Notes under the pieces: model-generated
What the model saw: the letters and a program-made list of their open reading frames with translations, nothing else
Told to the model about the DNA's origin: nothing
Databases searched by the model: none
Translations under genes and position numbers: made by a program
Source of the DNA: an uncultured Rubripirellula sp.
GTDB lineage: Bacteria; Planctomycetota; Planctomycetia; Pirellulales; Pirellulaceae
Length of the DNA stretch: 64,000 bases
Assembly: GCA_938075415.1 (NCBI GenBank)
Contig: CALJHC010000012.1
Span: 62,001-126,000 of the forward strand
Direction of reading: 5' to 3'
Shown: positions 1 through 64,000 of the stretch, piece by piece
How the letters are laid out: each line of letters starts with the position of its first letter
How positions within the stretch are numbered: the first letter of the stretch is position 1

Positions 1-265
1 GGGCTGCAACCCGCTTCTCGCGTCAGCGCGCGCCTGCGAGAACCACATTTATCTGATCAGCAGCACCTATACCGAATCAAAACGTAATTGGATCAGAACC
101 GCTATCTACGGACATGACGGCAAGCCACTTGCCGCCGCTGATGAATTTGGGACCGTGATACTAACCGAGGTAGATCTCAATCGCCCCACCTACTGGCACA
201 GCCTCGGCGATTTCCAAAGCCAAATCCAACCCCATCGGCCGAGGTTGAATGATCCTCGACCTTGA
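1..265 (+). CDS. Carbon-nitrogen hydrolase (nitrilase superfamily), C-terminal fragment
   Basis: The reading frame is open from base 2 to the TGA at 263-265, giving 87 codons of a gene whose 5' part lies outside the window. The peptide starts with a CNPLLASARACENHIYL stretch, followed by a beta-strand pattern with TAIYGHDGKPLAAA and a late VILTEVDL segment. This is the order found at the end of carbon-nitrogen hydrolases: the last helix after the catalytic Cys region, then strands that carry a phrase like 'I..PDG..LA' and 'G....DLD'. The catalytic Glu-Lys-Cys residues are upstream and cannot be seen, so substrate (amide, nitrile or carbamoyl) cannot be inferred. It ends 87 bp before the next gene on the same strand, so the two could be co-transcribed. 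The family call is moderately sure; the exact activity is unknown. Confidence 0.65.
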   Translation, partial: GCNPLLASARACENHIYLISSTYTESKRNWIRTAIYGHDGKPLAAADEFGTVILTEVDLNRPTYWHSLGDFQSQIQPHRPRLNDPRP

Positions 266-352
266 TGCTTCCCAACTCCCCTGAACTGCTGACGCCCAAG
301 AATTTATGGGTCTCCGGCATCCCCCACCCCACCCGAGTAACGAAGTTCTGAC

Positions 353-1777
353 ATGCAGAAGACCACTCGCAGCCTTGCCTCTGCCTTTTCCGTTCCCATC
401 CTTTTCTGCTACCTCCTACCAAGCCTTTGCGTCGCTGATGAGCGTCTCGGCAATAGCGAGGGGGGCCTGAAAGTATGCACCTTCGATGTCGACGCAACAC
501 CATCGGTTGGCTCGATGATGGCCTATGACCACGTTGTTCGCACGGAAGAACTCGGCCTGCGCGCACGGGGAATTATCCTCATGGGCAAAGATCAACCTAT
601 CGTCCTGTGCGCAGTTGACTGGATCGGAATCGGCAACGAGGGACATGATGCTTTCCGTGATCGGTTGGCAAAAGCGGCCGGGACGACGCGGCAACGTGTT
701 GCGGTTCACACACTGCATCAACATGACGCGCCGCGATGCGACTTCTCTGCAGAGCAGCTATTGAACCACGCCGGTGTCAGTGATTTGGGTCCGCATGATG
801 GGTCCCTCGCAAGGGAAGTCCTTAACCGGCTCGAAAGTGCGGTGAAAGATGCCATCACGCGAGCAACTCCCGTCACCCATGCCGGTATCGGAACCGCAGA
901 TGTGGAAAAAGTTGCTTCAAACCGTCGGTTACAGGACGCTTCGGGAAAAGTGGTCGCAACTCGCTACACGACGTGTCGAGACCCCAAGTTGCGTGCAGCC
1001 CCCGAAGGCATCATCGACTCCAAGCTCTCCTCCCTTTCATTTTGGAACGGTGATCAGCCCTTGGCCGTGCTGACCTATTACGCTTGCCATCCACAAAGTT
1101 ATTACCGTACCGGTGTCCCCAGCCCCGATTTTCCGGGAATTGCACGCTTCATGCGGGGGCAGGATTTACCCAAAACGCTACACGTACATTTTAACGGTGC
1201 TGGTGGCAATATTGGGGCCGGTAAGTACAACGACGGCAATTTGGAGAATCGCATGATTCTTGCTGGTCGAGTCGCCAAGGCAATGAAATCAGCTTTTGAG
1301 GCAACAGAAAAGTTTGCCATTACGGAGAAAGCGATTGATTGGAGCGTTGCCCCCGTATCGCTGCCCCCAGCGCCACACCTACAAGAAGCCAAGCTTCGCG
1401 AAAATCTTCCTAACTGGACCATCAAAGATTATTGGGGAAGTGCTGATGACCTCGCTTGGCTAATGCGATGTCAGCAGGGACACCAAATCGATCTTGCTTG
1501 CCTGCACGTCGGTGATGTGCGCATTCTCCACCTACCAGGAGAACTCTTTGTTGAATACCAGCTCGCCGCCAAGGCATTACGTCCGGACCTTGATGTCGCC
1601 ATGGCGGCGTATGGCGACTACGGACCCGGATATATCGGCACCGAAATCGCGTACGAACAAGGTGGATACGAAACCAGTCAACGCGCCTCAAAAGTTGCTC
1701 CGCAGGCAGAGCGTGTTCTCATGGATGGCATCAAGCGGTTACTCGAAGTCAAATCGCCGAAGTCATCAGATAGATAA
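353..1777 (+). CDS. Secreted neutral/alkaline ceramidase-like protein
   Basis: A 474-residue protein with an N-terminal signal peptide (basic start, then hydrophobic [15 protein letters not shown], cleavage near VADE). The body resembles the N-terminal domain of neutral/alkaline non-lysosomal ceramidases as found in planctomycetes: an early strand-rich region with RARGIILM and VLCAVDWIG, a histidine cluster LHQHDAP at the place of the zinc-binding H-x-H, a second histidine in [10 protein letters not shown], and a glycine-rich [16 protein letters not shown] loop where ceramidases carry the catalytic serine. That serine is not obvious here, so the protein may be a non-ceramidase relative or use another nucleophile. 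Planctomycete genomes hold many such proteins of untested substrate. The ATG at 353 gives the signal peptide directly. The next + strand gene starts about 140 bp downstream. Confidence 0.7.
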
Positions 1778-1919
1778 CCAATGTCGTAAGCTTTGTCAGC
1801 CTTGCTGTATCGAAGGTCAACAAGGCGATCGCCACAATTTCGATGAATGAACCCATTTTTTCTTGCAGCCAACTATTCAGTTTCTGATCATGCACTTCTC
1901 GCTTAACACGCAACTAACG

Positions 1920-4892
1920 ATGAAGAACTTGTTTCCCGCGTTCATGACTCCGGTGTTTACGGTTCCAGGGCTAATCGCTCTGGTGCTCCTTTCCCACGCG
2001 CTCACGTTAAATGCACAGCAAGCTGACCCGAAACCTGATTACTCATCAGAGTTACCAAGAATACCGGCAACCGAACCCTCAGAGACACTCAAGAACTTCG
2101 AGGTGGCTGATGGCTATGAGATCCAACTTGTCGCCTCGGAACCACTGGTCAGTACGCCCGTTGCGATTGAGTGGGATGCCAGAGGTGGTCTCTATGTCTG
2201 TGAAATGCGCGGTTACAGCGAAAACCGCGATGACGGTATTTCACGCGTGCGTTATCTGACCGATTCTGATCAGGATGGTGTTTATGACCAAGCGACCACC
2301 TTCGCCAGCCAACTCCTTTGGCCCACTGCGATCTTCCCCTACAAGGGAGGGTTGTTCATCGCCGACGCTCCAAATATCTACTACTGCAAAGACACCAACG
2401 GCGACGGTGTCGCCGACCTGAAGAGCATTGTGTTGACCGGCTTTGGCACCTCGAACGTCCAAGGGTTGGTCAACTCATTTCGATGGGGTTTAGACAATCG
2501 GATTCATGTTGCCTGCAGCAGTGTTGGCGGCAACATCCAACGTCCTAATGACCAACAAAAACCACTCAATGTTCGTGGGCGAGATCTATCCTTTGATCCT
2601 GACACCTACGAAATCCAACTCACTAGCGGTGGTGCGCAACATGGTATGTGCTTTGACGACTGGGGTCGCAAGTATGTTTCATCCAATAGTGATCACATCC
2701 AACAGGTCATCTACCAGGACCGTTATGTCGCTCGAAATCCCTTATTCTCTGCATCATCGGCCCGAGTGTCGATCGCTGCGGATGGTCCACAAGCTCCCGT
2801 CTTTCGAAGCAGCCCCGTCGAACCTTGGAGAATCGTTCGGACTCGTCTAAGAGTTGGCGGGGTGGTACCCGGTCCGGTCGAAGGTGGTGGTCGCGCATCA
2901 GGATATTTCACTGGTGCAACGGGTGTCACCATTTATCGCGGTGATAACTGGCCTCAAAAACATCATGGAATCGCAATCGTCGGAGATGTCGGTAGCAATC
3001 TGATTCACCGAAAGTTGCTGACACCTGATGGTGTGCAAATGATCGCAACGCGAATGGATTCAGCGAGCGAATTTGTTCGATCCAGCGATATCTGGTTTCG
3101 GCCTGCACAATTTGCCAATGCTCCGGATGGTTCGTTGCATGTGGTTGATGTCTGTCGTGAAGTTATCGAACACCCCAAAAGTCTTGCCCCGTCCATCAAA
3201 CAACATCTTGACCTCAACGCTGGACGGGACCGAGGTCGTATTTATCGTGTGATTGCCAAAAACAGTCAGCCTCGACTGAATCCAGACTTTACCAAACTGA
3301 AACCTGAAGAACTGGCGTCCAGTTTGAATCATCCCAACGCTTGGCATCGCGAAACCGCCTCCCGTTTAATCCACGAACTCCAACCGGTCTCAATTAAAAG
3401 CTCCCTTCAAGAAATGGTCACCACTGCAAGTCGACCACAAGGTCGACTGCACGCACTTTACGCCTTAGACAGTCTAGATGCACTGGCAGCTGAAGTCGTT
3501 CACGAAGCAATGAAGGATTCACACCCGCAGGTGCGAAAACATGCTCTTTGTTTGGCAGAGACAATCAACTTCAACGCAAAAATGTTACAGACTGTTGCAT
3601 CCATGGTGGAAGATGAAAATGCTGAGGTGCGTCTCCAGCTTGCGTTCAGTGTCTCCGAGTACCGTCACCCGTCGACTACCCAGATTCTAACCCGCCTCAT
3701 CACCCAGGATGTGGACTCACGCTGGATGCGTTTGGCTGTCCAAAGCTCGCTCGCCGTGGGTGCCGGTGACCTCTTCTCTCAACTGACACTTGATGAAACT
3801 TTCCGAAACCATTCTGCTGCCCAGTTTCTGGTCAGCCTCGCAAAGCAAATTGTTCGGCAAAATCGCCCAGATGAATTGCAGACCGCGATGCAGAGCTTCC
3901 AGGCACTCTCTACGTCCGCCCCACTGTTCTCACTTCCCATCCTGGGTCCTTTTCAGACCGCGTCTTCAAACCCCACTGCCTCGAAGCAACTGCAGGATCT
4001 GATTAATCAATTGACCTTGGCTGCAATCCATTTTGCAAACAACCCTGATAACGCTGTCGAAAAACGCTGTTCAACGATCGAATCGCTCTCCTACTCCAAT
4101 TGGGAAACCGTCGGCGCCACACTCATGGAACTTGCCGTTAACCAAGACTCTCCTCTGGTAAGCCAAACCGCCATCACCGTTGCCAGTAAGTTCAACTCAG
4201 GGCAATTAGCCAACTTTCTTTTGAAACAATGGGATTCCAAAACACCCGGATGGCGTAATACCGCAATCGAAGCGATTTTCTCCCGTGGCGACCGCATCAA
4301 AATACTGTTTCAGGCAATCGAGGATGGAAAAATTCAACTCAACGAGGTTCCCAGAAGTCGACTGACTTTCGCCGCTAACTCAAGAGATAAACAAGTCAAG
4401 CAACAAGCGCTAACGTTCCTTAAGGCTACAGCTGCACCCAATCGCCGGGATGTCTTGGAACGTTACACCGCAGCGTTATCTAAAAATCAAGATTTAGCTG
4501 ATGGCCGAGTCGTTTTCCGAAAACACTGCTCTGGATGCCATCGACTTGAGAATGTTGGCTACGAAATCGGACCGAATTTGGCAACCATGAAAGCCCGGGG
4601 AGCCGATGCGATGCTGGCAAACATCCTCGATCCGAATTTGGAGGTGAATCCTCAATACATCAACTATGTCTTGTTAAAAATGGATGGCAGCACTGCCACT
4701 GGAATGATCGCTGCAGAAAATGCAAATAGCATCACACTCAAGAGGGAAGAATCGGCCACTGAAACGATCCTCCGTGGTGATGTTGAGCAGATGCGAAGCT
4801 CAAGAAAATCAATCATGCCGGAGGGCTTCGAACAATCCATCACGCCGCAACAAATGGCAAACCTGGTCACCTACCTGATGCAAGTCAATTAG
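1920..4892 (+). CDS. PVC-type secreted heme-binding protein with dehydrogenase-like propeller and HEAT repeats
   Basis: About 990 residues from the ATG at 1920, chosen because it begins directly with a signal peptide (MKNLFPAF, hydrophobic segment, cleavage near LNAQQA); a TTG at 1863 and ATG at 1890 are in frame but add a useless leader. Residues about 40-430 match the Pirellula/Verrucomicrobium membrane-bound dehydrogenase-type domain, a beta-propeller with phrases such as PTAIFPYKGGLFIA, SPVEPWRIVRTR and GYFTGATGVTIYRGD. Residues about 440-850 are helical HEAT-like repeats. The C-terminal 128 residues form the PVC heme-binding domain with a CSGCH site near residues 870-874 and a later Met in IMPEGF that may be the axial ligand. 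It is likely a periplasmic c-type cytochrome dehydrogenase acting on sugars or other organics; substrate unknown. Family call is confident. Confidence 0.88.
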   Translation: MKNLFPAFMTPVFTVPGLIALVLLSHALTLNAQQADPKPDYSSELPRIPATEPSETLKNFEVADGYEIQLVASEPLVSTPVAIEWDARGGLYVCEMRGYSENRDDGISRVRYLTDSDQDGVYDQATTFASQLLWPTAIFPYKGGLFIADAPNIYYCKDTNGDGVADLKSIVLTGFGTSNVQGLVNSFRWGLDNRIHVACSSVGGNIQRPNDQQKPLNVRGRDLSFDPDTYEIQLTSGGAQHGMCFDDWGRKYVSSNSDHIQQVIYQDRYVARNPLFSASSARVSIAADGPQAPVFRSSPVEPWRIVRTRLRVGGVVPGPVEGGGRASGYFTGATGVTIYRGDNWPQKHHGIAIVGDVGSNLIHRKLLTPDGVQMIATRMDSASEFVRSSDIWFRPAQFANAPDGSLHVVDVCREVIEHPKSLAPSIKQHLDLNAGRDRGRIYRVIAKNSQPRLNPDFTKLKPEELASSLNHPNAWHRETASRLIHELQPVSIKSSLQEMVTTASRPQGRLHALYALDSLDALAAEVVHEAMKDSHPQVRKHALCLAETINFNAKMLQTVASMVEDENAEVRLQLAFSVSEYRHPSTTQILTRLITQDVDSRWMRLAVQSSLAVGAGDLFSQLTLDETFRNHSAAQFLVSLAKQIVRQNRPDELQTAMQSFQALSTSAPLFSLPILGPFQTASSNPTASKQLQDLINQLTLAAIHFANNPDNAVEKRCSTIESLSYSNWETVGATLMELAVNQDSPLVSQTAITVASKFNSGQLANFLLKQWDSKTPGWRNTAIEAIFSRGDRIKILFQAIEDGKIQLNEVPRSRLTFAANSRDKQVKQQALTFLKATAAPNRRDVLERYTAALSKNQDLADGRVVFRKHCSGCHRLENVGYEIGPNLATMKARGADAMLANILDPNLEVNPQYINYVLLKMDGSTATGMIAAENANSITLKREESATETILRGDVEQMRSSRKSIMPEGFEQSITPQQMANLVTYLMQVN

Positions 4893-5261
4893 TCCTCCAT
4901 GTGTTTCTGTTCAATCACTCACTATCTGTGACCTCTCGCAGAGCGACATGGCAAGAGCCTCTAGCCGGATTAACACAATCGTCGCAAGAGGTGCCATCTC
5001 TTCGTTGTCGCTGGCCAACCACAGCATCGATTTCGGGGAGGCTTGAAGACGCAGAGCCCTGCCCAATAGCAGATCGTCTTTTGCAATTGAATCTGATCAG
5101 CCATACGCTTTCGCTACGCTCTTTTCCAACCTGCTTGGATCACCGTGCAATTCAAACGGAAACCTTCAGACTTATCCTGAGAGGCAGTACGGCTGATGAA
5201 ACAAAGTGATGTCATTTTCCGAACGCGATTATCAACCTCAATAGATTTCCTTACGCCTAGC

Positions 5262-5307
5262 AGGAATAGGGTCGGCGCCCTTGGCAAACGGATTAGACCC
5301 CATTCCT
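5262..5307. repeat. REP-like imperfect inverted repeat
   Basis: AGGAATAGGGTC (5262-5273) pairs with GACCCCATTCCT (5296-5307) with 11 of 12 matches around a 22-nt loop. The arms resemble the AATGGGGTC/GACCCCATT phrase seen in many bacterial dispersed REP-type elements. No transposase is nearby. It could equally act as a transcript-end structure for the upstream + strand gene, though no T-run follows. Confidence 0.45.
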
Positions 5308-5718
5308 ATTTAAAGACACAAACGCAGTTCTTTAGCAAGAGTTATCCATCGAGACCAAGCTAAGATCAACTCAATGTCCACCCCGCCTTTTTGGATTACC
5401 GTCAAGTCAGACCATTACCCCGGAAAGCCGATCGACCAACATAAATGGCTTTGCATCGTGTCCCCGTGCTTGCCAGACTAGCAACCCAAGCTTTCCCAAC
5501 TCGCGCCAAAAGTTGCAACAAAACGTTGCAACTAAACGTTGGACTAAAAATGGAACAGTGGGATTACCATTTTGTCGAGGCAGGACCACCAGCTTGGGGT
5601 GAACGACAAAAAGGGTCTAGCTGTGTTACCTGTTCCGAGGCTGGGTGCAATCGGCCATCGCGGCGGCACTATCTGGCCTTGCGTGCGATGAGGAATCAGT
5701 TTTGGGCAGCCACAAACC

Positions 5719-5746
5719 AAAAAAAACCCACGCCTTTGACGTGGGT
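5719..5746 (-). terminator. Rho-independent terminator of the methionine-rich protein gene
   Basis: Read on the minus strand, ACCCACG, a 7-nt loop and CGTGGGT are followed at once by a run of eight T. It lies about 50 bp past the stop codon of the minus-strand gene, the expected place. This is the clearest intrinsic terminator in the window. Confidence 0.8.
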
Positions 5747-5798
5747 GTTTCGTTCAATCTTTTCAAGTGAACTGAATTCTCTTGGTTGCATCAAACAC

Positions 5799-7616
5799 CT
5801 AGTTTTCCAAACCATCAGGGTCGGCCGAAACCGTTCCGACGGCACCGCCACTGGCAGGATTCCCGACTGCAGGATTACCCACTGCAGGATTACCCACTGC
5901 TGGGTCGGTATTGGGTGCAAGATCAGCAAGTGGATCGACGGGTGTCAATTGATCGGGCAATCCTTGATCCCCGGCCGGGACGCCCACGACATCTTCGCCA
6001 ACCAAGGCTCTCAGGACTAAGATCTGCCCCTCCAAGCCTTCACGAAACTTGGTCATATCATCAAGCGAGGTGTCATTAAGGACGGTAACGACACCTTCAA
6101 CGTCCGTTAACCATCGTTCAACCAGAGGCTTCTGCTCGGGCGTTGAAGAAGCGAGGAGTCCACCGGGTGCTTGAGATGGAATACCAGCAGAAGGATGGCC
6201 ACTGACCCCAAGATGAACTAATTGCAGGACATAGTTGAGCTTCTTTCGCGTGGAGATGACTTCGGGTGGCTGGGGTTTTTCCGGTGGTGCTCCACCGCGA
6301 CCATAGCCCATCCCCATGTCGCCCATCCCCATTTCCATATCGCCCATCCCCATGTCACCCATTTCCATCTCCATGCCGCTTCCATCACGGCCCATCATAT
6401 CCATCATGCCTTCGTCATCCCCCATCATGCCTTCCATCTCCATCCCCATCTCTCCTCCGCCCGCGCCTGAACGTGGATTCGCGGACTCAGAGGTCTTCTT
6501 CTCGAGAAATGACTCCGGCGGAACTGGCTGCGTAGGATCCGCATTGGCCTTTTCCATCATGTCGTACCGTTGGATCTCGGACTCAAAAGCGTCCAAAACG
6601 CGATGTCCCCAACTATTCAGTACCTTTGTCGGTTCTGGACCATTCCCTTGCATTGCCGGCCCAAAGGACCCGAAACGAGAAGCTGAGTAGAGTGCGATCA
6701 GATCAGGTTGATCCGGTTCCGTGCTGATGCTGATCAACTGCGTGCCCAAGCTGTTGTCTGCCGCTGGCCTGAGCGTGTCGATAATATCCACTGCAAATCG
6801 CTGCAGATAAGCGTGTGCTTTCTGGTTACGACCGGCGGGGGCACTGGATGTCAGCAGGTCGTTCATCGACTGCGTGATCGCCGTCTTATTCTCGGGCGTT
6901 ATCTGAGGAAAGCCAAATCGTACGTGACGATGGATTCCATGCAATGCCGCGGCTCTCACGCCATCAGTGTTGTCAACGTTTTGATAAAGTGAAAGCAAGA
7001 TTGGTAATGCTTGAGGAAGCGGCACTGGTGCCGTCTTGGCTGCCGGGTTAGCCGACTGCTGATCAAGCTTGCTCAACAGCAGGATCGCATTGATGCGAGC
7101 GGCCGGGTGGTAATTGCCCTCGGCAACACCCCGCATTCCCTCGTACAAGTACACCGAAACCTGCCGGGCAATCTGCTGGTTACTTGACCGTTGAGCGCGA
7201 ACCAGAAAACTTGCCGCATCTCGACTTGCAGCTGAAATATCCTTCACACCCTCGGGTGAAGTCATTTTCGCGGGAAGGTACACCTTGAAGTAACCGTTGA
7301 CCATTTGCTGATTACCGTTGCCGGTTGTGACATACGTCCGAACAACTCCTTCCACCTGACGGACCACTTTCTCATCTTTCAGCGCCTCTGGCATCTCCAC
7401 CGAGTCAAAGGGGAAAGCCGCCTGCCCTGAAGCCTTGGACGCCATGAGAATGCCCGCCGACAAAGCGAGCAAAAGCAACAAAACTACATTCCATTGCCTG
7501 ACAGACTCACGAGGTTTGGAAACCGCAGCGGATTGCGAGCCAAACTCTGCATTCGTGGGCGATACCGATTCACCAACTTGGGTACCAAGATGGTCTACAG
7601 GAAGTCGATTACTCAT
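5799..7616 (-). CDS. Exported or membrane-anchored protein with methionine/glycine-rich segment, unknown function
   Basis: 605 residues. A 40-residue polar N-terminus precedes one hydrophobic segment (VVLLLLLALSAGILMA, residues about 44-60) ending near SGQA, which is either a long signal peptide or a membrane anchor. Residues about 70-330 are helical and alanine/leucine rich and look HEAT-like. Residues about 388-440 are extreme low complexity made of Gly, Met, Asp and Glu, with 19 methionines in about 50 residues. A second helical part follows, and the tail has three to four NPAVG pentapeptides. I do not recognise the family; similar HEAT-containing proteins occur in planctomycetes. It is monocistronic: the next minus-strand gene is 0.7 kb upstream, and a strong terminator follows. 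The Met-rich part might bind copper, but no other copper gene is adjacent. Confidence 0.75.
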   Translation of the reverse strand: MSNRLPVDHLGTQVGESVSPTNAEFGSQSAAVSKPRESVRQWNVVLLLLLALSAGILMASKASGQAAFPFDSVEMPEALKDEKVVRQVEGVVRTYVTTGNGNQQMVNGYFKVYLPAKMTSPEGVKDISAASRDAASFLVRAQRSSNQQIARQVSVYLYEGMRGVAEGNYHPAARINAILLLSKLDQQSANPAAKTAPVPLPQALPILLSLYQNVDNTDGVRAAALHGIHRHVRFGFPQITPENKTAITQSMNDLLTSSAPAGRNQKAHAYLQRFAVDIIDTLRPAADNSLGTQLISISTEPDQPDLIALYSASRFGSFGPAMQGNGPEPTKVLNSWGHRVLDAFESEIQRYDMMEKANADPTQPVPPESFLEKKTSESANPRSGAGGGEMGMEMEGMMGDDEGMMDMMGRDGSGMEMEMGDMGMGDMEMGMGDMGMGYGRGGAPPEKPQPPEVISTRKKLNYVLQLVHLGVSGHPSAGIPSQAPGGLLASSTPEQKPLVERWLTDVEGVVTVLNDTSLDDMTKFREGLEGQILVLRALVGEDVVGVPAGDQGLPDQLTPVDPLADLAPNTDPAVGNPAVGNPAVGNPASGGAVGTVSADPDGLEN

Positions 7617-8332
7617 AGGAGACGTACCATGGGAGCGAGTTGTCAGCTGTGGATTCCATTTGCCGACGAAAGATTAGGTTGTCTTAGTATCTCCGACAAA
7701 CCGGCTTTACGTCAATCAAAATTCTGATTCTGAGACGGAGGCAGTCGGACTTCAATACCGATTATTCCCTCTGACACCGTTGATTTTTGACCCTCAACCC
7801 CTCATTCGCACCCGCTGGGGCCAATTCTGGCCTGAATTGGCTACAAAATTCCCCCTGTCCCCCCCCTACAAATCCGATTCGGATTTCCTCGAAAAATCCG
7901 GGACAAATGGGTGATCGATGACGTACGACGAGACTTTCTGGGTCCAAGGGGTCTGGTATCAGCAATCCGACATCCGCTTCCTCCCAGCATCTCGGCGATA
8001 GGTAAACCGATTTCAAAACCCCAATATCACCCGACGACACGCCAGTGACGTGAGTTGCGGCGTTTATCCAGGGGTTACCAAAATGGCAGTCGCCTGCTGA
8101 TGCCTATGCTGGAATCTTCAGCAAACACAACACAACACTCATGCAACACTCATGCCGTTACTTGAAGGCAGCAGTTTGGCACGCAAACCCCAAAAAAGCT
8201 GTGGCAGTTATCCATCCGACAAGTCGATTGCTATCCCACCGATGATGGAAAAATTTTTCTTCGTAACCATCCCGCCGGCCTGAAGCCCCCCGGGAATCAC
8301 TTGAGCGTGAGTGATTTCGTAGGCGATCGATC
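7617..8332. other. Intergenic region upstream of the methionine-rich protein gene
   Basis: 716 bp. It contains an 8-bp inverted repeat AAATCCGA/TCGGATTT with a one-base centre (7870-7886), an 11-bp direct duplication of CAACACTCATG (8133-8154) and a small hairpin near the stop of the neighbouring hydrolase (8295-8316). A 92-codon minus-strand frame shows no recognisable features. The promoter of the gene ending at 7616 should lie at the left side, but no convincing -35/-10 pair was seen. Confidence 0.5.
8295..8316 (-). terminator. Possible terminator hairpin after the alpha/beta hydrolase gene
   Basis: AATCACT (8295-8301) and AGTGATT (8310-8316) form a perfect 7-bp stem around an 8-nt loop, 17 bp past the stop codon of the minus-strand hydrolase. 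No T-run follows on that strand, so it may be only a transcript-end stabiliser. Confidence 0.35.
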
Positions 8333-9235
8333 CTATTGAGCGTCCTCGTTGAGCGCGTCCTTCAAAAAGGTGATCAGCTCTGCAGTCGCAACCTCGTCTT
8401 GGGTTCCCAAATCATGATTCAACTGACGATGGTTGGTGTCCCCCTTGCCGAATACGGTTACCGGGACATCTGCGTTTTTGAGCACGTCAGCAAGTCGCTT
8501 GGCCTGAGCCCGTGTATCGGGGTTACCCGAGAAATAGAAAATCAAAAAGGGTGGAATCGGTTTCTCTTTAGAGACATGCGTCACCGCAGAAAACTCAACG
8601 TGCTTTTGGGGATCGTTGCCAAACTTCTGCCGGTGCCCAAACGTAAACATTTCACCGCCGTAAAGGCTCTGTCGCAACTCCGCGGTTGTGATGATTTTCG
8701 GTAGGTCATAGGTATCCCCATCCACGGGAACACATCCGCGAAGGACACCCGGCGGAACACCATGTCGATCCAAGTATCGAAGATCCGTGCAAATCAACGC
8801 CGCTAATTGAGCACCTGCGGAATGGCCTCCAACAAAAACCCGTTTGGGATCGCCACCATATTTCACGATATTCCGATGCACCCATCCAAAGGCAGACGCA
8901 ACATCACCAACCAATGCCTCCATATTCACCTCGGGCAATAAGCGGTAATTTATCGAGACGAACACAAAACCTCGCTCGGTAAAGAATGCCGGCTTTTGCC
9001 CCACATCACCCTTGTCGCCAGTTTGCCATCCCCCGCCGTGAATCCAAAACATCACCGGCAGACTTGATAATTCGCGGCGTTCCACCTTGGCTTCAGGAAT
9101 GTAGACATCCAAAACCTGACGTGGATGACCGTTGTCGATGTAACGAACATCACGTGTCAATTGCTGCGAAAATGCGACGGACCCAAATGTCATGAGGACA
9201 TTACAAAAGACGGTGAAAACTTTTATCCTTCTCAC
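8333..9235 (-). CDS. Secreted alpha/beta hydrolase (BD-FAE-like esterase/lipase)
   Basis: 300 residues starting at a GTG, with a signal peptide ([20 protein letters not shown], cleavage near AFSQ). The fold is alpha/beta hydrolase of the carboxylesterase / feruloyl-acetyl esterase group: the oxyanion motif WIHGGGW, the nucleophile elbow [11 protein letters not shown], and a late [11 protein letters not shown] histidine. The acid residue lies in the segment around [11 protein letters not shown]. Such proteins remove acyl or acetyl groups from polysaccharides or other esters outside the cytoplasm. The two neighbouring minus-strand genes are 0.5-0.7 kb away, so it is probably transcribed alone. 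A purine-rich AGAGAG precedes the GTG. Hydrolase fold is sure; substrate is not. Confidence 0.82.
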
Positions 9236-9696
9236 GGCAACTCTCTGCTGGTGTGTGGCAATGGTTGATCAGGGGACCATGATAACGGTGATATGATCAC
9301 GTCGTTCGGGTCACAGACGAAGTGACCAAGTTTTAAAAGATTGCGGTCCAATGGGTATGCAATGACCCGGTAGAAAGAAGGCCTTCGGGATATCCATTCG
9401 CTAACAAAAGGCGAAGGCGACCTCCGCAGGCTAACCTGTTCAACAAAAACGCTCGATGACGAACCTTCCTTCATTCAGCATTAACAATCGCTGTGAAAAG
9501 CGGCTCCTGCCAAGGACCTTCCCAAATGGTTTCGCAGAGGAACGGCGAGGTCATTCAAAACAAGGCCGATCACGGCGTGTTGATCAACGACCCAACAACC
9601 CAATGACCCAACAAACCAACAACCCAATGACCCAATGACCCAACAAACCAACAAACCAACAACACCGTAACGACAACCTGCAAACGGGCATCCAAC
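9236..9696. other. Intergenic region with low-complexity repeats
   Basis: 461 bp between two minus-strand genes. Its left third is ordinary sequence; bases 9589-9665 form a C/A-rich irregular repeat array listed separately. The right part should hold the promoter for the hydrolase at 8333-9235, but none is clear. Confidence 0.5.
9589..9665. repeat. Irregular CCCAAYGA / ACCAACAA short tandem repeat
   Basis: About 77 bp built of 8-9-base units of the types GACCCAACA, AACCAACAA and CCCAATGA that alternate and duplicate. The strand is almost free of G and T. It is noncoding, just past the stop of the DUF1501 gene, and looks like slippage-derived sequence. Confidence 0.75.
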
Positions 9697-11115
9697 CTAC
9701 GCAAGAATTTCAGAAATCACCCTCGCAGGTTCGACACCGGTCAGTTTCTGATCGAGTCCCTGAAACGGGAAAATCAGTTTTTGATGATCCACACCTAACT
9801 GGTGTAACAGGGTCGCGTGAAGATCCCGCACCGCTACCGGATTCTTCACCACGTTATAGCTGAAATCATCGGTCTCACCATAACTTATCCCTCCCTTGAT
9901 CCCCCCACCCGCCAGCCAACCAGAAAAACAGCGTGGATGATGATCTCGGCCATAATCATCTCGGGCAAGCTTACCCTGCCCATAAACGGTACGTCCAAAC
10001 TCACCTGCGAAGACAATCAATGTGTCCTCAAGCAAACCACGAGCCGCTAAATCTTCAATCAACGCGGCACTCGGTTGGTCAACATCGTAGGTCTGCCCTC
10101 GCAATTGTTTTGGAAGGATCGAATGATGGTCCCATCCACGATGAAACAACTGAACAAATCGAACACCACGCTCGATCATACGTCTAGCGAGCAGACAGTT
10201 TCTAGCGAACGAGCCATTTTTCTGCACCTCAGGCCCGTAGGCATCCATGACATCCTGAGATTCGGACGAAAGATCTGTCAACTCAGGGACAGACGCCTGC
10301 ATGCGAAACGCCATCTCTTGCTGTGAGATAGTCGTTGCAATTTCCTGATCACCAATCTCATCTAGATGTTTTTGGTTTAGCGCTCCCGCTGCGTCCAACA
10401 TTCGGCGCCGCACCTGAGCGTTGACACCTTGTGGGTTGGACAGAAATAAAACAGGATCACCGTTGGTTTGAAACTTAACACCCTGATGTTGTGACGGCAG
10501 AAATCCACTTCCCCACAATCGACTGTATAGCCCTTGAACATTTCGCGTTCCGCCGGTCCAGAACGCCGAATTCAGTACGATAAAATCAGGAAGATCCTTA
10601 TTGATCGCACCCAGTCCATAACTCAACCACGAACCCATACTCGCCTTGCCGGGCAATTCAGAACCCGTGCAAAAGTAGGTCTTGGCCGGATCATGATTGA
10701 TCGCATTCGTGTTGAAGCTTTTTACGATACAAAGCCGATCTGCTTGCTTCTGAAGGTGAGGCAAAAGCTCGCTCATCCAGATCCCGCTTTCTCCAGATCG
10801 ATTGAATTTGAACATCGTTGGAACCACCAACTGCTCCTTACCCCGCGTCATCGCCGTGACGCGTTGCCCATTGCTGATGCTTTCGGGTAACGGCTGCTTA
10901 AACTGATTCTCCAAATCGGGCTTGTGGTCAAATAAATCAACCTGGCTCGGCGCACCAGCCATAAAAAGAAAGATGACGTGCTTCGCCTTGGAAATCTTGG
11001 CCTGCGCAACCGCATTCTGTGGCAAGAGTGATCCCAAGGCTGTGGCGCCCAGGCCCATTCCAGAGGCCTTCAAGAATTGACGGCGTGCTAGTTCATCAAG
11101 AAAAGTCTGATTCAT
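9697..11115 (-). CDS. DUF1501 family protein (Tat-exported, sulfatase/phosphatase-like fold)
   Basis: 472 residues. The N-terminus carries a twin-arginine signal (ARRQFLKASGMG, then ATALGSLLP and cleavage near AVAQ), so the protein folds in the cytoplasm before export. The body has the DUF1501 landmarks: KHVIFLFMAGAPSQVDLFDHKP, the middle FLPSQHQGVKF, FHRGWDHH, and the C-terminal FAGEFGRT ... GRDHHPRCFSGWLAGGGIKGG ... DLHATLLHQLGVDHQ. The family shares the alkaline phosphatase/sulfatase fold; its reaction is not established. It lies 40 bp downstream of the DUF1549/DUF1553 gene on the same strand, the standard planctomycete pairing, so both are probably one operon and one extracytoplasmic oxidative or hydrolytic module. 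Length and motifs are complete. Confidence 0.92.
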   Translation of the reverse strand: MNQTFLDELARRQFLKASGMGLGATALGSLLPQNAVAQAKISKAKHVIFLFMAGAPSQVDLFDHKPDLENQFKQPLPESISNGQRVTAMTRGKEQLVVPTMFKFNRSGESGIWMSELLPHLQKQADRLCIVKSFNTNAINHDPAKTYFCTGSELPGKASMGSWLSYGLGAINKDLPDFIVLNSAFWTGGTRNVQGLYSRLWGSGFLPSQHQGVKFQTNGDPVLFLSNPQGVNAQVRRRMLDAAGALNQKHLDEIGDQEIATTISQQEMAFRMQASVPELTDLSSESQDVMDAYGPEVQKNGSFARNCLLARRMIERGVRFVQLFHRGWDHHSILPKQLRGQTYDVDQPSAALIEDLAARGLLEDTLIVFAGEFGRTVYGQGKLARDDYGRDHHPRCFSGWLAGGGIKGGISYGETDDFSYNVVKNPVAVRDLHATLLHQLGVDHQKLIFPFQGLDQKLTGVEPARVISEILA

Positions 11116-11155
11116 GTCTTTTGGTCTTTCGACTCGAAACGTTTTTTCCCAAAAC

Positions 11156-13645
11156 TCAAGACCGAGTCTTGGTGATATCCAGATTAAAAAGTGTATTCAC
11201 CAACATCGTCCACGCTGCAACCTCGTGCGATTCATGGCTGACATTGGCGACGTTTTGGTTCAATTGAATCGCAAGATCAGGATTCGACCGATAAAAACTC
11301 TCGAAGTATTCGGTCGCTGAGACTAACTGATTCATCTCTGACTCATCTGGGACACGTCCCGTGATCGTCTCATACAAAAACGCGATTCGCTTTTCCTTCT
11401 CAACTTCCAAACTCTTGATCGCTAATTGTCTCGCAGCCTCCATGCATTGCGTCTCATTCATCAACAACAGTGCTTGAAGCGGTGTGTTGGTTCGCTCACG
11501 ACGAGCGGTGCAGTCCTCGCGAGTCGGTGCGTTAAGGATCGTCATCTGCGGCGGCGGCATGCCGCGTTTCCAAAACGTGTAAACACTCCTTCGATAAACC
11601 TTGTCACCTTCGTCGGCGACAAACTGATTGGGATACGAACTGGGCAACGCCACTGATTTCCATAGACCAAGAGGCTGCGGTGGCTTGACACTCTTGCCGC
11701 CAATCTCTGCGTTCATGAGGCCGCTGGCATACAGGAATTGATCACGAATAACCTCCGCGTCCAGACGATATCGCGAACCTCGGGCAATTAATCGATTGTC
11801 TGGATCTCGCTTAAAAGCCTCTGGTCCAGCGTCGGAGCGTTGCCGATAAGCCTTTGACATGACCATCTGCTTGAAGAGACTTCGAACATTCCAACCTGAA
11901 TCGATGAAACCAGAGGCGAGGTAATCCAACAAATCAGGGTGGCTGGGCCATTCACCCTGTGCACCTAAATCCTCCGATGTCCGAACGATTCCAACGCCGA
12001 AAAGTTGTTGCCAAAAACGATTCACAGCAACCCTTGCGGTCAACGGTTGCTCAGGAGCAACCAACCAAGTCGCTAAGTCCATACGATCAGCGGGTCCGTC
12101 AGAGACCCGCTTCAGACTGGGAAGAAAAGCTGGCGTGCCACGTTGAACCTGCGCGCCGAGATTATCGTAGGCACCGCGAATCATCAGATAAGCCGGCCTC
12201 TTCTCCTGCCTTTCCCTCATGACCATCGCAGCGGGTATCAAGAGATCTAACGCATCGTTCTCAGCACGCAGTTGCTTACTTTGATCTTCCAGTTGCTTCA
12301 ATTCGGCCTCACCCTCTTCCCGCGCCAGCTGCGTCTCCCTCGCTTGATCCTCATTGGTGCCGGCTTCCGCAGCGTCCAGTGTCTTGAGCGTATTTTTGAT
12401 CGACTCGATTTGTCGATTCAATTCAGCACGTCGCTCCGAGATCTCGAGGCGAAACTTTTCCTGCTCCGCTGAGGGCAACTCGATATACGGAGGTTGCAAT
12501 CCGCGTTTAAAGTCATTCCCTGACCTGCCTCCGGTCTCAGCCGATGCATCGAGATTGTTAAAAAATGCGTAAAGCTGATAAAAGTCTTTGGAGGTAATGG
12601 GATCGTATTTGTGGTCATGGCAAACGGCACATCCAACAGTCAAACCCATGAACGCGGTGCCAACGGCGGTCACACGATCAATCACGTTTCGGGCAAGACT
12701 TTCCTCGGGCAGCATCGTTCCTCGATCGATGATCATGTGAAGGCGATTAAAACCCGAAGCGATCAGTTGGTCATCGGTCGCATCAGGAAACAAATCGCCG
12801 GCGATCTGAAAACGAACAAAATCATCGTAAGGCAGTCCCTCGTTGAAAGCTTGGATGACCCACTGACGATACGGAGAGAGATCCCGGTAATGGTCATGGT
12901 GAATCCCGTTGGTATCGGCAAAACGCACGAGGTCGAGCCAGTATCGTGCCTGATGCTCGCCGAACTGCGGCTTGTTCAGAAGTCGATCAACAGCATCTTC
13001 GTAGGCCGAATCGGATTCATCTTCTAGAAAATCGCCTATCTCCTCTCGAGTGGGTGGCAACCCGGTCAAATCCAGAGACAAACGCCTCAGAAGCGTCCGG
13101 CGATCCGCTACCTCTTGCGGTGCAACCTGATTCTCCTCCAACTTTCGCAAAACAAAATAGTCGATCGCATTCGAACACCACTCAGGGTTCTCAACATCAG
13201 GGATCGCTGGGCGGACCACCGGTGTAAATGCCCAGAACTTCTCGTATGGCGCACCCTGTTCTATCCAGTTTTCAAACACCTCAATTTCCGACTCTGAAAA
13301 AGCTTTTTTGTGAGCTTCCGGTGGTGGCATGACCACATCAATCTCCTTCGACGATATCCGTCGAATTAACTCACTCTCTGCGACATTACCCGGACTCAAC
13401 GCGGCCAGCGTGCTGCCATCAGAGTCAAGAACGTCCAATCGCAAATCAGCTTTGCGATCCTCTTCATCAGGGCCGTGGCAATGAAAACATCGATCCGACA
13501 AAATTGGACGGATATCGCGATTGAAACTAACTTTACCTTCACCACCTTCCGCAAACGGCATCCAACTGGATGAAACCGCTAGGAGCAGCATCAAATGGTG
13601 CTGGGAGCATCCGAAAATCATGTTCAGTGTCTGTTTCACTGCCAT
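11156..13645 (-). CDS. DUF1549/DUF1553 cytochrome-like protein (PSCyt1-PSCyt2-PSD1)
   Basis: 829 residues. After a signal-like N-terminus (hydrophobic HHLMLLLAVSSSWMPFAEG) comes the planctomycete cytochrome domain with a CFHCHGPDE heme site (Cys53, Cys56, His57) and the typical IRPILSDRC lead-in. PSCyt2 (DUF1549) follows with YFVLRKLEE, LTGLPPTREEI and YWLDLVRFADTNG, including the CAVCHDHKYDPI site that could bind a second heme or metal. A coiled-coil stretch (about residues 390-450) joins it to PSD1 (DUF1553) with VNRFWQQLFGVGIV, DLGAQGEWPSHPDLLDYLA and the late RRERTNTPLQALLLMN. It precedes the DUF1501 gene by 40 bp. Planctomycetes carry dozens of such pairs, often next to sulfatases; function is inferred as extracytoplasmic electron transfer coupled to breakdown of a polymer. 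Confidence 0.93.
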   Translation of the reverse strand: MAVKQTLNMIFGCSQHHLMLLLAVSSSWMPFAEGGEGKVSFNRDIRPILSDRCFHCHGPDEEDRKADLRLDVLDSDGSTLAALSPGNVAESELIRRISSKEIDVVMPPPEAHKKAFSESEIEVFENWIEQGAPYEKFWAFTPVVRPAIPDVENPEWCSNAIDYFVLRKLEENQVAPQEVADRRTLLRRLSLDLTGLPPTREEIGDFLEDESDSAYEDAVDRLLNKPQFGEHQARYWLDLVRFADTNGIHHDHYRDLSPYRQWVIQAFNEGLPYDDFVRFQIAGDLFPDATDDQLIASGFNRLHMIIDRGTMLPEESLARNVIDRVTAVGTAFMGLTVGCAVCHDHKYDPITSKDFYQLYAFFNNLDASAETGGRSGNDFKRGLQPPYIELPSAEQEKFRLEISERRAELNRQIESIKNTLKTLDAAEAGTNEDQARETQLAREEGEAELKQLEDQSKQLRAENDALDLLIPAAMVMRERQEKRPAYLMIRGAYDNLGAQVQRGTPAFLPSLKRVSDGPADRMDLATWLVAPEQPLTARVAVNRFWQQLFGVGIVRTSEDLGAQGEWPSHPDLLDYLASGFIDSGWNVRSLFKQMVMSKAYRQRSDAGPEAFKRDPDNRLIARGSRYRLDAEVIRDQFLYASGLMNAEIGGKSVKPPQPLGLWKSVALPSSYPNQFVADEGDKVYRRSVYTFWKRGMPPPQMTILNAPTREDCTARRERTNTPLQALLLMNETQCMEAARQLAIKSLEVEKEKRIAFLYETITGRVPDESEMNQLVSATEYFESFYRSNPDLAIQLNQNVANVSHESHEVAAWTMLVNTLFNLDITKTRS

Positions 13646-14375
13646 CTCTTAAGCTTTCTAAAATGTCTCGCTCACGATGACCACTCCTTCGCGACCAATT
13701 CGTTAGGTATAGATTAATCATTTTCAGTCAGTCAAACATGCCAGACGCCCAGTTTAACTCCACACTCCCTCGATTTTCCGGAATGGATTGTCCATCTGCG
13801 ACCAGACAAGTCCACACCACTCTCGCTGCACACCAATCTCACTGCACACTGACAACAACATCGAGGCCAGGCCCCCTTGCCGAAGCGACATCGCGTTGGA
13901 GACGTCATGTCCAACGTTATCCCAGATAGGCAGGCAATCCCACTCACGGACATGATCCCGGAAACACTCTTGGGTGACGGGTCAATTCGAGACTTGCTAC
14001 AAAACCACCACGCCACGGTTAACTACAGGCTGCCTCTTATCAGAAATCACTCAACTCTTCTTGGCAGCAGACAACCACATAATCAGCAGGACCCAACCGC
14101 CTTGATTCCTAACGGTCGTGTCGGACTTCGGTTAAGCTGGTAAGGAGCGTCTTCTCTGGATAACCGCACCCACCGAGAGTAACAAACAGTCAGTTGTCTC
14201 AGCGATTCTGGCTGTTTAATCAAGTCTGCCCCACAATGCGAACTGATCTGCGGGAATGAATAATGCTGGAAAATCATCCAAATTCATCAGTGCTTGGTCG
14301 AGGTTATCCAATCATCGTCAATGCTGCTCGACTTTGTCACCACCTACTCTTTGATTTACAAGATCAAACCAAAGC
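13646..14375. other. Intergenic region between divergent genes
   Basis: 730 bp between the start of the DUF1549 gene (-) and the start of the glycoside hydrolase gene (+). It must hold both promoters. I see short open frames under 95 codons without features and no strong repeat or hairpin. Confidence 0.5.
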
Positions 14376-16982
14376 ATGATCCTTTCTAGAATTCACAGCA
14401 AAATCACTGCACCATCGTTCCGTCGGTATTTCGTCATCTGCTTAACTTGTTTCGTGTTTCCCAACACTTCACCAGCACAAGTTCTCGATAAAGATGAGCA
14501 ACTGAATCGAGAAACATGGTGGTACAACCAAGATTTTGATTGGTATCGTAACAATATTCCCTTCTTTGAATGCTCAGATACAGAAATCACAACGACTTGG
14601 TATTACCGCTGGGATCTTCTAACCAAGCATCTGACATACGCCAGTCCCAATACCGGTTACACCTTCACCGAATTTATCGATCGCCCCTTCTGGTCGGGTG
14701 CCTATGGAGCGATCAGTTGTCCCGCTGGCCATCAACTTTACGAGGCACGTTGGCTACGCAATCCACGAATTGCGAATGACTATTCCCGCTATTGGCTGCG
14801 TACTCCGGGCGCACAGCCACGAAATTATTCGAACTGGCTGGCTGATTCGATTTGGGCGACGAACCAAGTTCACCCGGACCCAAACTTCCTTATCGACCTT
14901 CTTGATGATCTTGTTAAGAACTATGAAGGCTGGGAGAGGCGGCACTTTGTCCCTGACGTCGGGCTATTCTGGCAAACAGGACATGACGATGGAATGGAAT
15001 TCAACATCAACAGTCGACAAACGCAAGACATCCTTCGCGGGGCGCCAAGCTATCGGCCCTCCTTCAACTCTTACATGTGGGCGGACGCTAATGCGATTGC
15101 GAGAATCGCTGCCTTGGCGGAAAAGCCAGCATTAGCTGAAAAATATCGATCCAAAGCATCGGCACTGAAGCAACGAATGCTCGAACTGATGTGGGATCCG
15201 AAGCGAGAGTTTTTCTTCCCCGTGTTGAAGAACGATGAGGAGCGTGACGGATTCAAGCTGCGCGCACTCACTCGAACCTACGAGAGTGGGCAATACTCAG
15301 GCGATTCCCATGGACGTGAGTTAATCGGTTACGTCCCTTGGCAATTTAATTTGGTTCAAGGTACCGATCAGTACGATCAAGCCTGGAAGAAACTGATGGA
15401 TCGTGATGGGTTCTATGCCGATTTCGGTCCAACCACGGTGGAACGCAATGACCCAATGTTCCTGTTAAAAAATTCCTGCTGCTGGTGGAGCGGCCAATCG
15501 TGGCCCTATGCAACCACGCAAACACTCAAAGCTCTCGCTAATTCCCTCCAAAACAATAGTCAGTCCCTCTCCAAAGAAGACTATCAACAATTACTTGGCA
15601 ACTACGCGCGCTCGCATCGAAAAAACGGCCTCCCTTACCTCGCCGAAGCACTTCATCCTGACACTGGATCTTTTGAGGGGCATGATGGCTACAACCATTC
15701 CGAGCACTATCTACATTCGGGATATTGCGACTTGGTAATCACAGGGCTTGTTGGCTTAATACCGCGAGATGACAGTTCCTTACAGATCCATCCCCTCGCA
15801 TCCTCCTCATGGGATTATTTTGCAATCGATGCGTTACCCTACCGTGGACACCTACTGAGTATCACTTGGGACAAGTCGGGAAAACGCTACGGTCGCGGAG
15901 TCGGCTTTCATGTTGATGTAGATAAAAAAAGGGTCCATTCCGCAGACAATTTGCAACCGGTGTTCATTGAAAACGTCGTCCCACTTAAAACCAGTCAAAG
16001 ACCCAGTGCTGCTGACCCCGAAAACAAAGTTGCCACCAATTTTGTGGTTAACAACGACGGTACGTTCTACCCTCGCCTCACAGCGAGTTACACGTCTCCC
16101 AAAACGTCTTTGTCCAAAGTCAACGACGGCAATCATTGGTACCTTCTGCATCCACCAAATCGATGGGATTGCGTCGATTCGCCAAACCAACAGGATTGGG
16201 TTCAAGTTGATTTTGGAACGGCTCGATCGATACATACGGTCAAAATTTTTGTTTTGGACGATCGCGATTTACCCAATTCCGCTGTTCTGGCACCTCGCGG
16301 GGTTCAACTCGAAGCGAAAACAGATAACGGATGGCAGCCGATCAGTTTTCAATGCCAAACCGATGTGAACACCGGTCACCGTTCTCACTCTTTGACCTTT
16401 GAACAAAGATCGATTCAAGAATTTCGAGTCACATTCGACCACGCCAAAGGCGGATTCTCCGGCCTCACAGAACTCGAGGCATGGGGTGAATCGAAATTGC
16501 CCATCGAAGCTCCCGCACCACCCAAGGGCAATCTGGCCTTCAACCGAGGTGATGCAGAATTCCCGACAGCATCCTGTAGCTACCACGATCGATTCGGCGG
16601 CCTTCCCGAATCAGCGATCGACGGGATTACTAATTTCCTACCCACACCAACGAATCGGTGGACCAGTTACGAATCACCGAATGAATCGGATTGGCTTGAA
16701 ATCAACTTTGGCAAACAAGTGACGTTCACCCAAGTTGATCTCGCCATCTACGATGATCGTGGCGGAGTGCAAACGCCGCTCGGCTATGAAGTTGAAGTCT
16801 GGAACGATACGACATGGGTGCGGCTAGGCGAGATTACCCGATCACCGCTGGAACCACTCGGAAGCCAGTGGAACACCGCTACTTTTTCGTCTCAAACGAC
16901 GGACAAACTCAGGATTGTGTTTCAAAATCGCGGAAGGGCTCGAAGCGGAGTTTCTGAGGTGATGGTCTGGAACAACCAATGA
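14376..16982 (+). CDS. Secreted MGH1/GH63-like glycoside hydrolase with two discoidin-like domains
   Basis: 868 residues with a signal peptide (FRRYFVICLTCFVFPNTSPAQ). Residues about 40-510 form an (alpha/alpha)6-type catalytic domain close to mannosylglycerate hydrolase-like / GH63-type proteins: WADANAIARIA, LMWDPKREFFFPVL, RELIGYVPWQFNL and CCWWSGQSWPYATTQTLKAL. Acidic residues suited to catalysis are in DVGLFWQTGHDDG and AEALHPDTGSFEGHDGYNHSEHY, but I cannot assign acid and base. Residues about 560-710 and 725-868 are two related beta-sandwich modules with the pattern DWVQVDFG...I..V.IFVLDDR and DWLEINFG...F..VDLAIYDDR, which resembles F5/8 type C (discoidin) sugar binding. It probably attacks alpha-linked glycans of algae. 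No partner gene is in the same operon. Confidence 0.78.
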   Translation: MILSRIHSKITAPSFRRYFVICLTCFVFPNTSPAQVLDKDEQLNRETWWYNQDFDWYRNNIPFFECSDTEITTTWYYRWDLLTKHLTYASPNTGYTFTEFIDRPFWSGAYGAISCPAGHQLYEARWLRNPRIANDYSRYWLRTPGAQPRNYSNWLADSIWATNQVHPDPNFLIDLLDDLVKNYEGWERRHFVPDVGLFWQTGHDDGMEFNINSRQTQDILRGAPSYRPSFNSYMWADANAIARIAALAEKPALAEKYRSKASALKQRMLELMWDPKREFFFPVLKNDEERDGFKLRALTRTYESGQYSGDSHGRELIGYVPWQFNLVQGTDQYDQAWKKLMDRDGFYADFGPTTVERNDPMFLLKNSCCWWSGQSWPYATTQTLKALANSLQNNSQSLSKEDYQQLLGNYARSHRKNGLPYLAEALHPDTGSFEGHDGYNHSEHYLHSGYCDLVITGLVGLIPRDDSSLQIHPLASSSWDYFAIDALPYRGHLLSITWDKSGKRYGRGVGFHVDVDKKRVHSADNLQPVFIENVVPLKTSQRPSAADPENKVATNFVVNNDGTFYPRLTASYTSPKTSLSKVNDGNHWYLLHPPNRWDCVDSPNQQDWVQVDFGTARSIHTVKIFVLDDRDLPNSAVLAPRGVQLEAKTDNGWQPISFQCQTDVNTGHRSHSLTFEQRSIQEFRVTFDHAKGGFSGLTELEAWGESKLPIEAPAPPKGNLAFNRGDAEFPTASCSYHDRFGGLPESAIDGITNFLPTPTNRWTSYESPNESDWLEINFGKQVTFTQVDLAIYDDRGGVQTPLGYEVEVWNDTTWVRLGEITRSPLEPLGSQWNTATFSSQTTDKLRIVFQNRGRARSGVSEVMVWNNQ

Positions 16983-17371
16983 TTCATTGCCCTTCATTGG
17001 CTATTGAAAACCTCCGACTCTCGTCCAACGCCGGTGTCTCAACAGAGTCAGATCAACAATGCCAATTCAGCACCAGTCACGAAAACAGCCGTGGGAAACA
17101 AGTGATCGACCAATCATTCCTGTAGCCATCGCAACGTACCATCGGTCCGCTCGCGGCCAAGCACTGCACAAACGACCGACGATTCAGCAAATCTTCAGAG
17201 CAGACGCTGCAGGGCAGAAGACACGATGGGAACGCTACAAACTGAACGAGTGGTTCATCCACGATCCTGCCATTCATTCGTCGGCAAAACGCATCTCATC
17301 GTTTGGAGCAGCGTCTGTGGTCCATCCGAATGAGCTTTGCCAATCACTCAATCGCAACACTTCCCGCGAGA
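16983..17371. other. Intergenic region between convergent genes
   Basis: 389 bp between the stop of the glycoside hydrolase (+) and the stop of the double esterase (-). A 106-codon plus-strand frame crosses the minus-gene stop and looks non-coding. No terminator with a T-run was found. Confidence 0.5.
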
Positions 17372-19411
17372 TCACTTGACTGCTTTGACAGTCAGTAAAT
17401 GCGACTGCGTTTCCACTACCAGACCCCGAATCGTCAGGCAACCGGATCCATCCGCTTCGACCACACCCGTCTCGGTTCCAAATTCCCAGATCCATCGACT
17501 GCCGGGGCTGACTTTCATTGACTGCAACCGACGCAGAGTACAATCAACTTGTGCGCTACGGGGAACATCAAACTGCGTCTTCACTTGTTTGGCGTCAACA
17601 AGCCACAGTTGCATTTCAATCGCATCATGCTTCTCTTTGATACCTCCCCAGCGAAAAAATGCGTTGATTTGTCCAGCTTCTCGACTTTCGAGCTGGTTCG
17701 GCCACGGCAATTCATCATCCGTGGATGCGTCTGTAAACACCGGATAGGCTTGATTCTTTCGAACCTCCAGCCAGTCAAACGAATTGATCAGGTCGTTGAC
17801 TTTAAGAATGTTTTCATGATTATTGGCATGACCAAAGGGTCCCCAGTACATCATCAATGGGTACCGTCGTTGCCTCATCGCCTTGGCGAATTGGTCGTGC
17901 CCTTTGGACCATCCATCATTCTGAGCAGAATAGTCCAAGACGATCGGTGGATCTGGAAAGGTTAAACCAACGGGTACCTCCTGGTCACCGAAATACATTC
18001 GACTCGAGACGTGCTCAATTCCCGCAGGTACATTCGCCTTGATTGCTGCGAAAAGATCACCATGGCGGATACCGATTCCCAACGCGCCGCTTCCCCCCAT
18101 CGAATTACCGCACAGGTAAACTCGATTTCTGTCGATTCCATAATGCTGAATCACCCAACGCACGGTAGCGACCACGCGTTTTTCTGTCGGACTCAATTCA
18201 CCACCCTTTGACATTTGAATCCCCCACCACCAATCACCTCGATTTGCTCTGCAGTCCAGGTACAAAGCAAAATGATCGTCGGGAGAGTGATAGATATCGT
18301 GATTACCCTTGGATTGAGTGCATTCCAAGGCTGAGCGAACATCATGTCCGGCGGAATGTAACACGACGTAGAGAGGTCTCGACTCTGAACTCTCACGCGG
18401 ATGCAACACAAGAAAAGAATCACGCTGCGGCTGTTCGTACCCCCACGCCAACTCCGAAGCATGTTCATAAGCCTGAAGCCGTCGACCAAGGAAATCGGCA
18501 TCAGATTTTTTATTCGGCTTGAGCAGTTCGCCCTGATCAGCATCCAACCCTCTCAGCCATTCCAATGACCGCGTCTGCCATGCATCCCACATTGGTCCTT
18601 GGTATCCATTTAAACCATGCCCGCCGGAGGGAAGCTCCAAATACTCACTCGTCACCCCGTGTTCTTGAAGCGAGGCGAACATTTGACGACTGTTTTGGGG
18701 CGGTACCGGACGATCATCCTTCGCATGGGCAAGAAAAATGGGGGGCGTATTAGTGGTCACTTGCTCCTCATTGGAATAGCGTCCCAACAGCTCCGAAGTT
18801 GGATTCTCCCCGAGCAAATTCAACTTCGATCCACCATGCGTCCCTTCCCTCATCGTGACGACGGGATAAACCAAAATTCCAAAGTCTGGTCGACAACTGA
18901 AGCGGTCTATCGGATCCTCTGATTCAGATTCTCCCTCGTCGAAGTGCGTCAGGGCAGTCGATGCGAGATGCCCGCCAGCTGAAAAACCCATGATTCCGAT
19001 GCGTTGTTTATCAAGCTGCAGGTCATCCGAATTGGCACGTACCAACCGAATCGCCCGCTGGGCATCCAGCAACGGCACGGCATGCCGCCCGCGAGGCAAT
19101 CGGTACTCAAGCACCACACCGGTGATGCCATGCTTGTTCAACCATTTTGCAATTCCGTGCCCTTCGCCACCAACGACCAAACCACCGTAACCACCGCCAG
19201 GGCAGATGACGAACGCCGCACCGTTGGGTTCCACTGGGCGATGCACCGTGATGAAGGCGTTGGAGTCCTTCGTAACTTCCATCACTCCGTTTCCAATCGG
19301 CGCAACATCCGACCAAATTGCAGTGCGATCATCGCCAAGCTGGGCGTGGAGCACTGCCTCTCCAAACAGAAGACTGTAAAAACAGATCAAATAAGCGAGT
19401 AGACTTTTCAT
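17372..19411 (-). CDS. Secreted bifunctional carbohydrate esterase (two alpha/beta hydrolase domains)
   Basis: 679 residues with a signal peptide (LLAYLICFYSLLFGEAVLHAQ). The N-terminal domain (about 35-290) is a BD-FAE / acetyl xylan esterase-like hydrolase: VICPGGGYGGL oxyanion loop, nucleophile Ser144 in GFSAGGHLAS, acid in AHAKDDRPVPP (232/233) and His265 in SGGHGLN. A second hydrolase domain (about 315-555) has VVLHSAGHD, Ser437 in LCGNSMGGSGAL, and His in GPFGHANNHE, and resembles predicted feruloyl esterase/PHB depolymerase-type peptidases. The last 110 residues form a small beta domain. Two esterases in one chain would remove different acyl groups from the same polysaccharide. An AGAG stretch precedes the ATG. 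The gene stands alone, tail to tail with the glycoside hydrolase, so both may serve the same glycan. Confidence 0.82.
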   Translation of the reverse strand: MKSLLAYLICFYSLLFGEAVLHAQLGDDRTAIWSDVAPIGNGVMEVTKDSNAFITVHRPVEPNGAAFVICPGGGYGGLVVGGEGHGIAKWLNKHGITGVVLEYRLPRGRHAVPLLDAQRAIRLVRANSDDLQLDKQRIGIMGFSAGGHLASTALTHFDEGESESEDPIDRFSCRPDFGILVYPVVTMREGTHGGSKLNLLGENPTSELLGRYSNEEQVTTNTPPIFLAHAKDDRPVPPQNSRQMFASLQEHGVTSEYLELPSGGHGLNGYQGPMWDAWQTRSLEWLRGLDADQGELLKPNKKSDADFLGRRLQAYEHASELAWGYEQPQRDSFLVLHPRESSESRPLYVVLHSAGHDVRSALECTQSKGNHDIYHSPDDHFALYLDCRANRGDWWWGIQMSKGGELSPTEKRVVATVRWVIQHYGIDRNRVYLCGNSMGGSGALGIGIRHGDLFAAIKANVPAGIEHVSSRMYFGDQEVPVGLTFPDPPIVLDYSAQNDGWSKGHDQFAKAMRQRRYPLMMYWGPFGHANNHENILKVNDLINSFDWLEVRKNQAYPVFTDASTDDELPWPNQLESREAGQINAFFRWGGIKEKHDAIEMQLWLVDAKQVKTQFDVPRSAQVDCTLRRLQSMKVSPGSRWIWEFGTETGVVEADGSGCLTIRGLVVETQSHLLTVKAVK

Positions 19412-19940
19412 GCACGTCTCTCAGAAGACACGGAAAAAAACGGACTGTTTCCTGAATAACTTTCTTGGTAACAGCATGAACCACGAATCAAACCTTCGTC
19501 AATCACTCTTTGCAAACCGACCAAGTCGTCCACACCCCTCAGGGGAATCAGGTCAGAAAACATCTGACGCTACCGGTCAAACCTCGTCGACAAAACACCA
19601 CGATACCCGGCACATGAAAACAACTGGTGTATGAATATCGAACGTAAGTGTTACGGAAAAACGGCCTCACAAACACCGTGACATTAGCAAACACGCAATA
19701 GCTAGGGTAAGCGATTGAACAAAAAGCAGCTTGACTTCGACACTCAACGACTCCGACTTGCGAGCTTGTCGAAAATAGTGAACGAACCTAAATCTTGACA
19801 AAAAAGTTTTTTTTAAACAAATCCACACGACTCGCGCGTCCTGAACACCAAGTAAAGTGACAACACAGCGGCGTTCAGATCGTTCTTGCGGTACGTCGTG
19901 AACACCACCGCTGCACCACTTCGCAATTCTGGTTCCCTGC
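19412..19940. other. Intergenic region between divergent genes, possible promoter
   Basis: 529 bp holding promoters for the esterase (-) and the membrane-anchored protein (+). TTGACA at 19795-19800, followed by a run of A and T, is a perfect -35-like hexamer for the plus-strand gene, but the matching -10 is weak. No gene is visible. Confidence 0.45.
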
Positions 19941-21302
19941 ATGAATCAACCACGCAATCCGGCAAAGCCTGCATCCATGAAGAAACACGTTCGCACCCTG
20001 TTGATTTTGTCAGGCGCAATCATTGTCGTCGCTCTTGCTTATACCTATTTCAACATCAAAGCCGCGAGTGACAGGGTTGAATTCGAACGCCAAATCATCA
20101 TGGAACCCGAAGAAAACGTTGCATTCGATGACTCCCAATCCTTGACACGATCGGAGGACCAAAACGCCTTCACCTACATCTCAAAACTGGCCGATAAAAT
20201 CGATCAATTCGACCAAGACATCCTGCAGGTGGATTACCCGAAAACCGGCTACCGTCTCACAAAATCCCAGATAGAGAAACTAGGCGAAGCAGTGGATAGC
20301 CATAGCGACTTTTTTTCCAGCATGGAGCAAGCCAGCAGATGCTCTCATTTTCAGTCGGACTTCAATCCGGCCGATGGCTTCTCGGCCACGGTGCCACACC
20401 TACGGCATCTGCAGAGCCTCTGGCGTGGCATGTCTCGCAAAGCCGTGATCGAGGCCTATCGAGGGAATGCGGATGAAGGATTGCGATTATGCGGGGTCAT
20501 CTTGCAACTGACCAAGCTAACTGGCAATGAGCCATTGTTAATCAGCCAGCTAACCAGCGTGGCTGGGCAACGCGCCGCCATTGCAACGGCTCATCATGTC
20601 TTTCAAATCGCCAAAGCCTCGCCAGAGGCTTGTTCCAGATTCGACAAATTGCTGTCTGAAATTGACGTCTTTCACTCTCTAGAAAATGCAATCAAGGGAG
20701 AGCGATCCATGGGGATCATTCATTTTCAGCAATTAAGAGACGGAACACTGGACTCAACGACATACAGCGAAAGCATCTCGCCACCGAGTCTAGGTCGGAA
20801 CTGGCTTACCGAAGCCTACCTGAATGATGACGAGGCGGCGTACCTGAGGTCCATACGTCTTCAATTGGAGGTACTCCAAGAAACGAAACGAATACGTGAT
20901 GCGGCGACCCAGTCAGTCTTTGACGAAATCACCCAAAGCGACACTCGCTTCATCATCACCAAACTGATCCTCCCAAGTCTTTCTGCGGCCGCAGATGCTG
21001 CGGATCAACTCGAGGCTGAATCTCGCTGCCTGCGCATCTTGATGCAAATGCAGAGCACGGGCGAGGATGCGATTGAGAATCTGTCGCTAGCGGACGACAT
21101 CACAAACGACCCTTTCACCGGCGCTGACCTAAAGATTAGTCAGACCCCAGAGGGACTGGTTATTTATAGCGTCGGACAGAACCTGACTGATGATGGGGGA
21201 TCTGTGTTGCCAACCGAATCCGGTCGCCCTCTCGACGTTGGCTTTGGACCGCTCAAGGATCCAGCTTCGGACGATGGCTCGACTGAGCAACCTGCTCAGT
21301 GA
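19941..21302 (+). CDS. Membrane-anchored protein of unknown function
   Basis: 453 residues. One hydrophobic helix near the N-terminus (LLILSGAIIVVALAYTYF, residues about 20-37) after a basic start suggests a periplasm-facing anchored protein. The middle is helical with no recognised enzyme motif. The end carries DPFTGADLKISQTPEGLVIYSVGQNLTDDGG-type sequence, split here as a DPFTG turn, an IYSVGQN strand and a DDGG loop, which also closes many planctomycete hypothetical proteins and resembles the calcium-loop end of pseudopilin-like proteins. A short acidic tail follows. It is unpaired with neighbours. The call as a real gene is firm because of length, signal anchor and ending motif; function is unknown. 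Confidence 0.75.
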   Translation: MNQPRNPAKPASMKKHVRTLLILSGAIIVVALAYTYFNIKAASDRVEFERQIIMEPEENVAFDDSQSLTRSEDQNAFTYISKLADKIDQFDQDILQVDYPKTGYRLTKSQIEKLGEAVDSHSDFFSSMEQASRCSHFQSDFNPADGFSATVPHLRHLQSLWRGMSRKAVIEAYRGNADEGLRLCGVILQLTKLTGNEPLLISQLTSVAGQRAAIATAHHVFQIAKASPEACSRFDKLLSEIDVFHSLENAIKGERSMGIIHFQQLRDGTLDSTTYSESISPPSLGRNWLTEAYLNDDEAAYLRSIRLQLEVLQETKRIRDAATQSVFDEITQSDTRFIITKLILPSLSAAADAADQLEAESRCLRILMQMQSTGEDAIENLSLADDITNDPFTGADLKISQTPEGLVIYSVGQNLTDDGGSVLPTESGRPLDVGFGPLKDPASDDGSTEQPAQ

Positions 21303-21336
21303 GGCTGCGATGCGGCTAACAATGGGATGAGTCATC

Positions 21337-21368
21337 ATCCAGAAGATCCCTGATCCAGAAGATCCCTG
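21337..21368. repeat. Perfect 16-bp direct duplication
   Basis: ATCCAGAAGATCCCTG occurs twice back to back (21337-21352 and 21353-21368) in the short gap between two convergent genes. It is preceded by a small GGATGA/TCATCC stem. It looks like a recent tandem duplication. Confidence 0.85.
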
Positions 21369-21592
21369 ACGCACTGCCTGAATCGATGCTCTGCCAACGC
21401 TGCCCGATGTCGGTCATCAGCGGCTTTCACTCTGTATCTTCAGCACGTCGACCTCGGTGTTTCTGTAGACGCGTTGGCCTTCAATGGACAACCACCCAGA
21501 ACAAATTTGGAGCTCAGTAAAACCAACATCACTCGGGGAGACCAATCCCATTCGGCGAAAAGAAAGCTTCACCCCCGGGCCACCAGCTCATT

Positions 21593-22513
21593 TCACTGTT
21601 CCGCTCGCAACCAGTTTCTACTGAACTCGGGAACGAGCCCAAAAGGGACCTTCGGGGTTGCGCCCGATTCCGTGCAGACAAATTCTGCGAGCCGACATGC
21701 CCCATCTAACATACTCTCGGCATCCTCCTGAGCAAGAAGACCGCAGGTGATCCTTGCAGTGAAGGAGTCGCCGGCACCAACGGTGTCCTGAACTTCCACC
21801 ACTCGAGCTTTTGTTTTGAAAACCAAACCGTGATCGAACATCACTGCCCCTCGCTGCCCAAGAGTCAAGACAATCACGTCCAGTTCAAAACGAGCTGCTA
21901 GCTGACTTAATTTCGAATTCACGGAATTGCCAGTCAAGGAAAACAAATCAGAACAGACCTCAAGCTCGTCATCGTTCAACTTCAGTGTATTGGAAAGCTC
22001 GAGCGAACGTTGAATGACCGTTGACGAAACAAAAGGAGGCCGTAGATTGAGGTCTAGAACTCGAATGGCATCACTCTTTGTCGATCTCACAAACCGCTGG
22101 ATAACATCGCGAGATTCTGCCGCCCGCTGGCCCAGCGTTCCGAAACAGACAGCGTCACAGGCACCAGCAATCCGAAGGAGATCATCTTGCCAAAGGAGGT
22201 GGTCCCAAGCTTCATCCTCGCCAAATCGGTAACTGGCTTGACCATCCGACGATACGGTCACCCTGACCGAACCGGTTGGATAACCTGAATGACTCTGCAC
22301 TGACTCCAAGCTGATTTTCATAGCGGAAAGATGCTCTGTTGCCCTGGCACCAAGGTCATCAGCCCCCAGTGCTGTCAACAGATGCACCTCCGCTCCGAGT
22401 GCAGATGCGTGGTGCGCGTAATTGGCCGGTGCGCCGCCAAACTTGGCGCCGTCCGGAAACAGGTCCCAGAGAACTTCACCCAAAGCAGCGATTACTGGAC
22501 GCTCGCTCTTCAT
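21593..22513 (-). CDS. PfkB family carbohydrate kinase (fructokinase-like)
   Basis: 306 residues from the ATG at 22513, preferred over an upstream TTG at 22552 because AAGGGGA lies just ahead of it and the family core starts at once with VIAALGEVLWDLFPDG. PfkB signatures are present: the sugar-binding KFGGAPANYAHHASALGA, the VHLLTALGADDLG strand, VRVTVSSDGQASY, LDLNLRPPF, and the C-terminal DTVGAGDSFTARITCGLL in which the Asp of GAGD is the catalytic base and the glycines form the anion hole. The length is normal for the ribokinase/fructokinase branch. It phosphorylates a sugar, probably fructose, with ATP in the cytoplasm. It is monocistronic and points toward the gene at 19941. Confidence 0.87.
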   Translation of the reverse strand: MKSERPVIAALGEVLWDLFPDGAKFGGAPANYAHHASALGAEVHLLTALGADDLGARATEHLSAMKISLESVQSHSGYPTGSVRVTVSSDGQASYRFGEDEAWDHLLWQDDLLRIAGACDAVCFGTLGQRAAESRDVIQRFVRSTKSDAIRVLDLNLRPPFVSSTVIQRSLELSNTLKLNDDELEVCSDLFSLTGNSVNSKLSQLAARFELDVIVLTLGQRGAVMFDHGLVFKTKARVVEVQDTVGAGDSFTARITCGLLAQEDAESMLDGACRLAEFVCTESGATPKVPFGLVPEFSRNWLRAEQ

Positions 22514-22908
22514 GAGTCCCCTTACTTTCCCGTTAAAAAACAACAGTTCCAAGGACCCGATTTTACACAGACAGGTCCTGGAAAAATCAACTCACCCGGT
22601 TCACGCCCCATCCAAATGCTATCGAATTCTTCGTCCTGCCGGGATACCACAATCCTCAGGATACCAATCCAAATTAGGAAACATGGACCCTCAACGAGTC
22701 TTTATCCAGTGGAATTTGTCGATCATATTTTCTATTGACGCTCAGACTCAAAACCTCCTAGCATCACGAGGCGATGGTCACGCATGCGCACCGGACACGC
22801 ACCATTCCCATCATGTGGTTGTCAACGGGTTAATCTGAACCGCAGTCGACCCCAGTTATCCCAAATTGGGGTGATCAACCTCCAATCCAAGCATTCCCTA
22901 AATCCCGC
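22514..22908. other. Intergenic region between divergent genes
   Basis: 395 bp between the sugar kinase (-) and the lipoprotein (+). It has a small stem ACCCCA/TGGGGT just before the plus-strand gene and nothing else notable. Confidence 0.45.
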
Positions 22909-23859
22909 ATGACGAATCGCAAACGACTCGCCTCGTCACGAATTCAATCGACCATCAAAGCGAGTTCCGTGATGTTCTCTTACGGGAACAAGACGACCAA
23001 CACGACATGTTTTGTTGTGTTTCTGCTGCTCATGCCTGGATGCGTTCCATGGAACAAGACTTCTCTAAATACGAGTCAAACTGCCAACCAATTTGTTACC
23101 CAACAAGACTCACGCAGCCGTCTGATGCTGGAAATTGAGTTTGTGAATACTTCCACTGCCTTCGTTGAGCAAGTTGATTTTGATTCACTTTGGAACGACG
23201 TTGATGAAACACTGATTGGATCAGACAAACGCCAGATGCTGCTCAATAATGGCCTACGAGTCGGCAAGATCAATCAGATGGATCTCTTTCGGGAAAAAAT
23301 CCAGAGCTCAATCACCGAAACAAATGTGGTTGATGAATTCCTCAGCCAGGCAGCGGTCGCCAGTGAGATTTCCCACGGCACACAATCCGTTCCACTTCGG
23401 CTGGGTAAACGGACGGAGTTCCCACTTCGGCAACCTTTTGAAGGTAGTCATGTCGCACTCGTCAGAGCCGGCGATGAAACGATTGGCAGGACACTTGCCA
23501 ACGCGCAGTACTTCCTAGCTTTGACCGCCACTGAATCAGAAAATCCAAGGCAAATTCGCCTTGCAATCCAACCCGAAGTCCAGTTTGGATCCGCCAAACA
23601 AAAATGGGTCAGCAGTGATAGCGCCATTCGGATCGACACCCGCCGCGAAACATGGGCTCTCGATATGCTCAACTTGACATTGGACCTGCAAACCGGAGAC
23701 ACAATCGCATTAGCCGCGGATCACCCGAGACGAGGTATCGCGCCCAAGATGCTATCTGGCAAGGGCGAAGACCAGAGCGAACAGGAGCTGATCATCTTGA
23801 TTCACGTCAAACATGTTCCACTGCCCTCTGATCAGCTTGTCGCCAACGCCCTACGGTGA
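22909..23859 (+). CDS. Putative lipoprotein of unknown function
   Basis: 316 residues from the ATG at 22909. A hydrophobic stretch TCFVVFLLLMPGC ends in a lipobox-like LMPGC with the cysteine near residue 45; an in-frame ATG at 22972 would give a signal peptide of normal length, so that may be the true start. The mature part begins with a polar NTSQTANQFVTQQDS linker and then has beta-rich sequence with RLMLEIEFVNTSTAFVEQV, APKMLSGKGEDQ and a final LIILIHVKHVPL. No enzyme motif was recognised. Similar mid-size lipoproteins with a closing strand like this occur in planctomycetes. It lies alone between convergent and divergent neighbours. The lipoprotein assignment is an inference from the lipobox. 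Confidence 0.7.
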   Translation: MTNRKRLASSRIQSTIKASSVMFSYGNKTTNTTCFVVFLLLMPGCVPWNKTSLNTSQTANQFVTQQDSRSRLMLEIEFVNTSTAFVEQVDFDSLWNDVDETLIGSDKRQMLLNNGLRVGKINQMDLFREKIQSSITETNVVDEFLSQAAVASEISHGTQSVPLRLGKRTEFPLRQPFEGSHVALVRAGDETIGRTLANAQYFLALTATESENPRQIRLAIQPEVQFGSAKQKWVSSDSAIRIDTRRETWALDMLNLTLDLQTGDTIALAADHPRRGIAPKMLSGKGEDQSEQELIILIHVKHVPLPSDQLVANALR

Positions 23860-24353
23860 ATCCCCTCTCTCGCCATGATTATCGGCACTCCCCCAAAGCT
23901 TCGCCGTCTTCTCTGATGAGCTGGCAACTGCAGTTCAACACGAACCCACTACACTTCAAACCTTAGGGTCCGAAAGTCTCTAGCGAGGTTGCACCCCGCC
24001 ATCGAAACAGGACTGTTAGCCCAAACCACTTTGAGGGCAGCGAAAACCGCCTTCATTCGTGACACACTGCTTGGATCACCATCGATTGGACCTGCTCTCG
24101 AGCATGAAAAAGAGTGCCATCAAATCCCGTCATGAGCAAAATTCAGATGCGCCACCCAGCATCAGCTTGCACCACCGAACTGCCGCCCAGTGTTTGAACC
24201 ACCGTTCGCGAGAGTTAAGCAATGAGATCGGAATCGCCCGAAATCATCATGCTAATGGCATGAAATCGCAGCAAAACAAACTTGGCAATCTTGCACTGCC
24301 ATCCTACCGAGCCACAATCAAGCGTTGACTGGCATTGGCAACAACCTGATCTC
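23860..24353. other. Intergenic region between convergent genes
   Basis: 494 bp between the lipoprotein stop and the uvrC stop. It contains an 89-codon plus-strand frame with no features. No terminator or repeat was recognised. Confidence 0.5.
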
Positions 24354-25862
24354 TTATCGATCAAACGTTGATTTTGATCTAAGTAAATGGTGATAGTGCT
24401 GTGCAAATCGGTGAGACTCATCACGCACGTATTGCAGCAGACGCAACGCAAACGAACTGCGACTGAGAACGAGCGGTTCAGATTGACCTGGACGATAGAC
24501 TTCCTCTTCTCGCTTGGCTAACGAGATGACTGTCGGTGGATCAATCTGCTGATCACGAAACGCAGCCATGGCTGAATTAAGTTGACCTTTTCCGCCATCA
24601 ATCAACAAGAGATCGGGAAACGATTCGCTGTTGTCACTCAGTCGCCTAAAACGACGAGACACGACTTCATAGATACTGCGAAAATCATCAACACCATCAA
24701 CGTCCTGTATTCGAAACCTTCGATAGCCAGGCTTGAACGGTAATCCGTCAATAAATTGCACCAAGCTGGCAACCGTCTCACCGCCGCCGAGGTGGGCAAT
24801 ATCAACCCCCTCAATCACTCGGGGCACCTCCTTCAAACCTAGCACCTGCCGAAGCCCGGCTAACCCTTTATTGGGATCAATGTAAAACACCTCCGGTTGT
24901 GCGTGCGTTTCGAGATCACCTCTTTCCTCAAGTCGGTCCAGCATCTTGATTTCATCCCGCAAAACCGCAGCCCGCTCAAAGTCCAACGACTTGCTGCACG
25001 CTTGCATCTCTCGACGCATTTCATCGAGCAAACGCTTTTTGCCACCATCCAAGAATGTCTGCAAACGCCGAATATCCCTTCGGTAATCTTCCTTGGATAT
25101 ACGCTGATTACACGGAGCGGTGCACTGCTGAATACTGGCAAGTAAACAAGGGCGGAACCACTTCCAACGTTCATCACCCTCTGAGATGTCCAGCGTGCAG
25201 GTGCGAAATTTGAAAATCCGCTGCATCACCTGAATGGCACCCCGCAATGCACCAGCGCTCGTGAAGGGGCCGTATAGCTTCACGCCCTTTTCCTTGGGCT
25301 CGCGAGTCAATTCAACCCGCGGAAATTCTTCGCGTGTGGTAATCATCAAATAGGGAAAGCTCTTGTCGTCCTTGAGTTCTTTGTTGAACTTTGGCTGGAT
25401 GTCCTTGATCAACCGTGATTCCATCAACAAAGCATCCACCTCACTCTCGGACTCGAGGAAGTCTGCATCAGCGATTTCACCAACCCAATTTGCTGTCCGA
25501 GAATCCTCGGCGGCAGCCTTCAAAAAATAGCTACCGGCGCGGTTGCGAAGGTTCTTGGCCTTGCCGACATAGATCACTCGGCCCGCAACGTCCTTCATCA
25601 AATAGACACCGGGACTTTGGGGGAATTTTCGGACTTTGTCCGCGGCGTATTCAAACCCATGGTCTGAATCAGCATTCTGATCACCCTCGGTGAATTGAGC
25701 CACCGATTCACCGTCATCAGACCCGGCAATTTCGCCGGCCTTCTCTGGTTTGCAATGGATATCCCCTTTCGGCCCAATTCTGTCAGCATCCGCACCTGCT
25801 TCCCCCGGTTTCAGGTGGCTCGTTGTTTGCGATGGTTCATCCGGAAGCTGATCGTCAGTCAA
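24354..25862 (-). CDS. uvrC: Excinuclease ABC subunit C, short form without C-terminal HhH
   Basis: UvrC makes the two incisions around a DNA lesion in nucleotide excision repair with UvrA and UvrB. The GIY-YIG nuclease domain starts near residue 80 (FPQSPGVYLMKD ... VIYVGKAKNLRNR). A Cys-rich stretch (CLLASIQQCTAPCNQR) follows, then the UVR helix that binds UvrB (LDFERAAVLRDEIKML). The RNase H-like domain for the 5' cut has VDIAH, LLIDGGKGQL and DESHRFA. The chain ends right after HHLLRSKSTFDR, so the C-terminal helix-hairpin-helix pair of classical UvrC (about 600 residues) is absent, and no HhH frame follows. The start is uncertain: TTG at 25862 adds an 80-residue acidic polar leader, and a GTG at 25703 would remove most of it. 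Confidence 0.9.
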   Translation of the reverse strand: MTDDQLPDEPSQTTSHLKPGEAGADADRIGPKGDIHCKPEKAGEIAGSDDGESVAQFTEGDQNADSDHGFEYAADKVRKFPQSPGVYLMKDVAGRVIYVGKAKNLRNRAGSYFLKAAAEDSRTANWVGEIADADFLESESEVDALLMESRLIKDIQPKFNKELKDDKSFPYLMITTREEFPRVELTREPKEKGVKLYGPFTSAGALRGAIQVMQRIFKFRTCTLDISEGDERWKWFRPCLLASIQQCTAPCNQRISKEDYRRDIRRLQTFLDGGKKRLLDEMRREMQACSKSLDFERAAVLRDEIKMLDRLEERGDLETHAQPEVFYIDPNKGLAGLRQVLGLKEVPRVIEGVDIAHLGGGETVASLVQFIDGLPFKPGYRRFRIQDVDGVDDFRSIYEVVSRRFRRLSDNSESFPDLLLIDGGKGQLNSAMAAFRDQQIDPPTVISLAKREEEVYRPGQSEPLVLSRSSFALRLLQYVRDESHRFAQHYHHLLRSKSTFDR

Positions 25863-26620
25863 GGTTTAGTTCTCGCATCTAATTCGGAAGAAAGGGCGGG
25901 TGATGGGTGCGGCTGGGAACCATCTGCATCAAACAACTCAACTCGCGACCTGCTCCCATCAACAATCAGCTAAACCGTCTGCGATAGAAGGGTCGTATTG
26001 GGACCATGAAGGGCTGTGATCGAACCTGTGATCAGAACAGGCCAATCCAAAGGAACAGCATCTTGCGGGCCAATAGATTATCACACTCCGTCTAGATGCG
26101 GCATGCATCAGAAAATTCAATCTCAAGACACCGTCTCCAGCTTTCTAATATGATTGTCACTCATTAACCGCCCACATGTTTTCCCCAGACTCCTCTAAAA
26201 GATGCTCGCGTTCAGAGAACAGGTACGGGACGACAGAAGGATTAGTTTTGAGTGCATGAAGAAGTTCGTTGCGTGCCCTGCAACGCCGACAGAGAATCTG
26301 ACCTAATCACAAGCACCGAGCTACCTTCTTAACCAGAACCCAAGTTGAAATATCATCATGGTTCCTCTCAGGGATTCACTCCGGTCAAGAATGGAGCTCG
26401 GCCTGATTTTATTTTTCTACTGACAATCCTCGACAACTTTTCATCACAACACCTTTATGCAAACGCCACATCCTCTGGAATCTGCAACCGCAAGATAGAG
26501 GTTGCGATGCAACGATTCGTAGAGCACAGTATCATCGCGGTAAGAAAACGACTGTGGACTCGACAGTTCAACGTCCGGCAATAATCCAAAGACCTGCCTG
26601 AATTCAAAACGAATCCGTGA
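25863..26620. other. Intergenic region between divergent genes
   Basis: 758 bp between uvrC (-) and the acetyltransferase (+). Only one 79-codon frame without features lies here. No repeat, RNA gene or convincing promoter was seen. Confidence 0.5.
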
Positions 26621-27865
26621 ATGACACCATTACTTGAATGTCACATCATCTCCGGTGATGCACTTCTGAAGTGCCTACCACAGTTCACCGCTGACCTCAG
26701 CCTTGCGCGCACCCTGGTTCTCACCGATCAGATTCAAAATTCGCCAGACACCGTGCTCGCGTTTGCGGTAGACGAAAAATCAAGTCGCAGCGAATCACTG
26801 GCACTCGCGGTGATTGGTTTACCTACCCCAATCACCGCCACATCGATGGCCGGCACGGGGAAAACATTGGATGCAGAGGTTTCCTTCCACAGTGCCCCGG
26901 TGACACCAGCGGTGGTCTTCCACGTTTCCTTCCGTAACGAGTCCCGTTCTTCAACTACTGACCAACCACAAGCGTCTTGCATCGCAGAATGCCTCTGGGA
27001 TGAAATTGAAAAAGAGATGCAGATGCGACACATCGAGTGCTTGCAATGGTTTCTAGAACCTTTCGAGACGGGAACCCTTGAGAATCCGCAGCAATTTTCA
27101 GCGGCTAAGGAACAGAGCGAACTTGTCTCCGAACCGTGGGTAAAACACTTCCGTTTTCAATTTTTGGCGAACCTTCAACATTTTGACATCTTGTTATCCT
27201 CTGCCAAGGAATCAGCAAGCCACAACAACATCCACGTACCGGACGACACGTGCGACACAGCCGACTCGAATCCAAACAATCGCTGTGATCTAAACGTTCG
27301 CGTCAGTGATTCCCAACTGATTTCGGAATCGCCCAACACGCCGTCTGCCCTCACCTTTGAGCCTTTGGATTGGAAATCGCCAACATGCCTTCGAGATTTT
27401 GCTGAACTGGTAAAGAGCACCTATGAGGATACCTTGGACTGCCCAAAATTCGGTAGCGAGCAATCGGCTGAGAAAACACTCTCGTCGTACCAAAAAAACG
27501 GCACATTCAATCAGAACGAATGGTACACGGTTCGACAAATCGACTCTGATCTCCCCATCGGGTGCCTGATCTTGGGCAGCATCTTCTCAACGAACCAACG
27601 CATCTCGACCGACCCTAGCCATGATGGTGATGGAATCACCGAACTGGTCTACATGGGGCTTAAAAAAGGTTTTCGTGGAAAAGGGTTTGGTAAATACCTT
27701 CTTGCCTTTGCCAACCGTCAAGCCTCTCGCCAATCGCACGGTCGAATGATTGTTGCGGTTGACCAACAAAACAGGCCAGCGACCCAACTCTATTCTAAGT
27801 CAGGGATGCGCTGTGTCTTTCGAGAAAGTGTCTGGACAAGATCCATTGATCCCCCAACAGGGTAG
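26621..27865 (+). CDS. GNAT family N-acetyltransferase with long N-terminal region
   Basis: 414 residues. The C-terminal part (about 245-405) is a GNAT domain: DFAELVKSTYEDTLD at the start, a strand GCLILGSIF, then ELVYMGLKKGFRGKGFGKYLL, in which RGKGFGK is the acetyl-CoA pyrophosphate loop (Q/R-x-x-G-x-G/A), and VAVDQQNRPATQLYSKSGM, the usual last helix and strand. The N-terminal 200 residues are helical and strand-mixed with ECLWDEIEKEMQMRHIECLQWFLEP and a short polar linker after; they may be a second, decayed GNAT fold as in mycothiol synthase-like proteins, but no acetyl-CoA loop is left there. The acceptor is unknown. It is followed at 0.9 kb by dnaA on the same strand with no sign of co-transcription. 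Confidence 0.78.
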   Translation: MTPLLECHIISGDALLKCLPQFTADLSLARTLVLTDQIQNSPDTVLAFAVDEKSSRSESLALAVIGLPTPITATSMAGTGKTLDAEVSFHSAPVTPAVVFHVSFRNESRSSTTDQPQASCIAECLWDEIEKEMQMRHIECLQWFLEPFETGTLENPQQFSAAKEQSELVSEPWVKHFRFQFLANLQHFDILLSSAKESASHNNIHVPDDTCDTADSNPNNRCDLNVRVSDSQLISESPNTPSALTFEPLDWKSPTCLRDFAELVKSTYEDTLDCPKFGSEQSAEKTLSSYQKNGTFNQNEWYTVRQIDSDLPIGCLILGSIFSTNQRISTDPSHDGDGITELVYMGLKKGFRGKGFGKYLLAFANRQASRQSHGRMIVAVDQQNRPATQLYSKSGMRCVFRESVWTRSIDPPTG

Positions 27866-28800
27866 TGGACTTATTTCCAGTCGATCAATTTTCTTCAGCA
27901 ACCCGCCGCTGTGCGCGTTTAGACGTGAATTAACTTTCCTGAGATCAACACAGAGAATCTTCCTGTAGCAAAGTTTGCCCAAAACTCAGTTCCGTTCCGG
28001 ACCACACGTTTGGTTGCCCTACCAACACCTCCAAATCACTTTGTGTTTTGCACTCCAACCGTTCACGCACTCAATCCAGACTTCTTGAAACCTTCGCTTT
28101 GACGAGTCGGCAACGAGATCCGGGGTTCTATCTGTCGGATGCTCCTAGCGAACCTAAACTTCACCCCATCATCCCAAGCACACGATTCAACCTAACTTCC
28201 TACTACATCCGTTAGAAACTTCTCCCCTTACGCCAGACTGGCAAAGTCAAACGCTCTGCGAAGGCCCCGAAATACCTATTTGCCATTTTAAGAAAATCTA
28301 AATCTTCCAACGGTTCCGTGACGCGATGAAAAGTAAAGCGTCTTTAAAAATCCGGGGAGTGAAATCTAGACCGTTATTTATTAGGTTTTCATTGAATCTT
28401 ATTTTAGTTGTCCCTCATTCCCAACAGCTTATCCACGAAGTGTTAGAATCAGCGTTCCCACAAGTCGCTCTTTTTGTTTCATCTGGTCAGCCCTGAAAAC
28501 CGGCTTTTTCGTGCCAGTTTCAGGTGCGACAAAAAAAGCCTTGCGGAAACTTGCTCAGGAACCCGCTACCTCGTTTGACTTGATTGCTAGCATGTCTAGA
28601 ATCTTCCAAATCACCCACGCGAACGATTCTCGTGATGGGAGAAATCAAAAGCGTGAGGGGGCACATTGGCGGATTTGGAAGTGGGCCACGAGCAGGTGGT
28701 CCAGCTGTGATTCGCCATCTCTTTCTCGCACTCGTCTTTGGCTCAGCTTGCTTTGTCAAGCAGGACCGCGTCTTATCAATCGACCTGTCGCGAAACATCC
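27866..28800. other. AT-richer region upstream of dnaA
   Basis: 935 bp before dnaA. The part 28270-28420 is clearly richer in A and T than the surroundings (TTTTAAGAAAATCTAAATC, TTATTTATTAGG). It is followed by one near-consensus DnaA box (28429-28437) and by two overlapping hairpin options at 28492-28540. Open frames of about 90-110 codons overlap the dnaA start region but look non-coding. This is the best place in the window for dnaA regulation and a possible origin component. Confidence 0.5.
28429..28437 (+). promoter_or_regulatory. Candidate DnaA box
   Basis: TTATCCACG differs from the consensus TTATCCACA in the last base only. It lies 0.37 kb ahead of dnaA, directly after an AT-rich stretch. 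A single box suits autoregulation of dnaA more than an origin, which normally has several. Confidence 0.4.
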
Positions 28801-30735
28801 ATGATGGAGGATTGCGCTACCGTTATGTCCGCACTGCAAGGCTGCAACGACGACAAGGCTGTCGTCGAAACTTTCATGGAAGCGTTGAAAGGCAAAGTCG
28901 GTGCAGATCGATATAGAATGTGGTTCAACCGTGGAGTTGAATTCAAACTTATTTCCTCCACACGCCCGGTCGTCTCAAACGCTCTGACACCGCAATCGAC
29001 AAAAACCCCCGAACAAAACCATACACTCAAGCCAGAAACTTTAACGGACAAGTCAGCGTGGGTCGCTGAGAAATCACTGCTTGTCTCTGTTCGCGGGCAA
29101 TTCGCTTTAGACCGTCTCCAAAATCACTTCCTGAGTGAACTACGTGGTGCGGCCATGCAGGCCTACGGCGGACGAATCGACGTTCTGTTTGAACTTGATG
29201 AAACTCAAGCACACCAGGTGGACTTACCGCTTGATGAAGAATCCTCTGACGCGTTGATGGTGTCCAACCCAAACACAAGCAGCCCCTCACCGACTGAGTC
29301 GCAGACTGATTTAGACACGATCGAAAAACAAGATCAGGTTGAAAGAGCGAATCTGGACAGTCGTGTTCCAATGAGCCAACCAATGGCTAGGATCGATTCA
29401 AGACACCGGCGCCCGAGTCGTCAATCGGTCAACACTGGGCGCAGCTCCCGTCGATCCAAACGAACGGCTGATTCAATCGGTGGACTTTTCGACCAAACAG
29501 CTCAACGACGCTCACCTGTCACAAAACAAGGATTGTCCGAGAAACGTCAGCCACCTGCTGCCCACCAGAGCAGAGACCGGGCGAAGCCATCGGAGGAACC
29601 GGTTCAGCTTGATCTGCCTGATCTGAGTAAACCCGCAACCAATAACGTGCCAAAATTAGGCACGAAGGTTTCGTCTGTTGAATCCAGGGGTAACGGCGAG
29701 GCCAAAATGTCCTCAGCCAACTTCATCCCCGGACAATGCAACCGACTCGCCCACACCGCGATGATCATGGCTTGCCAAGATCCAACCACTGCCTCACCTC
29801 TCTTCCTGTTTGGGCCAACCGGGACGGGCAAGACCCACCTACTGCATGCGATCGCCGATCAACTCCGCAGGCGGTACCGATTACGTCGTGTAATGAACCT
29901 TTCCGCCGAACAGTTCACCAACGATTTCATCTGTTCGGTCGGAAACAGCGGAATCACCGCATTCCGCAGACGATACCGAGAGGTTGACGCTTTACTGGTC
30001 GATGACATCCAATTTCTGGGTTCGAAAAAGGCAACCCTTCGTGAGATGCTTTACACGGTGGAAACCCTAAGCGGCTTGGGCAAACCCTTGATCTTTGCGG
30101 GATCCGAGTCGCCAACTGAAATCAATGGCCTCTCGGATGAACTGGCTGGACGAATGGCTTCGGGCCTGGTGTGCAACTTGCAACCGCTTGATGCAGAAAC
30201 CCGTGAAAAACTTTTGCGTCGCTGGATCGATGACCGCTGCGAAATTCAAGTCCCTGAGGTTTTCATCGATGCAATTACCCCACTGCTCGCCGGCGATGGC
30301 CGGGTCGTAAGTGGCGTCGTCAACATCATCAACACACTGCAACGCATGCTGGGTCGCTGCCCGACACTTGATGAGATGCGGCAATTCGGCGGTCAACTCC
30401 TACGCGTTTCCAAGCCCATGACAACCTTGGGGCTTATTGAATCTGCAGTTTGCGAAGCATTTCGGTTGCCCGAAGATTCACTACGCAGCAAATCACAAAC
30501 TCGTGCCGTCACCGGTCCACGTAAGCTTGCGATGTATCTCTCTCGGCAACTGACGCCTTCGGCCTATTCGGAAATTGCGGATCATTTCGGTGGCAGGTCT
30601 CACAGCACGGCGATCTCTGCTGAACAACATGTACGCAACTGGCTTACCGACGGTGCACAGATCGGACGAGGCATCACAGCCATGTCAGCGCGAGAAGCAT
30701 TGGATCGAGTTGAGACGCTTCTGAGAACGGGCTAG
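28801..30735 (+). CDS. dnaA: Chromosomal replication initiator protein DnaA, divergent
   Basis: DnaA opens the origin and loads the helicase. About 644 residues from the ATG at 28801 (ATG at 28804 and 28825 are also possible; an upstream TTG adds 21 residues). Domain I is at about 10-110, and a long polar linker rich in Ser, Arg and Gln (about 110-305) replaces a short domain II. The AAA+ domain has Walker A GPTGTGKTHLL (338-345) and Walker B LLVDDIQFL (Asp401-402), and a likely arginine finger in LAGRMASGL. The sensor-II position, Arg in the usual GALNR, reads GVVNI with Ile509. Domain IV keeps PRKLAMYLSRQLT but its DNA-recognition helix reads GGRSHSTA (His601) instead of GGRDHTTV. DnaB follows at 0.7 kb. 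It is probably the cell's initiator, though a paralogue is possible. Confidence 0.9.
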   Translation: MMEDCATVMSALQGCNDDKAVVETFMEALKGKVGADRYRMWFNRGVEFKLISSTRPVVSNALTPQSTKTPEQNHTLKPETLTDKSAWVAEKSLLVSVRGQFALDRLQNHFLSELRGAAMQAYGGRIDVLFELDETQAHQVDLPLDEESSDALMVSNPNTSSPSPTESQTDLDTIEKQDQVERANLDSRVPMSQPMARIDSRHRRPSRQSVNTGRSSRRSKRTADSIGGLFDQTAQRRSPVTKQGLSEKRQPPAAHQSRDRAKPSEEPVQLDLPDLSKPATNNVPKLGTKVSSVESRGNGEAKMSSANFIPGQCNRLAHTAMIMACQDPTTASPLFLFGPTGTGKTHLLHAIADQLRRRYRLRRVMNLSAEQFTNDFICSVGNSGITAFRRRYREVDALLVDDIQFLGSKKATLREMLYTVETLSGLGKPLIFAGSESPTEINGLSDELAGRMASGLVCNLQPLDAETREKLLRRWIDDRCEIQVPEVFIDAITPLLAGDGRVVSGVVNIINTLQRMLGRCPTLDEMRQFGGQLLRVSKPMTTLGLIESAVCEAFRLPEDSLRSKSQTRAVTGPRKLAMYLSRQLTPSAYSEIADHFGGRSHSTAISAEQHVRNWLTDGAQIGRGITAMSAREALDRVETLLRTG

Positions 30736-31406
30736 TTTCCTAAACCAACAGGTTGCTTTCTTTTCGCTCGCTCCAAGCGATTTCGCTGGAAATACGTGGC
30801 TCGTGACGGATCCGCAGATCTCAAGAGCATCCGGTGACGAAAATGACAACGCCCAACACAACAATAATTTAGAGCATGGCTGTGACCAACGATCGTGATT
30901 AAGCAAACTGATGCTCGTTGCGCGACGGCGGAGAAACGCATTGAGAACCTCGCATCAAATCCTGCAGCCCTCCCAGTCTAGGTGGCTTGTGCCGAATCCG
31001 TTTCCACAACAACTGGAAGCCGGCGATGAATACAAAGCGATAAAATTAAAACCCATAACGGCCAACCAACACAGAAGATAGCGACGAACACGCAACAGCA
31101 ATTTGCTCTCGAACCGATTCAGCAAGGCACACCGCAAATGTCTCGCCACTCATCAACGTTATCGACAAGACTTTGTAAGGTATCGCGGCCGCGACACGAC
31201 AAAAAGGTGAATTCTCAGATCCCTCACCTACGTCACCGATTCCCATCACCAGCGTTTCAGACCGCTAGAAAACGGTAAAACCTCGCCGATCAACTGCCAT
31301 CTTTTGATAAGCTGCTTTTTCACCAAGGCAAATCTCATCACCCCCGCAAAAAAAACAATCACCTGCTAGACTAAACGCAAAGCGTCACCGAGACACCGAG
31401 GGATGA
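30736..31406. other. Gap between dnaA and dnaB
   Basis: 671 bp on which no gene is convincing: the open frames of 60-73 codons on the minus strand have no features. No consensus DnaA box was found, only TTTCCACA-like degenerate matches such as the one near 31003. No terminator for dnaA was seen. Confidence 0.5.
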
Positions 31407-32843
31407 ATGATATCTGAAGAACCGAACGGTCGAAGAAAAAAGCGAGAACCAAACGCGGCTGAAATACTTCAGCGTCAACCACCGTTCGACCTTGATGGAG
31501 AAATGGGGGTCATTGGCAGCGTGCTGCTTTTGCCAGAGGTCTGCGACGAAATCGCCTCATTGCGCCCGGATGACTTCTATGACGATGCGAATCGCAAAAT
31601 TTACGAGACGCTCAGGGACATGCATGATGCGGGTGAGAAAATTGACATCACCCTGCTGGTTTCAAAGCTAAGAACCTCAGGCGATTACGAGAAGGTCGGC
31701 GGAGCAGCCTACCTGGCGAAACTCTCCTCCACCGTGCCCAACGCCGCTCACGCGGTTTACTACGCTGACATCGTTACCGAAAAAGCTGTTTATCGTCGTT
31801 TAATTGCATCCAGCACCGAGATCCTTCGCGACTCTTACGAGCAAAACAGTACAGCCAAAGAATTGTGCGCTCAGGCCGAGCAGAAAATTTTTGCCATCAT
31901 GGATGGACGCTCCTCTCAATCTGTTCACAGCATCAGCGATGTCTTGCATGAAGCGATGGACAGAATGGAAGCGAGACTGCGTGACGACTACGACGCGGGA
32001 AACGCCGAATCTGGGTTCACTCAATTCGACGAGATGACCGGTGGTCTTCACAGCGGGGAACTCATCATCCTCGCCGCTCGGCCCTCCATGGGAAAAACCG
32101 CTTTGGCAATGAACGTTGGTGAGTATGTGTCCATTAATCAAGGTCTGCCAGTTCTGTTTGTTTCACTGGAAATGTCTGGTATCGAACTTGCCGATCGAAT
32201 GCTCTGCTCACTTGCAAGAGTCAATGGACATAAACTTAGAAACGGCACCATCTCGTCAGACGATCGCGAACGCCTCATCCGTAAAGCCAACGAAGTCAGC
32301 CAAGCACCTTTGTTCGTCGATGATTCTCCCAGCCGTACGGTCAGCGAAATTGCCGCAGCAGCAAGACGCATCAAACGTCGCGAAGGTAACCTTGGCATGA
32401 TCGTTATTGATTACCTTCAGCTGATCGAACCGGACAACTCACGCGACCCCAGGCAAGAACAGGTTGCCAAAATTGCTCGTCGCCTGAAGGGAATCGCACG
32501 TGAACTCGATGTTCCCCTGCTCTGTCTCTCTCAATTGAATCGACAGGCGGAGGATAGTAAGGACCACCGCCCGAAACTTAGCCACCTTCGCGAATCGGGC
32601 GCGATTGAGCAGGATGCCGACGTTGTCATGTTTGTTCATCGAGAAGAATATTATCACCGCGGTGATGAGAAAGCGCAGTTTGCAGGTCAAGCCGAACTCA
32701 TCATTTCCAAGCAACGAAACGGCCCGATTGGTGATGTGGAACTCACTTGGGAAGCTGATTTCACAAGGTTTAGTGATCGTGCGCCGGACCGTCATAATGA
32801 ATTCGATGACTATGCAGAGTTCACCAGTCCTGGTGGCTTTTGA
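31407..32843 (+). CDS. dnaB: Replicative DNA helicase DnaB
   Basis: 478 residues from ATG 31407. DnaB is the hexameric 5'-3' helicase at the fork. The N-terminal primase-binding domain is seen in FDLDGEMGVIGSVLLLPEV and FYDDANRKIYETLRDMHDAG. The RecA-like domain has Walker A LAARPSMGKTALAMN, Walker B MIVIDYLQLIEP, the LLCLSQLNRQAE motif 3 and the late VMFVHREEYYH with arginine-rich HIV... end region, here KQRNGPIGDVELTW. All helicase motifs are intact and length is standard. The acidic C-terminal tail ends with FTSPGGF. The stop is followed after 67 bp by the ten-copy 16-bp array. It shares its orientation with dnaA, 0.7 kb upstream, but is probably transcribed from its own promoter. Confidence 0.95.
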   Translation: MISEEPNGRRKKREPNAAEILQRQPPFDLDGEMGVIGSVLLLPEVCDEIASLRPDDFYDDANRKIYETLRDMHDAGEKIDITLLVSKLRTSGDYEKVGGAAYLAKLSSTVPNAAHAVYYADIVTEKAVYRRLIASSTEILRDSYEQNSTAKELCAQAEQKIFAIMDGRSSQSVHSISDVLHEAMDRMEARLRDDYDAGNAESGFTQFDEMTGGLHSGELIILAARPSMGKTALAMNVGEYVSINQGLPVLFVSLEMSGIELADRMLCSLARVNGHKLRNGTISSDDRERLIRKANEVSQAPLFVDDSPSRTVSEIAAAARRIKRREGNLGMIVIDYLQLIEPDNSRDPRQEQVAKIARRLKGIARELDVPLLCLSQLNRQAEDSKDHRPKLSHLRESGAIEQDADVVMFVHREEYYHRGDEKAQFAGQAELIISKQRNGPIGDVELTWEADFTRFSDRAPDRHNEFDDYAEFTSPGGF

Positions 32844-32910
32844 TCTGTCGACACGCTGCCACCCCTACACTTCATGTTGGAATCACCAATTAGGGTCCGC
32901 CCCAACACCA

Positions 32911-33070
32911 CAGGGCCTTAGCGTTACAGGGCCGTAACGTCACAGGGCCTTAGCGTCACAGGGCCTTAGCGTCACAGGGCCGTAACGTCACGGGGCCGTA
33001 ACATCACAGGGCTGTAACGTCACAGGGCTGTAACGTCACGGGGCCGTAACGTCACGGGGCCCTAACGCCA
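32911..33070. repeat. Ten-copy 16-bp tandem array (CAGGGCCGTAACGTCA)
   Basis: Ten contiguous units of exactly 16 bp with the consensus CAGGGCCGTAACGTCA, then a degenerate eleventh (CTGGGCCCGA). Variation is confined to a few positions: A/G at base 2, C/T at 7, G/T/C at 8, and A/G at 11. Neighbouring GTTAC and GTAAC parts can pair across units. No frame is conserved because 16 is not a multiple of three, so it is noncoding. It resembles an iteron-like or minisatellite array. Confidence 0.92.
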
Positions 33071-33385
33071 CTGGGCCCGAGCATTCTCTTGGTCGATCGC
33101 AAACCGGGGCCGTGGCAGATCAATCCTTCTCGCTAACATCCACTTCGATCAACGAATTCCTCAGCGTGATACGATTGGCCTTCACCATCACAAACGCTCC
33201 GTCGTCAACATGAAATGCTCTTTTTCATCGCCGCGTGCCCAAACGTGGTGGTAAACACGCAACTCGCAACTTTATCAGCTGTTGCAAGGTTGAGTTCGAA
33301 TCAAAGGGCCATGGGTTTCAACTAGATAGAGCCTCCAAGGTTCTCTTCGACCCCCAGTGATGTCATCCAGTGCTTGCGGCAAGTG

Positions 33386-33437
33386 TTTTCAGCCGGCATT
33401 TTCAGCCAACATTTTCAGCCAACATTTTCAGCCAGTA
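33386..33437. repeat. Four-copy 13-bp tandem array (TTTTCAGCCAACA)
   Basis: Four exact-length units of 13 bp, the two central ones identical and the outer two with two changes each. It is noncoding. Confidence 0.85.
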
Positions 33438-33828
33438 TCCCCATTGTTTGCAGCCAGCATGCAACGACGCGATTCGCTAGCAACCCCAGCCGACATCTCA
33501 ATGCCACAACTTGGATCCTCAAGGCATACCTGTCGCATCGGGCGTAATCCAACTTCAGGCAGAGACACACCGATCAATGGGTCGGTCGCAGCAGTGCTCA
33601 AATCAACACATCAGCCGTGATCGATTGGACGGTTAACGACAAAACGTGGATCAGACGATTCAATACACACCGAACGCCCCACGCCTCGCATTTACCCCAA
33701 ACTACTTAATGCGAAATTTCGCTATAGAAAGAGTCTGCTTTTGCCGATTCTATCGATCGTATAGGTATGCATCGGCGCCAACGCGAATGCCTACCCTTCG
33801 AAAGCCCCCTCCTTAGCGGCAACCGAGA

Positions 33829-35652
33829 ATGCAAACGCAAGAAACAACTCGCCAGCTCCCTCCCTTCCCGGCATTTCCTGCAGTTAGTCGTTATGTACCG
33901 ATCGGTGGCATCCAAGACACGCTAATGCGGCTTTGTCGAAGCGTCGACTCTTATGAGCCGATATCCGCGGTTTTTGGTGCACCGGGGACCGGCAAAACGC
34001 TGCTTACGCAGTTCATGCAGCAGCAGTACGTCGATAGCCACTATGTGGTGAGCTTACCCGACGCAAGTCTGGCCGAACGTCCAGCGTTACTCCAATTCAT
34101 TTTGCATGCGTTGGGTGAGAACCCAGAGGGACGCAGCGACGCCGAAATGCAGATGTTGCTGATCGACATTCTCAGCTGCGAAGACTCAGCAACGTGTGAC
34201 GTCTTATTGATAATTGACGATGCTCAAAACCTGCCCGAATCAACGCTGGAAAATATTCGATCATTGACCAATATCATGATCCAAGGTCGGCCCCGCATCA
34301 GCGCCGTCTTGGTAGGCACCAATAAGTTTGAGGAACAACTACTTGGGTCAGGATCAGAACCCGTTTCGCAACGGATTGCCACCCGCTGCTACCTGCATCC
34401 TCTTAACACAAAAGAAACGCGAACCTATGTGCATCAAACCATCGAGTCATGTGGTGCGGACCCAGCATCAACGATCAACGAATCTGCCATTGCCGCTCTT
34501 CACCACATTACCAATGGGCTTCCGAGACTAATCAACCAGCTGATGACCGAGGCGATTGACATCGCAGCAGAAACCGAGCAGACGGTTATCGACGATCAAA
34601 TCATGCACTCGGCGTGGGCAAGTCTCCAGCAACTGCCTGACCCCTCCGCGATTGAAAAAGAACCGGCACAGGAGATCGATGTCGAGTTCGGGGAGCTCTC
34701 CGATTTTGGAGATTCAACCACCTATGATGCAACCAATACCTCCGATGCCCCGCCATCCGAGTCGACCCACGAATCATGCCTTGCTGAAATACCAGAACCG
34801 AATGCAAGTCAGCCGGCAGCCGAACACGACCCCGGATTGCATGAGAAGGCAATTCCAACCGAATCGACACCAACCCAAACGTGCGCCCCACCAGAATACG
34901 CTGACGCGAATTCAGACTCAGCCATTTCTGATGCTTTTGAGAGCCAGTACGACTCAATGATGCAGTCCACTCGAACGTCCAGTGCCGAATTTGCCAGTTT
35001 TGAATTAGACTCCCTCACTAACGCAGAGTTTTCCTACGATAGTAACGCCCAACACAATCCTTTGGGCATCTCCAGCGTCGAACAGACTCTCAACCACGAG
35101 TCCCAGACATTCGACTGCATGGACTCAATTATTGAGGAAGCCCTGGGTGTGTCGAAAGCTGATTCCTTAACTCCGCAAGATGACGAACAAAACCGGCCTG
35201 ACCAACCCCTACTCAAAACGCCAACGCCTAACCACCTCGCCCAAAACCTCACCGAGTCGCTGCCCGGCCATGAAGAACGAGTTGACGGGGAATCGCACAG
35301 CCTTTCACGAGAGCTGGAAGTCGATTCATTGAACCACCCATGCAGCGAAAAAGAAATGGTTGATCAACAGGGCATTCGGGACAAGTCGGATCTTCAACTT
35401 GAAACCAGCGTGTTGAATAACGAAAAGCAAAAGCCAACCCGAGCAAAATGGGAGGGGGGTTCAGAAAACAGCCACGAATCGATCACAAAGACCGATTCGA
35501 TTCATCGGGATGATCGCGATATTCTTGACATCCAAGACACGGACCAGACCGTGATGGTTGATGCGCCACATGTCGGAAATTCGTCGATGTGCACGCACGT
35601 CGACGACTTCAAAACCATGCTGCAACGAATGCGCGCAACAAGAACCTCCTAG
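33829..35652 (+). CDS. ExeA/TniB-like AAA+ ATPase with long acidic tail
   Basis: 607 residues from the ATG at 33829. The N-terminal 280 residues are an AAA_22 type ATPase: VFGAPGTGKTLLTQFM (Walker A), VLLIIDDAQNLP (Walker B), ISAVLVGTNKFEEQL (sensor I) and the C-terminal small helical domain with ITNGLPRLINQLMTEAI. This arrangement is shared by ExeA/GspA of type II secretion and TniB of Tn7-like elements. Residues about 285-607 form an acidic, Ser/Thr/Glu-rich, low-order region with repeated patches such as ALGVSKADSLTPQ and no peptidoglycan-binding domain, unlike ExeA. There is no transmembrane helix. It is followed by a small gene after 47 bp that is probably co-transcribed. The role is unknown; replication-region location may be chance. 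Confidence 0.82.
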   Translation: MQTQETTRQLPPFPAFPAVSRYVPIGGIQDTLMRLCRSVDSYEPISAVFGAPGTGKTLLTQFMQQQYVDSHYVVSLPDASLAERPALLQFILHALGENPEGRSDAEMQMLLIDILSCEDSATCDVLLIIDDAQNLPESTLENIRSLTNIMIQGRPRISAVLVGTNKFEEQLLGSGSEPVSQRIATRCYLHPLNTKETRTYVHQTIESCGADPASTINESAIAALHHITNGLPRLINQLMTEAIDIAAETEQTVIDDQIMHSAWASLQQLPDPSAIEKEPAQEIDVEFGELSDFGDSTTYDATNTSDAPPSESTHESCLAEIPEPNASQPAAEHDPGLHEKAIPTESTPTQTCAPPEYADANSDSAISDAFESQYDSMMQSTRTSSAEFASFELDSLTNAEFSYDSNAQHNPLGISSVEQTLNHESQTFDCMDSIIEEALGVSKADSLTPQDDEQNRPDQPLLKTPTPNHLAQNLTESLPGHEERVDGESHSLSRELEVDSLNHPCSEKEMVDQQGIRDKSDLQLETSVLNNEKQKPTRAKWEGGSENSHESITKTDSIHRDDRDILDIQDTDQTVMVDAPHVGNSSMCTHVDDFKTMLQRMRATRTS

Positions 35653-35699
35653 GAAACGGCAGATTTGATCGGCATTTTGCCAAGTCAACCCGACTCATT

Positions 35700-36197
35700 A
35701 TGAACGCTCAGGCTAGCCCACCCCCAGTCTCGATACTCGATCCGCTCGCGCGGATTATTGTTGACTTGAGTCAAAGACGAGGCGTAACGCCAGTGCTCGT
35801 TACGCCTCGGTCCGTCGGCCTCCGCACGCTTTTCTTCTGCGAGCTTTCAAAAGCTTTGATGCCGCATGTCAGCCAGTCAATTCGCTATGACTGGTGCCAA
35901 GAGTTCCCGTCGGGATTTTCACTTTTCAAAGATTATTCAGCTCGTTGGCAGGCTGTGCGAGCAAATAGGACTCTCAATCAACTTGGATCGGACGTCAACC
36001 GAGAGTTGTCGATTCAAATCACGGCATTGATCGCACGTCCCGGAGGAAGCAATCGGCAATTCGTTGTTGGCTTTTGCGAGCATGGCATTGATTTGCCTTC
36101 TTGGGCAACGGCAATCCAACTTTCAGGCCTGCCGTTTCCTAAGTCGAACACAACGCTGCAACGCCCACGCAAAGCCTCAGTCCGATCCGCTGCGTAA
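35700..36197 (+). CDS. Small protein of unknown function, partner of the AAA+ ATPase
   Basis: 165 residues from ATG 35700, 47 bp after the ATPase stop. An upstream in-frame start at 35589 would run into the end of the ATPase gene and is less likely. The sequence has an opening VSILDPLARIIVDLSQ helix, then TPVLVTPRSVGLRTLFFCELSKAL and a strand-rich end QFVVGFCEHGIDLP. I recognise no domain. The VLVTP strand followed by a serine-containing turn and helix might suggest a nucleotide-like fold, but no Walker motif is seen. A perfect 12-bp inverted repeat (35778-35809) lies inside its coding sequence. The orientation and spacing suggest it works with the ATPase. Confidence 0.62.
   Translation: MNAQASPPPVSILDPLARIIVDLSQRRGVTPVLVTPRSVGLRTLFFCELSKALMPHVSQSIRYDWCQEFPSGFSLFKDYSARWQAVRANRTLNQLGSDVNRELSIQITALIARPGGSNRQFVVGFCEHGIDLPSWATAIQLSGLPFPKSNTTLQRPRKASVRSAA
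35778..35809. repeat. Intragenic 12-bp perfect inverted repeat
   Basis: CGAGGCGTAACG (35778-35789) and CGTTACGCCTCG (35798-35809) flank an 8-base loop. The stem sits in codons 27-37 of the small gene and would form a stable mRNA hairpin close to its start. Confidence 0.8.
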
Positions 36198-36411
36198 CAC
36201 CTAAGCGTTGATACGTGAATCATCTTTTCTTCGAGATTGGCTAAACCCTGCCGTTCACGCAACGACGTATCAGGCATCCCGAACTTCAAGCCTCTTACTG
36301 GTATCAAATGCTTGCCGCAATAGACGGCACGGGCCAGAAAGCGTCCCAGAACCCTGAAGTTGGTCTCGCCTTACTTTTCGTATTTTTCTTCCATAGGCGA
36401 AGGGCTGCAAC

Positions 36412-36711
36412 GTGTTCATAACTGGAGTTGTTCTGATGACGGTCGCGCTGCTGGTTGATCTGGCCAGCTTCGCGCTCGGAGTGCGACGACTGCGGGGGAA
36501 CGGGGCGTCAGGAGTTCCCGTGATTGGACTCGTGGCGTTTGCGGCCGGTGCATTCGCTGTTCATCGCTCGGGCAGCATAAGCTGGAACGCGATGTCCGTT
36601 TACGTTAAATCGTATTTGCTCGTACATTTCGCGTTGCAGTTTGGCCTTCTGCTTGTCGTTCACTGGTTGCTCCGACTTTGGGAAAAAGTCGGTAAAACCG
36701 ATCGAGGTTGA
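36412..36711 (+). CDS. Small membrane protein, unknown function
   Basis: 99 residues from a GTG at 36412. Two strongly hydrophobic stretches (VVLMTVALLVDLASFALGV and VKSYLLVHFALQFGLLLVV) and a moderate one between them (VIGLVAFAAGAFAV) suggest two or three membrane helices. Charged residues occur only in the loop RRLRGNGA and the tail LWEKVGKTDRG, typical of a real small membrane protein. A purine-rich GGCGAAGGGC precedes the start by about 10 bp. No family was recognised. It stands alone between the 165-residue gene and the dehydrogenase. Confidence 0.55.
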   Translation: MFITGVVLMTVALLVDLASFALGVRRLRGNGASGVPVIGLVAFAAGAFAVHRSGSISWNAMSVYVKSYLLVHFALQFGLLLVVHWLLRLWEKVGKTDRG

Positions 36712-37280
36712 TGGTGTGACGTGCGCTATTCGCAATGTAACAACGATACCATCGCTACGTACCGGGAACGGCAATCTGAATTTTCACATTCCACCGGTGA
36801 CGCTGGTCCGCCACCTACCGAACCGCTCGGAATATGATGTCCCATTCAATCACCGTCGGACAAACACGCCCCATCTCGAGACGATTCACCCATCAGCGTC
36901 GATCGGATCTTGCTGAGCTGTGCCCATACCGTTTGTCAGCAGCATGTCTGGAAGTCCGACGTCACGCACGGGAAATTCTGCGGCTTCTGTGGAACAACAC
37001 CGGGTTCTTCGCCCTTCATTATTCGTAAACCTTTTCCCCCCCCTTCCGCTCGTCGTGTATTCAATCTGCTGAATGACTGCTTTCAATGACCAACAAAACA
37101 AGCAACCAGCCCCGGCCCGACAGGACTGTCTTGCTTGCCGCAACCACTGGAACAGAAACGGTTGATTGAGAGTCGCTAAATCATGGGGAAGGAATATTTT
37201 TCTCCGCCATTGGTTGATACGACCTTCGATTTCGACGACGATCTGTTCGTTCAATCAACGACTGTTAATAGGGAAAGACT
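36712..37280. other. Intergenic region upstream of the dehydrogenase gene
   Basis: 569 bp. Short frames of 60-122 codons on both strands have no features. A C-run (CCCCCCCC near 37038) stands out; there is no obvious repeat or hairpin. The AGGGAAAG just before 37281 serves as ribosome binding site of the next gene. Confidence 0.5.
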
Positions 37281-38204
37281 GTGGGAACTGATTTGAAAAG
37301 CGTCACGCCGAACCAAACACAGCTTGGATGGATTGGCACCGGTGTTATGGGACGTAGCATGTGCGGCCACCTTATCGCGGCCGGCTATCAAGTGTCAATT
37401 TACACTCGCACACCCTCCAAGGCTGCGGACTTAGTGAAAGCTGGTGCTTCCCTAGTTGGATCGCCCAAGGAAGTAGCGGCATGCAGTGACATTGTCTTCA
37501 GTATTGTTGGATTCCCTGAAGATGTTGAGGCGGTTCTTCTGGGTGAACAAGGTGCTCTTGCGGGAAGCTCTCCGGGAACCATCCTGGTTGACATGACCAC
37601 CAGTCGCCCGTCACTCGCCGAGAGAATAGCGACGGAGGCGTCAAAAAAGGGTGTGTTCGCCATCGACGCTCCGGTCAGCGGTGGAGACACCGGCGCGAAA
37701 AACGCCGCCCTGTCGATCATGCTCGGAGGTGACACTGGTGCGGTTGCGACGATTCAACCACTACTGGAACTCATGGGAAAAACGATCGTTCATCAGGGCG
37801 GGCCAGGCCGCGGACAACATACCAAAATGGTGAACCAAACTTTGATCGCGTCAGGAATGATCGCGGTATGTGAAGCCCTGCTTTACGCAACCAAAGCGGG
37901 ACTTGATCTAGAGACTGTGCTGAAAAGTGTTAGCTCCGGCGCGGCGGGCAGTTGGTCCCTCAATAACCTTGCACCAAGGATGATCCAAAATGATTTTGAC
38001 CCTGGTTTTTTCGTCGAACACTTCATCAAGGACATGAAAATTGCTTTGGAGGAAGCAGCAGCGATGAATCTATCACTTCCAGGTCTCGCTTTGGCCCACC
38101 AACTCTATCAGGCTGTCGCTGCTCAAGGACATGCAAAGGATGGCACACAGGCACTAATCCTTGCACTGGCAAAGTTAAACCAAATTGGTTGGCAAACTCG
38201 CTAG
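37281..38204 (+). CDS. NAD(P)-dependent beta-hydroxyacid dehydrogenase (3-hydroxyisobutyrate dehydrogenase family)
   Basis: 307 residues starting at a GTG with AGGGAAAG ahead of it. The N-terminal Rossmann domain has [16 protein letters not shown] (GxGxxG), then [16 protein letters not shown] with an Arg after the second strand, which favours NADP. The substrate signature [18 protein letters not shown] is present, and the catalytic lysine lies in [13 protein letters not shown]. The all-helical C-terminal domain follows with [14 protein letters not shown] and [12 protein letters not shown]. Length is standard. Members reduce or oxidise tartronate semialdehyde, 3-hydroxyisobutyrate or glyoxylate/succinic semialdehyde; which one cannot be told from the motifs. 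It is transcribed alone, followed by a 380-bp gap and a gene on the other strand. Confidence 0.9.
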
Positions 38205-38581
38205 GAAAACGACAACCACTTTGATGTTTAACGTTACCAACGCCAAATACCCGTGAATCTATATTGCAGATTGATCGTTGCGGATTGATCGTTGCGGGGT
38301 AACGGACCTTGCAATCAGCCTCTGTCTTCAGACGGCCGAATCTGACTCTCCATGCAATCAACAACGCATGTGATCTCCATCACGTTGACGTTGCTGGCAT
38401 CCCCGTTTATCAGCACGATATGGAATCCACACAGATTCAATTCACAGACAACGGTCGTTTGCAACATCGACTTGGTTTTATTTGGCTGCGAGGGCGATGG
38501 ACCTAGCAACCCGAACAACAGTTCTCGCAACCAACGGGTCCCCATCTCTTGCTTGGAACGTCTCCAAGACCTATTAGCCTT
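38205..38581. other. Intergenic region between convergent genes
   Basis: 377 bp. A 14-bp unit GATTGATCGTTGCG is duplicated directly (38269-38296). No terminator was seen. The 65-codon plus frame and 107-codon plus frame here have no features. Confidence 0.5.
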
Positions 38582-39310
38582 TCATCTGGCAACACCAGTG
38601 GTGCGATCGAGCAGGCCATCAAAGAGCCGCGAACCAATCCGAACCATTGTCGAGCCGCATTCAATTGCCTGTTGATAGTCCCCACTCATCCCCATCGATA
38701 ACTCGGAAAGCTTACGACCGGACTTCGCCGATAATTTATCTCGCAAAACGCGGACTTCATCAAATTGCCTTTTTGCGGCGTTCGAATCCGTTCCGAACCC
38801 AGCCATGGCCATGAGTCCCATCACCTTCACACCTTGCGGCAGATCTTGTGATAGCAGTTGATCAATCAAATCCGCGGCCATGCCAGTCTTCTCTTCATCG
38901 CCACTGATATTCACCTCAAGCAAAACCTCGGTGTCGTGACCGGCGCGACTGGATTCGGTCGCGACACGATGCAGAAGTCGCTCGCTATCGATGGAGTGGA
39001 TCACTGGTTGATACTTCAAAGATCGTCGCACCTTATTCGATTGCAGATGCCCAATGACATGCCACCTCACTCCTGACTGCAGTCCATCATGCTCAGCCTT
39101 CTTCCAAAGCACCTGAGGGCGATTTTCACCAAGATCCAAGCATCCTGCCCTGACTAAAGCGGCTGTCCACTCAGCATCAACATACTTGGTCACTCCAATC
39201 ACCCGTACGCCCCCTGGCTCACGACCAGTGGCCAGTGTTGCTGTGTTGACCTCCTGCTGCACAGACTGCCAATTCTGTTGTATCCGTTGCTCAATTTCAC
39301 TCAGCTTCAT
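38582..39310 (-). CDS. YggS family pyridoxal phosphate homeostasis protein
   Basis: 242 residues from ATG 39310; an in-frame TTG at 39331 adds seven residues. The fold is the alanine racemase-like barrel of the YggS/PROSC group, which binds PLP but has no known catalytic activity and keeps free PLP in balance. The PLP lysine is Lys42 in VRVIGVTKYVD, and the phosphate is held by the late STMVRIGSRLFDG loop. Other landmarks are DLGENRPQVLWKK, WHVIGHLQSNK, VLLEVNISGDEEKTGM and LSMGMSGDYQQAI, all typical. Its start overlaps the last 14 bases of the upstream heparinase-like gene, so translation is probably coupled. It has no proC or yggT neighbour as often seen elsewhere. Confidence 0.92.
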   Translation of the reverse strand: MKLSEIEQRIQQNWQSVQQEVNTATLATGREPGGVRVIGVTKYVDAEWTAALVRAGCLDLGENRPQVLWKKAEHDGLQSGVRWHVIGHLQSNKVRRSLKYQPVIHSIDSERLLHRVATESSRAGHDTEVLLEVNISGDEEKTGMAADLIDQLLSQDLPQGVKVMGLMAMAGFGTDSNAAKRQFDEVRVLRDKLSAKSGRKLSELSMGMSGDYQQAIECGSTMVRIGSRLFDGLLDRTTGVAR

Positions 39311-41084
39311 TTTCGGTATCACTATCATCAACGGTTATCAATTCTTCATGCGAACCATCGCCTGAGTCAAATCGTGAGCAGTAAAAATCGGCAATCAGAT
39401 GCTTACCAAGGACAGTTCGTGTTTTCTGGTCCTTCAAGGACCGATAGATCATCCATTGTTCAGAGCCGAATTGAACGCGGTAGCCATTTGCCTCGGAGGG
39501 CTCCACGATTCGTAATTGATCGGCAACTGTCAATTGCCTCCACGTTCGTTTTCGTGTGAAACGGCGTTTCTGAAAATCAAACCAAATTGGCGCATACAGG
39601 CCACCTTGACCAGTGCCGCTGGAAACCAGTGTGTGATCTGGGGAAACGCTTAGATCAAAATGCGTCTGTCCCATTTTCCACTCCGACGCTGCCAAAGGAA
39701 GACAGATCGTTCGGCGATTTCCCGTTGACAAAAAAATCTCTCGAGTTTCAGCCTCAGGCTCATCAACGACGCTCTCCATCAAAGGCAGTCGGCAGGAGTA
39801 GTCGATCCTACCAAGACTTGCACTGTCGTCCTTGGGGATCACTGCATCTGCGAAGACAAACGACCGGTCTTCTCGAATCAGCAAGAACTGTCGCTGCAGC
39901 ATCGCATTACCGGTCCACTCCTGCTCAATCTCCAAGTAGTGAACATCATCGTCGGTATACTCACACACTTCTTCCCACTGACCAACGGGTTCTTGCGACT
40001 TGCCGTCGATCTGCAAATCAACTCTTAATCTGCCGGAGATCAACGGTTTTTTGCCGCTAAACAATTCTAAATCCACTTCAGCAGCGCTGTAGTCAACATG
40101 GGTACGCCCACTCCGTACGTTCCACTGTGGCAGTAGAATCGCCAGCTTGCCATCCGTGTCATGAAGCATTGCTTCAGGAAGAGATACCTCCCAGGTCAGG
40201 CCTGGATTTTTCGGTGCGTTACCCAGAGCGGCAGAAACTGCCCCCTCAAGACTGTCCCTATCGAATTTAACAGCCTGGGACAACAAACCATCAGAACAAT
40301 GGTCATCCACCGTTGCCTGACGCTCCAGGTGCGCGAAGGCATTTGATCCATCATGACAAACAAGCGTCGCCACCCAAAGCGAAAGCTGTCTGCCGATCTG
40401 TTTCCACTTCTGCCTGTCTTCCACAGATAATTCGCCAACCAAAAGCAACTTCTTACATCGAACTAGTGAGGCAAGTACCAGCCGAGCATTCGTGGCTAAG
40501 TGGATAGAATTCGGCAACGCTTCCGAACCATGTTGACACCAATCTTGCAACGCCCTTGTCGACGATGCAACGAACAACCGACTGATCTCATCATCCCGGG
40601 TTAGGTTTGCCAATTCCCAGCCCAACTCTGCACCCAAAAGAAGGTGTGTCGGATCCGCCACCCTACCGCCATCGATGATGCCGGAGTGCAAATGAACCAA
40701 CTCGTCGCCAATCCTTTGCAGGTCGATTTCATTTATCCGATCGACCAAGCAAGGTAATGCCGCTGCCCAGTTCAACGTCACGGCCGCATCAATTGGTGAA
40801 TGAACGTCAGATCGGTGTCCAACATCGAACCAGTGTCGCAGTGACCGTTCGAGATCAAAATCACGAAGTGCCTTCGGTACTTTCGATCCGACCGCAAGTC
40901 GTGAGAGGACCTCAATCGCGTCAGAGCAGTTCACTCCTGACGCAATAGCTATCCCCCAACGGTATGCAATACCGCGTCGAGACGCAGGACCGAGAAGATC
41001 CTTACGTCGCTCCGCTAATCCACAGGATTGCCAGGACTCAATGCGAGACGCCCAATCAACGCGATTCTCCAGATTTGCACTCAA
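39297..41084 (-). CDS. Conserved planctomycete protein, heparinase II/III-like C-terminal region
   Basis: 595 residues without signal peptide or membrane helix. The N-terminal half is alpha-helical and Leu/Ala rich (for example VTLNWAAALPCLVDRI and LVLASLVRCKKLLL) and suggests an (alpha/alpha) toroid. The C-terminal half is strand-rich (for example VDYSAAEVDLELFSG and WTGNAMLQRQFLLIRED), with an acidic tail DDSDTENEAE. That combination is known from heparinase II/III-type lyases, yet I do not see the catalytic His/Tyr set, and the absence of a signal peptide argues against a secreted lyase. A cytoplasmic scaffold or a lost-function relative is possible. It overlaps yggS by 14 bp and lies upstream of it in one operon. 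Confidence 0.68.
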   Translation of the reverse strand: MSANLENRVDWASRIESWQSCGLAERRKDLLGPASRRGIAYRWGIAIASGVNCSDAIEVLSRLAVGSKVPKALRDFDLERSLRHWFDVGHRSDVHSPIDAAVTLNWAAALPCLVDRINEIDLQRIGDELVHLHSGIIDGGRVADPTHLLLGAELGWELANLTRDDEISRLFVASSTRALQDWCQHGSEALPNSIHLATNARLVLASLVRCKKLLLVGELSVEDRQKWKQIGRQLSLWVATLVCHDGSNAFAHLERQATVDDHCSDGLLSQAVKFDRDSLEGAVSAALGNAPKNPGLTWEVSLPEAMLHDTDGKLAILLPQWNVRSGRTHVDYSAAEVDLELFSGKKPLISGRLRVDLQIDGKSQEPVGQWEEVCEYTDDDVHYLEIEQEWTGNAMLQRQFLLIREDRSFVFADAVIPKDDSASLGRIDYSCRLPLMESVVDEPEAETREIFLSTGNRRTICLPLAASEWKMGQTHFDLSVSPDHTLVSSGTGQGGLYAPIWFDFQKRRFTRKRTWRQLTVADQLRIVEPSEANGYRVQFGSEQWMIYRSLKDQKTRTVLGKHLIADFYCSRFDSGDGSHEELITVDDSDTENEAE

Positions 41085-41655
41085 TCTAAATTCTCTTTTT
41101 TCTAAAGCCGATCAGATCGTAACAGGGTGCGGCAATGCAATCGACGGTTCGCAAATAAGGTTCCGCGGGGATCACGGGGGTCAGATACACCAACTGACTC
41201 CTCATGAAAGTAAGCGGCACCGATTTACCGCGATCATCGGAGTCCACTGGTCTTAGCCACTCAAGCACTACGATAACCGCAATCGCTGTGTAAACCAGTC
41301 AGTAGATGGCGAACCCTCAACGATTCCCAACCCTCAACGATTCCCAACCCCCAACGATTCCCAACCCCCAACCACGACACTCAGTCAGACTGAGTACTCT
41401 CCCACTCTCTGCACCAGTCGACCGAAAAAATGAACCGTGCAGGCTGTTCAATCGCCGCGACTAACAAAAAAATCAAAAACACCTCACTCGATGTCGAACA
41501 CCCACATTTTGGCGATTGGACGCTCCAATATTCCTTCATCTCACCATTACCGGCTAAGATTAGAAACAGTAGACTTGAAACCGGTGAACCGCGTCACCAA
41601 CCCACCGGCAACCCAACTCAATGTTGGCAACTTTCGAATTCATCAACCTTGCCAA
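41085..41655. other. Intergenic region between divergent genes with a 17-bp array
   Basis: 571 bp holding promoters for the heparinase-like/yggS operon (-) and the YdjY-like gene (+), plus the repeats at 41312-41372. In-frame extensions upstream of 41656 (GTG at 41437) lack a signal peptide and overlap no coding signature, so I left them out. Confidence 0.5.
41312..41372. repeat. 17-bp tandem array (AACCCTCAACGATTCCC)
   Basis: Three contiguous 17-bp units (41312, 41329 and 41346) and a 10-bp partial one. The first two are identical, the third has one change. It is noncoding. Confidence 0.85.
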
Positions 41656-42726
41656 ATGACATTGGACAGAGCAATCATGCGTACCCTTCAAGCGGTTATT
41701 GTTTTGATAACCTTGGTCAACGTCCCGCAACAAACTGCCAGTGCCCAAACGTTACCTCAGCCCTCAACGACATTCTCGCAGCCTGCTGAAGGCAGTCAAC
41801 AATCGAAAAATGGCGAAAAACCCAGTGCCGACAATGGCAATAAGCCATTGCCTCCGGTGCGGTCTCTCAACGAACCGTTGACCGATCAGGAGATAGCTGA
41901 GTCTGAAAAACTCTATGTGACACCCGAAGAAAAGGTTGAGGCCGCCTTTGCACCTCCGCCCAACTCCAAAGCGATTAATCCGCAGGGGCTGTGGGTTAAT
42001 TTGGATGACAAGCAAGTTTTCGTCGATGGTTATGTCACCATGCGAGAGGGTCCTCTTGAAATGTTTGCTTGCCCCATCGGCACAAAAGAACATGAATCAG
42101 TCGTTGCCACACTCGCCAAGTCAAGCCAAGTCCACGCGGCGCTCCTCGCGGTCGGCGCTAGATCAGGCACTCCTGTGCAATTCCTGCCTAGCTTCATCCC
42201 CGCAACGGGACAACGCATTCGCGTCTGGGTATGCTACTACGATGCAGCAGACAAGTTTCAAGCAAAAGATGCGAAGGGTTGGATCAAAAACACTAGCACC
42301 AAAAAAACAATGCAAGCTGACTGGGTCTTCTCCGGCAGTGGATTCTGGAAAGACCCCAATGACGGAAAAGAATATTACCGAGCCGATGGCGGAGATATGA
42401 TATGCGTCTCCAACTTTAGCACCGCCATGCTAGATGTCCCAATCGCCAGCAGCGCGGAGGCAAACGCACTTCAGTTCATCCCCAATACCGATGAAATTCC
42501 CGCACGCGGCACTCCTGTCAGGATGATTTTGAGTCCAATCCCAATCCGAAGTGACCTAAATCAATCCGACAAACCATCCGATGAAGATAAAGAGGACGGC
42601 GATCCTTCTAACCCAAAACCAGATCGGGAAATAGTGAAGCCATCTGCTGAATTGCTTCCACGAAAACTGTCAACTGCAGAACCAAAAGCCGTACAAAAAA
42701 CTAGCATCCAGAAGCCGACCGACTGA
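41656..42726 (+). CDS. Secreted YdjY-domain protein
   Basis: 356 residues from the ATG at 41656 (an ATG at 41677 is also possible). A signal peptide (MRTLQAVIVLITLVNVPQQTASAQ) is followed by a polar linker of about 70 residues. The core resembles the YdjY domain of planctomycete proteins: GLWVNLDDKQVFVDGYVTMREGPLEMF is written here as a strand with GYVTMREGPLEM, then ACPIGTKEHESVVATLA, VHAALLAVGARSGTPVQF, PATGQRIRVWVCY, and a second half with ADWVFSGSGFW and DGGDMICVSNF. The cysteine in MFACP and the TKEHES histidine suggest a cofactor or redox role, but none is proven. The C-terminus is a charged, Pro/Lys-rich tail. The downstream gene is on the other strand, so it is a single-gene unit. Confidence 0.75.
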   Translation: MTLDRAIMRTLQAVIVLITLVNVPQQTASAQTLPQPSTTFSQPAEGSQQSKNGEKPSADNGNKPLPPVRSLNEPLTDQEIAESEKLYVTPEEKVEAAFAPPPNSKAINPQGLWVNLDDKQVFVDGYVTMREGPLEMFACPIGTKEHESVVATLAKSSQVHAALLAVGARSGTPVQFLPSFIPATGQRIRVWVCYYDAADKFQAKDAKGWIKNTSTKKTMQADWVFSGSGFWKDPNDGKEYYRADGGDMICVSNFSTAMLDVPIASSAEANALQFIPNTDEIPARGTPVRMILSPIPIRSDLNQSDKPSDEDKEDGDPSNPKPDREIVKPSAELLPRKLSTAEPKAVQKTSIQKPTD

Positions 42727-42923
42727 GTTCCTCGTTAGCCCTCTCACAAACGTCAATGCGATGTTAAATTGCACCGTTTATTGCACCGTTTATTCCATCT
42801 CTCGCAAAAGACCGGTTGCAACATCTTTTGAAAATCGCCTCGCCTGCTCTAGGTGTGACAAACTGGTCGCGTCTCGCCCTCTCTTTCCAACGACAATCGG
42901 TGCTTTCAAGTCTCCCGCCAGCG

Positions 42924-45158
42924 TCAAATCAACCCCGCGGCTTTTCGGAGGATCCAGAAAAGTCCGAGCAGGAAAACGAGAATTCCGGCCGCAAGAGGAT
43001 GGGCCCAAATCTGAAATCGTCGCTCCACCGAACTGGGCATTGGTAACTCAGAAATCGCCTCAAGCAGAGAATTGACTTCATTCGGTGCTACGAATTCACC
43101 TCGAGACACTCGGGAGATTTCTTCCAAAACCTCCGGCCGAGCCGGTCGACCAACGGGCTCGGAGAGATCACCCTGAACAAAGAAGGTTGACTGCAACTCG
43201 GAGGAAGTCCCGCTGCAAGACAAGATAACCCGATGCTGACCGGGCTCGTTTGCGGAGTATCGACCCTGAAAAACACCCCAACGCTCACCCTCGCTCCGCA
43301 TCTGCACATTGTCGGAAACACCAGATGGCGAAGTGATCAGAGCGCTAACGAGTCCGTCCTGAAGTGGCTCACCTGAATCATCCATCACATGCGCATTGAA
43401 ATTGATCGTCTGTCGAATTCGGGGTTGATCCGGCGTGTAGAACAGACGCATGGTTTCGCCCTTGGCCATATTCCGTTGGTATGCCATCCACCGAACCACT
43501 TGCCCCCAGAACCGATAGTGATATTTGTCCTCGACGCCCTTGCGCCACCGCCACGCTCCGTCGGTCCCCATGAAAAGTACTTTACCAGCACCATACGGAC
43601 GCGTGACCAATAGCGGCAGACGCCCTGATTGGTTGCTCATGTCTTGATGAACCGCCAACACTTCCGAACCCGCCTTGGATCGAACAACCGGAGCATACCA
43701 CTGAAACCCAGGAAGTCCCTCCCAAACAACTTCGTTCTCCTCAGCGGTATCAGCAAGCTTTGTTAGTAAGCTATTGCGGCCTCGTTGTGTCAACTCAAAA
43801 TGCCCCGGCACTCTCGCCCCCCAGCCCCCGGGCTGATCAGCATCCAGCACAACCGGATAAAGCTCGTTGAGACCAGTCTCCAGGAGACTGAATTGCCGGC
43901 CCTGAAAGCCAGGCATCAAGACAAGACCACTTGCCTGAAACTCCACAAGCCCTTTGACCAAGTCGCATTGTTCAGCCGTTAGCTGGCCATCATCAAGACC
44001 CACATCGCCCAAAAAGACAACGTCGTACTCGGAAAGATCCTCAAGAGCTTCGGGAAACACCTTAATGTAATCTTGAGAACCACCACCAACTTTTTCGAGC
44101 CTGGGGTGAAACAACAAACAAGAAACCTCCACTCCGGGATCGCGTGACAACGCATTCCGTAAATAACGGTATTCCCAACGCGGTAGCGACTCAACCACTA
44201 ATACCTTTAGTTGCTCCTGACGGATTGCAATCGGAGCAACCAGCTCATTATTGGTGTCGATCTTCTCAGCCGAATTAACCGGCAACTTCACCGTCAGCTC
44301 GTAATCACCAATTTCCTCCGGTGTCCAAAGAATTGAATCAAAGGTTCGCCCCATCGGAGCGATGCGAATATCCTTGGATATCGTCTCACCGTTACTAAAG
44401 CTAACTTGTGCGTTGACAACGATCTCTCGGGGCAGTGAACTGTCGATGGAAAGTGGGATTCGAATCGGTTTACCAACAGCCCCGAAGGTTGGAACATCCG
44501 CACTAACTAATTCGACATCTGGCAATTTGGTGACGCTACCTATCGCCACGGTGAACACAGGCACATCTCGAGTTCGCATCCTGGAAGCGATTTCCACTGG
44601 TGGTTCGCCTTCATTCCAATCGCCATCAGAGATCATCACGACCGCGGCCAGAGAATCCCTTTCCTCCGTCGCATCCACCAACGGTTGGGAAAGATTGGTA
44701 AAACCGGCTTCAACCAATGCATCGCCGTCATCGCTGTCCCCACCCTTGGGCGATGAACCGAGGGGCTCAATCAGTACATTGAAACGATCAATTAGCCGGC
44801 CCCATGTTGCTTGATCAACAAATTCAGAAACTGCTAGTTCTCTTGAGACCGCTTGCCCATCTCCTGCTGATGCTGTCAAAACGTCAACAGTCTGCATGCT
44901 TGGTGAATCGTCATAGATCACAACTACACTCGGCTTCACCTCTGGATCATACTCCGCGGTCCACTCGGGTTGATTGAGCAAGAGAACCACCAAACCGATA
45001 ATCAACAGCCTCAGCAGCTCAAGCCTCGCAACCGCCTTGGACAATCCACTACGCCGCCAGGACATCACTCCAAGAATCGTCGCCGCAACCATGGCAACGA
45101 AGGACAAAGCAAGTGACCCAATTGAGGCACTAAAATCGATGCTCTGGTTTTCCATCAT
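42924..45158 (-). CDS. Membrane-anchored VWA-like protein with amidotransferase-like domain
   Basis: 744 residues, third gene of the operon. Two N-terminal membrane helices (SLALSFVAMVAATILGVM and LLRLLIIGLVVLLLN) are followed by a von Willebrand A-like domain whose MIDAS is DDSPSM (DxSxS). A glutamine amidotransferase-like domain comes next (VLVVESLPRWEYRYLRNAL ... LGDVGLDDGQLTAEQ). After it there is a beta-rich part and a last membrane helix near the end (PLAAGILVFLLGLFWIL). The arrangement is that of the large membrane proteins that go with BatA/DUF58 and MoxR. Its start overlaps the preceding gene's stop by four bases. I infer a role in chaperoning or assembling a periplasmic complex. Confidence 0.8.
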   Translation of the reverse strand: MMENQSIDFSASIGSLALSFVAMVAATILGVMSWRRSGLSKAVARLELLRLLIIGLVVLLLNQPEWTAEYDPEVKPSVVVIYDDSPSMQTVDVLTASAGDGQAVSRELAVSEFVDQATWGRLIDRFNVLIEPLGSSPKGGDSDDGDALVEAGFTNLSQPLVDATEERDSLAAVVMISDGDWNEGEPPVEIASRMRTRDVPVFTVAIGSVTKLPDVELVSADVPTFGAVGKPIRIPLSIDSSLPREIVVNAQVSFSNGETISKDIRIAPMGRTFDSILWTPEEIGDYELTVKLPVNSAEKIDTNNELVAPIAIRQEQLKVLVVESLPRWEYRYLRNALSRDPGVEVSCLLFHPRLEKVGGGSQDYIKVFPEALEDLSEYDVVFLGDVGLDDGQLTAEQCDLVKGLVEFQASGLVLMPGFQGRQFSLLETGLNELYPVVLDADQPGGWGARVPGHFELTQRGRNSLLTKLADTAEENEVVWEGLPGFQWYAPVVRSKAGSEVLAVHQDMSNQSGRLPLLVTRPYGAGKVLFMGTDGAWRWRKGVEDKYHYRFWGQVVRWMAYQRNMAKGETMRLFYTPDQPRIRQTINFNAHVMDDSGEPLQDGLVSALITSPSGVSDNVQMRSEGERWGVFQGRYSANEPGQHRVILSCSGTSSELQSTFFVQGDLSEPVGRPARPEVLEEISRVSRGEFVAPNEVNSLLEAISELPMPSSVERRFQIWAHPLAAGILVFLLGLFWILRKAAGLI

Positions 45159-47182
45159 CTGGCCACCCCCGAAGCGAAGGTGCGTTCAGTCTGCACGCGG
45201 CGTCGTGGCAATGACAGAGCTGATTCGCTCAACAACATCAACAGCATCAGCACTAGAAATAATCGCCAGATTTCCTGAATCAAAGAACGTTCTGATCCAA
45301 CCTCCTCCTCGACAACACTGAAATCCAAATTTGCGAACAAACCGGTGATCTGCTGTTCGCTTACCGTGGTGAGATCATCCTCTTCACTAGTACGATTGAT
45401 CGCCGACAGTCGCTCGCCCGACTGGTAAACACCAGCATGCGACGAAAACTCAGTGGATAAAATGTCACCTGAACCGGCAATCTGTCGCCACATGCTTTCC
45501 GTTTCACCAGCCTCTCGCCATTCCCAGATACGCGACAATCCCTGAGTCGTTGCGCCGAACTGCCTCGCAACACCAAGAGCCTGAGCGCCTTGCTCCAATG
45601 CTCGATGAAGCATCGCGAATAGCACAACACCGCTGCTGGCCAAATTTGAATCCGCAGGATCAACGGTGGAGGTGAAAAAATAAATGGCACGATTCTCGTC
45701 AAGAGACTTCGCCAATAAAGGCTGCCCATTACTGAGAGTTGCAAGGGACGCAAACTGACCCTCCAATTCACACCACCTTGCAATCCTCAATTCACCCAGA
45801 GGTAACACATCGCCACTCGCGGTATTAGAGATCAGATCTCGATCGAAATTCCAACTCGAAACCGACAAAGGTTCATCAATCCAACTTCCCCACGTAACGG
45901 AACCAAACGCTGTCCCCGAAGAATCTTCTCCGGGTAAAAAAAGAAGAACTCCACCTCCCTTGCAAAACGACTCAAGCCATTGCTCCTCTGCACCACCGAC
46001 GCTGGGTAGGGATGACTGCCAGATAACCAAAGACAGATCGCTAAATTCCAAGCCTGCCAAACGCTCAGGCCTGATCACTTCCACTTCTGCAGTGATCGCC
46101 GGTTCATTTGCCACGGAAAGCGCAAACTCTATTGGCCGCGCAACCTCGGGTTCGTCGGTTACTATCAAACTCTTACGGACAGGTTCCTGCTCGTAGGTAA
46201 AATAAAAATCGTTATCCTGTGAATTCGTATCAGGCGGTAGCGACAGCCGACCCCAGCCCGATTTTGACACCGTATCCAACGGCACTTCATAATCGGTAAT
46301 CTCCAGTGTCGAACCAGCGAGTTCAAACTCAATTTCAGTAACTGCCCCGTTGATCTCTAGCTGTAAAGCAAGAAGATCAACTCGCTCATTGGGGTCTAAC
46401 TTGTCGATTCCAAAACTCATTAGCAGCTTCGCATTATCGGCAGACCCCACTCGCCGAACCGCCCCGCCGCGAATTCTGTAGTTCCCGGATTTTCCCTCCA
46501 GAAAACTAACTGAATGGAACCGAAGCGTTTGAGCGTGACTCGCTAAGGACTCAGTAACTGCCTTCCAACGCCCGCTAGAAGGTTCCCAGTCGGCAATTCG
46601 CCCGTCACTGCAAATCCAAACCTCCGTACGACTCGGCTGATTATTTGAGATGTACTCCTCAGCAACCTCCAGCATTCTCGGTAAGTCAGCCGTCGCACTC
46701 GCGGGTTGAACTTCCGAGACCTCCAATAAATCATCCGGCGATGTCAGCTCGATGGAACGCAGCGACACACTATCAATTAACACATAGTGATCCGCCTCCA
46801 GCTTCCCAAGACTTTCCGCCAACCTTCGCAAACCAACCTCCAGTTTTGAACGGCCACCGATCCCTGTCTGACTCATACTTGGTGAGCGGTCCACTAGAAT
46901 CAGAACGCTGTCAACACGTCCTCCTGCGGCAACACCAAGCCAGCCACTGGAAAGGGGCCGACTGATCGCGAATAGCAGTCCCGCGATAGCCAGGGTTCTG
47001 GCGGCAAGAATCAGCCACTGGCGGATCCGCGCATAACCCCTGGACAACTTGGTCGCAGCAAGCAGGAACGTCATCGCAGCCCATTGAACCGTCTGAAATC
47101 GCCTCTGATGGATCAGATGAATCAATATCGGTAACGCGATTAACGGCAGTCCGAACAAAATCAGTGGCTGTAGAAAACTCAT
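45155..47182 (-). CDS. BatA/VWA membrane protein
   Basis: 675 residues. The N-terminus is a classic BatA (aerotolerance) domain: MSFLQPLILFGLPLIALPILIHLI is a membrane helix followed by HQRRFQTVQWAAMTFLL and a second helix LAARTLAIAGLLFAIS. A VWA domain follows with MIDAS DRSPSM, then a beta-rich middle and one more membrane segment at the end (LFLVLMLLMLLSESALSL). Such proteins work with a MoxR AAA+ ATPase and a DUF58 protein. Its ATG overlaps the DUF58 gene's stop and its own stop overlaps the next start by four bases, so the three are translationally coupled. The MoxR gene normally expected ahead of DUF58 is not in this window. Confidence 0.87.
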   Translation of the reverse strand: MSFLQPLILFGLPLIALPILIHLIHQRRFQTVQWAAMTFLLAATKLSRGYARIRQWLILAARTLAIAGLLFAISRPLSSGWLGVAAGGRVDSVLILVDRSPSMSQTGIGGRSKLEVGLRRLAESLGKLEADHYVLIDSVSLRSIELTSPDDLLEVSEVQPASATADLPRMLEVAEEYISNNQPSRTEVWICSDGRIADWEPSSGRWKAVTESLASHAQTLRFHSVSFLEGKSGNYRIRGGAVRRVGSADNAKLLMSFGIDKLDPNERVDLLALQLEINGAVTEIEFELAGSTLEITDYEVPLDTVSKSGWGRLSLPPDTNSQDNDFYFTYEQEPVRKSLIVTDEPEVARPIEFALSVANEPAITAEVEVIRPERLAGLEFSDLSLVIWQSSLPSVGGAEEQWLESFCKGGGVLLFLPGEDSSGTAFGSVTWGSWIDEPLSVSSWNFDRDLISNTASGDVLPLGELRIARWCELEGQFASLATLSNGQPLLAKSLDENRAIYFFTSTVDPADSNLASSGVVLFAMLHRALEQGAQALGVARQFGATTQGLSRIWEWREAGETESMWRQIAGSGDILSTEFSSHAGVYQSGERLSAINRTSEEDDLTTVSEQQITGLFANLDFSVVEEEVGSERSLIQEIWRLFLVLMLLMLLSESALSLPRRRVQTERTFASGVAR

Positions 47183-48090
47183 CCGCTTCCCCTGCCCATT
47201 GCACGACCTGCGAGGAATCGAAACAGCACCGCCTCGTAATCATCGCTAATTGACACCCTCTGATAGTCGACCGCTGATTCCAGAGAAATCTTACGGATGT
47301 TCTCCAGATAGCTCTGGAGCACCTGCTGATAGCGATCGATCACCTCACTGGGGTCGGCAAAAACAGCCTCATCTCCCTCCATATCCACAAAACGCGTTGG
47401 TCTTGAGAAATCAAAATCAAGCTCTTTTTCATCAAGCAGATGAAATAACGCCACGTCGTGTTTGCGAAAACGTAAATGGTCAAGCGCGCCACGCAGTGAA
47501 TCCGTCTCAACGAATAAATCAGAGATAACAACAACCAAGGCACGCTGGGCAACGGTTTCCGCAAACTCATGCAGCCCATCAATCAATAACGTCTCACCCT
47601 TCGCCTCAACCACTTCCAATAAGTCATTCAGCCCACGCAGATGTGACGGAGTTCGTCGTGGTGGCAAGTTGGGAACCGACTGATGCCCGGTCGTGGTCAA
47701 ACCCACCGCATCCCCCTGCTGAACGGCAAGGTAGGCGAGCGTCCCGGCGAGCCGCCTGGCATATTCCAGCTTGGTGACATCGGTTGAACCAAAATTCATG
47801 GAACCGCTCGTGTCAACGACGAGGCAAAGTCGAAGATTCGTATCTGCCTCAAACTCCTTCACATAGAAACGATCGGTGCGTCCGAATGCGCGCCAATCGA
47901 GCCTGCGTAGGTCGTCACCCGGAAGGTAACGACGGTATTCGGCAAACTCGACACTCGCTCCGCGATGTGGGCTAGCATGCATTCCGGATACCCCACCAAC
48001 CATTGCTCGACGGGCAAACAATGGCATCGATGCCAAACGCGATAACGCATCAGGATCCAAGAATCGACGGTTACCACGATCTCCCAACAC
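47179..48090 (-). CDS. DUF58 domain-containing protein
   Basis: 303 residues starting at a GTG at 48090, with AAGGAAA about 12 bp ahead. The DUF58 signature is exact: PHRGASVEFAEYRRYLPGDD is followed by LRRLDWRAFGRTDRFYVKEFEADT, and then a VWA fold with MIDAS DTSGSM. It is soluble, as is usual for this family. It is first in the DUF58 / BatA-VWA / VWA operon, whose members overlap by four bases. Known homologues act with MoxR ATPases in maturation of metalloenzymes or in envelope stress; this is inference for this protein. The 0.7-kb region ahead of it contains two repeat arrays instead of a MoxR gene. Confidence 0.9.
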   Translation of the reverse strand: MLGDRGNRRFLDPDALSRLASMPLFARRAMVGGVSGMHASPHRGASVEFAEYRRYLPGDDLRRLDWRAFGRTDRFYVKEFEADTNLRLCLVVDTSGSMNFGSTDVTKLEYARRLAGTLAYLAVQQGDAVGLTTTGHQSVPNLPPRRTPSHLRGLNDLLEVVEAKGETLLIDGLHEFAETVAQRALVVVISDLFVETDSLRGALDHLRFRKHDVALFHLLDEKELDFDFSRPTRFVDMEGDEAVFADPSEVIDRYQQVLQSYLENIRKISLESAVDYQRVSISDDYEAVLFRFLAGRAMGRGSG

Positions 48091-48240
48091 GTTTTGTTAT
48101 TTCCTTCGCTATCTGATTGTCTAATTGAAGATACGTTGTGAGGCCGGCCAAACCTTACGCGTGCCGAAAATTTGAACTAAACGTCGTTTCAATGACAATC
48201 TCCTTCACAACCCCACACCCGCAGAAACCATTCCGGCCAT

Positions 48241-48311
48241 GCGAACAGGTCCTGCCATGCGAACGGGGCCTGCCATGAAACGGGTCCTGCCATGCGAACG
48301 AGGCTGTGCCA
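48241..48311. repeat. 18-bp tandem array (GCGAACGGGGCCTGCCAT)
   Basis: Four units of 17-18 bp with consensus GCGAACGGGKCCTGCCAT; the third has lost one base and the last is degenerate. It lies ahead of the DUF58 operon and is noncoding. Confidence 0.8.
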
Positions 48312-48370
48312 CAACACCAAGCAACCGGAACCACTTTGGTCAGCCCACCCGGCATCTATCGGGTGGCGCC

Positions 48371-48482
48371 AAACATCACTCACCAAACATCACTCACCAA
48401 ACATCACTCACCAGACATCTCTCACCAATCATCATTCACCAAACATCACTCACCAAACATCTCTCACCAATCATCACTCACC
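48371..48482. repeat. Eight-copy 14-bp tandem array (AAACATCACTCACC)
   Basis: Eight contiguous 14-bp units. Units 1, 2, 3 and 6 are identical, and the others differ at one to three bases. The strand shows a strong C/A bias and contains no G except one. It is noncoding. Confidence 0.9.
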
Positions 48483-48779
48483 TCCGATCTACACCATCTG
48501 CAATCTTCAACGGATCGCCGTTCAGTGTTCGAACTCACGACTCAGGGGCAGTCGTGACGTCCTCTGCCAGACGCAACGCCCCAAAAACGAAGCGAAAAAC
48601 GGTCGACGCTGACCACATTCTTGCTTCACCTACCTCAATTGTCGATCCTGCGAATCTCTTCCATTTTCAAGTAACCAAAACAAGTCTTGTCTGCTCGTCA
48701 AATCGGCGATTGCCGACGTTTGGCAATGATGCTGTTCTTCCGCGTTGATCAGCAGGCTCACGATGGCAAACAAGGGCTA

Positions 48780-51700
48780 CTACTTCTCAAAATCGAGCAA
48801 TTCAATCGCACTACGCGTCAAGCTATTCGGCCCGAATTCGGCGAAAAAAGCATCTCCAGGATCGATGGTTCGTCCGTCATCGAAACCAAGAAAAGTTCCG
48901 TTCCAACCGGAAAACTGCGAAAACACTGAATCAATCGAAGTATCCCACCAACTGTGATTGGGTCCTGGAACCAACCGACCGGGAATGCGAGAGGTCTCCC
49001 ATCCTGTCAACACGAGATCTTTGCCCGAACTGTCAATTCGATCCCTCCCCAGTTGGGCAACTTGAGTCGAATCAGTTTGCTGATTGGGCAACCATTCCGA
49101 TTCAATGATCTGCTCAGAAGACGCTGACACCAGTTGATTAATCACAGTCAATGCATCCAACGCCGTAATCGTGTCGTCGCCATTGACATCAAAATACAGA
49201 TTGGGCCAGACAGAAACGCTGAGCGGATCGCTCAATAACCCGGTTTCGTCGCTGTAACTACCATTTACCAATTCATTAATAACCCGCAACGCATCAACAG
49301 CCGTAGATGATCCGCTATTGTCAACATCAGAGGGCAGCAGCAGATTTTGCCATGGGGTTGGGGCATCAAGATAAATCTCCGCTGCCGGCGAGGCATCAGT
49401 TGACACCAACGACCGGTAGAATTGAGACTCGACGACCTGCGCCGTTCCCATCTCCCATCCATCCGCTGGTTGAAATTGCCAATCGACCAATTCCTGGTTT
49501 CCAGCTTCAATCCGGCCAGTATCCGAAATCGGTATCTTCAAATTGCCACCAGCGTGTTGAATGTACGTGCGATTCAACGCAAACCACTCTTCTGCACCAA
49601 GATCAAACACTAAATCATTTTCGTTACGACTAACACCTGCTATCAAATTGCTCCCTCGCAGTTCAATCAGAACAGTGTCAGCAATTCGGTCATAACTCGA
49701 ACGGCCAACGCCCACCTCAAAAATGCCAGTTGAGGTTGCATTGTCCTCCGTGGTTTCAAGATCGGCGTCCAGACCACCATCCTCGACGGTCAGGGTGATC
49801 TGACTGACCCCAGTCTGTCCAAGCACTGGGGTTACGAGAAATTCTGCAGCGTTACCAGTCACCAACGAACTTTCTGGTGTTACGGAAATGACCGCCGGGT
49901 TACCGACCGACGCAGAGATTCTCAACGGCTGCTGCTCGCCACCTCCCGCGTCAATCTGTTCAACCGCGATGACTTGAGTTCCAGCATTTTGTTCCAAAGC
50001 GAGGTTGAAAGGAATCAGCAGAACAGGGGCATCATTGACCGGCAAAACAGTTAACTCAAACGATCCATTCCCTAATGCGTTGTCGCCGGTCGTTGCCAGA
50101 TCTCCATCAGGACCGGGATCAGTCATTTGGATGCTGACAAAAGTCGAACCGCTTTGATCAGCCGCTGGGACCAAAGTCAACTCCCAACGCCCATCAACCA
50201 AGTTCACCGACACACCGTCAACATCAAACAGACCTGGGTCCGAAACCGAAACCGTGACATCGAGCAATTCATTGGAATGATCAGGATCAAAAACGCCAAG
50301 ATCCATGCTCTGGATCCTTGAATCTTCATTGATTGATTGATCGCTCAAACCAACAAGTCTCGGTGCATCATTGACCCCTTCAATGGTCAGCGTCGCTCGA
50401 CCACTGGATTGATTGCCGAATCCGTCACTAATCACATAATCAAAATAGTCATCCAACGTCTGCCCTGCAGCCAGGTCATCGTACTGCCCCCTTGAATCGT
50501 ATTCGAAGCCCCCCAAAGGACCGACCGCAGCAACGCGTTGTCGATTCGTCGTCAAAGAACCAGTGGTAACCAATGAGAAATCAGCCGCGATTTCAGGGAC
50601 GAGGTCATTAGAAAGCAACCCAGCATCAGCCACTTGCAACAAATCATCTTCGGTCAGTGCGTACTGATCATCGATCGCAGCGAATACCAACGACCGAACT
50701 CGCTCAAGTTCGGTCCGAATCGCTTCCGCCGCGTTATTGGTCACGAGCGATTCGGAATAGAGTTGCAAATCGACGTAGTTAAGCACACCATTGGCATCAA
50801 AATCAGCGGCTGGATTAAAATCAACTTGGTTGCCGACGATGATCTGCTCAAACATCGCCACATCGGCTAATTCAATGATCCCATTAAAATCAAGATCTCC
50901 AAGTCCGCCGCCTATGATCGTGGAGGCAAAGAGCCCGGGAACACGCTGGACATTCACGTTACCGGTTCGCTCGTAGGATACGATCGTCGCCACATTATTC
51001 CCGTGCGGCACACCGTTGAACCCGTAGATAAATTGGTCACGATCAATCTGCCTTGCACGATTGCTATCTCCCACCAAGGCAAGTATTTCCGGATCAGTCA
51101 AGGTTGCGGACAGGTTCAAGAAAACATGAACACTGTTCGCCGTTTGATCCAACGACTCAACCACCAAATTTCGATTCTCGTTGATACCCTCAACGTAGGG
51201 CCTGAAACTAGCGACACCTGAGTTCGGAGGTAGCCGGTCAACATAGATCGTTTCTTTAAAGTCTGAGAAAACTTCCGGTCCACCGTTGGGTCGGTGGCGG
51301 AACACGCGAGCCTGAATAAAGTGAATTCCCTCTGCCAATCCAGTCAAATCGACCTCTTGGCGAAAAACGCCACTTCCTCTCGCACCCTCGAGGCCACCAG
51401 GTCCAACCAGCGGGCTCGATAAATCAGAAAACAACTCGTATCCATAGGTCGCCTCACCTGGCGTGACATAATCAACCGTCCCGTTACCGTTAACATCGAC
51501 GCCATTGTCAATCCTCAGCATCGCCGCGTCACCGTCAGCAGCTGTGTCCCTGAGTTGACCCGTACCAGGCAGATACACCGGCTGAGTCGCCAGATTGACG
51601 TCAATCTTGTCACCGGTAACGACCTGGATGTCCGTTAATCGGGTTACACCGTTGGAGTAATCCGTCGATTCGGCTACGCCACCAGCAAGGGTGGATGCAA

Positions 51701-53492
51701 CCCCCGTCAACTCGATTCCACTGGCGGACACAGGTGTTGCCAAACCGTAAATGACAAAACCAGATCCGTGCCATTGCCCATCCGCATTCGAATTCCTCGG
51801 AATACGAATGGTAACGGTCTGTGAAGCTGACACCTCCACGAAGTCCGCGAGATCATCATAGGGATCAATGCTCGGGTCGGACGCATTGCCGGTCAACTCA
51901 ACCAATCGGGTTCCCGGGGCAAATGCCACTTGCACGGTGCGTTCATCGAAACCGGCATCTCCGCGATTGGACAGACCGACGATCGCAGAATTCTCTCGTT
52001 CAAAAACATAGAGTCCTTCGTTACCAATCAACCTTTGATAAAAGTCACCCCGACCATGTGAATGACGAATGGAAACGAGTTTCTCGAGCGTGGCTCCATA
52101 GACGCCACCAAGCGAGTCACCACGTCCCGCCTTTGGGAAATCACGCTGATCCCCGAACTCCTTGCCATTGAAATAAATGACCGTGTTACCGGGGTACATT
52201 AACGAAAACGCATGAGCCACGTTACCCAAACTCGTTGGACCGAACTCATCATGACTTCGAACAAAAAGCACACCAGCACTGCCGTTGTGCAGCCCATCGT
52301 CATGCAAGTCCAACAGTGAATCTCGAACGTTAAACCAAGCCGATGCGGTTCCAGGGCTGGATAGATTATCCCGCATTGCGAAAAAGGCTGAAAAATCTAA
52401 GACATCCCGATTCCCGCCGATGCGCCCCGGGTCGTTGGGATCAATATTTTTCTTCACGTAAGACAGCAGCGTGTCTCGATTACCATCAAAAACTTCGCTG
52501 TAAGAAAACACGTTTTCAGTGGTCCCGTCCAACAACAAACGCGGATTAGATCGGTACACGGCACGGTCAAGGTAGTCCATGACGAAACCATCGAAGTGCT
52601 TGGCGGCGTCAACGCGAAAACCATCAACACCGACCACCTCCACCATCCACTGCATGTAACGCATCATGTATCCAAGCGCGTTTTCGGCAACGGCGTCACC
52701 TGACAGAGGATCCAAACTGTTGAAGGAATAAACAGGTATGTCCGATTCATTAGTGACCGGATCGAATAAAAAGCGGGCCGGTCCGTCACGATCCGGATAA
52801 AACCTCGAATTCTCCGACGCGGGTTGATTGGCTAACCGACCAAAGGGATCCGTGATCGTCCCCGATGGAATATTCCGGTTATCGGCCGCGTCAACAGGAT
52901 GACGTACCAGTTCATGATTGGTGGAGTGATCCACGTCCACCAAGCCCGATAGCCTTCCCTCCAGATCACCAGACAGAAAACCCGAGTGGAAATCACCATC
53001 GATCGCATTGTCCAGCGTGATGGCTAACCCAGGGTAGCCTCCCGACGAAACGAACCCATCGGTCGTCATGTCAGAAAATCCTGCATGATTCAAAACTGCA
53101 TCAACATGCAGCGACGCCGAAGCACGGTCTAACACCTTGGACAGCTGCTTTAATCCCGTTTCCGTTCCGTAAAGGGTCCCATGATCAGGTGAGCCGAGAT
53201 CAAACCGATCGTAGACATCGTACCCGACTGACTGGTCACCCGAATCTGCTCGGCCCGGCGGGGGAAGCCAGAGCGAACCATAACCCAATTCGAAAAGATC
53301 CGGAACACGCTCCTCGATCGTATCGAACGAACTCTCAAACCACTGCAGGATCGGCGGCGCCGACGCGGCGGCCAACAAATTTCGCTGCTCAAGTCTCTCG
53401 ATTTTCGATTGACGCGATTTTGGCGAACAGGTTTGATAGCGACGACGCCTCTGAAGACGTCTTTTTCTTGAACCGTACAACGCTTGACCCAC
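48780..53492 (-). CDS. Giant secreted alpha-amylase with LEPR-XLL tag, cadherin-like repeats and two dockerin-like modules
   Basis: About 1570 residues from a GTG at 53492 (a TTG at 53522 is in frame; neither has a clear ribosome site). The N-terminus is basic and carries IERLEQRNLLAA (31-42), the LEPR-XLL-type tag of large planctomycete exported proteins. The GH13 domain (about 45-540) has all sequence regions: DAVLNH (131-136), GFRVDAAKHF with nucleophile Asp295, EVFDG with Glu333, and RSHDEFG with His414-Asp415. A beta-rich region follows. Two dockerin-like calcium modules (DLDFNGIIELAD/DFDANGVLNYVD near 865-917; DVDNSGSSTAVD/DVNGDDTITALD near 1385-1460) surround VCBS/tandem-95-like repeats (DDQYALTEDDL, VNDAPRLVG, VNDAPVLLI). 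The C-terminal 110 residues form a closing domain. The enzyme likely hydrolyses starch or glycogen at the cell surface. Confidence 0.88.
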   Translation of the reverse strand: MGQALYGSRKRRLQRRRRYQTCSPKSRQSKIERLEQRNLLAAASAPPILQWFESSFDTIEERVPDLFELGYGSLWLPPPGRADSGDQSVGYDVYDRFDLGSPDHGTLYGTETGLKQLSKVLDRASASLHVDAVLNHAGFSDMTTDGFVSSGGYPGLAITLDNAIDGDFHSGFLSGDLEGRLSGLVDVDHSTNHELVRHPVDAADNRNIPSGTITDPFGRLANQPASENSRFYPDRDGPARFLFDPVTNESDIPVYSFNSLDPLSGDAVAENALGYMMRYMQWMVEVVGVDGFRVDAAKHFDGFVMDYLDRAVYRSNPRLLLDGTTENVFSYSEVFDGNRDTLLSYVKKNIDPNDPGRIGGNRDVLDFSAFFAMRDNLSSPGTASAWFNVRDSLLDLHDDGLHNGSAGVLFVRSHDEFGPTSLGNVAHAFSLMYPGNTVIYFNGKEFGDQRDFPKAGRGDSLGGVYGATLEKLVSIRHSHGRGDFYQRLIGNEGLYVFERENSAIVGLSNRGDAGFDERTVQVAFAPGTRLVELTGNASDPSIDPYDDLADFVEVSASQTVTIRIPRNSNADGQWHGSGFVIYGLATPVSASGIELTGVASTLAGGVAESTDYSNGVTRLTDIQVVTGDKIDVNLATQPVYLPGTGQLRDTAADGDAAMLRIDNGVDVNGNGTVDYVTPGEATYGYELFSDLSSPLVGPGGLEGARGSGVFRQEVDLTGLAEGIHFIQARVFRHRPNGGPEVFSDFKETIYVDRLPPNSGVASFRPYVEGINENRNLVVESLDQTANSVHVFLNLSATLTDPEILALVGDSNRARQIDRDQFIYGFNGVPHGNNVATIVSYERTGNVNVQRVPGLFASTIIGGGLGDLDFNGIIELADVAMFEQIIVGNQVDFNPAADFDANGVLNYVDLQLYSESLVTNNAAEAIRTELERVRSLVFAAIDDQYALTEDDLLQVADAGLLSNDLVPEIAADFSLVTTGSLTTNRQRVAAVGPLGGFEYDSRGQYDDLAAGQTLDDYFDYVISDGFGNQSSGRATLTIEGVNDAPRLVGLSDQSINEDSRIQSMDLGVFDPDHSNELLDVTVSVSDPGLFDVDGVSVNLVDGRWELTLVPAADQSGSTFVSIQMTDPGPDGDLATTGDNALGNGSFELTVLPVNDAPVLLIPFNLALEQNAGTQVIAVEQIDAGGGEQQPLRISASVGNPAVISVTPESSLVTGNAAEFLVTPVLGQTGVSQITLTVEDGGLDADLETTEDNATSTGIFEVGVGRSSYDRIADTVLIELRGSNLIAGVSRNENDLVFDLGAEEWFALNRTYIQHAGGNLKIPISDTGRIEAGNQELVDWQFQPADGWEMGTAQVVESQFYRSLVSTDASPAAEIYLDAPTPWQNLLLPSDVDNSGSSTAVDALRVINELVNGSYSDETGLLSDPLSVSVWPNLYFDVNGDDTITALDALTVINQLVSASSEQIIESEWLPNQQTDSTQVAQLGRDRIDSSGKDLVLTGWETSRIPGRLVPGPNHSWWDTSIDSVFSQFSGWNGTFLGFDDGRTIDPGDAFFAEFGPNSLTRSAIELLDFEK

Positions 53493-53749
53493 AGCAAACG
53501 GAAAAAACAAGGCAAGGCCCAAGAGACAGGGCCGATTCTCACGGAGATTCTACTAAGTTTTCTCTCTCGGCATGCTAATTATTTGAGAACTCGCCTCAAT
53601 GCGAATGGCCAAAATGACCGCCAGAGAGGTTTCACCAACCACTTTTTTGCCATTCCCTCACAACAGCTCGCCGGACGAAGTATCGGAGAGCACGCGGATC
53701 ACCCACTAAAATCGGCCACGCTGCTAACGACAAACTAACCAGCACGGGT

Positions 53750-54538
53750 TCAAACGGCTTGCACTTCATTCCACTGGATCAAATCTCGATACGCCACTCC
53801 CTCGCCGCCGAAAAGGTCCAAAGAACTGCCGACCGTCACGTCAACCAATCCGTCACTGGCGTCTTGGATCAATTGCAGGTCACGCATCGAAGCGACACCT
53901 CCCGCATAGGTCATTGGTAATTTCCCCCAACCACCCATGCGCTCCACAAGCGCAACGTCAATTCCCTGACAGAGTCCCTCGACATCAGCTGCGTGTATTA
54001 GAAATTCATCTGCGTAACTCGCCAGCCGATCAAGCCAATCCGTGGTGATTTCAACCTCTGTCAATGTTTGCCAACGATTCATTGCAACACACCATCGCGT
54101 CGGCCCCTCTTTTGTCCGCTGCTGCCGACAGCTTAGATCTAGAACGATTCTCTGCTTACCCACCTTCGAGACCAGTTGATCTAAACGCTCGAAGCACAGC
54201 CGACCCTTCGAATCAAACAACCATGACGTGACAATGACATGACTTGCACCTGCCTCAATCCATTCCATCGCATTTGCAACATCAACTCCACCACCGATCT
54301 GCAACCCACCGGGGAAGGCAGCCAGAGCATCCCTCGCGGCGATTTCATTGCCGGGGCCAAGTTTGATGACGTGCCCCCCCGTCAAACTGTCCTGTCGGTA
54401 TTGATTCGCATAGTGTTGGGCCGAAAGATCCGCGACGAAATTTTCTTTGGGTCCCGGCCCCTCATCCAGCAAAGTCCCACCAACAATCTGCTTGACCCTA
54501 CCATCGTGTAAATCGATGCACGGTCGGAATTTTGTCAT
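53750..54538 (-). CDS. hisA: Eukaryotic-type phosphoribosylformimino-5-aminoimidazole carboxamide ribotide isomerase (HIS6/HisA)
   Basis: 262 residues from the ATG at 54538, preferred over TTG 54565 because GGAG lies about 11 bp ahead. It catalyses the Amadori rearrangement of ProFAR to PRFAR, step four of histidine synthesis. The order of motifs matches yeast/plant HIS6 rather than bacterial HisA: RPCIDLHDGRVKQIVGGTL with catalytic Asp9, GGHVIKLGPGNEIAARDAL, the gap-rich LQIGGGVDVANAMEWI, VIVTSWLFDSKG, RIVLDLSCRQQ, MNRWQTLTE, EFLIHAADVEGLCQGID, and GSSLDLFGG near the end. Length also fits the eukaryotic type. No other his gene is nearby. It is transcribed on its own toward the amylase. Confidence 0.93.
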   Translation of the reverse strand: MTKFRPCIDLHDGRVKQIVGGTLLDEGPGPKENFVADLSAQHYANQYRQDSLTGGHVIKLGPGNEIAARDALAAFPGGLQIGGGVDVANAMEWIEAGASHVIVTSWLFDSKGRLCFERLDQLVSKVGKQRIVLDLSCRQQRTKEGPTRWCVAMNRWQTLTEVEITTDWLDRLASYADEFLIHAADVEGLCQGIDVALVERMGGWGKLPMTYAGGVASMRDLQLIQDASDGLVDVTVGSSLDLFGGEGVAYRDLIQWNEVQAV

Positions 54539-55472
54539 CGGTAGTTTCTCCGAACAGTAAGACAATTGTCACGCAAAAAAACAGAAGGCTGTACAGCCTA
54601 TCAGCAATCCCCCAGCAAGTATCCCACCAGTCGCGAGCGTTCGTTAACCGTTTCGCCAGCATATCGTCGACTCGATAACCAGCCGCCCAACTCCGCTGAC
54701 TGGGCTCGTCAGCAAACGTTTTTAATTCCCACCGCATACTGACACCAACCCGAAAAATCACGATCCGCCTCTTCTCAAACAGAAATGATTCTTCAACGAT
54801 TTTTTCGAGTCCACAGGCAATCCGTCGTACTGACTTATTCATGGATTTGGCCGCACAGACGAACAAAAAACCTGATGGAATCGCCTCATGCTGCTTTCCA
54901 TAATGAATCACCAAAAACGCTGCTGGTAACCGCTGGTGATTTCAAAATCTGATTCGGCACACTATTCATTCGGACAAAATCTGGGCAAAACGCCAGACCT
55001 TCCCAGCACCTTAAACTGCCAAAACCAGCACAGATCTTTGTTTGAGGGTGAATTCTGATGGCAATCCAGTGAAGCGTTGCAGACCATTTGCAATGCCTTC
55101 GCAGCAGAACACCAAGAAGACTTGATCAAGTTTGGGGGGCGTTTTTTCACCAACAGTCGCACCGACCAACAGAAAGCACGACCAACAAAAAACAGGGCCA
55201 AAAGTGTCTCCCGGTAACGAAACACCGGCAGAAACAAGCTTTGGTGCTTCTTTTGACACGGTGTTTGAACCCGGAAAGTTGAGATCTCAACCCTTGCAGA
55301 CGCAATGAAGACCACCGCTCGATATCAGTGAAAACAGCTCGACATTATCCCATGCTGATGGGGTCAAGCGGGGGCCATTTTGATACATTAAAGACTCGAT
55401 CACGCGAGCAGCATGGAACGGCATCAGCCAGAGCGAACGACCAGATAGTCCGATCGAGTAGAACAGATCACG
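54539..55472. other. Intergenic region upstream of hisA and of the DUF4175-like gene
   Basis: 934 bp between divergent genes. On the minus strand a 138-codon frame (GTG at 54914, stop at 54498) overlaps the hisA start by 41 bp and ends in a hydrophobic stretch (LLFFCVTIVLLFG); I could not decide whether it is a small membrane protein. A perfect palindrome ACTTGATCAAGT is at 55120-55131, and CCGGT/ACCGG form a small stem near 55210-55227. Confidence 0.5.
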
Positions 55473-57857
55473 ATGGAAACCCCTGAAAAACTCGATCCGC
55501 AACTCACCGAATTACTCGGAGCTCTTCGACAGCGAGTACGTCGGCACGTCGTTGTTGATTCGACTCTCGTGTTGATTGGACTGATATTGGCCGCGTTTTG
55601 GGCTGGATTCCTGCTCGACTACCTACCCGTTTGGTTCGGTGGAACCGAAATGCCGCGACTGGCTCGTGGCATTCTGGCATTGGCCGTGACTGCCGGAACC
55701 GTTCTGACAATCTTAAAGATGCTGGTGGGTCGTTTGCGACGTCCGCTCCCTGCAGACAGTCTGGCGTTGCTCGTCGAACGGCACCATCCAGAAATCGGAG
55801 GTCGCTTGACGACCGCAGTTCAATTGATGCGTCCAGGGCGTAAAATCGACGATCACTCCTCTCTTCTGCTGGCACAGGTTCATCAGCAGGTCAAGCGACT
55901 CGTCGATCAAGTTGACCCGCAAAGAATTTTTCGACGCGAACCGTTGATCAAGAAATCTTTAATCGCTGGGCCGCTTCTGGCCGCCACGCTCGCCTTCATC
56001 ATCATTAGCCCAGAGGCTTTTGGCTTGGCAACCCGCCGCCTCACATTGCTATCAGATGCACCTTGGCCGCGGCGAGCTGATCTGGAAATGGTGGGTGTTG
56101 AATTACCGGCCGTCTTAGCGTCCGAACTGGACGAGGATCAATTTGATCTTGTCAAATTTGAAAACAAAAAACTTCGTTTACCGATCGGCAGCAGCAGTAA
56201 ATTACGTTTGCGAGCTAGGGCCGAAGGCGCGGAACTGCCGAACGTCTGCACCGTGCGATATGTGACCCAATCTGGTACTCGCGGCCAGTCGAACATGCGT
56301 CGCATTGGCCGTCTTGTTGACGGTTACCAGTACTTTGTGCTTGATGGCCCCCCGTTAACCGACCTCGCGGAATCCATCACTCTGAATGTTCGCGGTTTGG
56401 ACGACCGACTGGATGACTACCAAATCGAGGCTGTTCCACCCCCATCGATCACCAACACCTCGCTCTCGGTCCGTTACCCAGATTATCTAAAGACGAGCGG
56501 TCCGAATCAGATCGATTGGAACCGAACCTACCAGACGGGGATTCGAGTTGAAGAGGGAAGTGATGTGGAAATGACCATCACAAGCACGGTTGAACTGGGA
56601 AACGTTGACCTCTGGATGCAAAACGCGACTTCAGACGGTGAATCCCAAACCATGGATCTATCCGATGACGGTTTGAAAGCATCGATTCGGATTTCCGAAA
56701 TCTCGTCGCCTGTAACAATTAGCCTAGTACCGAAAGATCGGACAGGCATCTCTGCACAAGCACCTTACCGGTACTTCGTTGGTGTAATTCAAGACGAACC
56801 ACCACAGATGGAACTCAGGCTTGAGGGAATTGGGAATGCTGTGACTGCCAATGCCAAAATCCCAATGAAAACGTTTGTCACTGATGATTACGGGGTTGAG
56901 AAATCCGTGGTAAACATTTCAACAGATACCGAAATCAGCGACCAAGAATCTGAGTCCAACGGATCCGACAATCCCAGCGGCGACGACCAAGCGACACCAA
57001 CTAGAAAAACAAATCAGCAAGAAAGTATCGGAGCCAACCTGAAACTTCCAGAACGCGAAGGCGAATCGAAACTTACCGCCGACCTTCGCGATCTCGTTGC
57101 CTCAGAAGCGTTACCGGAATTGAAGCCCGGTGATGCCATCAGCCTGATCGGTGAATCCAACGATCGTTACAACCTCAGTGGCAACCACCTCACTCGTACA
57201 GAAGTCTATCGACTGCCAATCGTTACCCCCGAAACTTTATTGGCATTGATGGAACGGCGAGAACTGGCACTCAGGTCCAGGCTAGAGCAAACGCTGGATG
57301 AAACGCGAAAGCTCAGAGATTCGTTGGACCAACTTGCTCGCACAGGATTCAGTGCCGCAGTTGATGAAGTCCAAAATGACAACGACGCAGAGACTCGAAC
57401 CTTGCAGGTTCGGCGTCTACGAATCCAACAATCTGACCTGCAAGCCAACAAGACTGCTGAAGAACTCCTAGGAATCGCCGCGTCACTCGACGACATGCTT
57501 TTCGAAATGCAAAATAACCGAATTGACTCCGTTGATCGTCAGGAGCGAATAGGATCTGGCGTCAGGGATCCAATCATCAAAGCCGTCTCAGAACCACTGG
57601 CTCGACTGCAAAAACAGCTAGCAGAGCTTGAAGCCGAGGCAAATCAGCCAAATTTGGCAATTCAAACCGCAAAAGAATCCGTTGCCAGTTGCGATGCGCT
57701 TCTTCTCCAATTGACGGCGATTCTAGACAAAATGCTTGATCTGGAGAGCTACAATGAAATACTTGATCTGGTTCGAGAACTGATCGGGGATCAAGATAAA
57801 TTGATGGAAGACACCCAGTCTGAACGCAAGAAGAAAGTCTTGGACCTTTTTAAGTAA
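55473..57857 (+). CDS. Large DUF4175-like membrane protein
   Basis: 794 residues. Membrane helices are seen at about 27-48 (VVVDSTLVLIGLILAAFWAGF), 64-88 (GILALAVTAGTVLTILKM) and 165-185 (LLAATLAFIIIS). A basic RLRRPLPADSLALLVERHHPEIGGRLTTAV stretch between them (given in parts) is typical of the planctomycete family. The long periplasmic part has immunoglobulin-like strands (VRYPDYLKTSGP, TFVTDDYGVEKSV) and a final coiled coil (about 585-780). It starts a three-gene plus-strand run with the two exported proteins downstream. The same gene type accompanies DUF58/VWA genes in related bacteria, so a shared function is likely. The exact role is unknown. Confidence 0.77.
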   Translation: METPEKLDPQLTELLGALRQRVRRHVVVDSTLVLIGLILAAFWAGFLLDYLPVWFGGTEMPRLARGILALAVTAGTVLTILKMLVGRLRRPLPADSLALLVERHHPEIGGRLTTAVQLMRPGRKIDDHSSLLLAQVHQQVKRLVDQVDPQRIFRREPLIKKSLIAGPLLAATLAFIIISPEAFGLATRRLTLLSDAPWPRRADLEMVGVELPAVLASELDEDQFDLVKFENKKLRLPIGSSSKLRLRARAEGAELPNVCTVRYVTQSGTRGQSNMRRIGRLVDGYQYFVLDGPPLTDLAESITLNVRGLDDRLDDYQIEAVPPPSITNTSLSVRYPDYLKTSGPNQIDWNRTYQTGIRVEEGSDVEMTITSTVELGNVDLWMQNATSDGESQTMDLSDDGLKASIRISEISSPVTISLVPKDRTGISAQAPYRYFVGVIQDEPPQMELRLEGIGNAVTANAKIPMKTFVTDDYGVEKSVVNISTDTEISDQESESNGSDNPSGDDQATPTRKTNQQESIGANLKLPEREGESKLTADLRDLVASEALPELKPGDAISLIGESNDRYNLSGNHLTRTEVYRLPIVTPETLLALMERRELALRSRLEQTLDETRKLRDSLDQLARTGFSAAVDEVQNDNDAETRTLQVRRLRIQQSDLQANKTAEELLGIAASLDDMLFEMQNNRIDSVDRQERIGSGVRDPIIKAVSEPLARLQKQLAELEAEANQPNLAIQTAKESVASCDALLLQLTAILDKMLDLESYNEILDLVRELIGDQDKLMEDTQSERKKKVLDLFK

Positions 57858-57870
57858 TCCATCAACAGAA

Positions 57871-57880
57871 GGGGGGGGGG
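57871..57880. repeat. Homopolymeric G10 tract
   Basis: Ten consecutive G, 13 bp past the stop of the DUF4175-like gene and about 127 bp before the next start. Such tracts are prone to slippage. It is the longest single-base run seen in the window. Confidence 0.9.
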
Positions 57881-58006
57881 TGGTCTCGACGCTACCAATC
57901 ATTGCTTGATCCCAAGACGGTTCTCCACGCATCGGCTATCCCATCCCCTGATTCACTAATCGACCCTGAACGACTGACCTGCACCACCCCCTTGATTGCG
58001 AACAGA

Positions 58007-59971
58007 ATGTTGATGCAACCCCCATCATTCCTCAGACGCTCCAGTGCCAACGTCCCGTGGTTCTCATTCGCCCTGTGTCTGGTCGCACTTTGTCTCCTCG
58101 CGGTGCCTAATCCCTCCAACGCAGCTGCCCAAACGGCGAACGCAACAAAAACACCCGAGACCAACACCCCTGTTAGCGATAACCCAACGGCAGGCAGTCC
58201 AACAGCGGACAACCCAAGAACATCACTTAGTGTTCGACAAAGCAGCGTAGCTGATCGGTATCAAAAGCTCGAAGAATTGCTGCTAAGACTCGCCGAAATG
58301 GAGTCAGCAGAGAATCCGGAAAGAGCAGCCCTGTTACGTCGGGCTGCCCGGCAGTCCAGTGACCAATTCATTTTGAATAAACTAAAAACCGCCTCCCAGT
58401 CGCTCGAGACACAAGAGTTCCAAAAGGCGATTGACAATCAGGACGCAGCCAAACAGGACCTCGGCAATTTACTCACGCTGTTAATGAGCGAGGATCGTTC
58501 CGAGCGTATTCGTAACGAAAAGGAACGCGTTCAACGTCTGGTAAAGGATCTGAAACGCACTCTCAATAACCAGAGAAGCGTTAGAGCACGCACAGAAAAC
58601 GGAGCGGATCTCAACGACGTAGCGGAAGAACAAAAGTCGGTCACAGAACGAGGTGAGGAACTCAGCGAGGAACTCGAAGGAACCGCCGACAATTCCAGCG
58701 AAAAAAATCCCCGTGAGACAGGGAGCGACGATTCCGATGGCGACAATAACGAGTCGCCGAAGCAACCGTCCGATGCATCTGAAGAAGCCTCAGGTGAGCA
58801 AAATAAGGACGCTCAGCCGAGCGAGAATCCGGAGGGTAAACCGCCCTCTGACAGTCAAGATCCCGGATCCTCCGAAGCCGAGAATTCCGAGACGAATCAG
58901 GATCAAGGAAATCCGCAGGAAGAGGAGCCACAATCACCTCCCGATGGCGACGACGCCAAGGATACTGACACCGATCAGTCACCTGATGGTGAGCAATCGA
59001 GCGAGTCATCCGATTCGCCGCCACCTTCAAGTGATTCACAACAATCTCCATCAAGCCCGCCCCAGTCCGATCCCAGCCAATCCGATCCCAGCCAGTCCAG
59101 CCCCTCAGAACCAAGTGACTCCAGCCCAAGCGAGTCCGGATCTCCGGAACAAAAGGCCCAGGAGAACTTGAAAAAGGCCATCGAAAAGATGCAGCAGGCG
59201 GAGCAGGAACTAGAGGAAGCCAAACGCTCCGAGGCGACGGAAAAACAGCGAGAAGCCGAGGAGAACCTACGCGAGGCAATCGATCAGCTTGAACAGATTC
59301 TCAGGCAACTCCGTGAAGAGGAAATGCAGCGAGAACTTGCCCGACTCGAGTCTCGTCTTAAAAAGATCGCGACCATGCAAACCAAGGTCCTCGACGATAC
59401 GGTCAACCTCGCTTCCACCCCAAAGTCCCAACGGAATCGACAAACCGACCTCAAAGCCGGTGAGCTCTCCTTTGAGGAAAAGAAAATTACCCTCGAGGCA
59501 GATCGCGCCTTGCTGTTACTCAGGGAGGAAGGGTCGAGTGTTGCATTTCCCGAGGTGGTTGGACAGATCAGAGCCGACACGAATCGCGTTGCCGAGCTGC
59601 TCAATGAAACCAAGATTGACACCGTCTGCCAAGGGATTCAGCAGGATATCCTTGCCGCCCTCGAAGAAATGATTGCTTCGCTCCAAAAAGCTCAACGTGA
59701 CTTAGAACAGCAACGCCAGCAAGAACAACCACCCGGCAACCCACCGCCTTCCGGTCAACAGGAACAACCGCTCGTTGAGGCGATTGCAGAACTGAAGTTG
59801 ATTCGAACCATGCAGGTGCGAATTAAAACAACAACCGATCGATACTCCGGCCTGATCGACGAACAGCAAAGCACCGTTGAAGAAGTTCTACCGCTGCTGC
59901 GAGATTTGGCAGAACGTCAGGATCGACTGGACCAGATCACACGCGATATTGCGTTGAAGCGAAATCAATGA
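58007..59971 (+). CDS. Exported acidic low-complexity coiled-coil protein
   Basis: About 654 residues from ATG 58007 (58013 is alternative; the longer TTG frame at 57902 has no signal). The signal peptide is FSFALCLVALCLLAVP with cleavage near SNAAAQ. The mature chain has a helical segment with TLLMSEDRSERIRNEKERVQ, then some 170 residues of almost only Ser, Asp, Glu, Pro, Gln and Asn (SDSQQSPSSPPQS, PSESGSPEQ and similar), then a long coiled coil (QENLKKAIEKMQQAEQ ... EEAKRSEATEKQREAEENL). The tail is helical and ends in RDIALKRNQ. It lies 150 bp after the DUF4175-like gene and 56 bp before the third gene region, so an operon is likely. It could be a periplasmic spacer or scaffold. Confidence 0.78.
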   Translation: MLMQPPSFLRRSSANVPWFSFALCLVALCLLAVPNPSNAAAQTANATKTPETNTPVSDNPTAGSPTADNPRTSLSVRQSSVADRYQKLEELLLRLAEMESAENPERAALLRRAARQSSDQFILNKLKTASQSLETQEFQKAIDNQDAAKQDLGNLLTLLMSEDRSERIRNEKERVQRLVKDLKRTLNNQRSVRARTENGADLNDVAEEQKSVTERGEELSEELEGTADNSSEKNPRETGSDDSDGDNNESPKQPSDASEEASGEQNKDAQPSENPEGKPPSDSQDPGSSEAENSETNQDQGNPQEEEPQSPPDGDDAKDTDTDQSPDGEQSSESSDSPPPSSDSQQSPSSPPQSDPSQSDPSQSSPSEPSDSSPSESGSPEQKAQENLKKAIEKMQQAEQELEEAKRSEATEKQREAEENLREAIDQLEQILRQLREEEMQRELARLESRLKKIATMQTKVLDDTVNLASTPKSQRNRQTDLKAGELSFEEKKITLEADRALLLLREEGSSVAFPEVVGQIRADTNRVAELLNETKIDTVCQGIQQDILAALEEMIASLQKAQRDLEQQRQQEQPPGNPPPSGQQEQPLVEAIAELKLIRTMQVRIKTTTDRYSGLIDEQQSTVEEVLPLLRDLAERQDRLDQITRDIALKRNQ

Positions 59972-60110
59972 ACCATCCTCATTCGATCCAACACACCACT
60001 CGCGGCGATCAGGCAGGATTGGTGCTGTGCACGAGAACACCCACTCATCAGTTTGTAAGTACACTCCAAAACTGACACAAATTACAACACGCAACTCTCA
60101 GAGATTCGAG

Positions 60111-61247
60111 ATGTCTCAGCGCCGCACTCAAGCTTCGCCCAAATCAAGCGTAATAGCTGTCATTGGCTCGACGATTGCGTTGAGCATCATGTTGCTTCAC
60201 GCGAACCCGACTTTGGCAATCGATGCCAACTCGCAGCAGAAAGATACCTTAAAACGAAACGCAACCTGGGAACAGTTAACCAACGAGGAAAAAGCCGCAT
60301 TACTGAGACGCTCATTTAACGAGGCGGGACTGTCGAAACAACAAATTGATCCAACCCTCGCTCGACTCGCCAAACAACTAGCCGATGATCGTGAGGATCC
60401 ATTAGACCTTTATGTCACTGGTATCCGCGGGCTTCTACCAAAAATTGAAACCATCGCCGAAGAAATCCTTCAGGCTTGCCAAGCAAATGACCCCAAACAG
60501 ATCCAATCGAGTCTCGAGACAGGATCTGACGAGGTCATGAAGGCTTTGCCTAACGCAATCTCCGACACCTTTCTGACTTGGATTGGCCGTGAATTGGCGA
60601 GACAACGTTTCTATGATGAGGCCCTTTCGGCTTTGGATTCTATCGCCCCCGAAAAGTCAATTGACCCTGCCACCGCACTCTTCTTTCGGGGTGTCTGCCA
60701 TCATGCACTGCTCAACAAAGAGGATGCCCTCGGCGACCTAAGCCGTCTCTTAGAAAATGAGGAAGCTTGTCCAACACGCTACCTAAGAACTGCCAAAATG
60801 ATGGTCGCAGACCTGCAACCGCTGAAGGAAGATTCACTCGATGAAATCTCTCGAATCATGAGCGATGTTTCCCGACGACTCGACCTGGGCCGCTCTGGAA
60901 CGCAGGTTCGCGATCAGGAACAGAAAATCATTGACAAACTCGATAAACTCATCGACGAGCTGGAACAGCAGCAGCAACAACAGCAGCAACAGCAACAACA
61001 ATCAAACAGTGGACAAGGCGGTGGCCAGCAAGGTGGCCAAGGTTCGCCTATGAATGACAGCAAGATCGCTGGCGGAGGGGGCAACGGGGATGTGGACCGA
61101 AAGAACATCGAACAGCGAGATGGCTGGGGAAATCTGCCGCCCGCGGAACGCCAAGAGGCGATTCAGCAGATCAGTCGCGATCTACCAACGCATTACCGTG
61201 AGGCGATTGAAGCCTATTTCCGAAAGCTGGCGACCGACAAAAACTGA
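60111..61247 (+). CDS. Exported protein with poly-glutamine run
   Basis: 378 residues from ATG 60111 (a GTG at 60027 is in frame but leaves the signal peptide displaced). The signal peptide is SSVIAVIGSTIALSIMLLHANPTLA. A helical repeat-like domain (about 40-290, with ATALFFRGVCHHALLNKEDALGDLSRLL in tetratricopeptide style, quoted in part) is followed by a coiled coil, twelve consecutive glutamines and a Gly/Gln/Ser-rich stretch. The ending GWGNLPPAERQEAIQQISRDLP continues to a C-terminal YFRKLA helix that many planctomycete proteins of this cluster share. It is the third gene of the plus-strand set. The tetratricopeptide call is tentative. A partner role with the DUF4175-like and DUF58/VWA proteins is inferred from genomic association. 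Confidence 0.77.
   Translation: MSQRRTQASPKSSVIAVIGSTIALSIMLLHANPTLAIDANSQQKDTLKRNATWEQLTNEEKAALLRRSFNEAGLSKQQIDPTLARLAKQLADDREDPLDLYVTGIRGLLPKIETIAEEILQACQANDPKQIQSSLETGSDEVMKALPNAISDTFLTWIGRELARQRFYDEALSALDSIAPEKSIDPATALFFRGVCHHALLNKEDALGDLSRLLENEEACPTRYLRTAKMMVADLQPLKEDSLDEISRIMSDVSRRLDLGRSGTQVRDQEQKIIDKLDKLIDELEQQQQQQQQQQQQSNSGQGGGQQGGQGSPMNDSKIAGGGGNGDVDRKNIEQRDGWGNLPPAERQEAIQQISRDLPTHYREAIEAYFRKLATDKN
60963..61004 (+). repeat. CAG/CAA trinucleotide run encoding poly-Gln
   Basis: A mixed CAG/CAA run of about twelve to thirteen codons within the exported protein gene. It keeps frame in every unit, so length change would alter the protein, not break it. Confidence 0.85.
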
Positions 61248-61314
61248 GAGTGCTGCACAGCAACATCGCCAACAGATAGCCACACAGCCATCTGCCCCCC
61301 TTTGCCACACTATT

Positions 61315-61333
61315 CTTAACGAAACCTTAACCA
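61315..61333 (+). promoter_or_regulatory. Pho-box-like direct repeat upstream of pstS
   Basis: CTTAACGA (61315-61322), three bases, then CTTAACCA (61326-61333): two half-sites at 11-bp spacing. This matches the tandem pyrimidine-TTAA-pyrimidine pattern described for cyanobacterial Pho boxes and the 11-bp period of Bacillus PhoP sites. It lies about 115 bp ahead of the pstS start. A third, degenerate copy may follow at 61337. A PhoB/PhoR pair is not in the window. Confidence 0.55.
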
Positions 61334-61448
61334 GATCCACTTGATTCTCTGTCTCGTTGTAAACCAGTCGCGGTGTTAGTTTTTCGTCCGTTAACAGACG
61401 CAGCAGTCTGATCAATTTTTTTAAACCTTTGAAAGAGAAAACGGTACG

Positions 61449-62471
61449 ATGAAATCAGTCGCATCTCGGGTCTTCATTGCAATGATCATATCCAGCTTTG
61501 GCTTGCTTAGCAGCAACGCTCAAAATACAAGTTTGCGGGGTAAAATTGAGATCGATGGTAGCAGCACGGTCTATCCAATCAGCGAGGCGGCAGCCAGCGG
61601 ATTCAACAAGAGCTACTCGAATGTGCAGATCAACGTAGGTGTTTCAGGTACCGGCGGGGGATTCAAGCGTTTCACCAAGGGTGAAACTGACATCTCAGAC
61701 GCGTCGCGTCCGATCAAGGACTCGGAATTTGCCGCTTGCAAGCAGGCGGGAGTCTCGTTCTTCGAACTTCCGGTTGCTTATGATGGTCTGACGCTGGTTG
61801 TCCACAAGGCAAATACTTGGGTCGATCACCTAACTCTTGATGAAATTAGAAAGATTTTCACCACGGCGGGAGGCGCGAAGACATGGGCGGATGTTCGATC
61901 AGGTTGGCCTGAGAAAACCATCCAAATCTTTGCACCGGGCACGGATTCAGGGACCTTTGACTATTTTAAAGAAGTCGTAGTTGGCAAATCCGATACATCA
62001 CTTCGCAGTGACATGAGCACCAGTGAAGACGACAACGTGTTGGTCACTGGCGTTTCGGGATCACCTAACGCTATTGGTTTTTTCGGAGTGGCCTATTACG
62101 AAGAAAACAAAGACAAACTTAAGAGCGTAGCGGTCGTGAATCCTACCACAGGAGAAAAAGTTTCACCAACTGCCACAACGATCGAAGATGGATCCTACGC
62201 GCCCTTTAGCCGCCCGTTATTCATTTACGTTAACGCGAAATCTTTTCAGCGATCTGAAGTGCGGCAATTCGTTGCATATTACCTCCGACAAGCACCTGCC
62301 ATGGCAAAGCAAACAGGCTACGTCGCCCTGCCTGCTTCCATTTACACTCAGTGCATGATGCGATGCCGTGACTCAAAAAATGGAGTTGGGACCCACTACC
62401 TGACCAATTCAATGGAAAAGAGAAGTGGGGCTGTGACCCAGGTCTATCGCAAGGAAAACTTGGTAGATTGA
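61449..62471 (+). CDS. pstS: Phosphate ABC transporter substrate-binding protein PstS
   Basis: 340 residues. Signal peptide VFIAMIISSFGLLSSNAQ, no lipobox. It is of the PstS family: IEIDGSSTVYPISEAA at the start, VGVSGTGGGFKRFTKGETDISDASR (phosphate-binding loops, given in parts), FFELPVAYDGLTLVVHK, LTLDEIRKIF, APGTDSGTFDYFKE and a final FIYVNAKSFQR. The GTGGGF and GTDSGTFDYF turns supply the phosphate ligands. It captures phosphate in the periplasm and passes it to PstCA. A Pho-box-like repeat stands ahead of it, and the AGAGAAAACGG ahead of the ATG may be its ribosome site. A stable hairpin separates it from pstC, 244 bp downstream. Confidence 0.95.
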   Translation: MKSVASRVFIAMIISSFGLLSSNAQNTSLRGKIEIDGSSTVYPISEAAASGFNKSYSNVQINVGVSGTGGGFKRFTKGETDISDASRPIKDSEFAACKQAGVSFFELPVAYDGLTLVVHKANTWVDHLTLDEIRKIFTTAGGAKTWADVRSGWPEKTIQIFAPGTDSGTFDYFKEVVVGKSDTSLRSDMSTSEDDNVLVTGVSGSPNAIGFFGVAYYEENKDKLKSVAVVNPTTGEKVSPTATTIEDGSYAPFSRPLFIYVNAKSFQRSEVRQFVAYYLRQAPAMAKQTGYVALPASIYTQCMMRCRDSKNGVGTHYLTNSMEKRSGAVTQVYRKENLVD

Positions 62472-62557
62472 CCAAGGCGTCATCGCTCTGCCAGCCGATT
62501 TCTTTCCCAAAAATCGTTGTCATGGGTGGACAGCCAGCAAGGGAAAGTAAAGATCTA

Positions 62558-62587
62558 TTCCAGACCAATGAATGAGTTGGTCTGGAA
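62558..62587 (+). terminator. Stem-loop between pstS and pstC
   Basis: TTCCAGACCAA (62558-62568) and TTGGTCTGGAA (62577-62587) form a perfect 11-bp stem around an 8-nt loop. There is no T-run, so it more likely blocks 3' decay of the pstS message or partly ends transcription than fully terminates. Confidence 0.65.
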
Positions 62588-62715
62588 TCCCCTGTGTGTC
62601 TACCTTTCTAAGCTCACAACAGAGTCGCGGAGTCCTCGAGTATTTCATGGAAGTTGTAATTAATCCGGCTAAACATCGGGCTAGTTGAAGTCATCTGCAA
62701 ACGAGACGAAGCTGA

Positions 62716-63696
62716 ATGAGTCAACCCGTTGCCGTACCTGACCCAACTAAAATCGCATTGGAGTCGCGAGCAAAGTCTTTGTTGAACAGACCAAGACGTA
62801 GACTTGCGGCGACAAGATTTAGCGAAATTGGGATCTACGTCGCTCTTATCTGTTGTGGACTATTTTCACTGCTCATCACCGTATCCATCATCGGTGTGCT
62901 TCTGACTGAAACCACACGCTTTTTCCAATTTGACGAAGTCACGCTCAGCAATTTCCTTGGATCGGCCGAATGGACTCCTAATTTAGGGGAACCGAAAAGC
63001 TTCGGTATTTGGGGACTGATTAGCGGCACACTGCTGGTTACCGGGATTGCGATGGCTTTCGCGTTGCCACTAGGCCTGGTTACTGCCATTTACTTAAGCG
63101 AATACGCCCCCCGACAAATCCGCAATTTTCTCAAGCCGATTCTGGAGGTTCTCGCGGGTATCCCAACGGTCGTCTATGGTTTTTTTGCACTGATGACGAT
63201 CACGCCTTTCCTTCAGTGGGTCCATGAAGGTTTCAATGTTTACAACGCAATGAGCGCGGGACTTGCCGTCGGTATCCTTTGCTTCCCAACGGTCTGCTCT
63301 CTGGCGGAAGATGCGTTGCAGTCTGTCCCCAAAACGCTTCGTGACGGAGCATTGGGCCTGGGTGGCACGCGATTCGATGCGACGGTCAAAGTGATTCTGC
63401 CAGCAGCTCTCAGCGGAATTATCAGCGCTTTTCTCCTTGCCGTTGCGCGTGCCATTGGAGAAACCATGATCGTCGCACTTGCAGCTGGCAGCCGTCCACA
63501 AGCAACGTTGGATCCAAGAAATGAAATTCAAACCATGACGGGGTTCATGGTTCAAATGGCAGGCGGTGACGTCTCAAACTTTGGAACCGAATACTTTTCA
63601 ATGTATGCAGTGGCCTTCACTCTCTTCCTGATCACCCTCGCGTTAACCATGATGGGCAATGTTGTTCGTGGAAGATTCAGGGAGACGTACGAATGA
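62716..63696 (+). CDS. pstC: Phosphate ABC transporter permease PstC
   Basis: 326 residues. Five to six membrane helices are visible (IGIYVALICCGLFSLLI, GLISGTLLVTGIAMAFAL, VLAGIPTVVYGFFALMTI, SAGLAVGILCFPTVCSL, IISAFLLAVARAIGETM, MYAVAFTLFLITLALTM, each quoted in part). The EAA-type coupling motif to the ATPase is RDGALGLGGTRFDATVKVILP. The family phrase GIPTVVYG and AIGETMIVAL are present. It forms the channel with PstA. Its TGA overlaps the ATG of pstA (ATGA), so the two are translationally coupled. Confidence 0.95.
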   Translation: MSQPVAVPDPTKIALESRAKSLLNRPRRRLAATRFSEIGIYVALICCGLFSLLITVSIIGVLLTETTRFFQFDEVTLSNFLGSAEWTPNLGEPKSFGIWGLISGTLLVTGIAMAFALPLGLVTAIYLSEYAPRQIRNFLKPILEVLAGIPTVVYGFFALMTITPFLQWVHEGFNVYNAMSAGLAVGILCFPTVCSLAEDALQSVPKTLRDGALGLGGTRFDATVKVILPAALSGIISAFLLAVARAIGETMIVALAAGSRPQATLDPRNEIQTMTGFMVQMAGGDVSNFGTEYFSMYAVAFTLFLITLALTMMGNVVRGRFRETYE

Positions 63697-64000
63697 GCCA
63701 ATCAGGCACGGACAAAACAGAGGAGAAAACTGCAAATGCACTCGCTTCTCATCGGCGCGACAAGCTTCGCGGATCAGAAAGCCGCATGAACACGGACCGC
63801 TGGTTTCGTCGCATTTGCGTCATGGTGGCTGCGGTCAGCGTCATCATCTTGCTGTTTTTACTCGGATCGATTATCCAGCAGGGTGTTCCCTCTCTCTCCA
63901 CGACGCTTCTTACTGGAACACCCGAGCCGGATCCTTCTCAAGCTGGCGCCTGGCCGGCGATCGCAGGAACCATCTGGGTTTGCAGCATCTGCGCCCTGGT
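63693..64000 (+). CDS. pstA: Phosphate ABC transporter permease PstA, N-terminal part
   Basis: The ATG at 63693 sits in the ATGA overlap with the pstC stop, and the frame is open to the window end (about 102 codons). The product begins with a polar stretch (MSQSGTDKTEEK, HRRDKLRGSESR) and then one clear membrane helix (CVMVAAVSVIILLFLLGSII), followed by a PSLSTTLLTGTPEPDP loop and a second segment (GTIWVCSICAL) cut off by the window. This is the normal PstA N-terminal topology. The unusually long polar leader precedes an internal ATG (about codon 32) that could also serve as start. Confidence 0.88.
   Translation, partial: MSQSGTDKTEEKTANALASHRRDKLRGSESRMNTDRWFRRICVMVAAVSVIILLFLLGSIIQQGVPSLSTTLLTGTPEPDPSQAGAWPAIAGTIWVCSICAL

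Follow-up and report, generated by a model that had tools for sequence, protein, structure and literature searches.

The HIS6/HISN3 family isomerizes ProFAR to PRFAR, an Amadori rearrangement, within a (beta/alpha)8 barrel. The closest described members are yeast HIS6 (PDB 2agk) and Medicago HISN3 (9fcf and 9fcg, D57N mutant chains), and the family has a curated NCBIfam model, TIGR02129 (hisA_euk). Bacterial HisA, represented by TIGR00007, shares superfamily PF00977 with it and presumably carries out the same reaction. The notes to TIGR02129 reportedly explain a case in Fibrobacter as transfer from plants, and a 2024 paper on Medicago HISN3 is said to discuss a non-cyanobacterial origin. A Roseburia paper reports hisA apart from the remaining his operons and next to glutamine synthetase, and a figure legend there names HisA by a phrase also used in TIGR02129 (PMC7478625). 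Among the open-access papers listed in a search, no title or abstract start described eukaryote-type HisA in bacteria, which is no proof of absence. Given the curated hisA_euk model, the Roseburia wording and the reported Fibrobacter note, bacterial occurrence of the class is probably not new in itself.

Here, we analyze a hisA gene in the window, by which we mean the whole 64,000-nucleotide stretch, taken from a genome of 5.96 Mb (87.4% complete, 52 contigs). The features that concern us are as follows.

53750..54538, minus strand: eukaryote-type hisA (HIS6/HISN3 class), from the open reading frame, TIGR02129, and the AlphaFold2 model with Foldseek
54512..54514, minus strand: Asp9 codon, catalytic Asp of beta-strand 1 (row alignment)
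54137..54139, minus strand: Asp134 codon, beta-strand 5, eukaryote-type signature (row alignment)
54131..54133, minus strand: Ser136 codon, where bacterial HisA and HisF have the beta-5 Asp (row alignment)
53978..53980, minus strand: Glu187 codon, equivalent in position to Asp176 in Salmonella HisA (row alignment)
55473..57857, plus strand: divergent neighbor (794 aa) that matches no Pfam or NCBIfam family, kept across the genus
48780..53522, minus strand: alpha-amylase-like and dockerin-domain protein, downstream neighbor (Pfam)

The hisA frame runs from an ATG at 54538 to a stop ending at 53750 and encodes 262 aa plus stop; its translation contains, in the order cited, all seven peptides on which the initial annotation had based its assignment to the HIS6/HISN3 branch. 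That assignment, as opposed to ordinary bacterial HisA, is borne out by the family models: the protein scores 365.7 bits with TIGR02129 (cut-off 229.3; E = 1.4e-109), covering the profile over its full length (1-255 of 255), versus 60.7 bits with TIGR00007, below the cut-off of 228.95. With TIGR00735 (HisF) the score is 29.3 bits (cut-off 294.55), and with PF00977 it is 93.7 bits. A HisF or HisF2 misread as HisA is ruled out by the three family scores. The PDB search returned yeast 2agk (269.7 bits) and Medicago 9fcf (256.3 bits), the sole further match at E <= 0.01 being a weak one to Campylobacter HisA (4gj1, 30.4 bits); these scores, together with the TIGR02129 E value, exclude chance similarity. 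The AlphaFold2 model of the window HisA (pLDDT 93.0), made from its sequence together with those of 20 bacterial or IMG/VR loci, places 9fcg, 9fcf and 2agk at the top of the Foldseek ranking (TM 0.83 to 0.94) and has the (beta/alpha)8 fold of the 2agk/9fcf type. The window gene is thus a further member of an already known, curated family. A scan near the gene gave promoter-like and terminator-like sites in numbers of 1 and 6, against 1.4 and 3.2 in shuffled sequence.

The window HisA has 54% sequence identity with yeast HIS6 and 51% with Medicago HISN3, and it has the same fold and the same active-site signature (D9, D134, S136, E187) as both. It differs from the Medicago chain in a shorter stretch near residue 25, and from both eukaryotic proteins in its bacterial source and in two small insertions around residues 139-140 and 146-148. 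Identity to bacterial HisA is 20% in the profile alignment. Residues shared by yeast and plant are present throughout (H11, K16, Q17, D134, S136, C137, H182, E187, Y211, S238, and FGG at 243-245), and at the places of His11, Lys16, His182 and Glu187 the 18 bacterial HisA sequences mostly have Arg/Lys, Val, Thr and Asp, respectively.

Asp9, presumably the catalytic Asp known from the family, occurs in all groups and is matched by Asp in 76/77 bacterial eukaryote-type rows (the other has a gap), 18/18 bacterial HisA and 6/6 HisF; the Asn at this place in the Medicago 9fcf chain we take, from the entry title, as the engineered D57N. On beta-strand 5, all 77 eukaryote-type rows and both eukaryotes have Asp at the Asp134 place, which is Gly in 18/18 bacterial HisA and Ala in the three sequences of intermediate type described below. 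Two residues along, the beta-5 Asp (Asp129 of Salmonella HisA) is absent from the window HisA: Ser136 stands there, as Ser does in 77/77 eukaryote-type rows and 2/2 eukaryotes, and Asp is found in 18/18 bacterial HisA, 6/6 HisF and 3/3 intermediates. The Glu187 place holds Glu in 77/77 rows, 2/2 eukaryotes and 3/3 intermediates and Asp in 18/18 bacterial HisA (the Salmonella numbers D176 and Asp129 were counted on the chain; D176 also appears in PDB mutant titles). The register is the same in the MAFFT alignment and when profiles of bacterial HisA, the intermediates and HisF are aligned, which appears to rule out an alignment slip behind Asp134/Ser136. Judged from these alignments, Asp134 may take over the role of the lost beta-5 Asp, and Asp9 with, by position, Asp134 and Glu187 would make up the acidic active-site residues.

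The intermediates, L047, L048 and L049, come from the window's phylum. They score 151 to 167 bits with TIGR02129, are 34 to 36% identical to the window protein, and share with it Cys7, Gln17, His182, Glu187 and Tyr211. Unlike the window HisA, they keep the bacterial beta-5 Asp and Lys238 and lack Asp134. L047 reaches 97.7 bits with TIGR00007, and the three genomes (G017, G036 and G004) have no HisA over the bacterial cut-off. This form is probably a separate class without a model of its own.

Database naming treats the enzyme as eukaryotic HisA, and TIGR02129 is named eukaryotic, whereas in the samples searched the class is common in bacteria and spread over Planctomycetota, Verrucomicrobiota and Clostridia. 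In the window's phylum, the eukaryote type is found over the TIGR02129 cut-off in 19/294 genomes and the bacterial type over the TIGR00007 cut-off in 98/294; the 177 with neither type over cut-off include some with a bacterial HisA just below. Within the window's family the corresponding counts are 7, 100 and 12 of 119. The phylum of an Akkermansia MAG (G423) is much richer in the class: the eukaryote type is over cut-off in 101/240 genomes, the bacterial type is present in 124/240 at E <= 1e-45 (118 of them over cut-off), and 15/240 have neither at the thresholds used. The class of Pseudobutyrivibrio ruminis (G418), where TIGR02129 was the only model run, yielded 15/291. Among 14 named control genomes, TIGR02129 matched 11 at E <= 1e-5 and none over cut-off, and TIGR00007 was over cut-off in 11.

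No genome has both HisA types in any of the three samples (phylum, family and the G423 phylum). Joint occurrence was counted in both phylum samples, and in the family all seven genomes are listed without a bacterial match. If the two types were independent, zero overlap would have probabilities of 3e-4, 9e-7 and 6e-52 (294, 119 and 240 genomes, respectively), values that are too small because the genomes are related; the pattern is nonetheless plain. Each of 17 genomes behind eukaryote-type loci carries the eukaryote type plus a second PF00977 match of 281 to 293 bits, which we take for HisF from its score. Six Pseudobutyrivibrio genomes have extra barrels (191 to 195 bits), and both of the two that were checked are HisF2/WbuZ-like, just under the cut-offs. 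One genome, G357, which shares a genus with G390, has neither HisA type. In the G423 phylum, contig 42 of G582 carries two eukaryote-type hisA matches of equal score about 1.2 kb apart (48040-50726).

Scanning IMG/VR with the window protein as query found no relative, and a scan with a mixed alignment found two contigs. On the first, of 14 kb (L176), a eukaryote-type hisA at 5001-5777 lies amid small ORFs, four of them without Pfam match, at a locus of 35.7% GC. On the second, of 72 kb (L177), the gene adjoins GroEL, with an M18 aminopeptidase near (992-5750); judging by its genes, this contig looks bacterial rather than viral. An M18 aminopeptidase also flanks the eukaryote-type hisA of Pseudobutyrivibrio ruminis, with an LL-diaminopimelate aminotransferase on the other side (L020, 4645-8024).

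The initial annotation had also described the gene as standing alone, and a Pfam scan of 9 of the 32 window ORFs of at least 200 aa (42.9 to 63.7 kb) indeed finds no his gene among these neighbors. A his gene on its own is nothing exceptional here, because those located are scattered over contigs: hisE and hisH on contig 21 and hisF on contig 23. Profile searches for an additional, ordinary hisA, a check proposed in that annotation, found none in the 87% complete genome. PF00977 has two other long matches, the contig 23 HisF (383.5 bits with TIGR00735) and a contig 10 protein nearest hisAF_rel. The latter is an open frame of 275 aa related to HisA and HisF (100553-101233), and its 78.1 bits lie below the hisAF_rel cut-off of 179.85. 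At this completeness, an ordinary hisA might have escaped the assembly by chance; what is seen in other genomes argues against this.

In sister genomes of the family the vacated place can be seen. The order in G121 is hisH, ordinary hisA and an EF-G gene, whereas G360, a genome with the eukaryote type, has an EF-G gene directly after hisH and no hisA between (in both, the EF-G frame is truncated at the end of the locus and scores below full-length cut-offs). By eye, G297 is arranged as G360, and G205 has hisH, hisA, one further ORF and then an EF-G-like start. The hisH of the window genome is flanked by hisE upstream and trpD downstream, both on the other strand, and no hisA appears in the 1.5 kb of sequence to either side. 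As the two types are mutually exclusive and the hisA place is vacated in sister genomes, the gene appears to be a HisA replacement that is long established in the genus and was passed between bacteria.

The gene's surroundings bear on its age. The divergent 794-aa neighbor also lies beside hisA in G336, G382, G406 and three Rhodopirellula MAG loci (L013-L015) that we count to the window genus; within genus g1 it is shared by four genomes, the window's included. GC3 of hisA is 0.536, against a mean of 0.532 (standard deviation, 0.016) for 20 of the window's longer ORFs. Given this conserved neighbor and a GC3 like that of the window ORFs, the eukaryote-type hisA is old in the window genus. The HisA of G336 is identical to that of L011, and in genera g214 and g273 the surroundings of hisA are different. 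On the downstream side, G406 alone of the loci compared has a homologue of the amylase-like neighbor in this position. The neighbor's frame of 1580 aa in the window reads LEQRNLLAA near the N-terminus, which we take to resemble a motif of planctomycete exported proteins. Downstream of this frame, the minus strand carries genes encoding BatA and DUF58/VWA domains (42924-48090), and a tRNA scan found no tRNA gene in the window.

Phylogenetic trees were generated to place the gene among HisA and HIS6 sequences, with yeast and plant (Medicago) as the only eukaryotes in all of them. Tree 1 included as outgroups 18 of the 47 fetched bacterial HisA loci (L058-L087, L094-L098, L164-L175) plus 6 HisF. 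The G423 phylum, a pool of 102 places over cut-off in 101 genomes, contributed 20 matches to tree 1 and 20 more to tree 2; all 15 eukaryote-type loci of the G418 class were given in, with identical rows used once. Tree 2 holds the ingroup (99 rows) without three near-identical Pseudobutyrivibrio rows, and tree 3 is built on another alignment of 94 rows that leaves out the intermediates and two IMG/VR rows.

In tree 1, 77 bacterial or IMG/VR eukaryote-type rows form a 79-row clade with yeast and plant (support 100/98), and the 18 bacterial HisA stand apart (100/98), with a long-branch warning from the tool; the window gene therefore groups with yeast and plant, as the initial annotation expected, and outside ordinary HisA. 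The three intermediates are sister to the eukaryote-type clade (100/95). All three trees put the window gene into a bacterial clade, which in tree 2 (98/97) and tree 3 (85/93) consists of 18 rows of Pirellulaceae and Verrucomicrobiota. Support inside this clade is modest: the window genus is not one clade in free trees 1 and 2, forms one in tree 3 (78/85), and scores better when held together in the tree 1 test. An AU test rejects (p 0.0025) a single origin of the ten Pirellulaceae rows, which comprise L011, L013-L015 and six rows from family f1, so that by the tree replacement by eukaryote-type hisA happened at least twice in this family.

The two eukaryotes do not fall together. The plant groups with two G418-class sequences (90/75 in tree 2, 99/83 in tree 3), and in tree 2 these lie inside a 42-row clade (99/95). 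Yeast adjoins L028 in tree 2 (93/66), is placed alike in tree 3 (94/71), and has no resolved position within a 44-row clade in tree 1. Yeast and plant as one clade are rejected in tree 2 (AU p 7e-6) and tree 3 (p 0.002) and not in tree 1 with its distant outgroups (p 0.14). Bacterial members as a single clade apart from the eukaryotes are likewise rejected (AU p 0.007 and 0.0002). Holding the window genus (window, G406, G382, L011 and L013-L015) together with yeast is not rejected in tree 2 (AU p 0.11), and the deep branching order is weak for that reason.

Taken together, these data suggest, with a probability of roughly 85%, that the window gene is a ProFAR isomerase of the HIS6/HISN3 class that replaces HisA and belongs to a class exchanged between bacteria. 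It would perform the HisA step of histidine synthesis in place of the ordinary bacterial enzyme, class members having presumably moved between bacteria and displaced the resident hisA. The window copy would most likely come from, or be shared with, Verrucomicrobiota, and not directly from a eukaryote; the direction from Verrucomicrobiota to planctomycetes is likewise an interpretation. A direct and fairly recent transfer of HIS6 from a fungus or alga into the planctomycete lineage, which would suit the clear class membership and the AU result with yeast, is by comparison highly improbable. The closest sequences are bacterial (69% identity for G406, 63% and downward from the next bacterial row); yeast HIS6, at 53.9%, is exceeded by 27 of the 43 other bacterial rows, lies above 15 and is level with one, and so equals the more distant bacterial members, and the plant follows at 51%. 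The position inside a bacterial clade in three trees, the neighbor common to the genus and a GC3 equal to that of the window ORFs also argue against such a transfer. Of the initial annotation's proposal of transfer from or to a eukaryote, a recent direct exchange is accordingly not indicated, since the gene sits in the Pirellulaceae and Verrucomicrobiota clade, and a link with yeast stays compatible with the AU test. Foreign DNA in the assembly, eukaryotic or other, could account for an odd gene among 52 contigs, and no positive sign of it was found; with the neighbor shared by three further members of the genus and GC and GC3 fitting the surroundings, contamination is rejected as close to negligible. 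That the gene is a paralogue with another function, the HisA step falling to another barrel such as the contig 10 protein, draws on the presence of this third PF00977 protein and is even less probable than recent transfer: the TIGR02129 score is at equivalog level, the active-site signature matches the yeast and plant enzymes, ordinary HisA is mutually exclusive with the class in three samples, and the contig 10 protein misses its own family's cut-off.

More weight belongs to the possibility that the class is eukaryotic in origin, with a few old entries into bacteria, later bacterial spread and the window gene as a late descendant. The patchiness of the class in bacteria would fit, as would the reported Fibrobacter case and the rumen Pseudobutyrivibrio locus, where the aminotransferase beside hisA is of plant type (TIGR03542, 597 bits), another enzyme named after plants. 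We nevertheless consider it unlikely: a bacterial-only clade is rejected, a result that two eukaryotes do not make decisive, and the nearest outgroup found, the intermediates, is bacterial. Both directions of the first transfer are possible with two eukaryotes sampled, and we favor bacteria to eukaryotes. The suggestion of an ancestral source of the eukaryotic gene thus remains viable for the entire family and not for this gene in particular. More tentatively, at somewhat less than even odds, eukaryotic ProFAR isomerase may be a bacterial HisA class, centered on Verrucomicrobiota, Planctomycetota and Clostridia, that fungi and plants acquired separately from bacteria. On this reading the intermediate class would bridge to ordinary HisA, and the active site would have been rearranged, the strand-5 Asp moving two residues along and Asp176 becoming Glu.

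The open-access literature searched yielded no account of how broad the class is, of the exclusion between the two types, of the vacated hisA place or of the intermediate class, and the interesting part, in our view, is the family's bacterial spread together with its active-site signature. The histidine pathway has been called a promising target for herbicides and antifungals (abstract of PMC5585171). If eukaryotes borrowed the bacterial class, perhaps repeatedly, the origin of this step of fungal and plant histidine synthesis becomes testable with public genomes. The one-or-the-other pattern in three samples offers a clean natural case of a core enzyme replaced by a distant relative.
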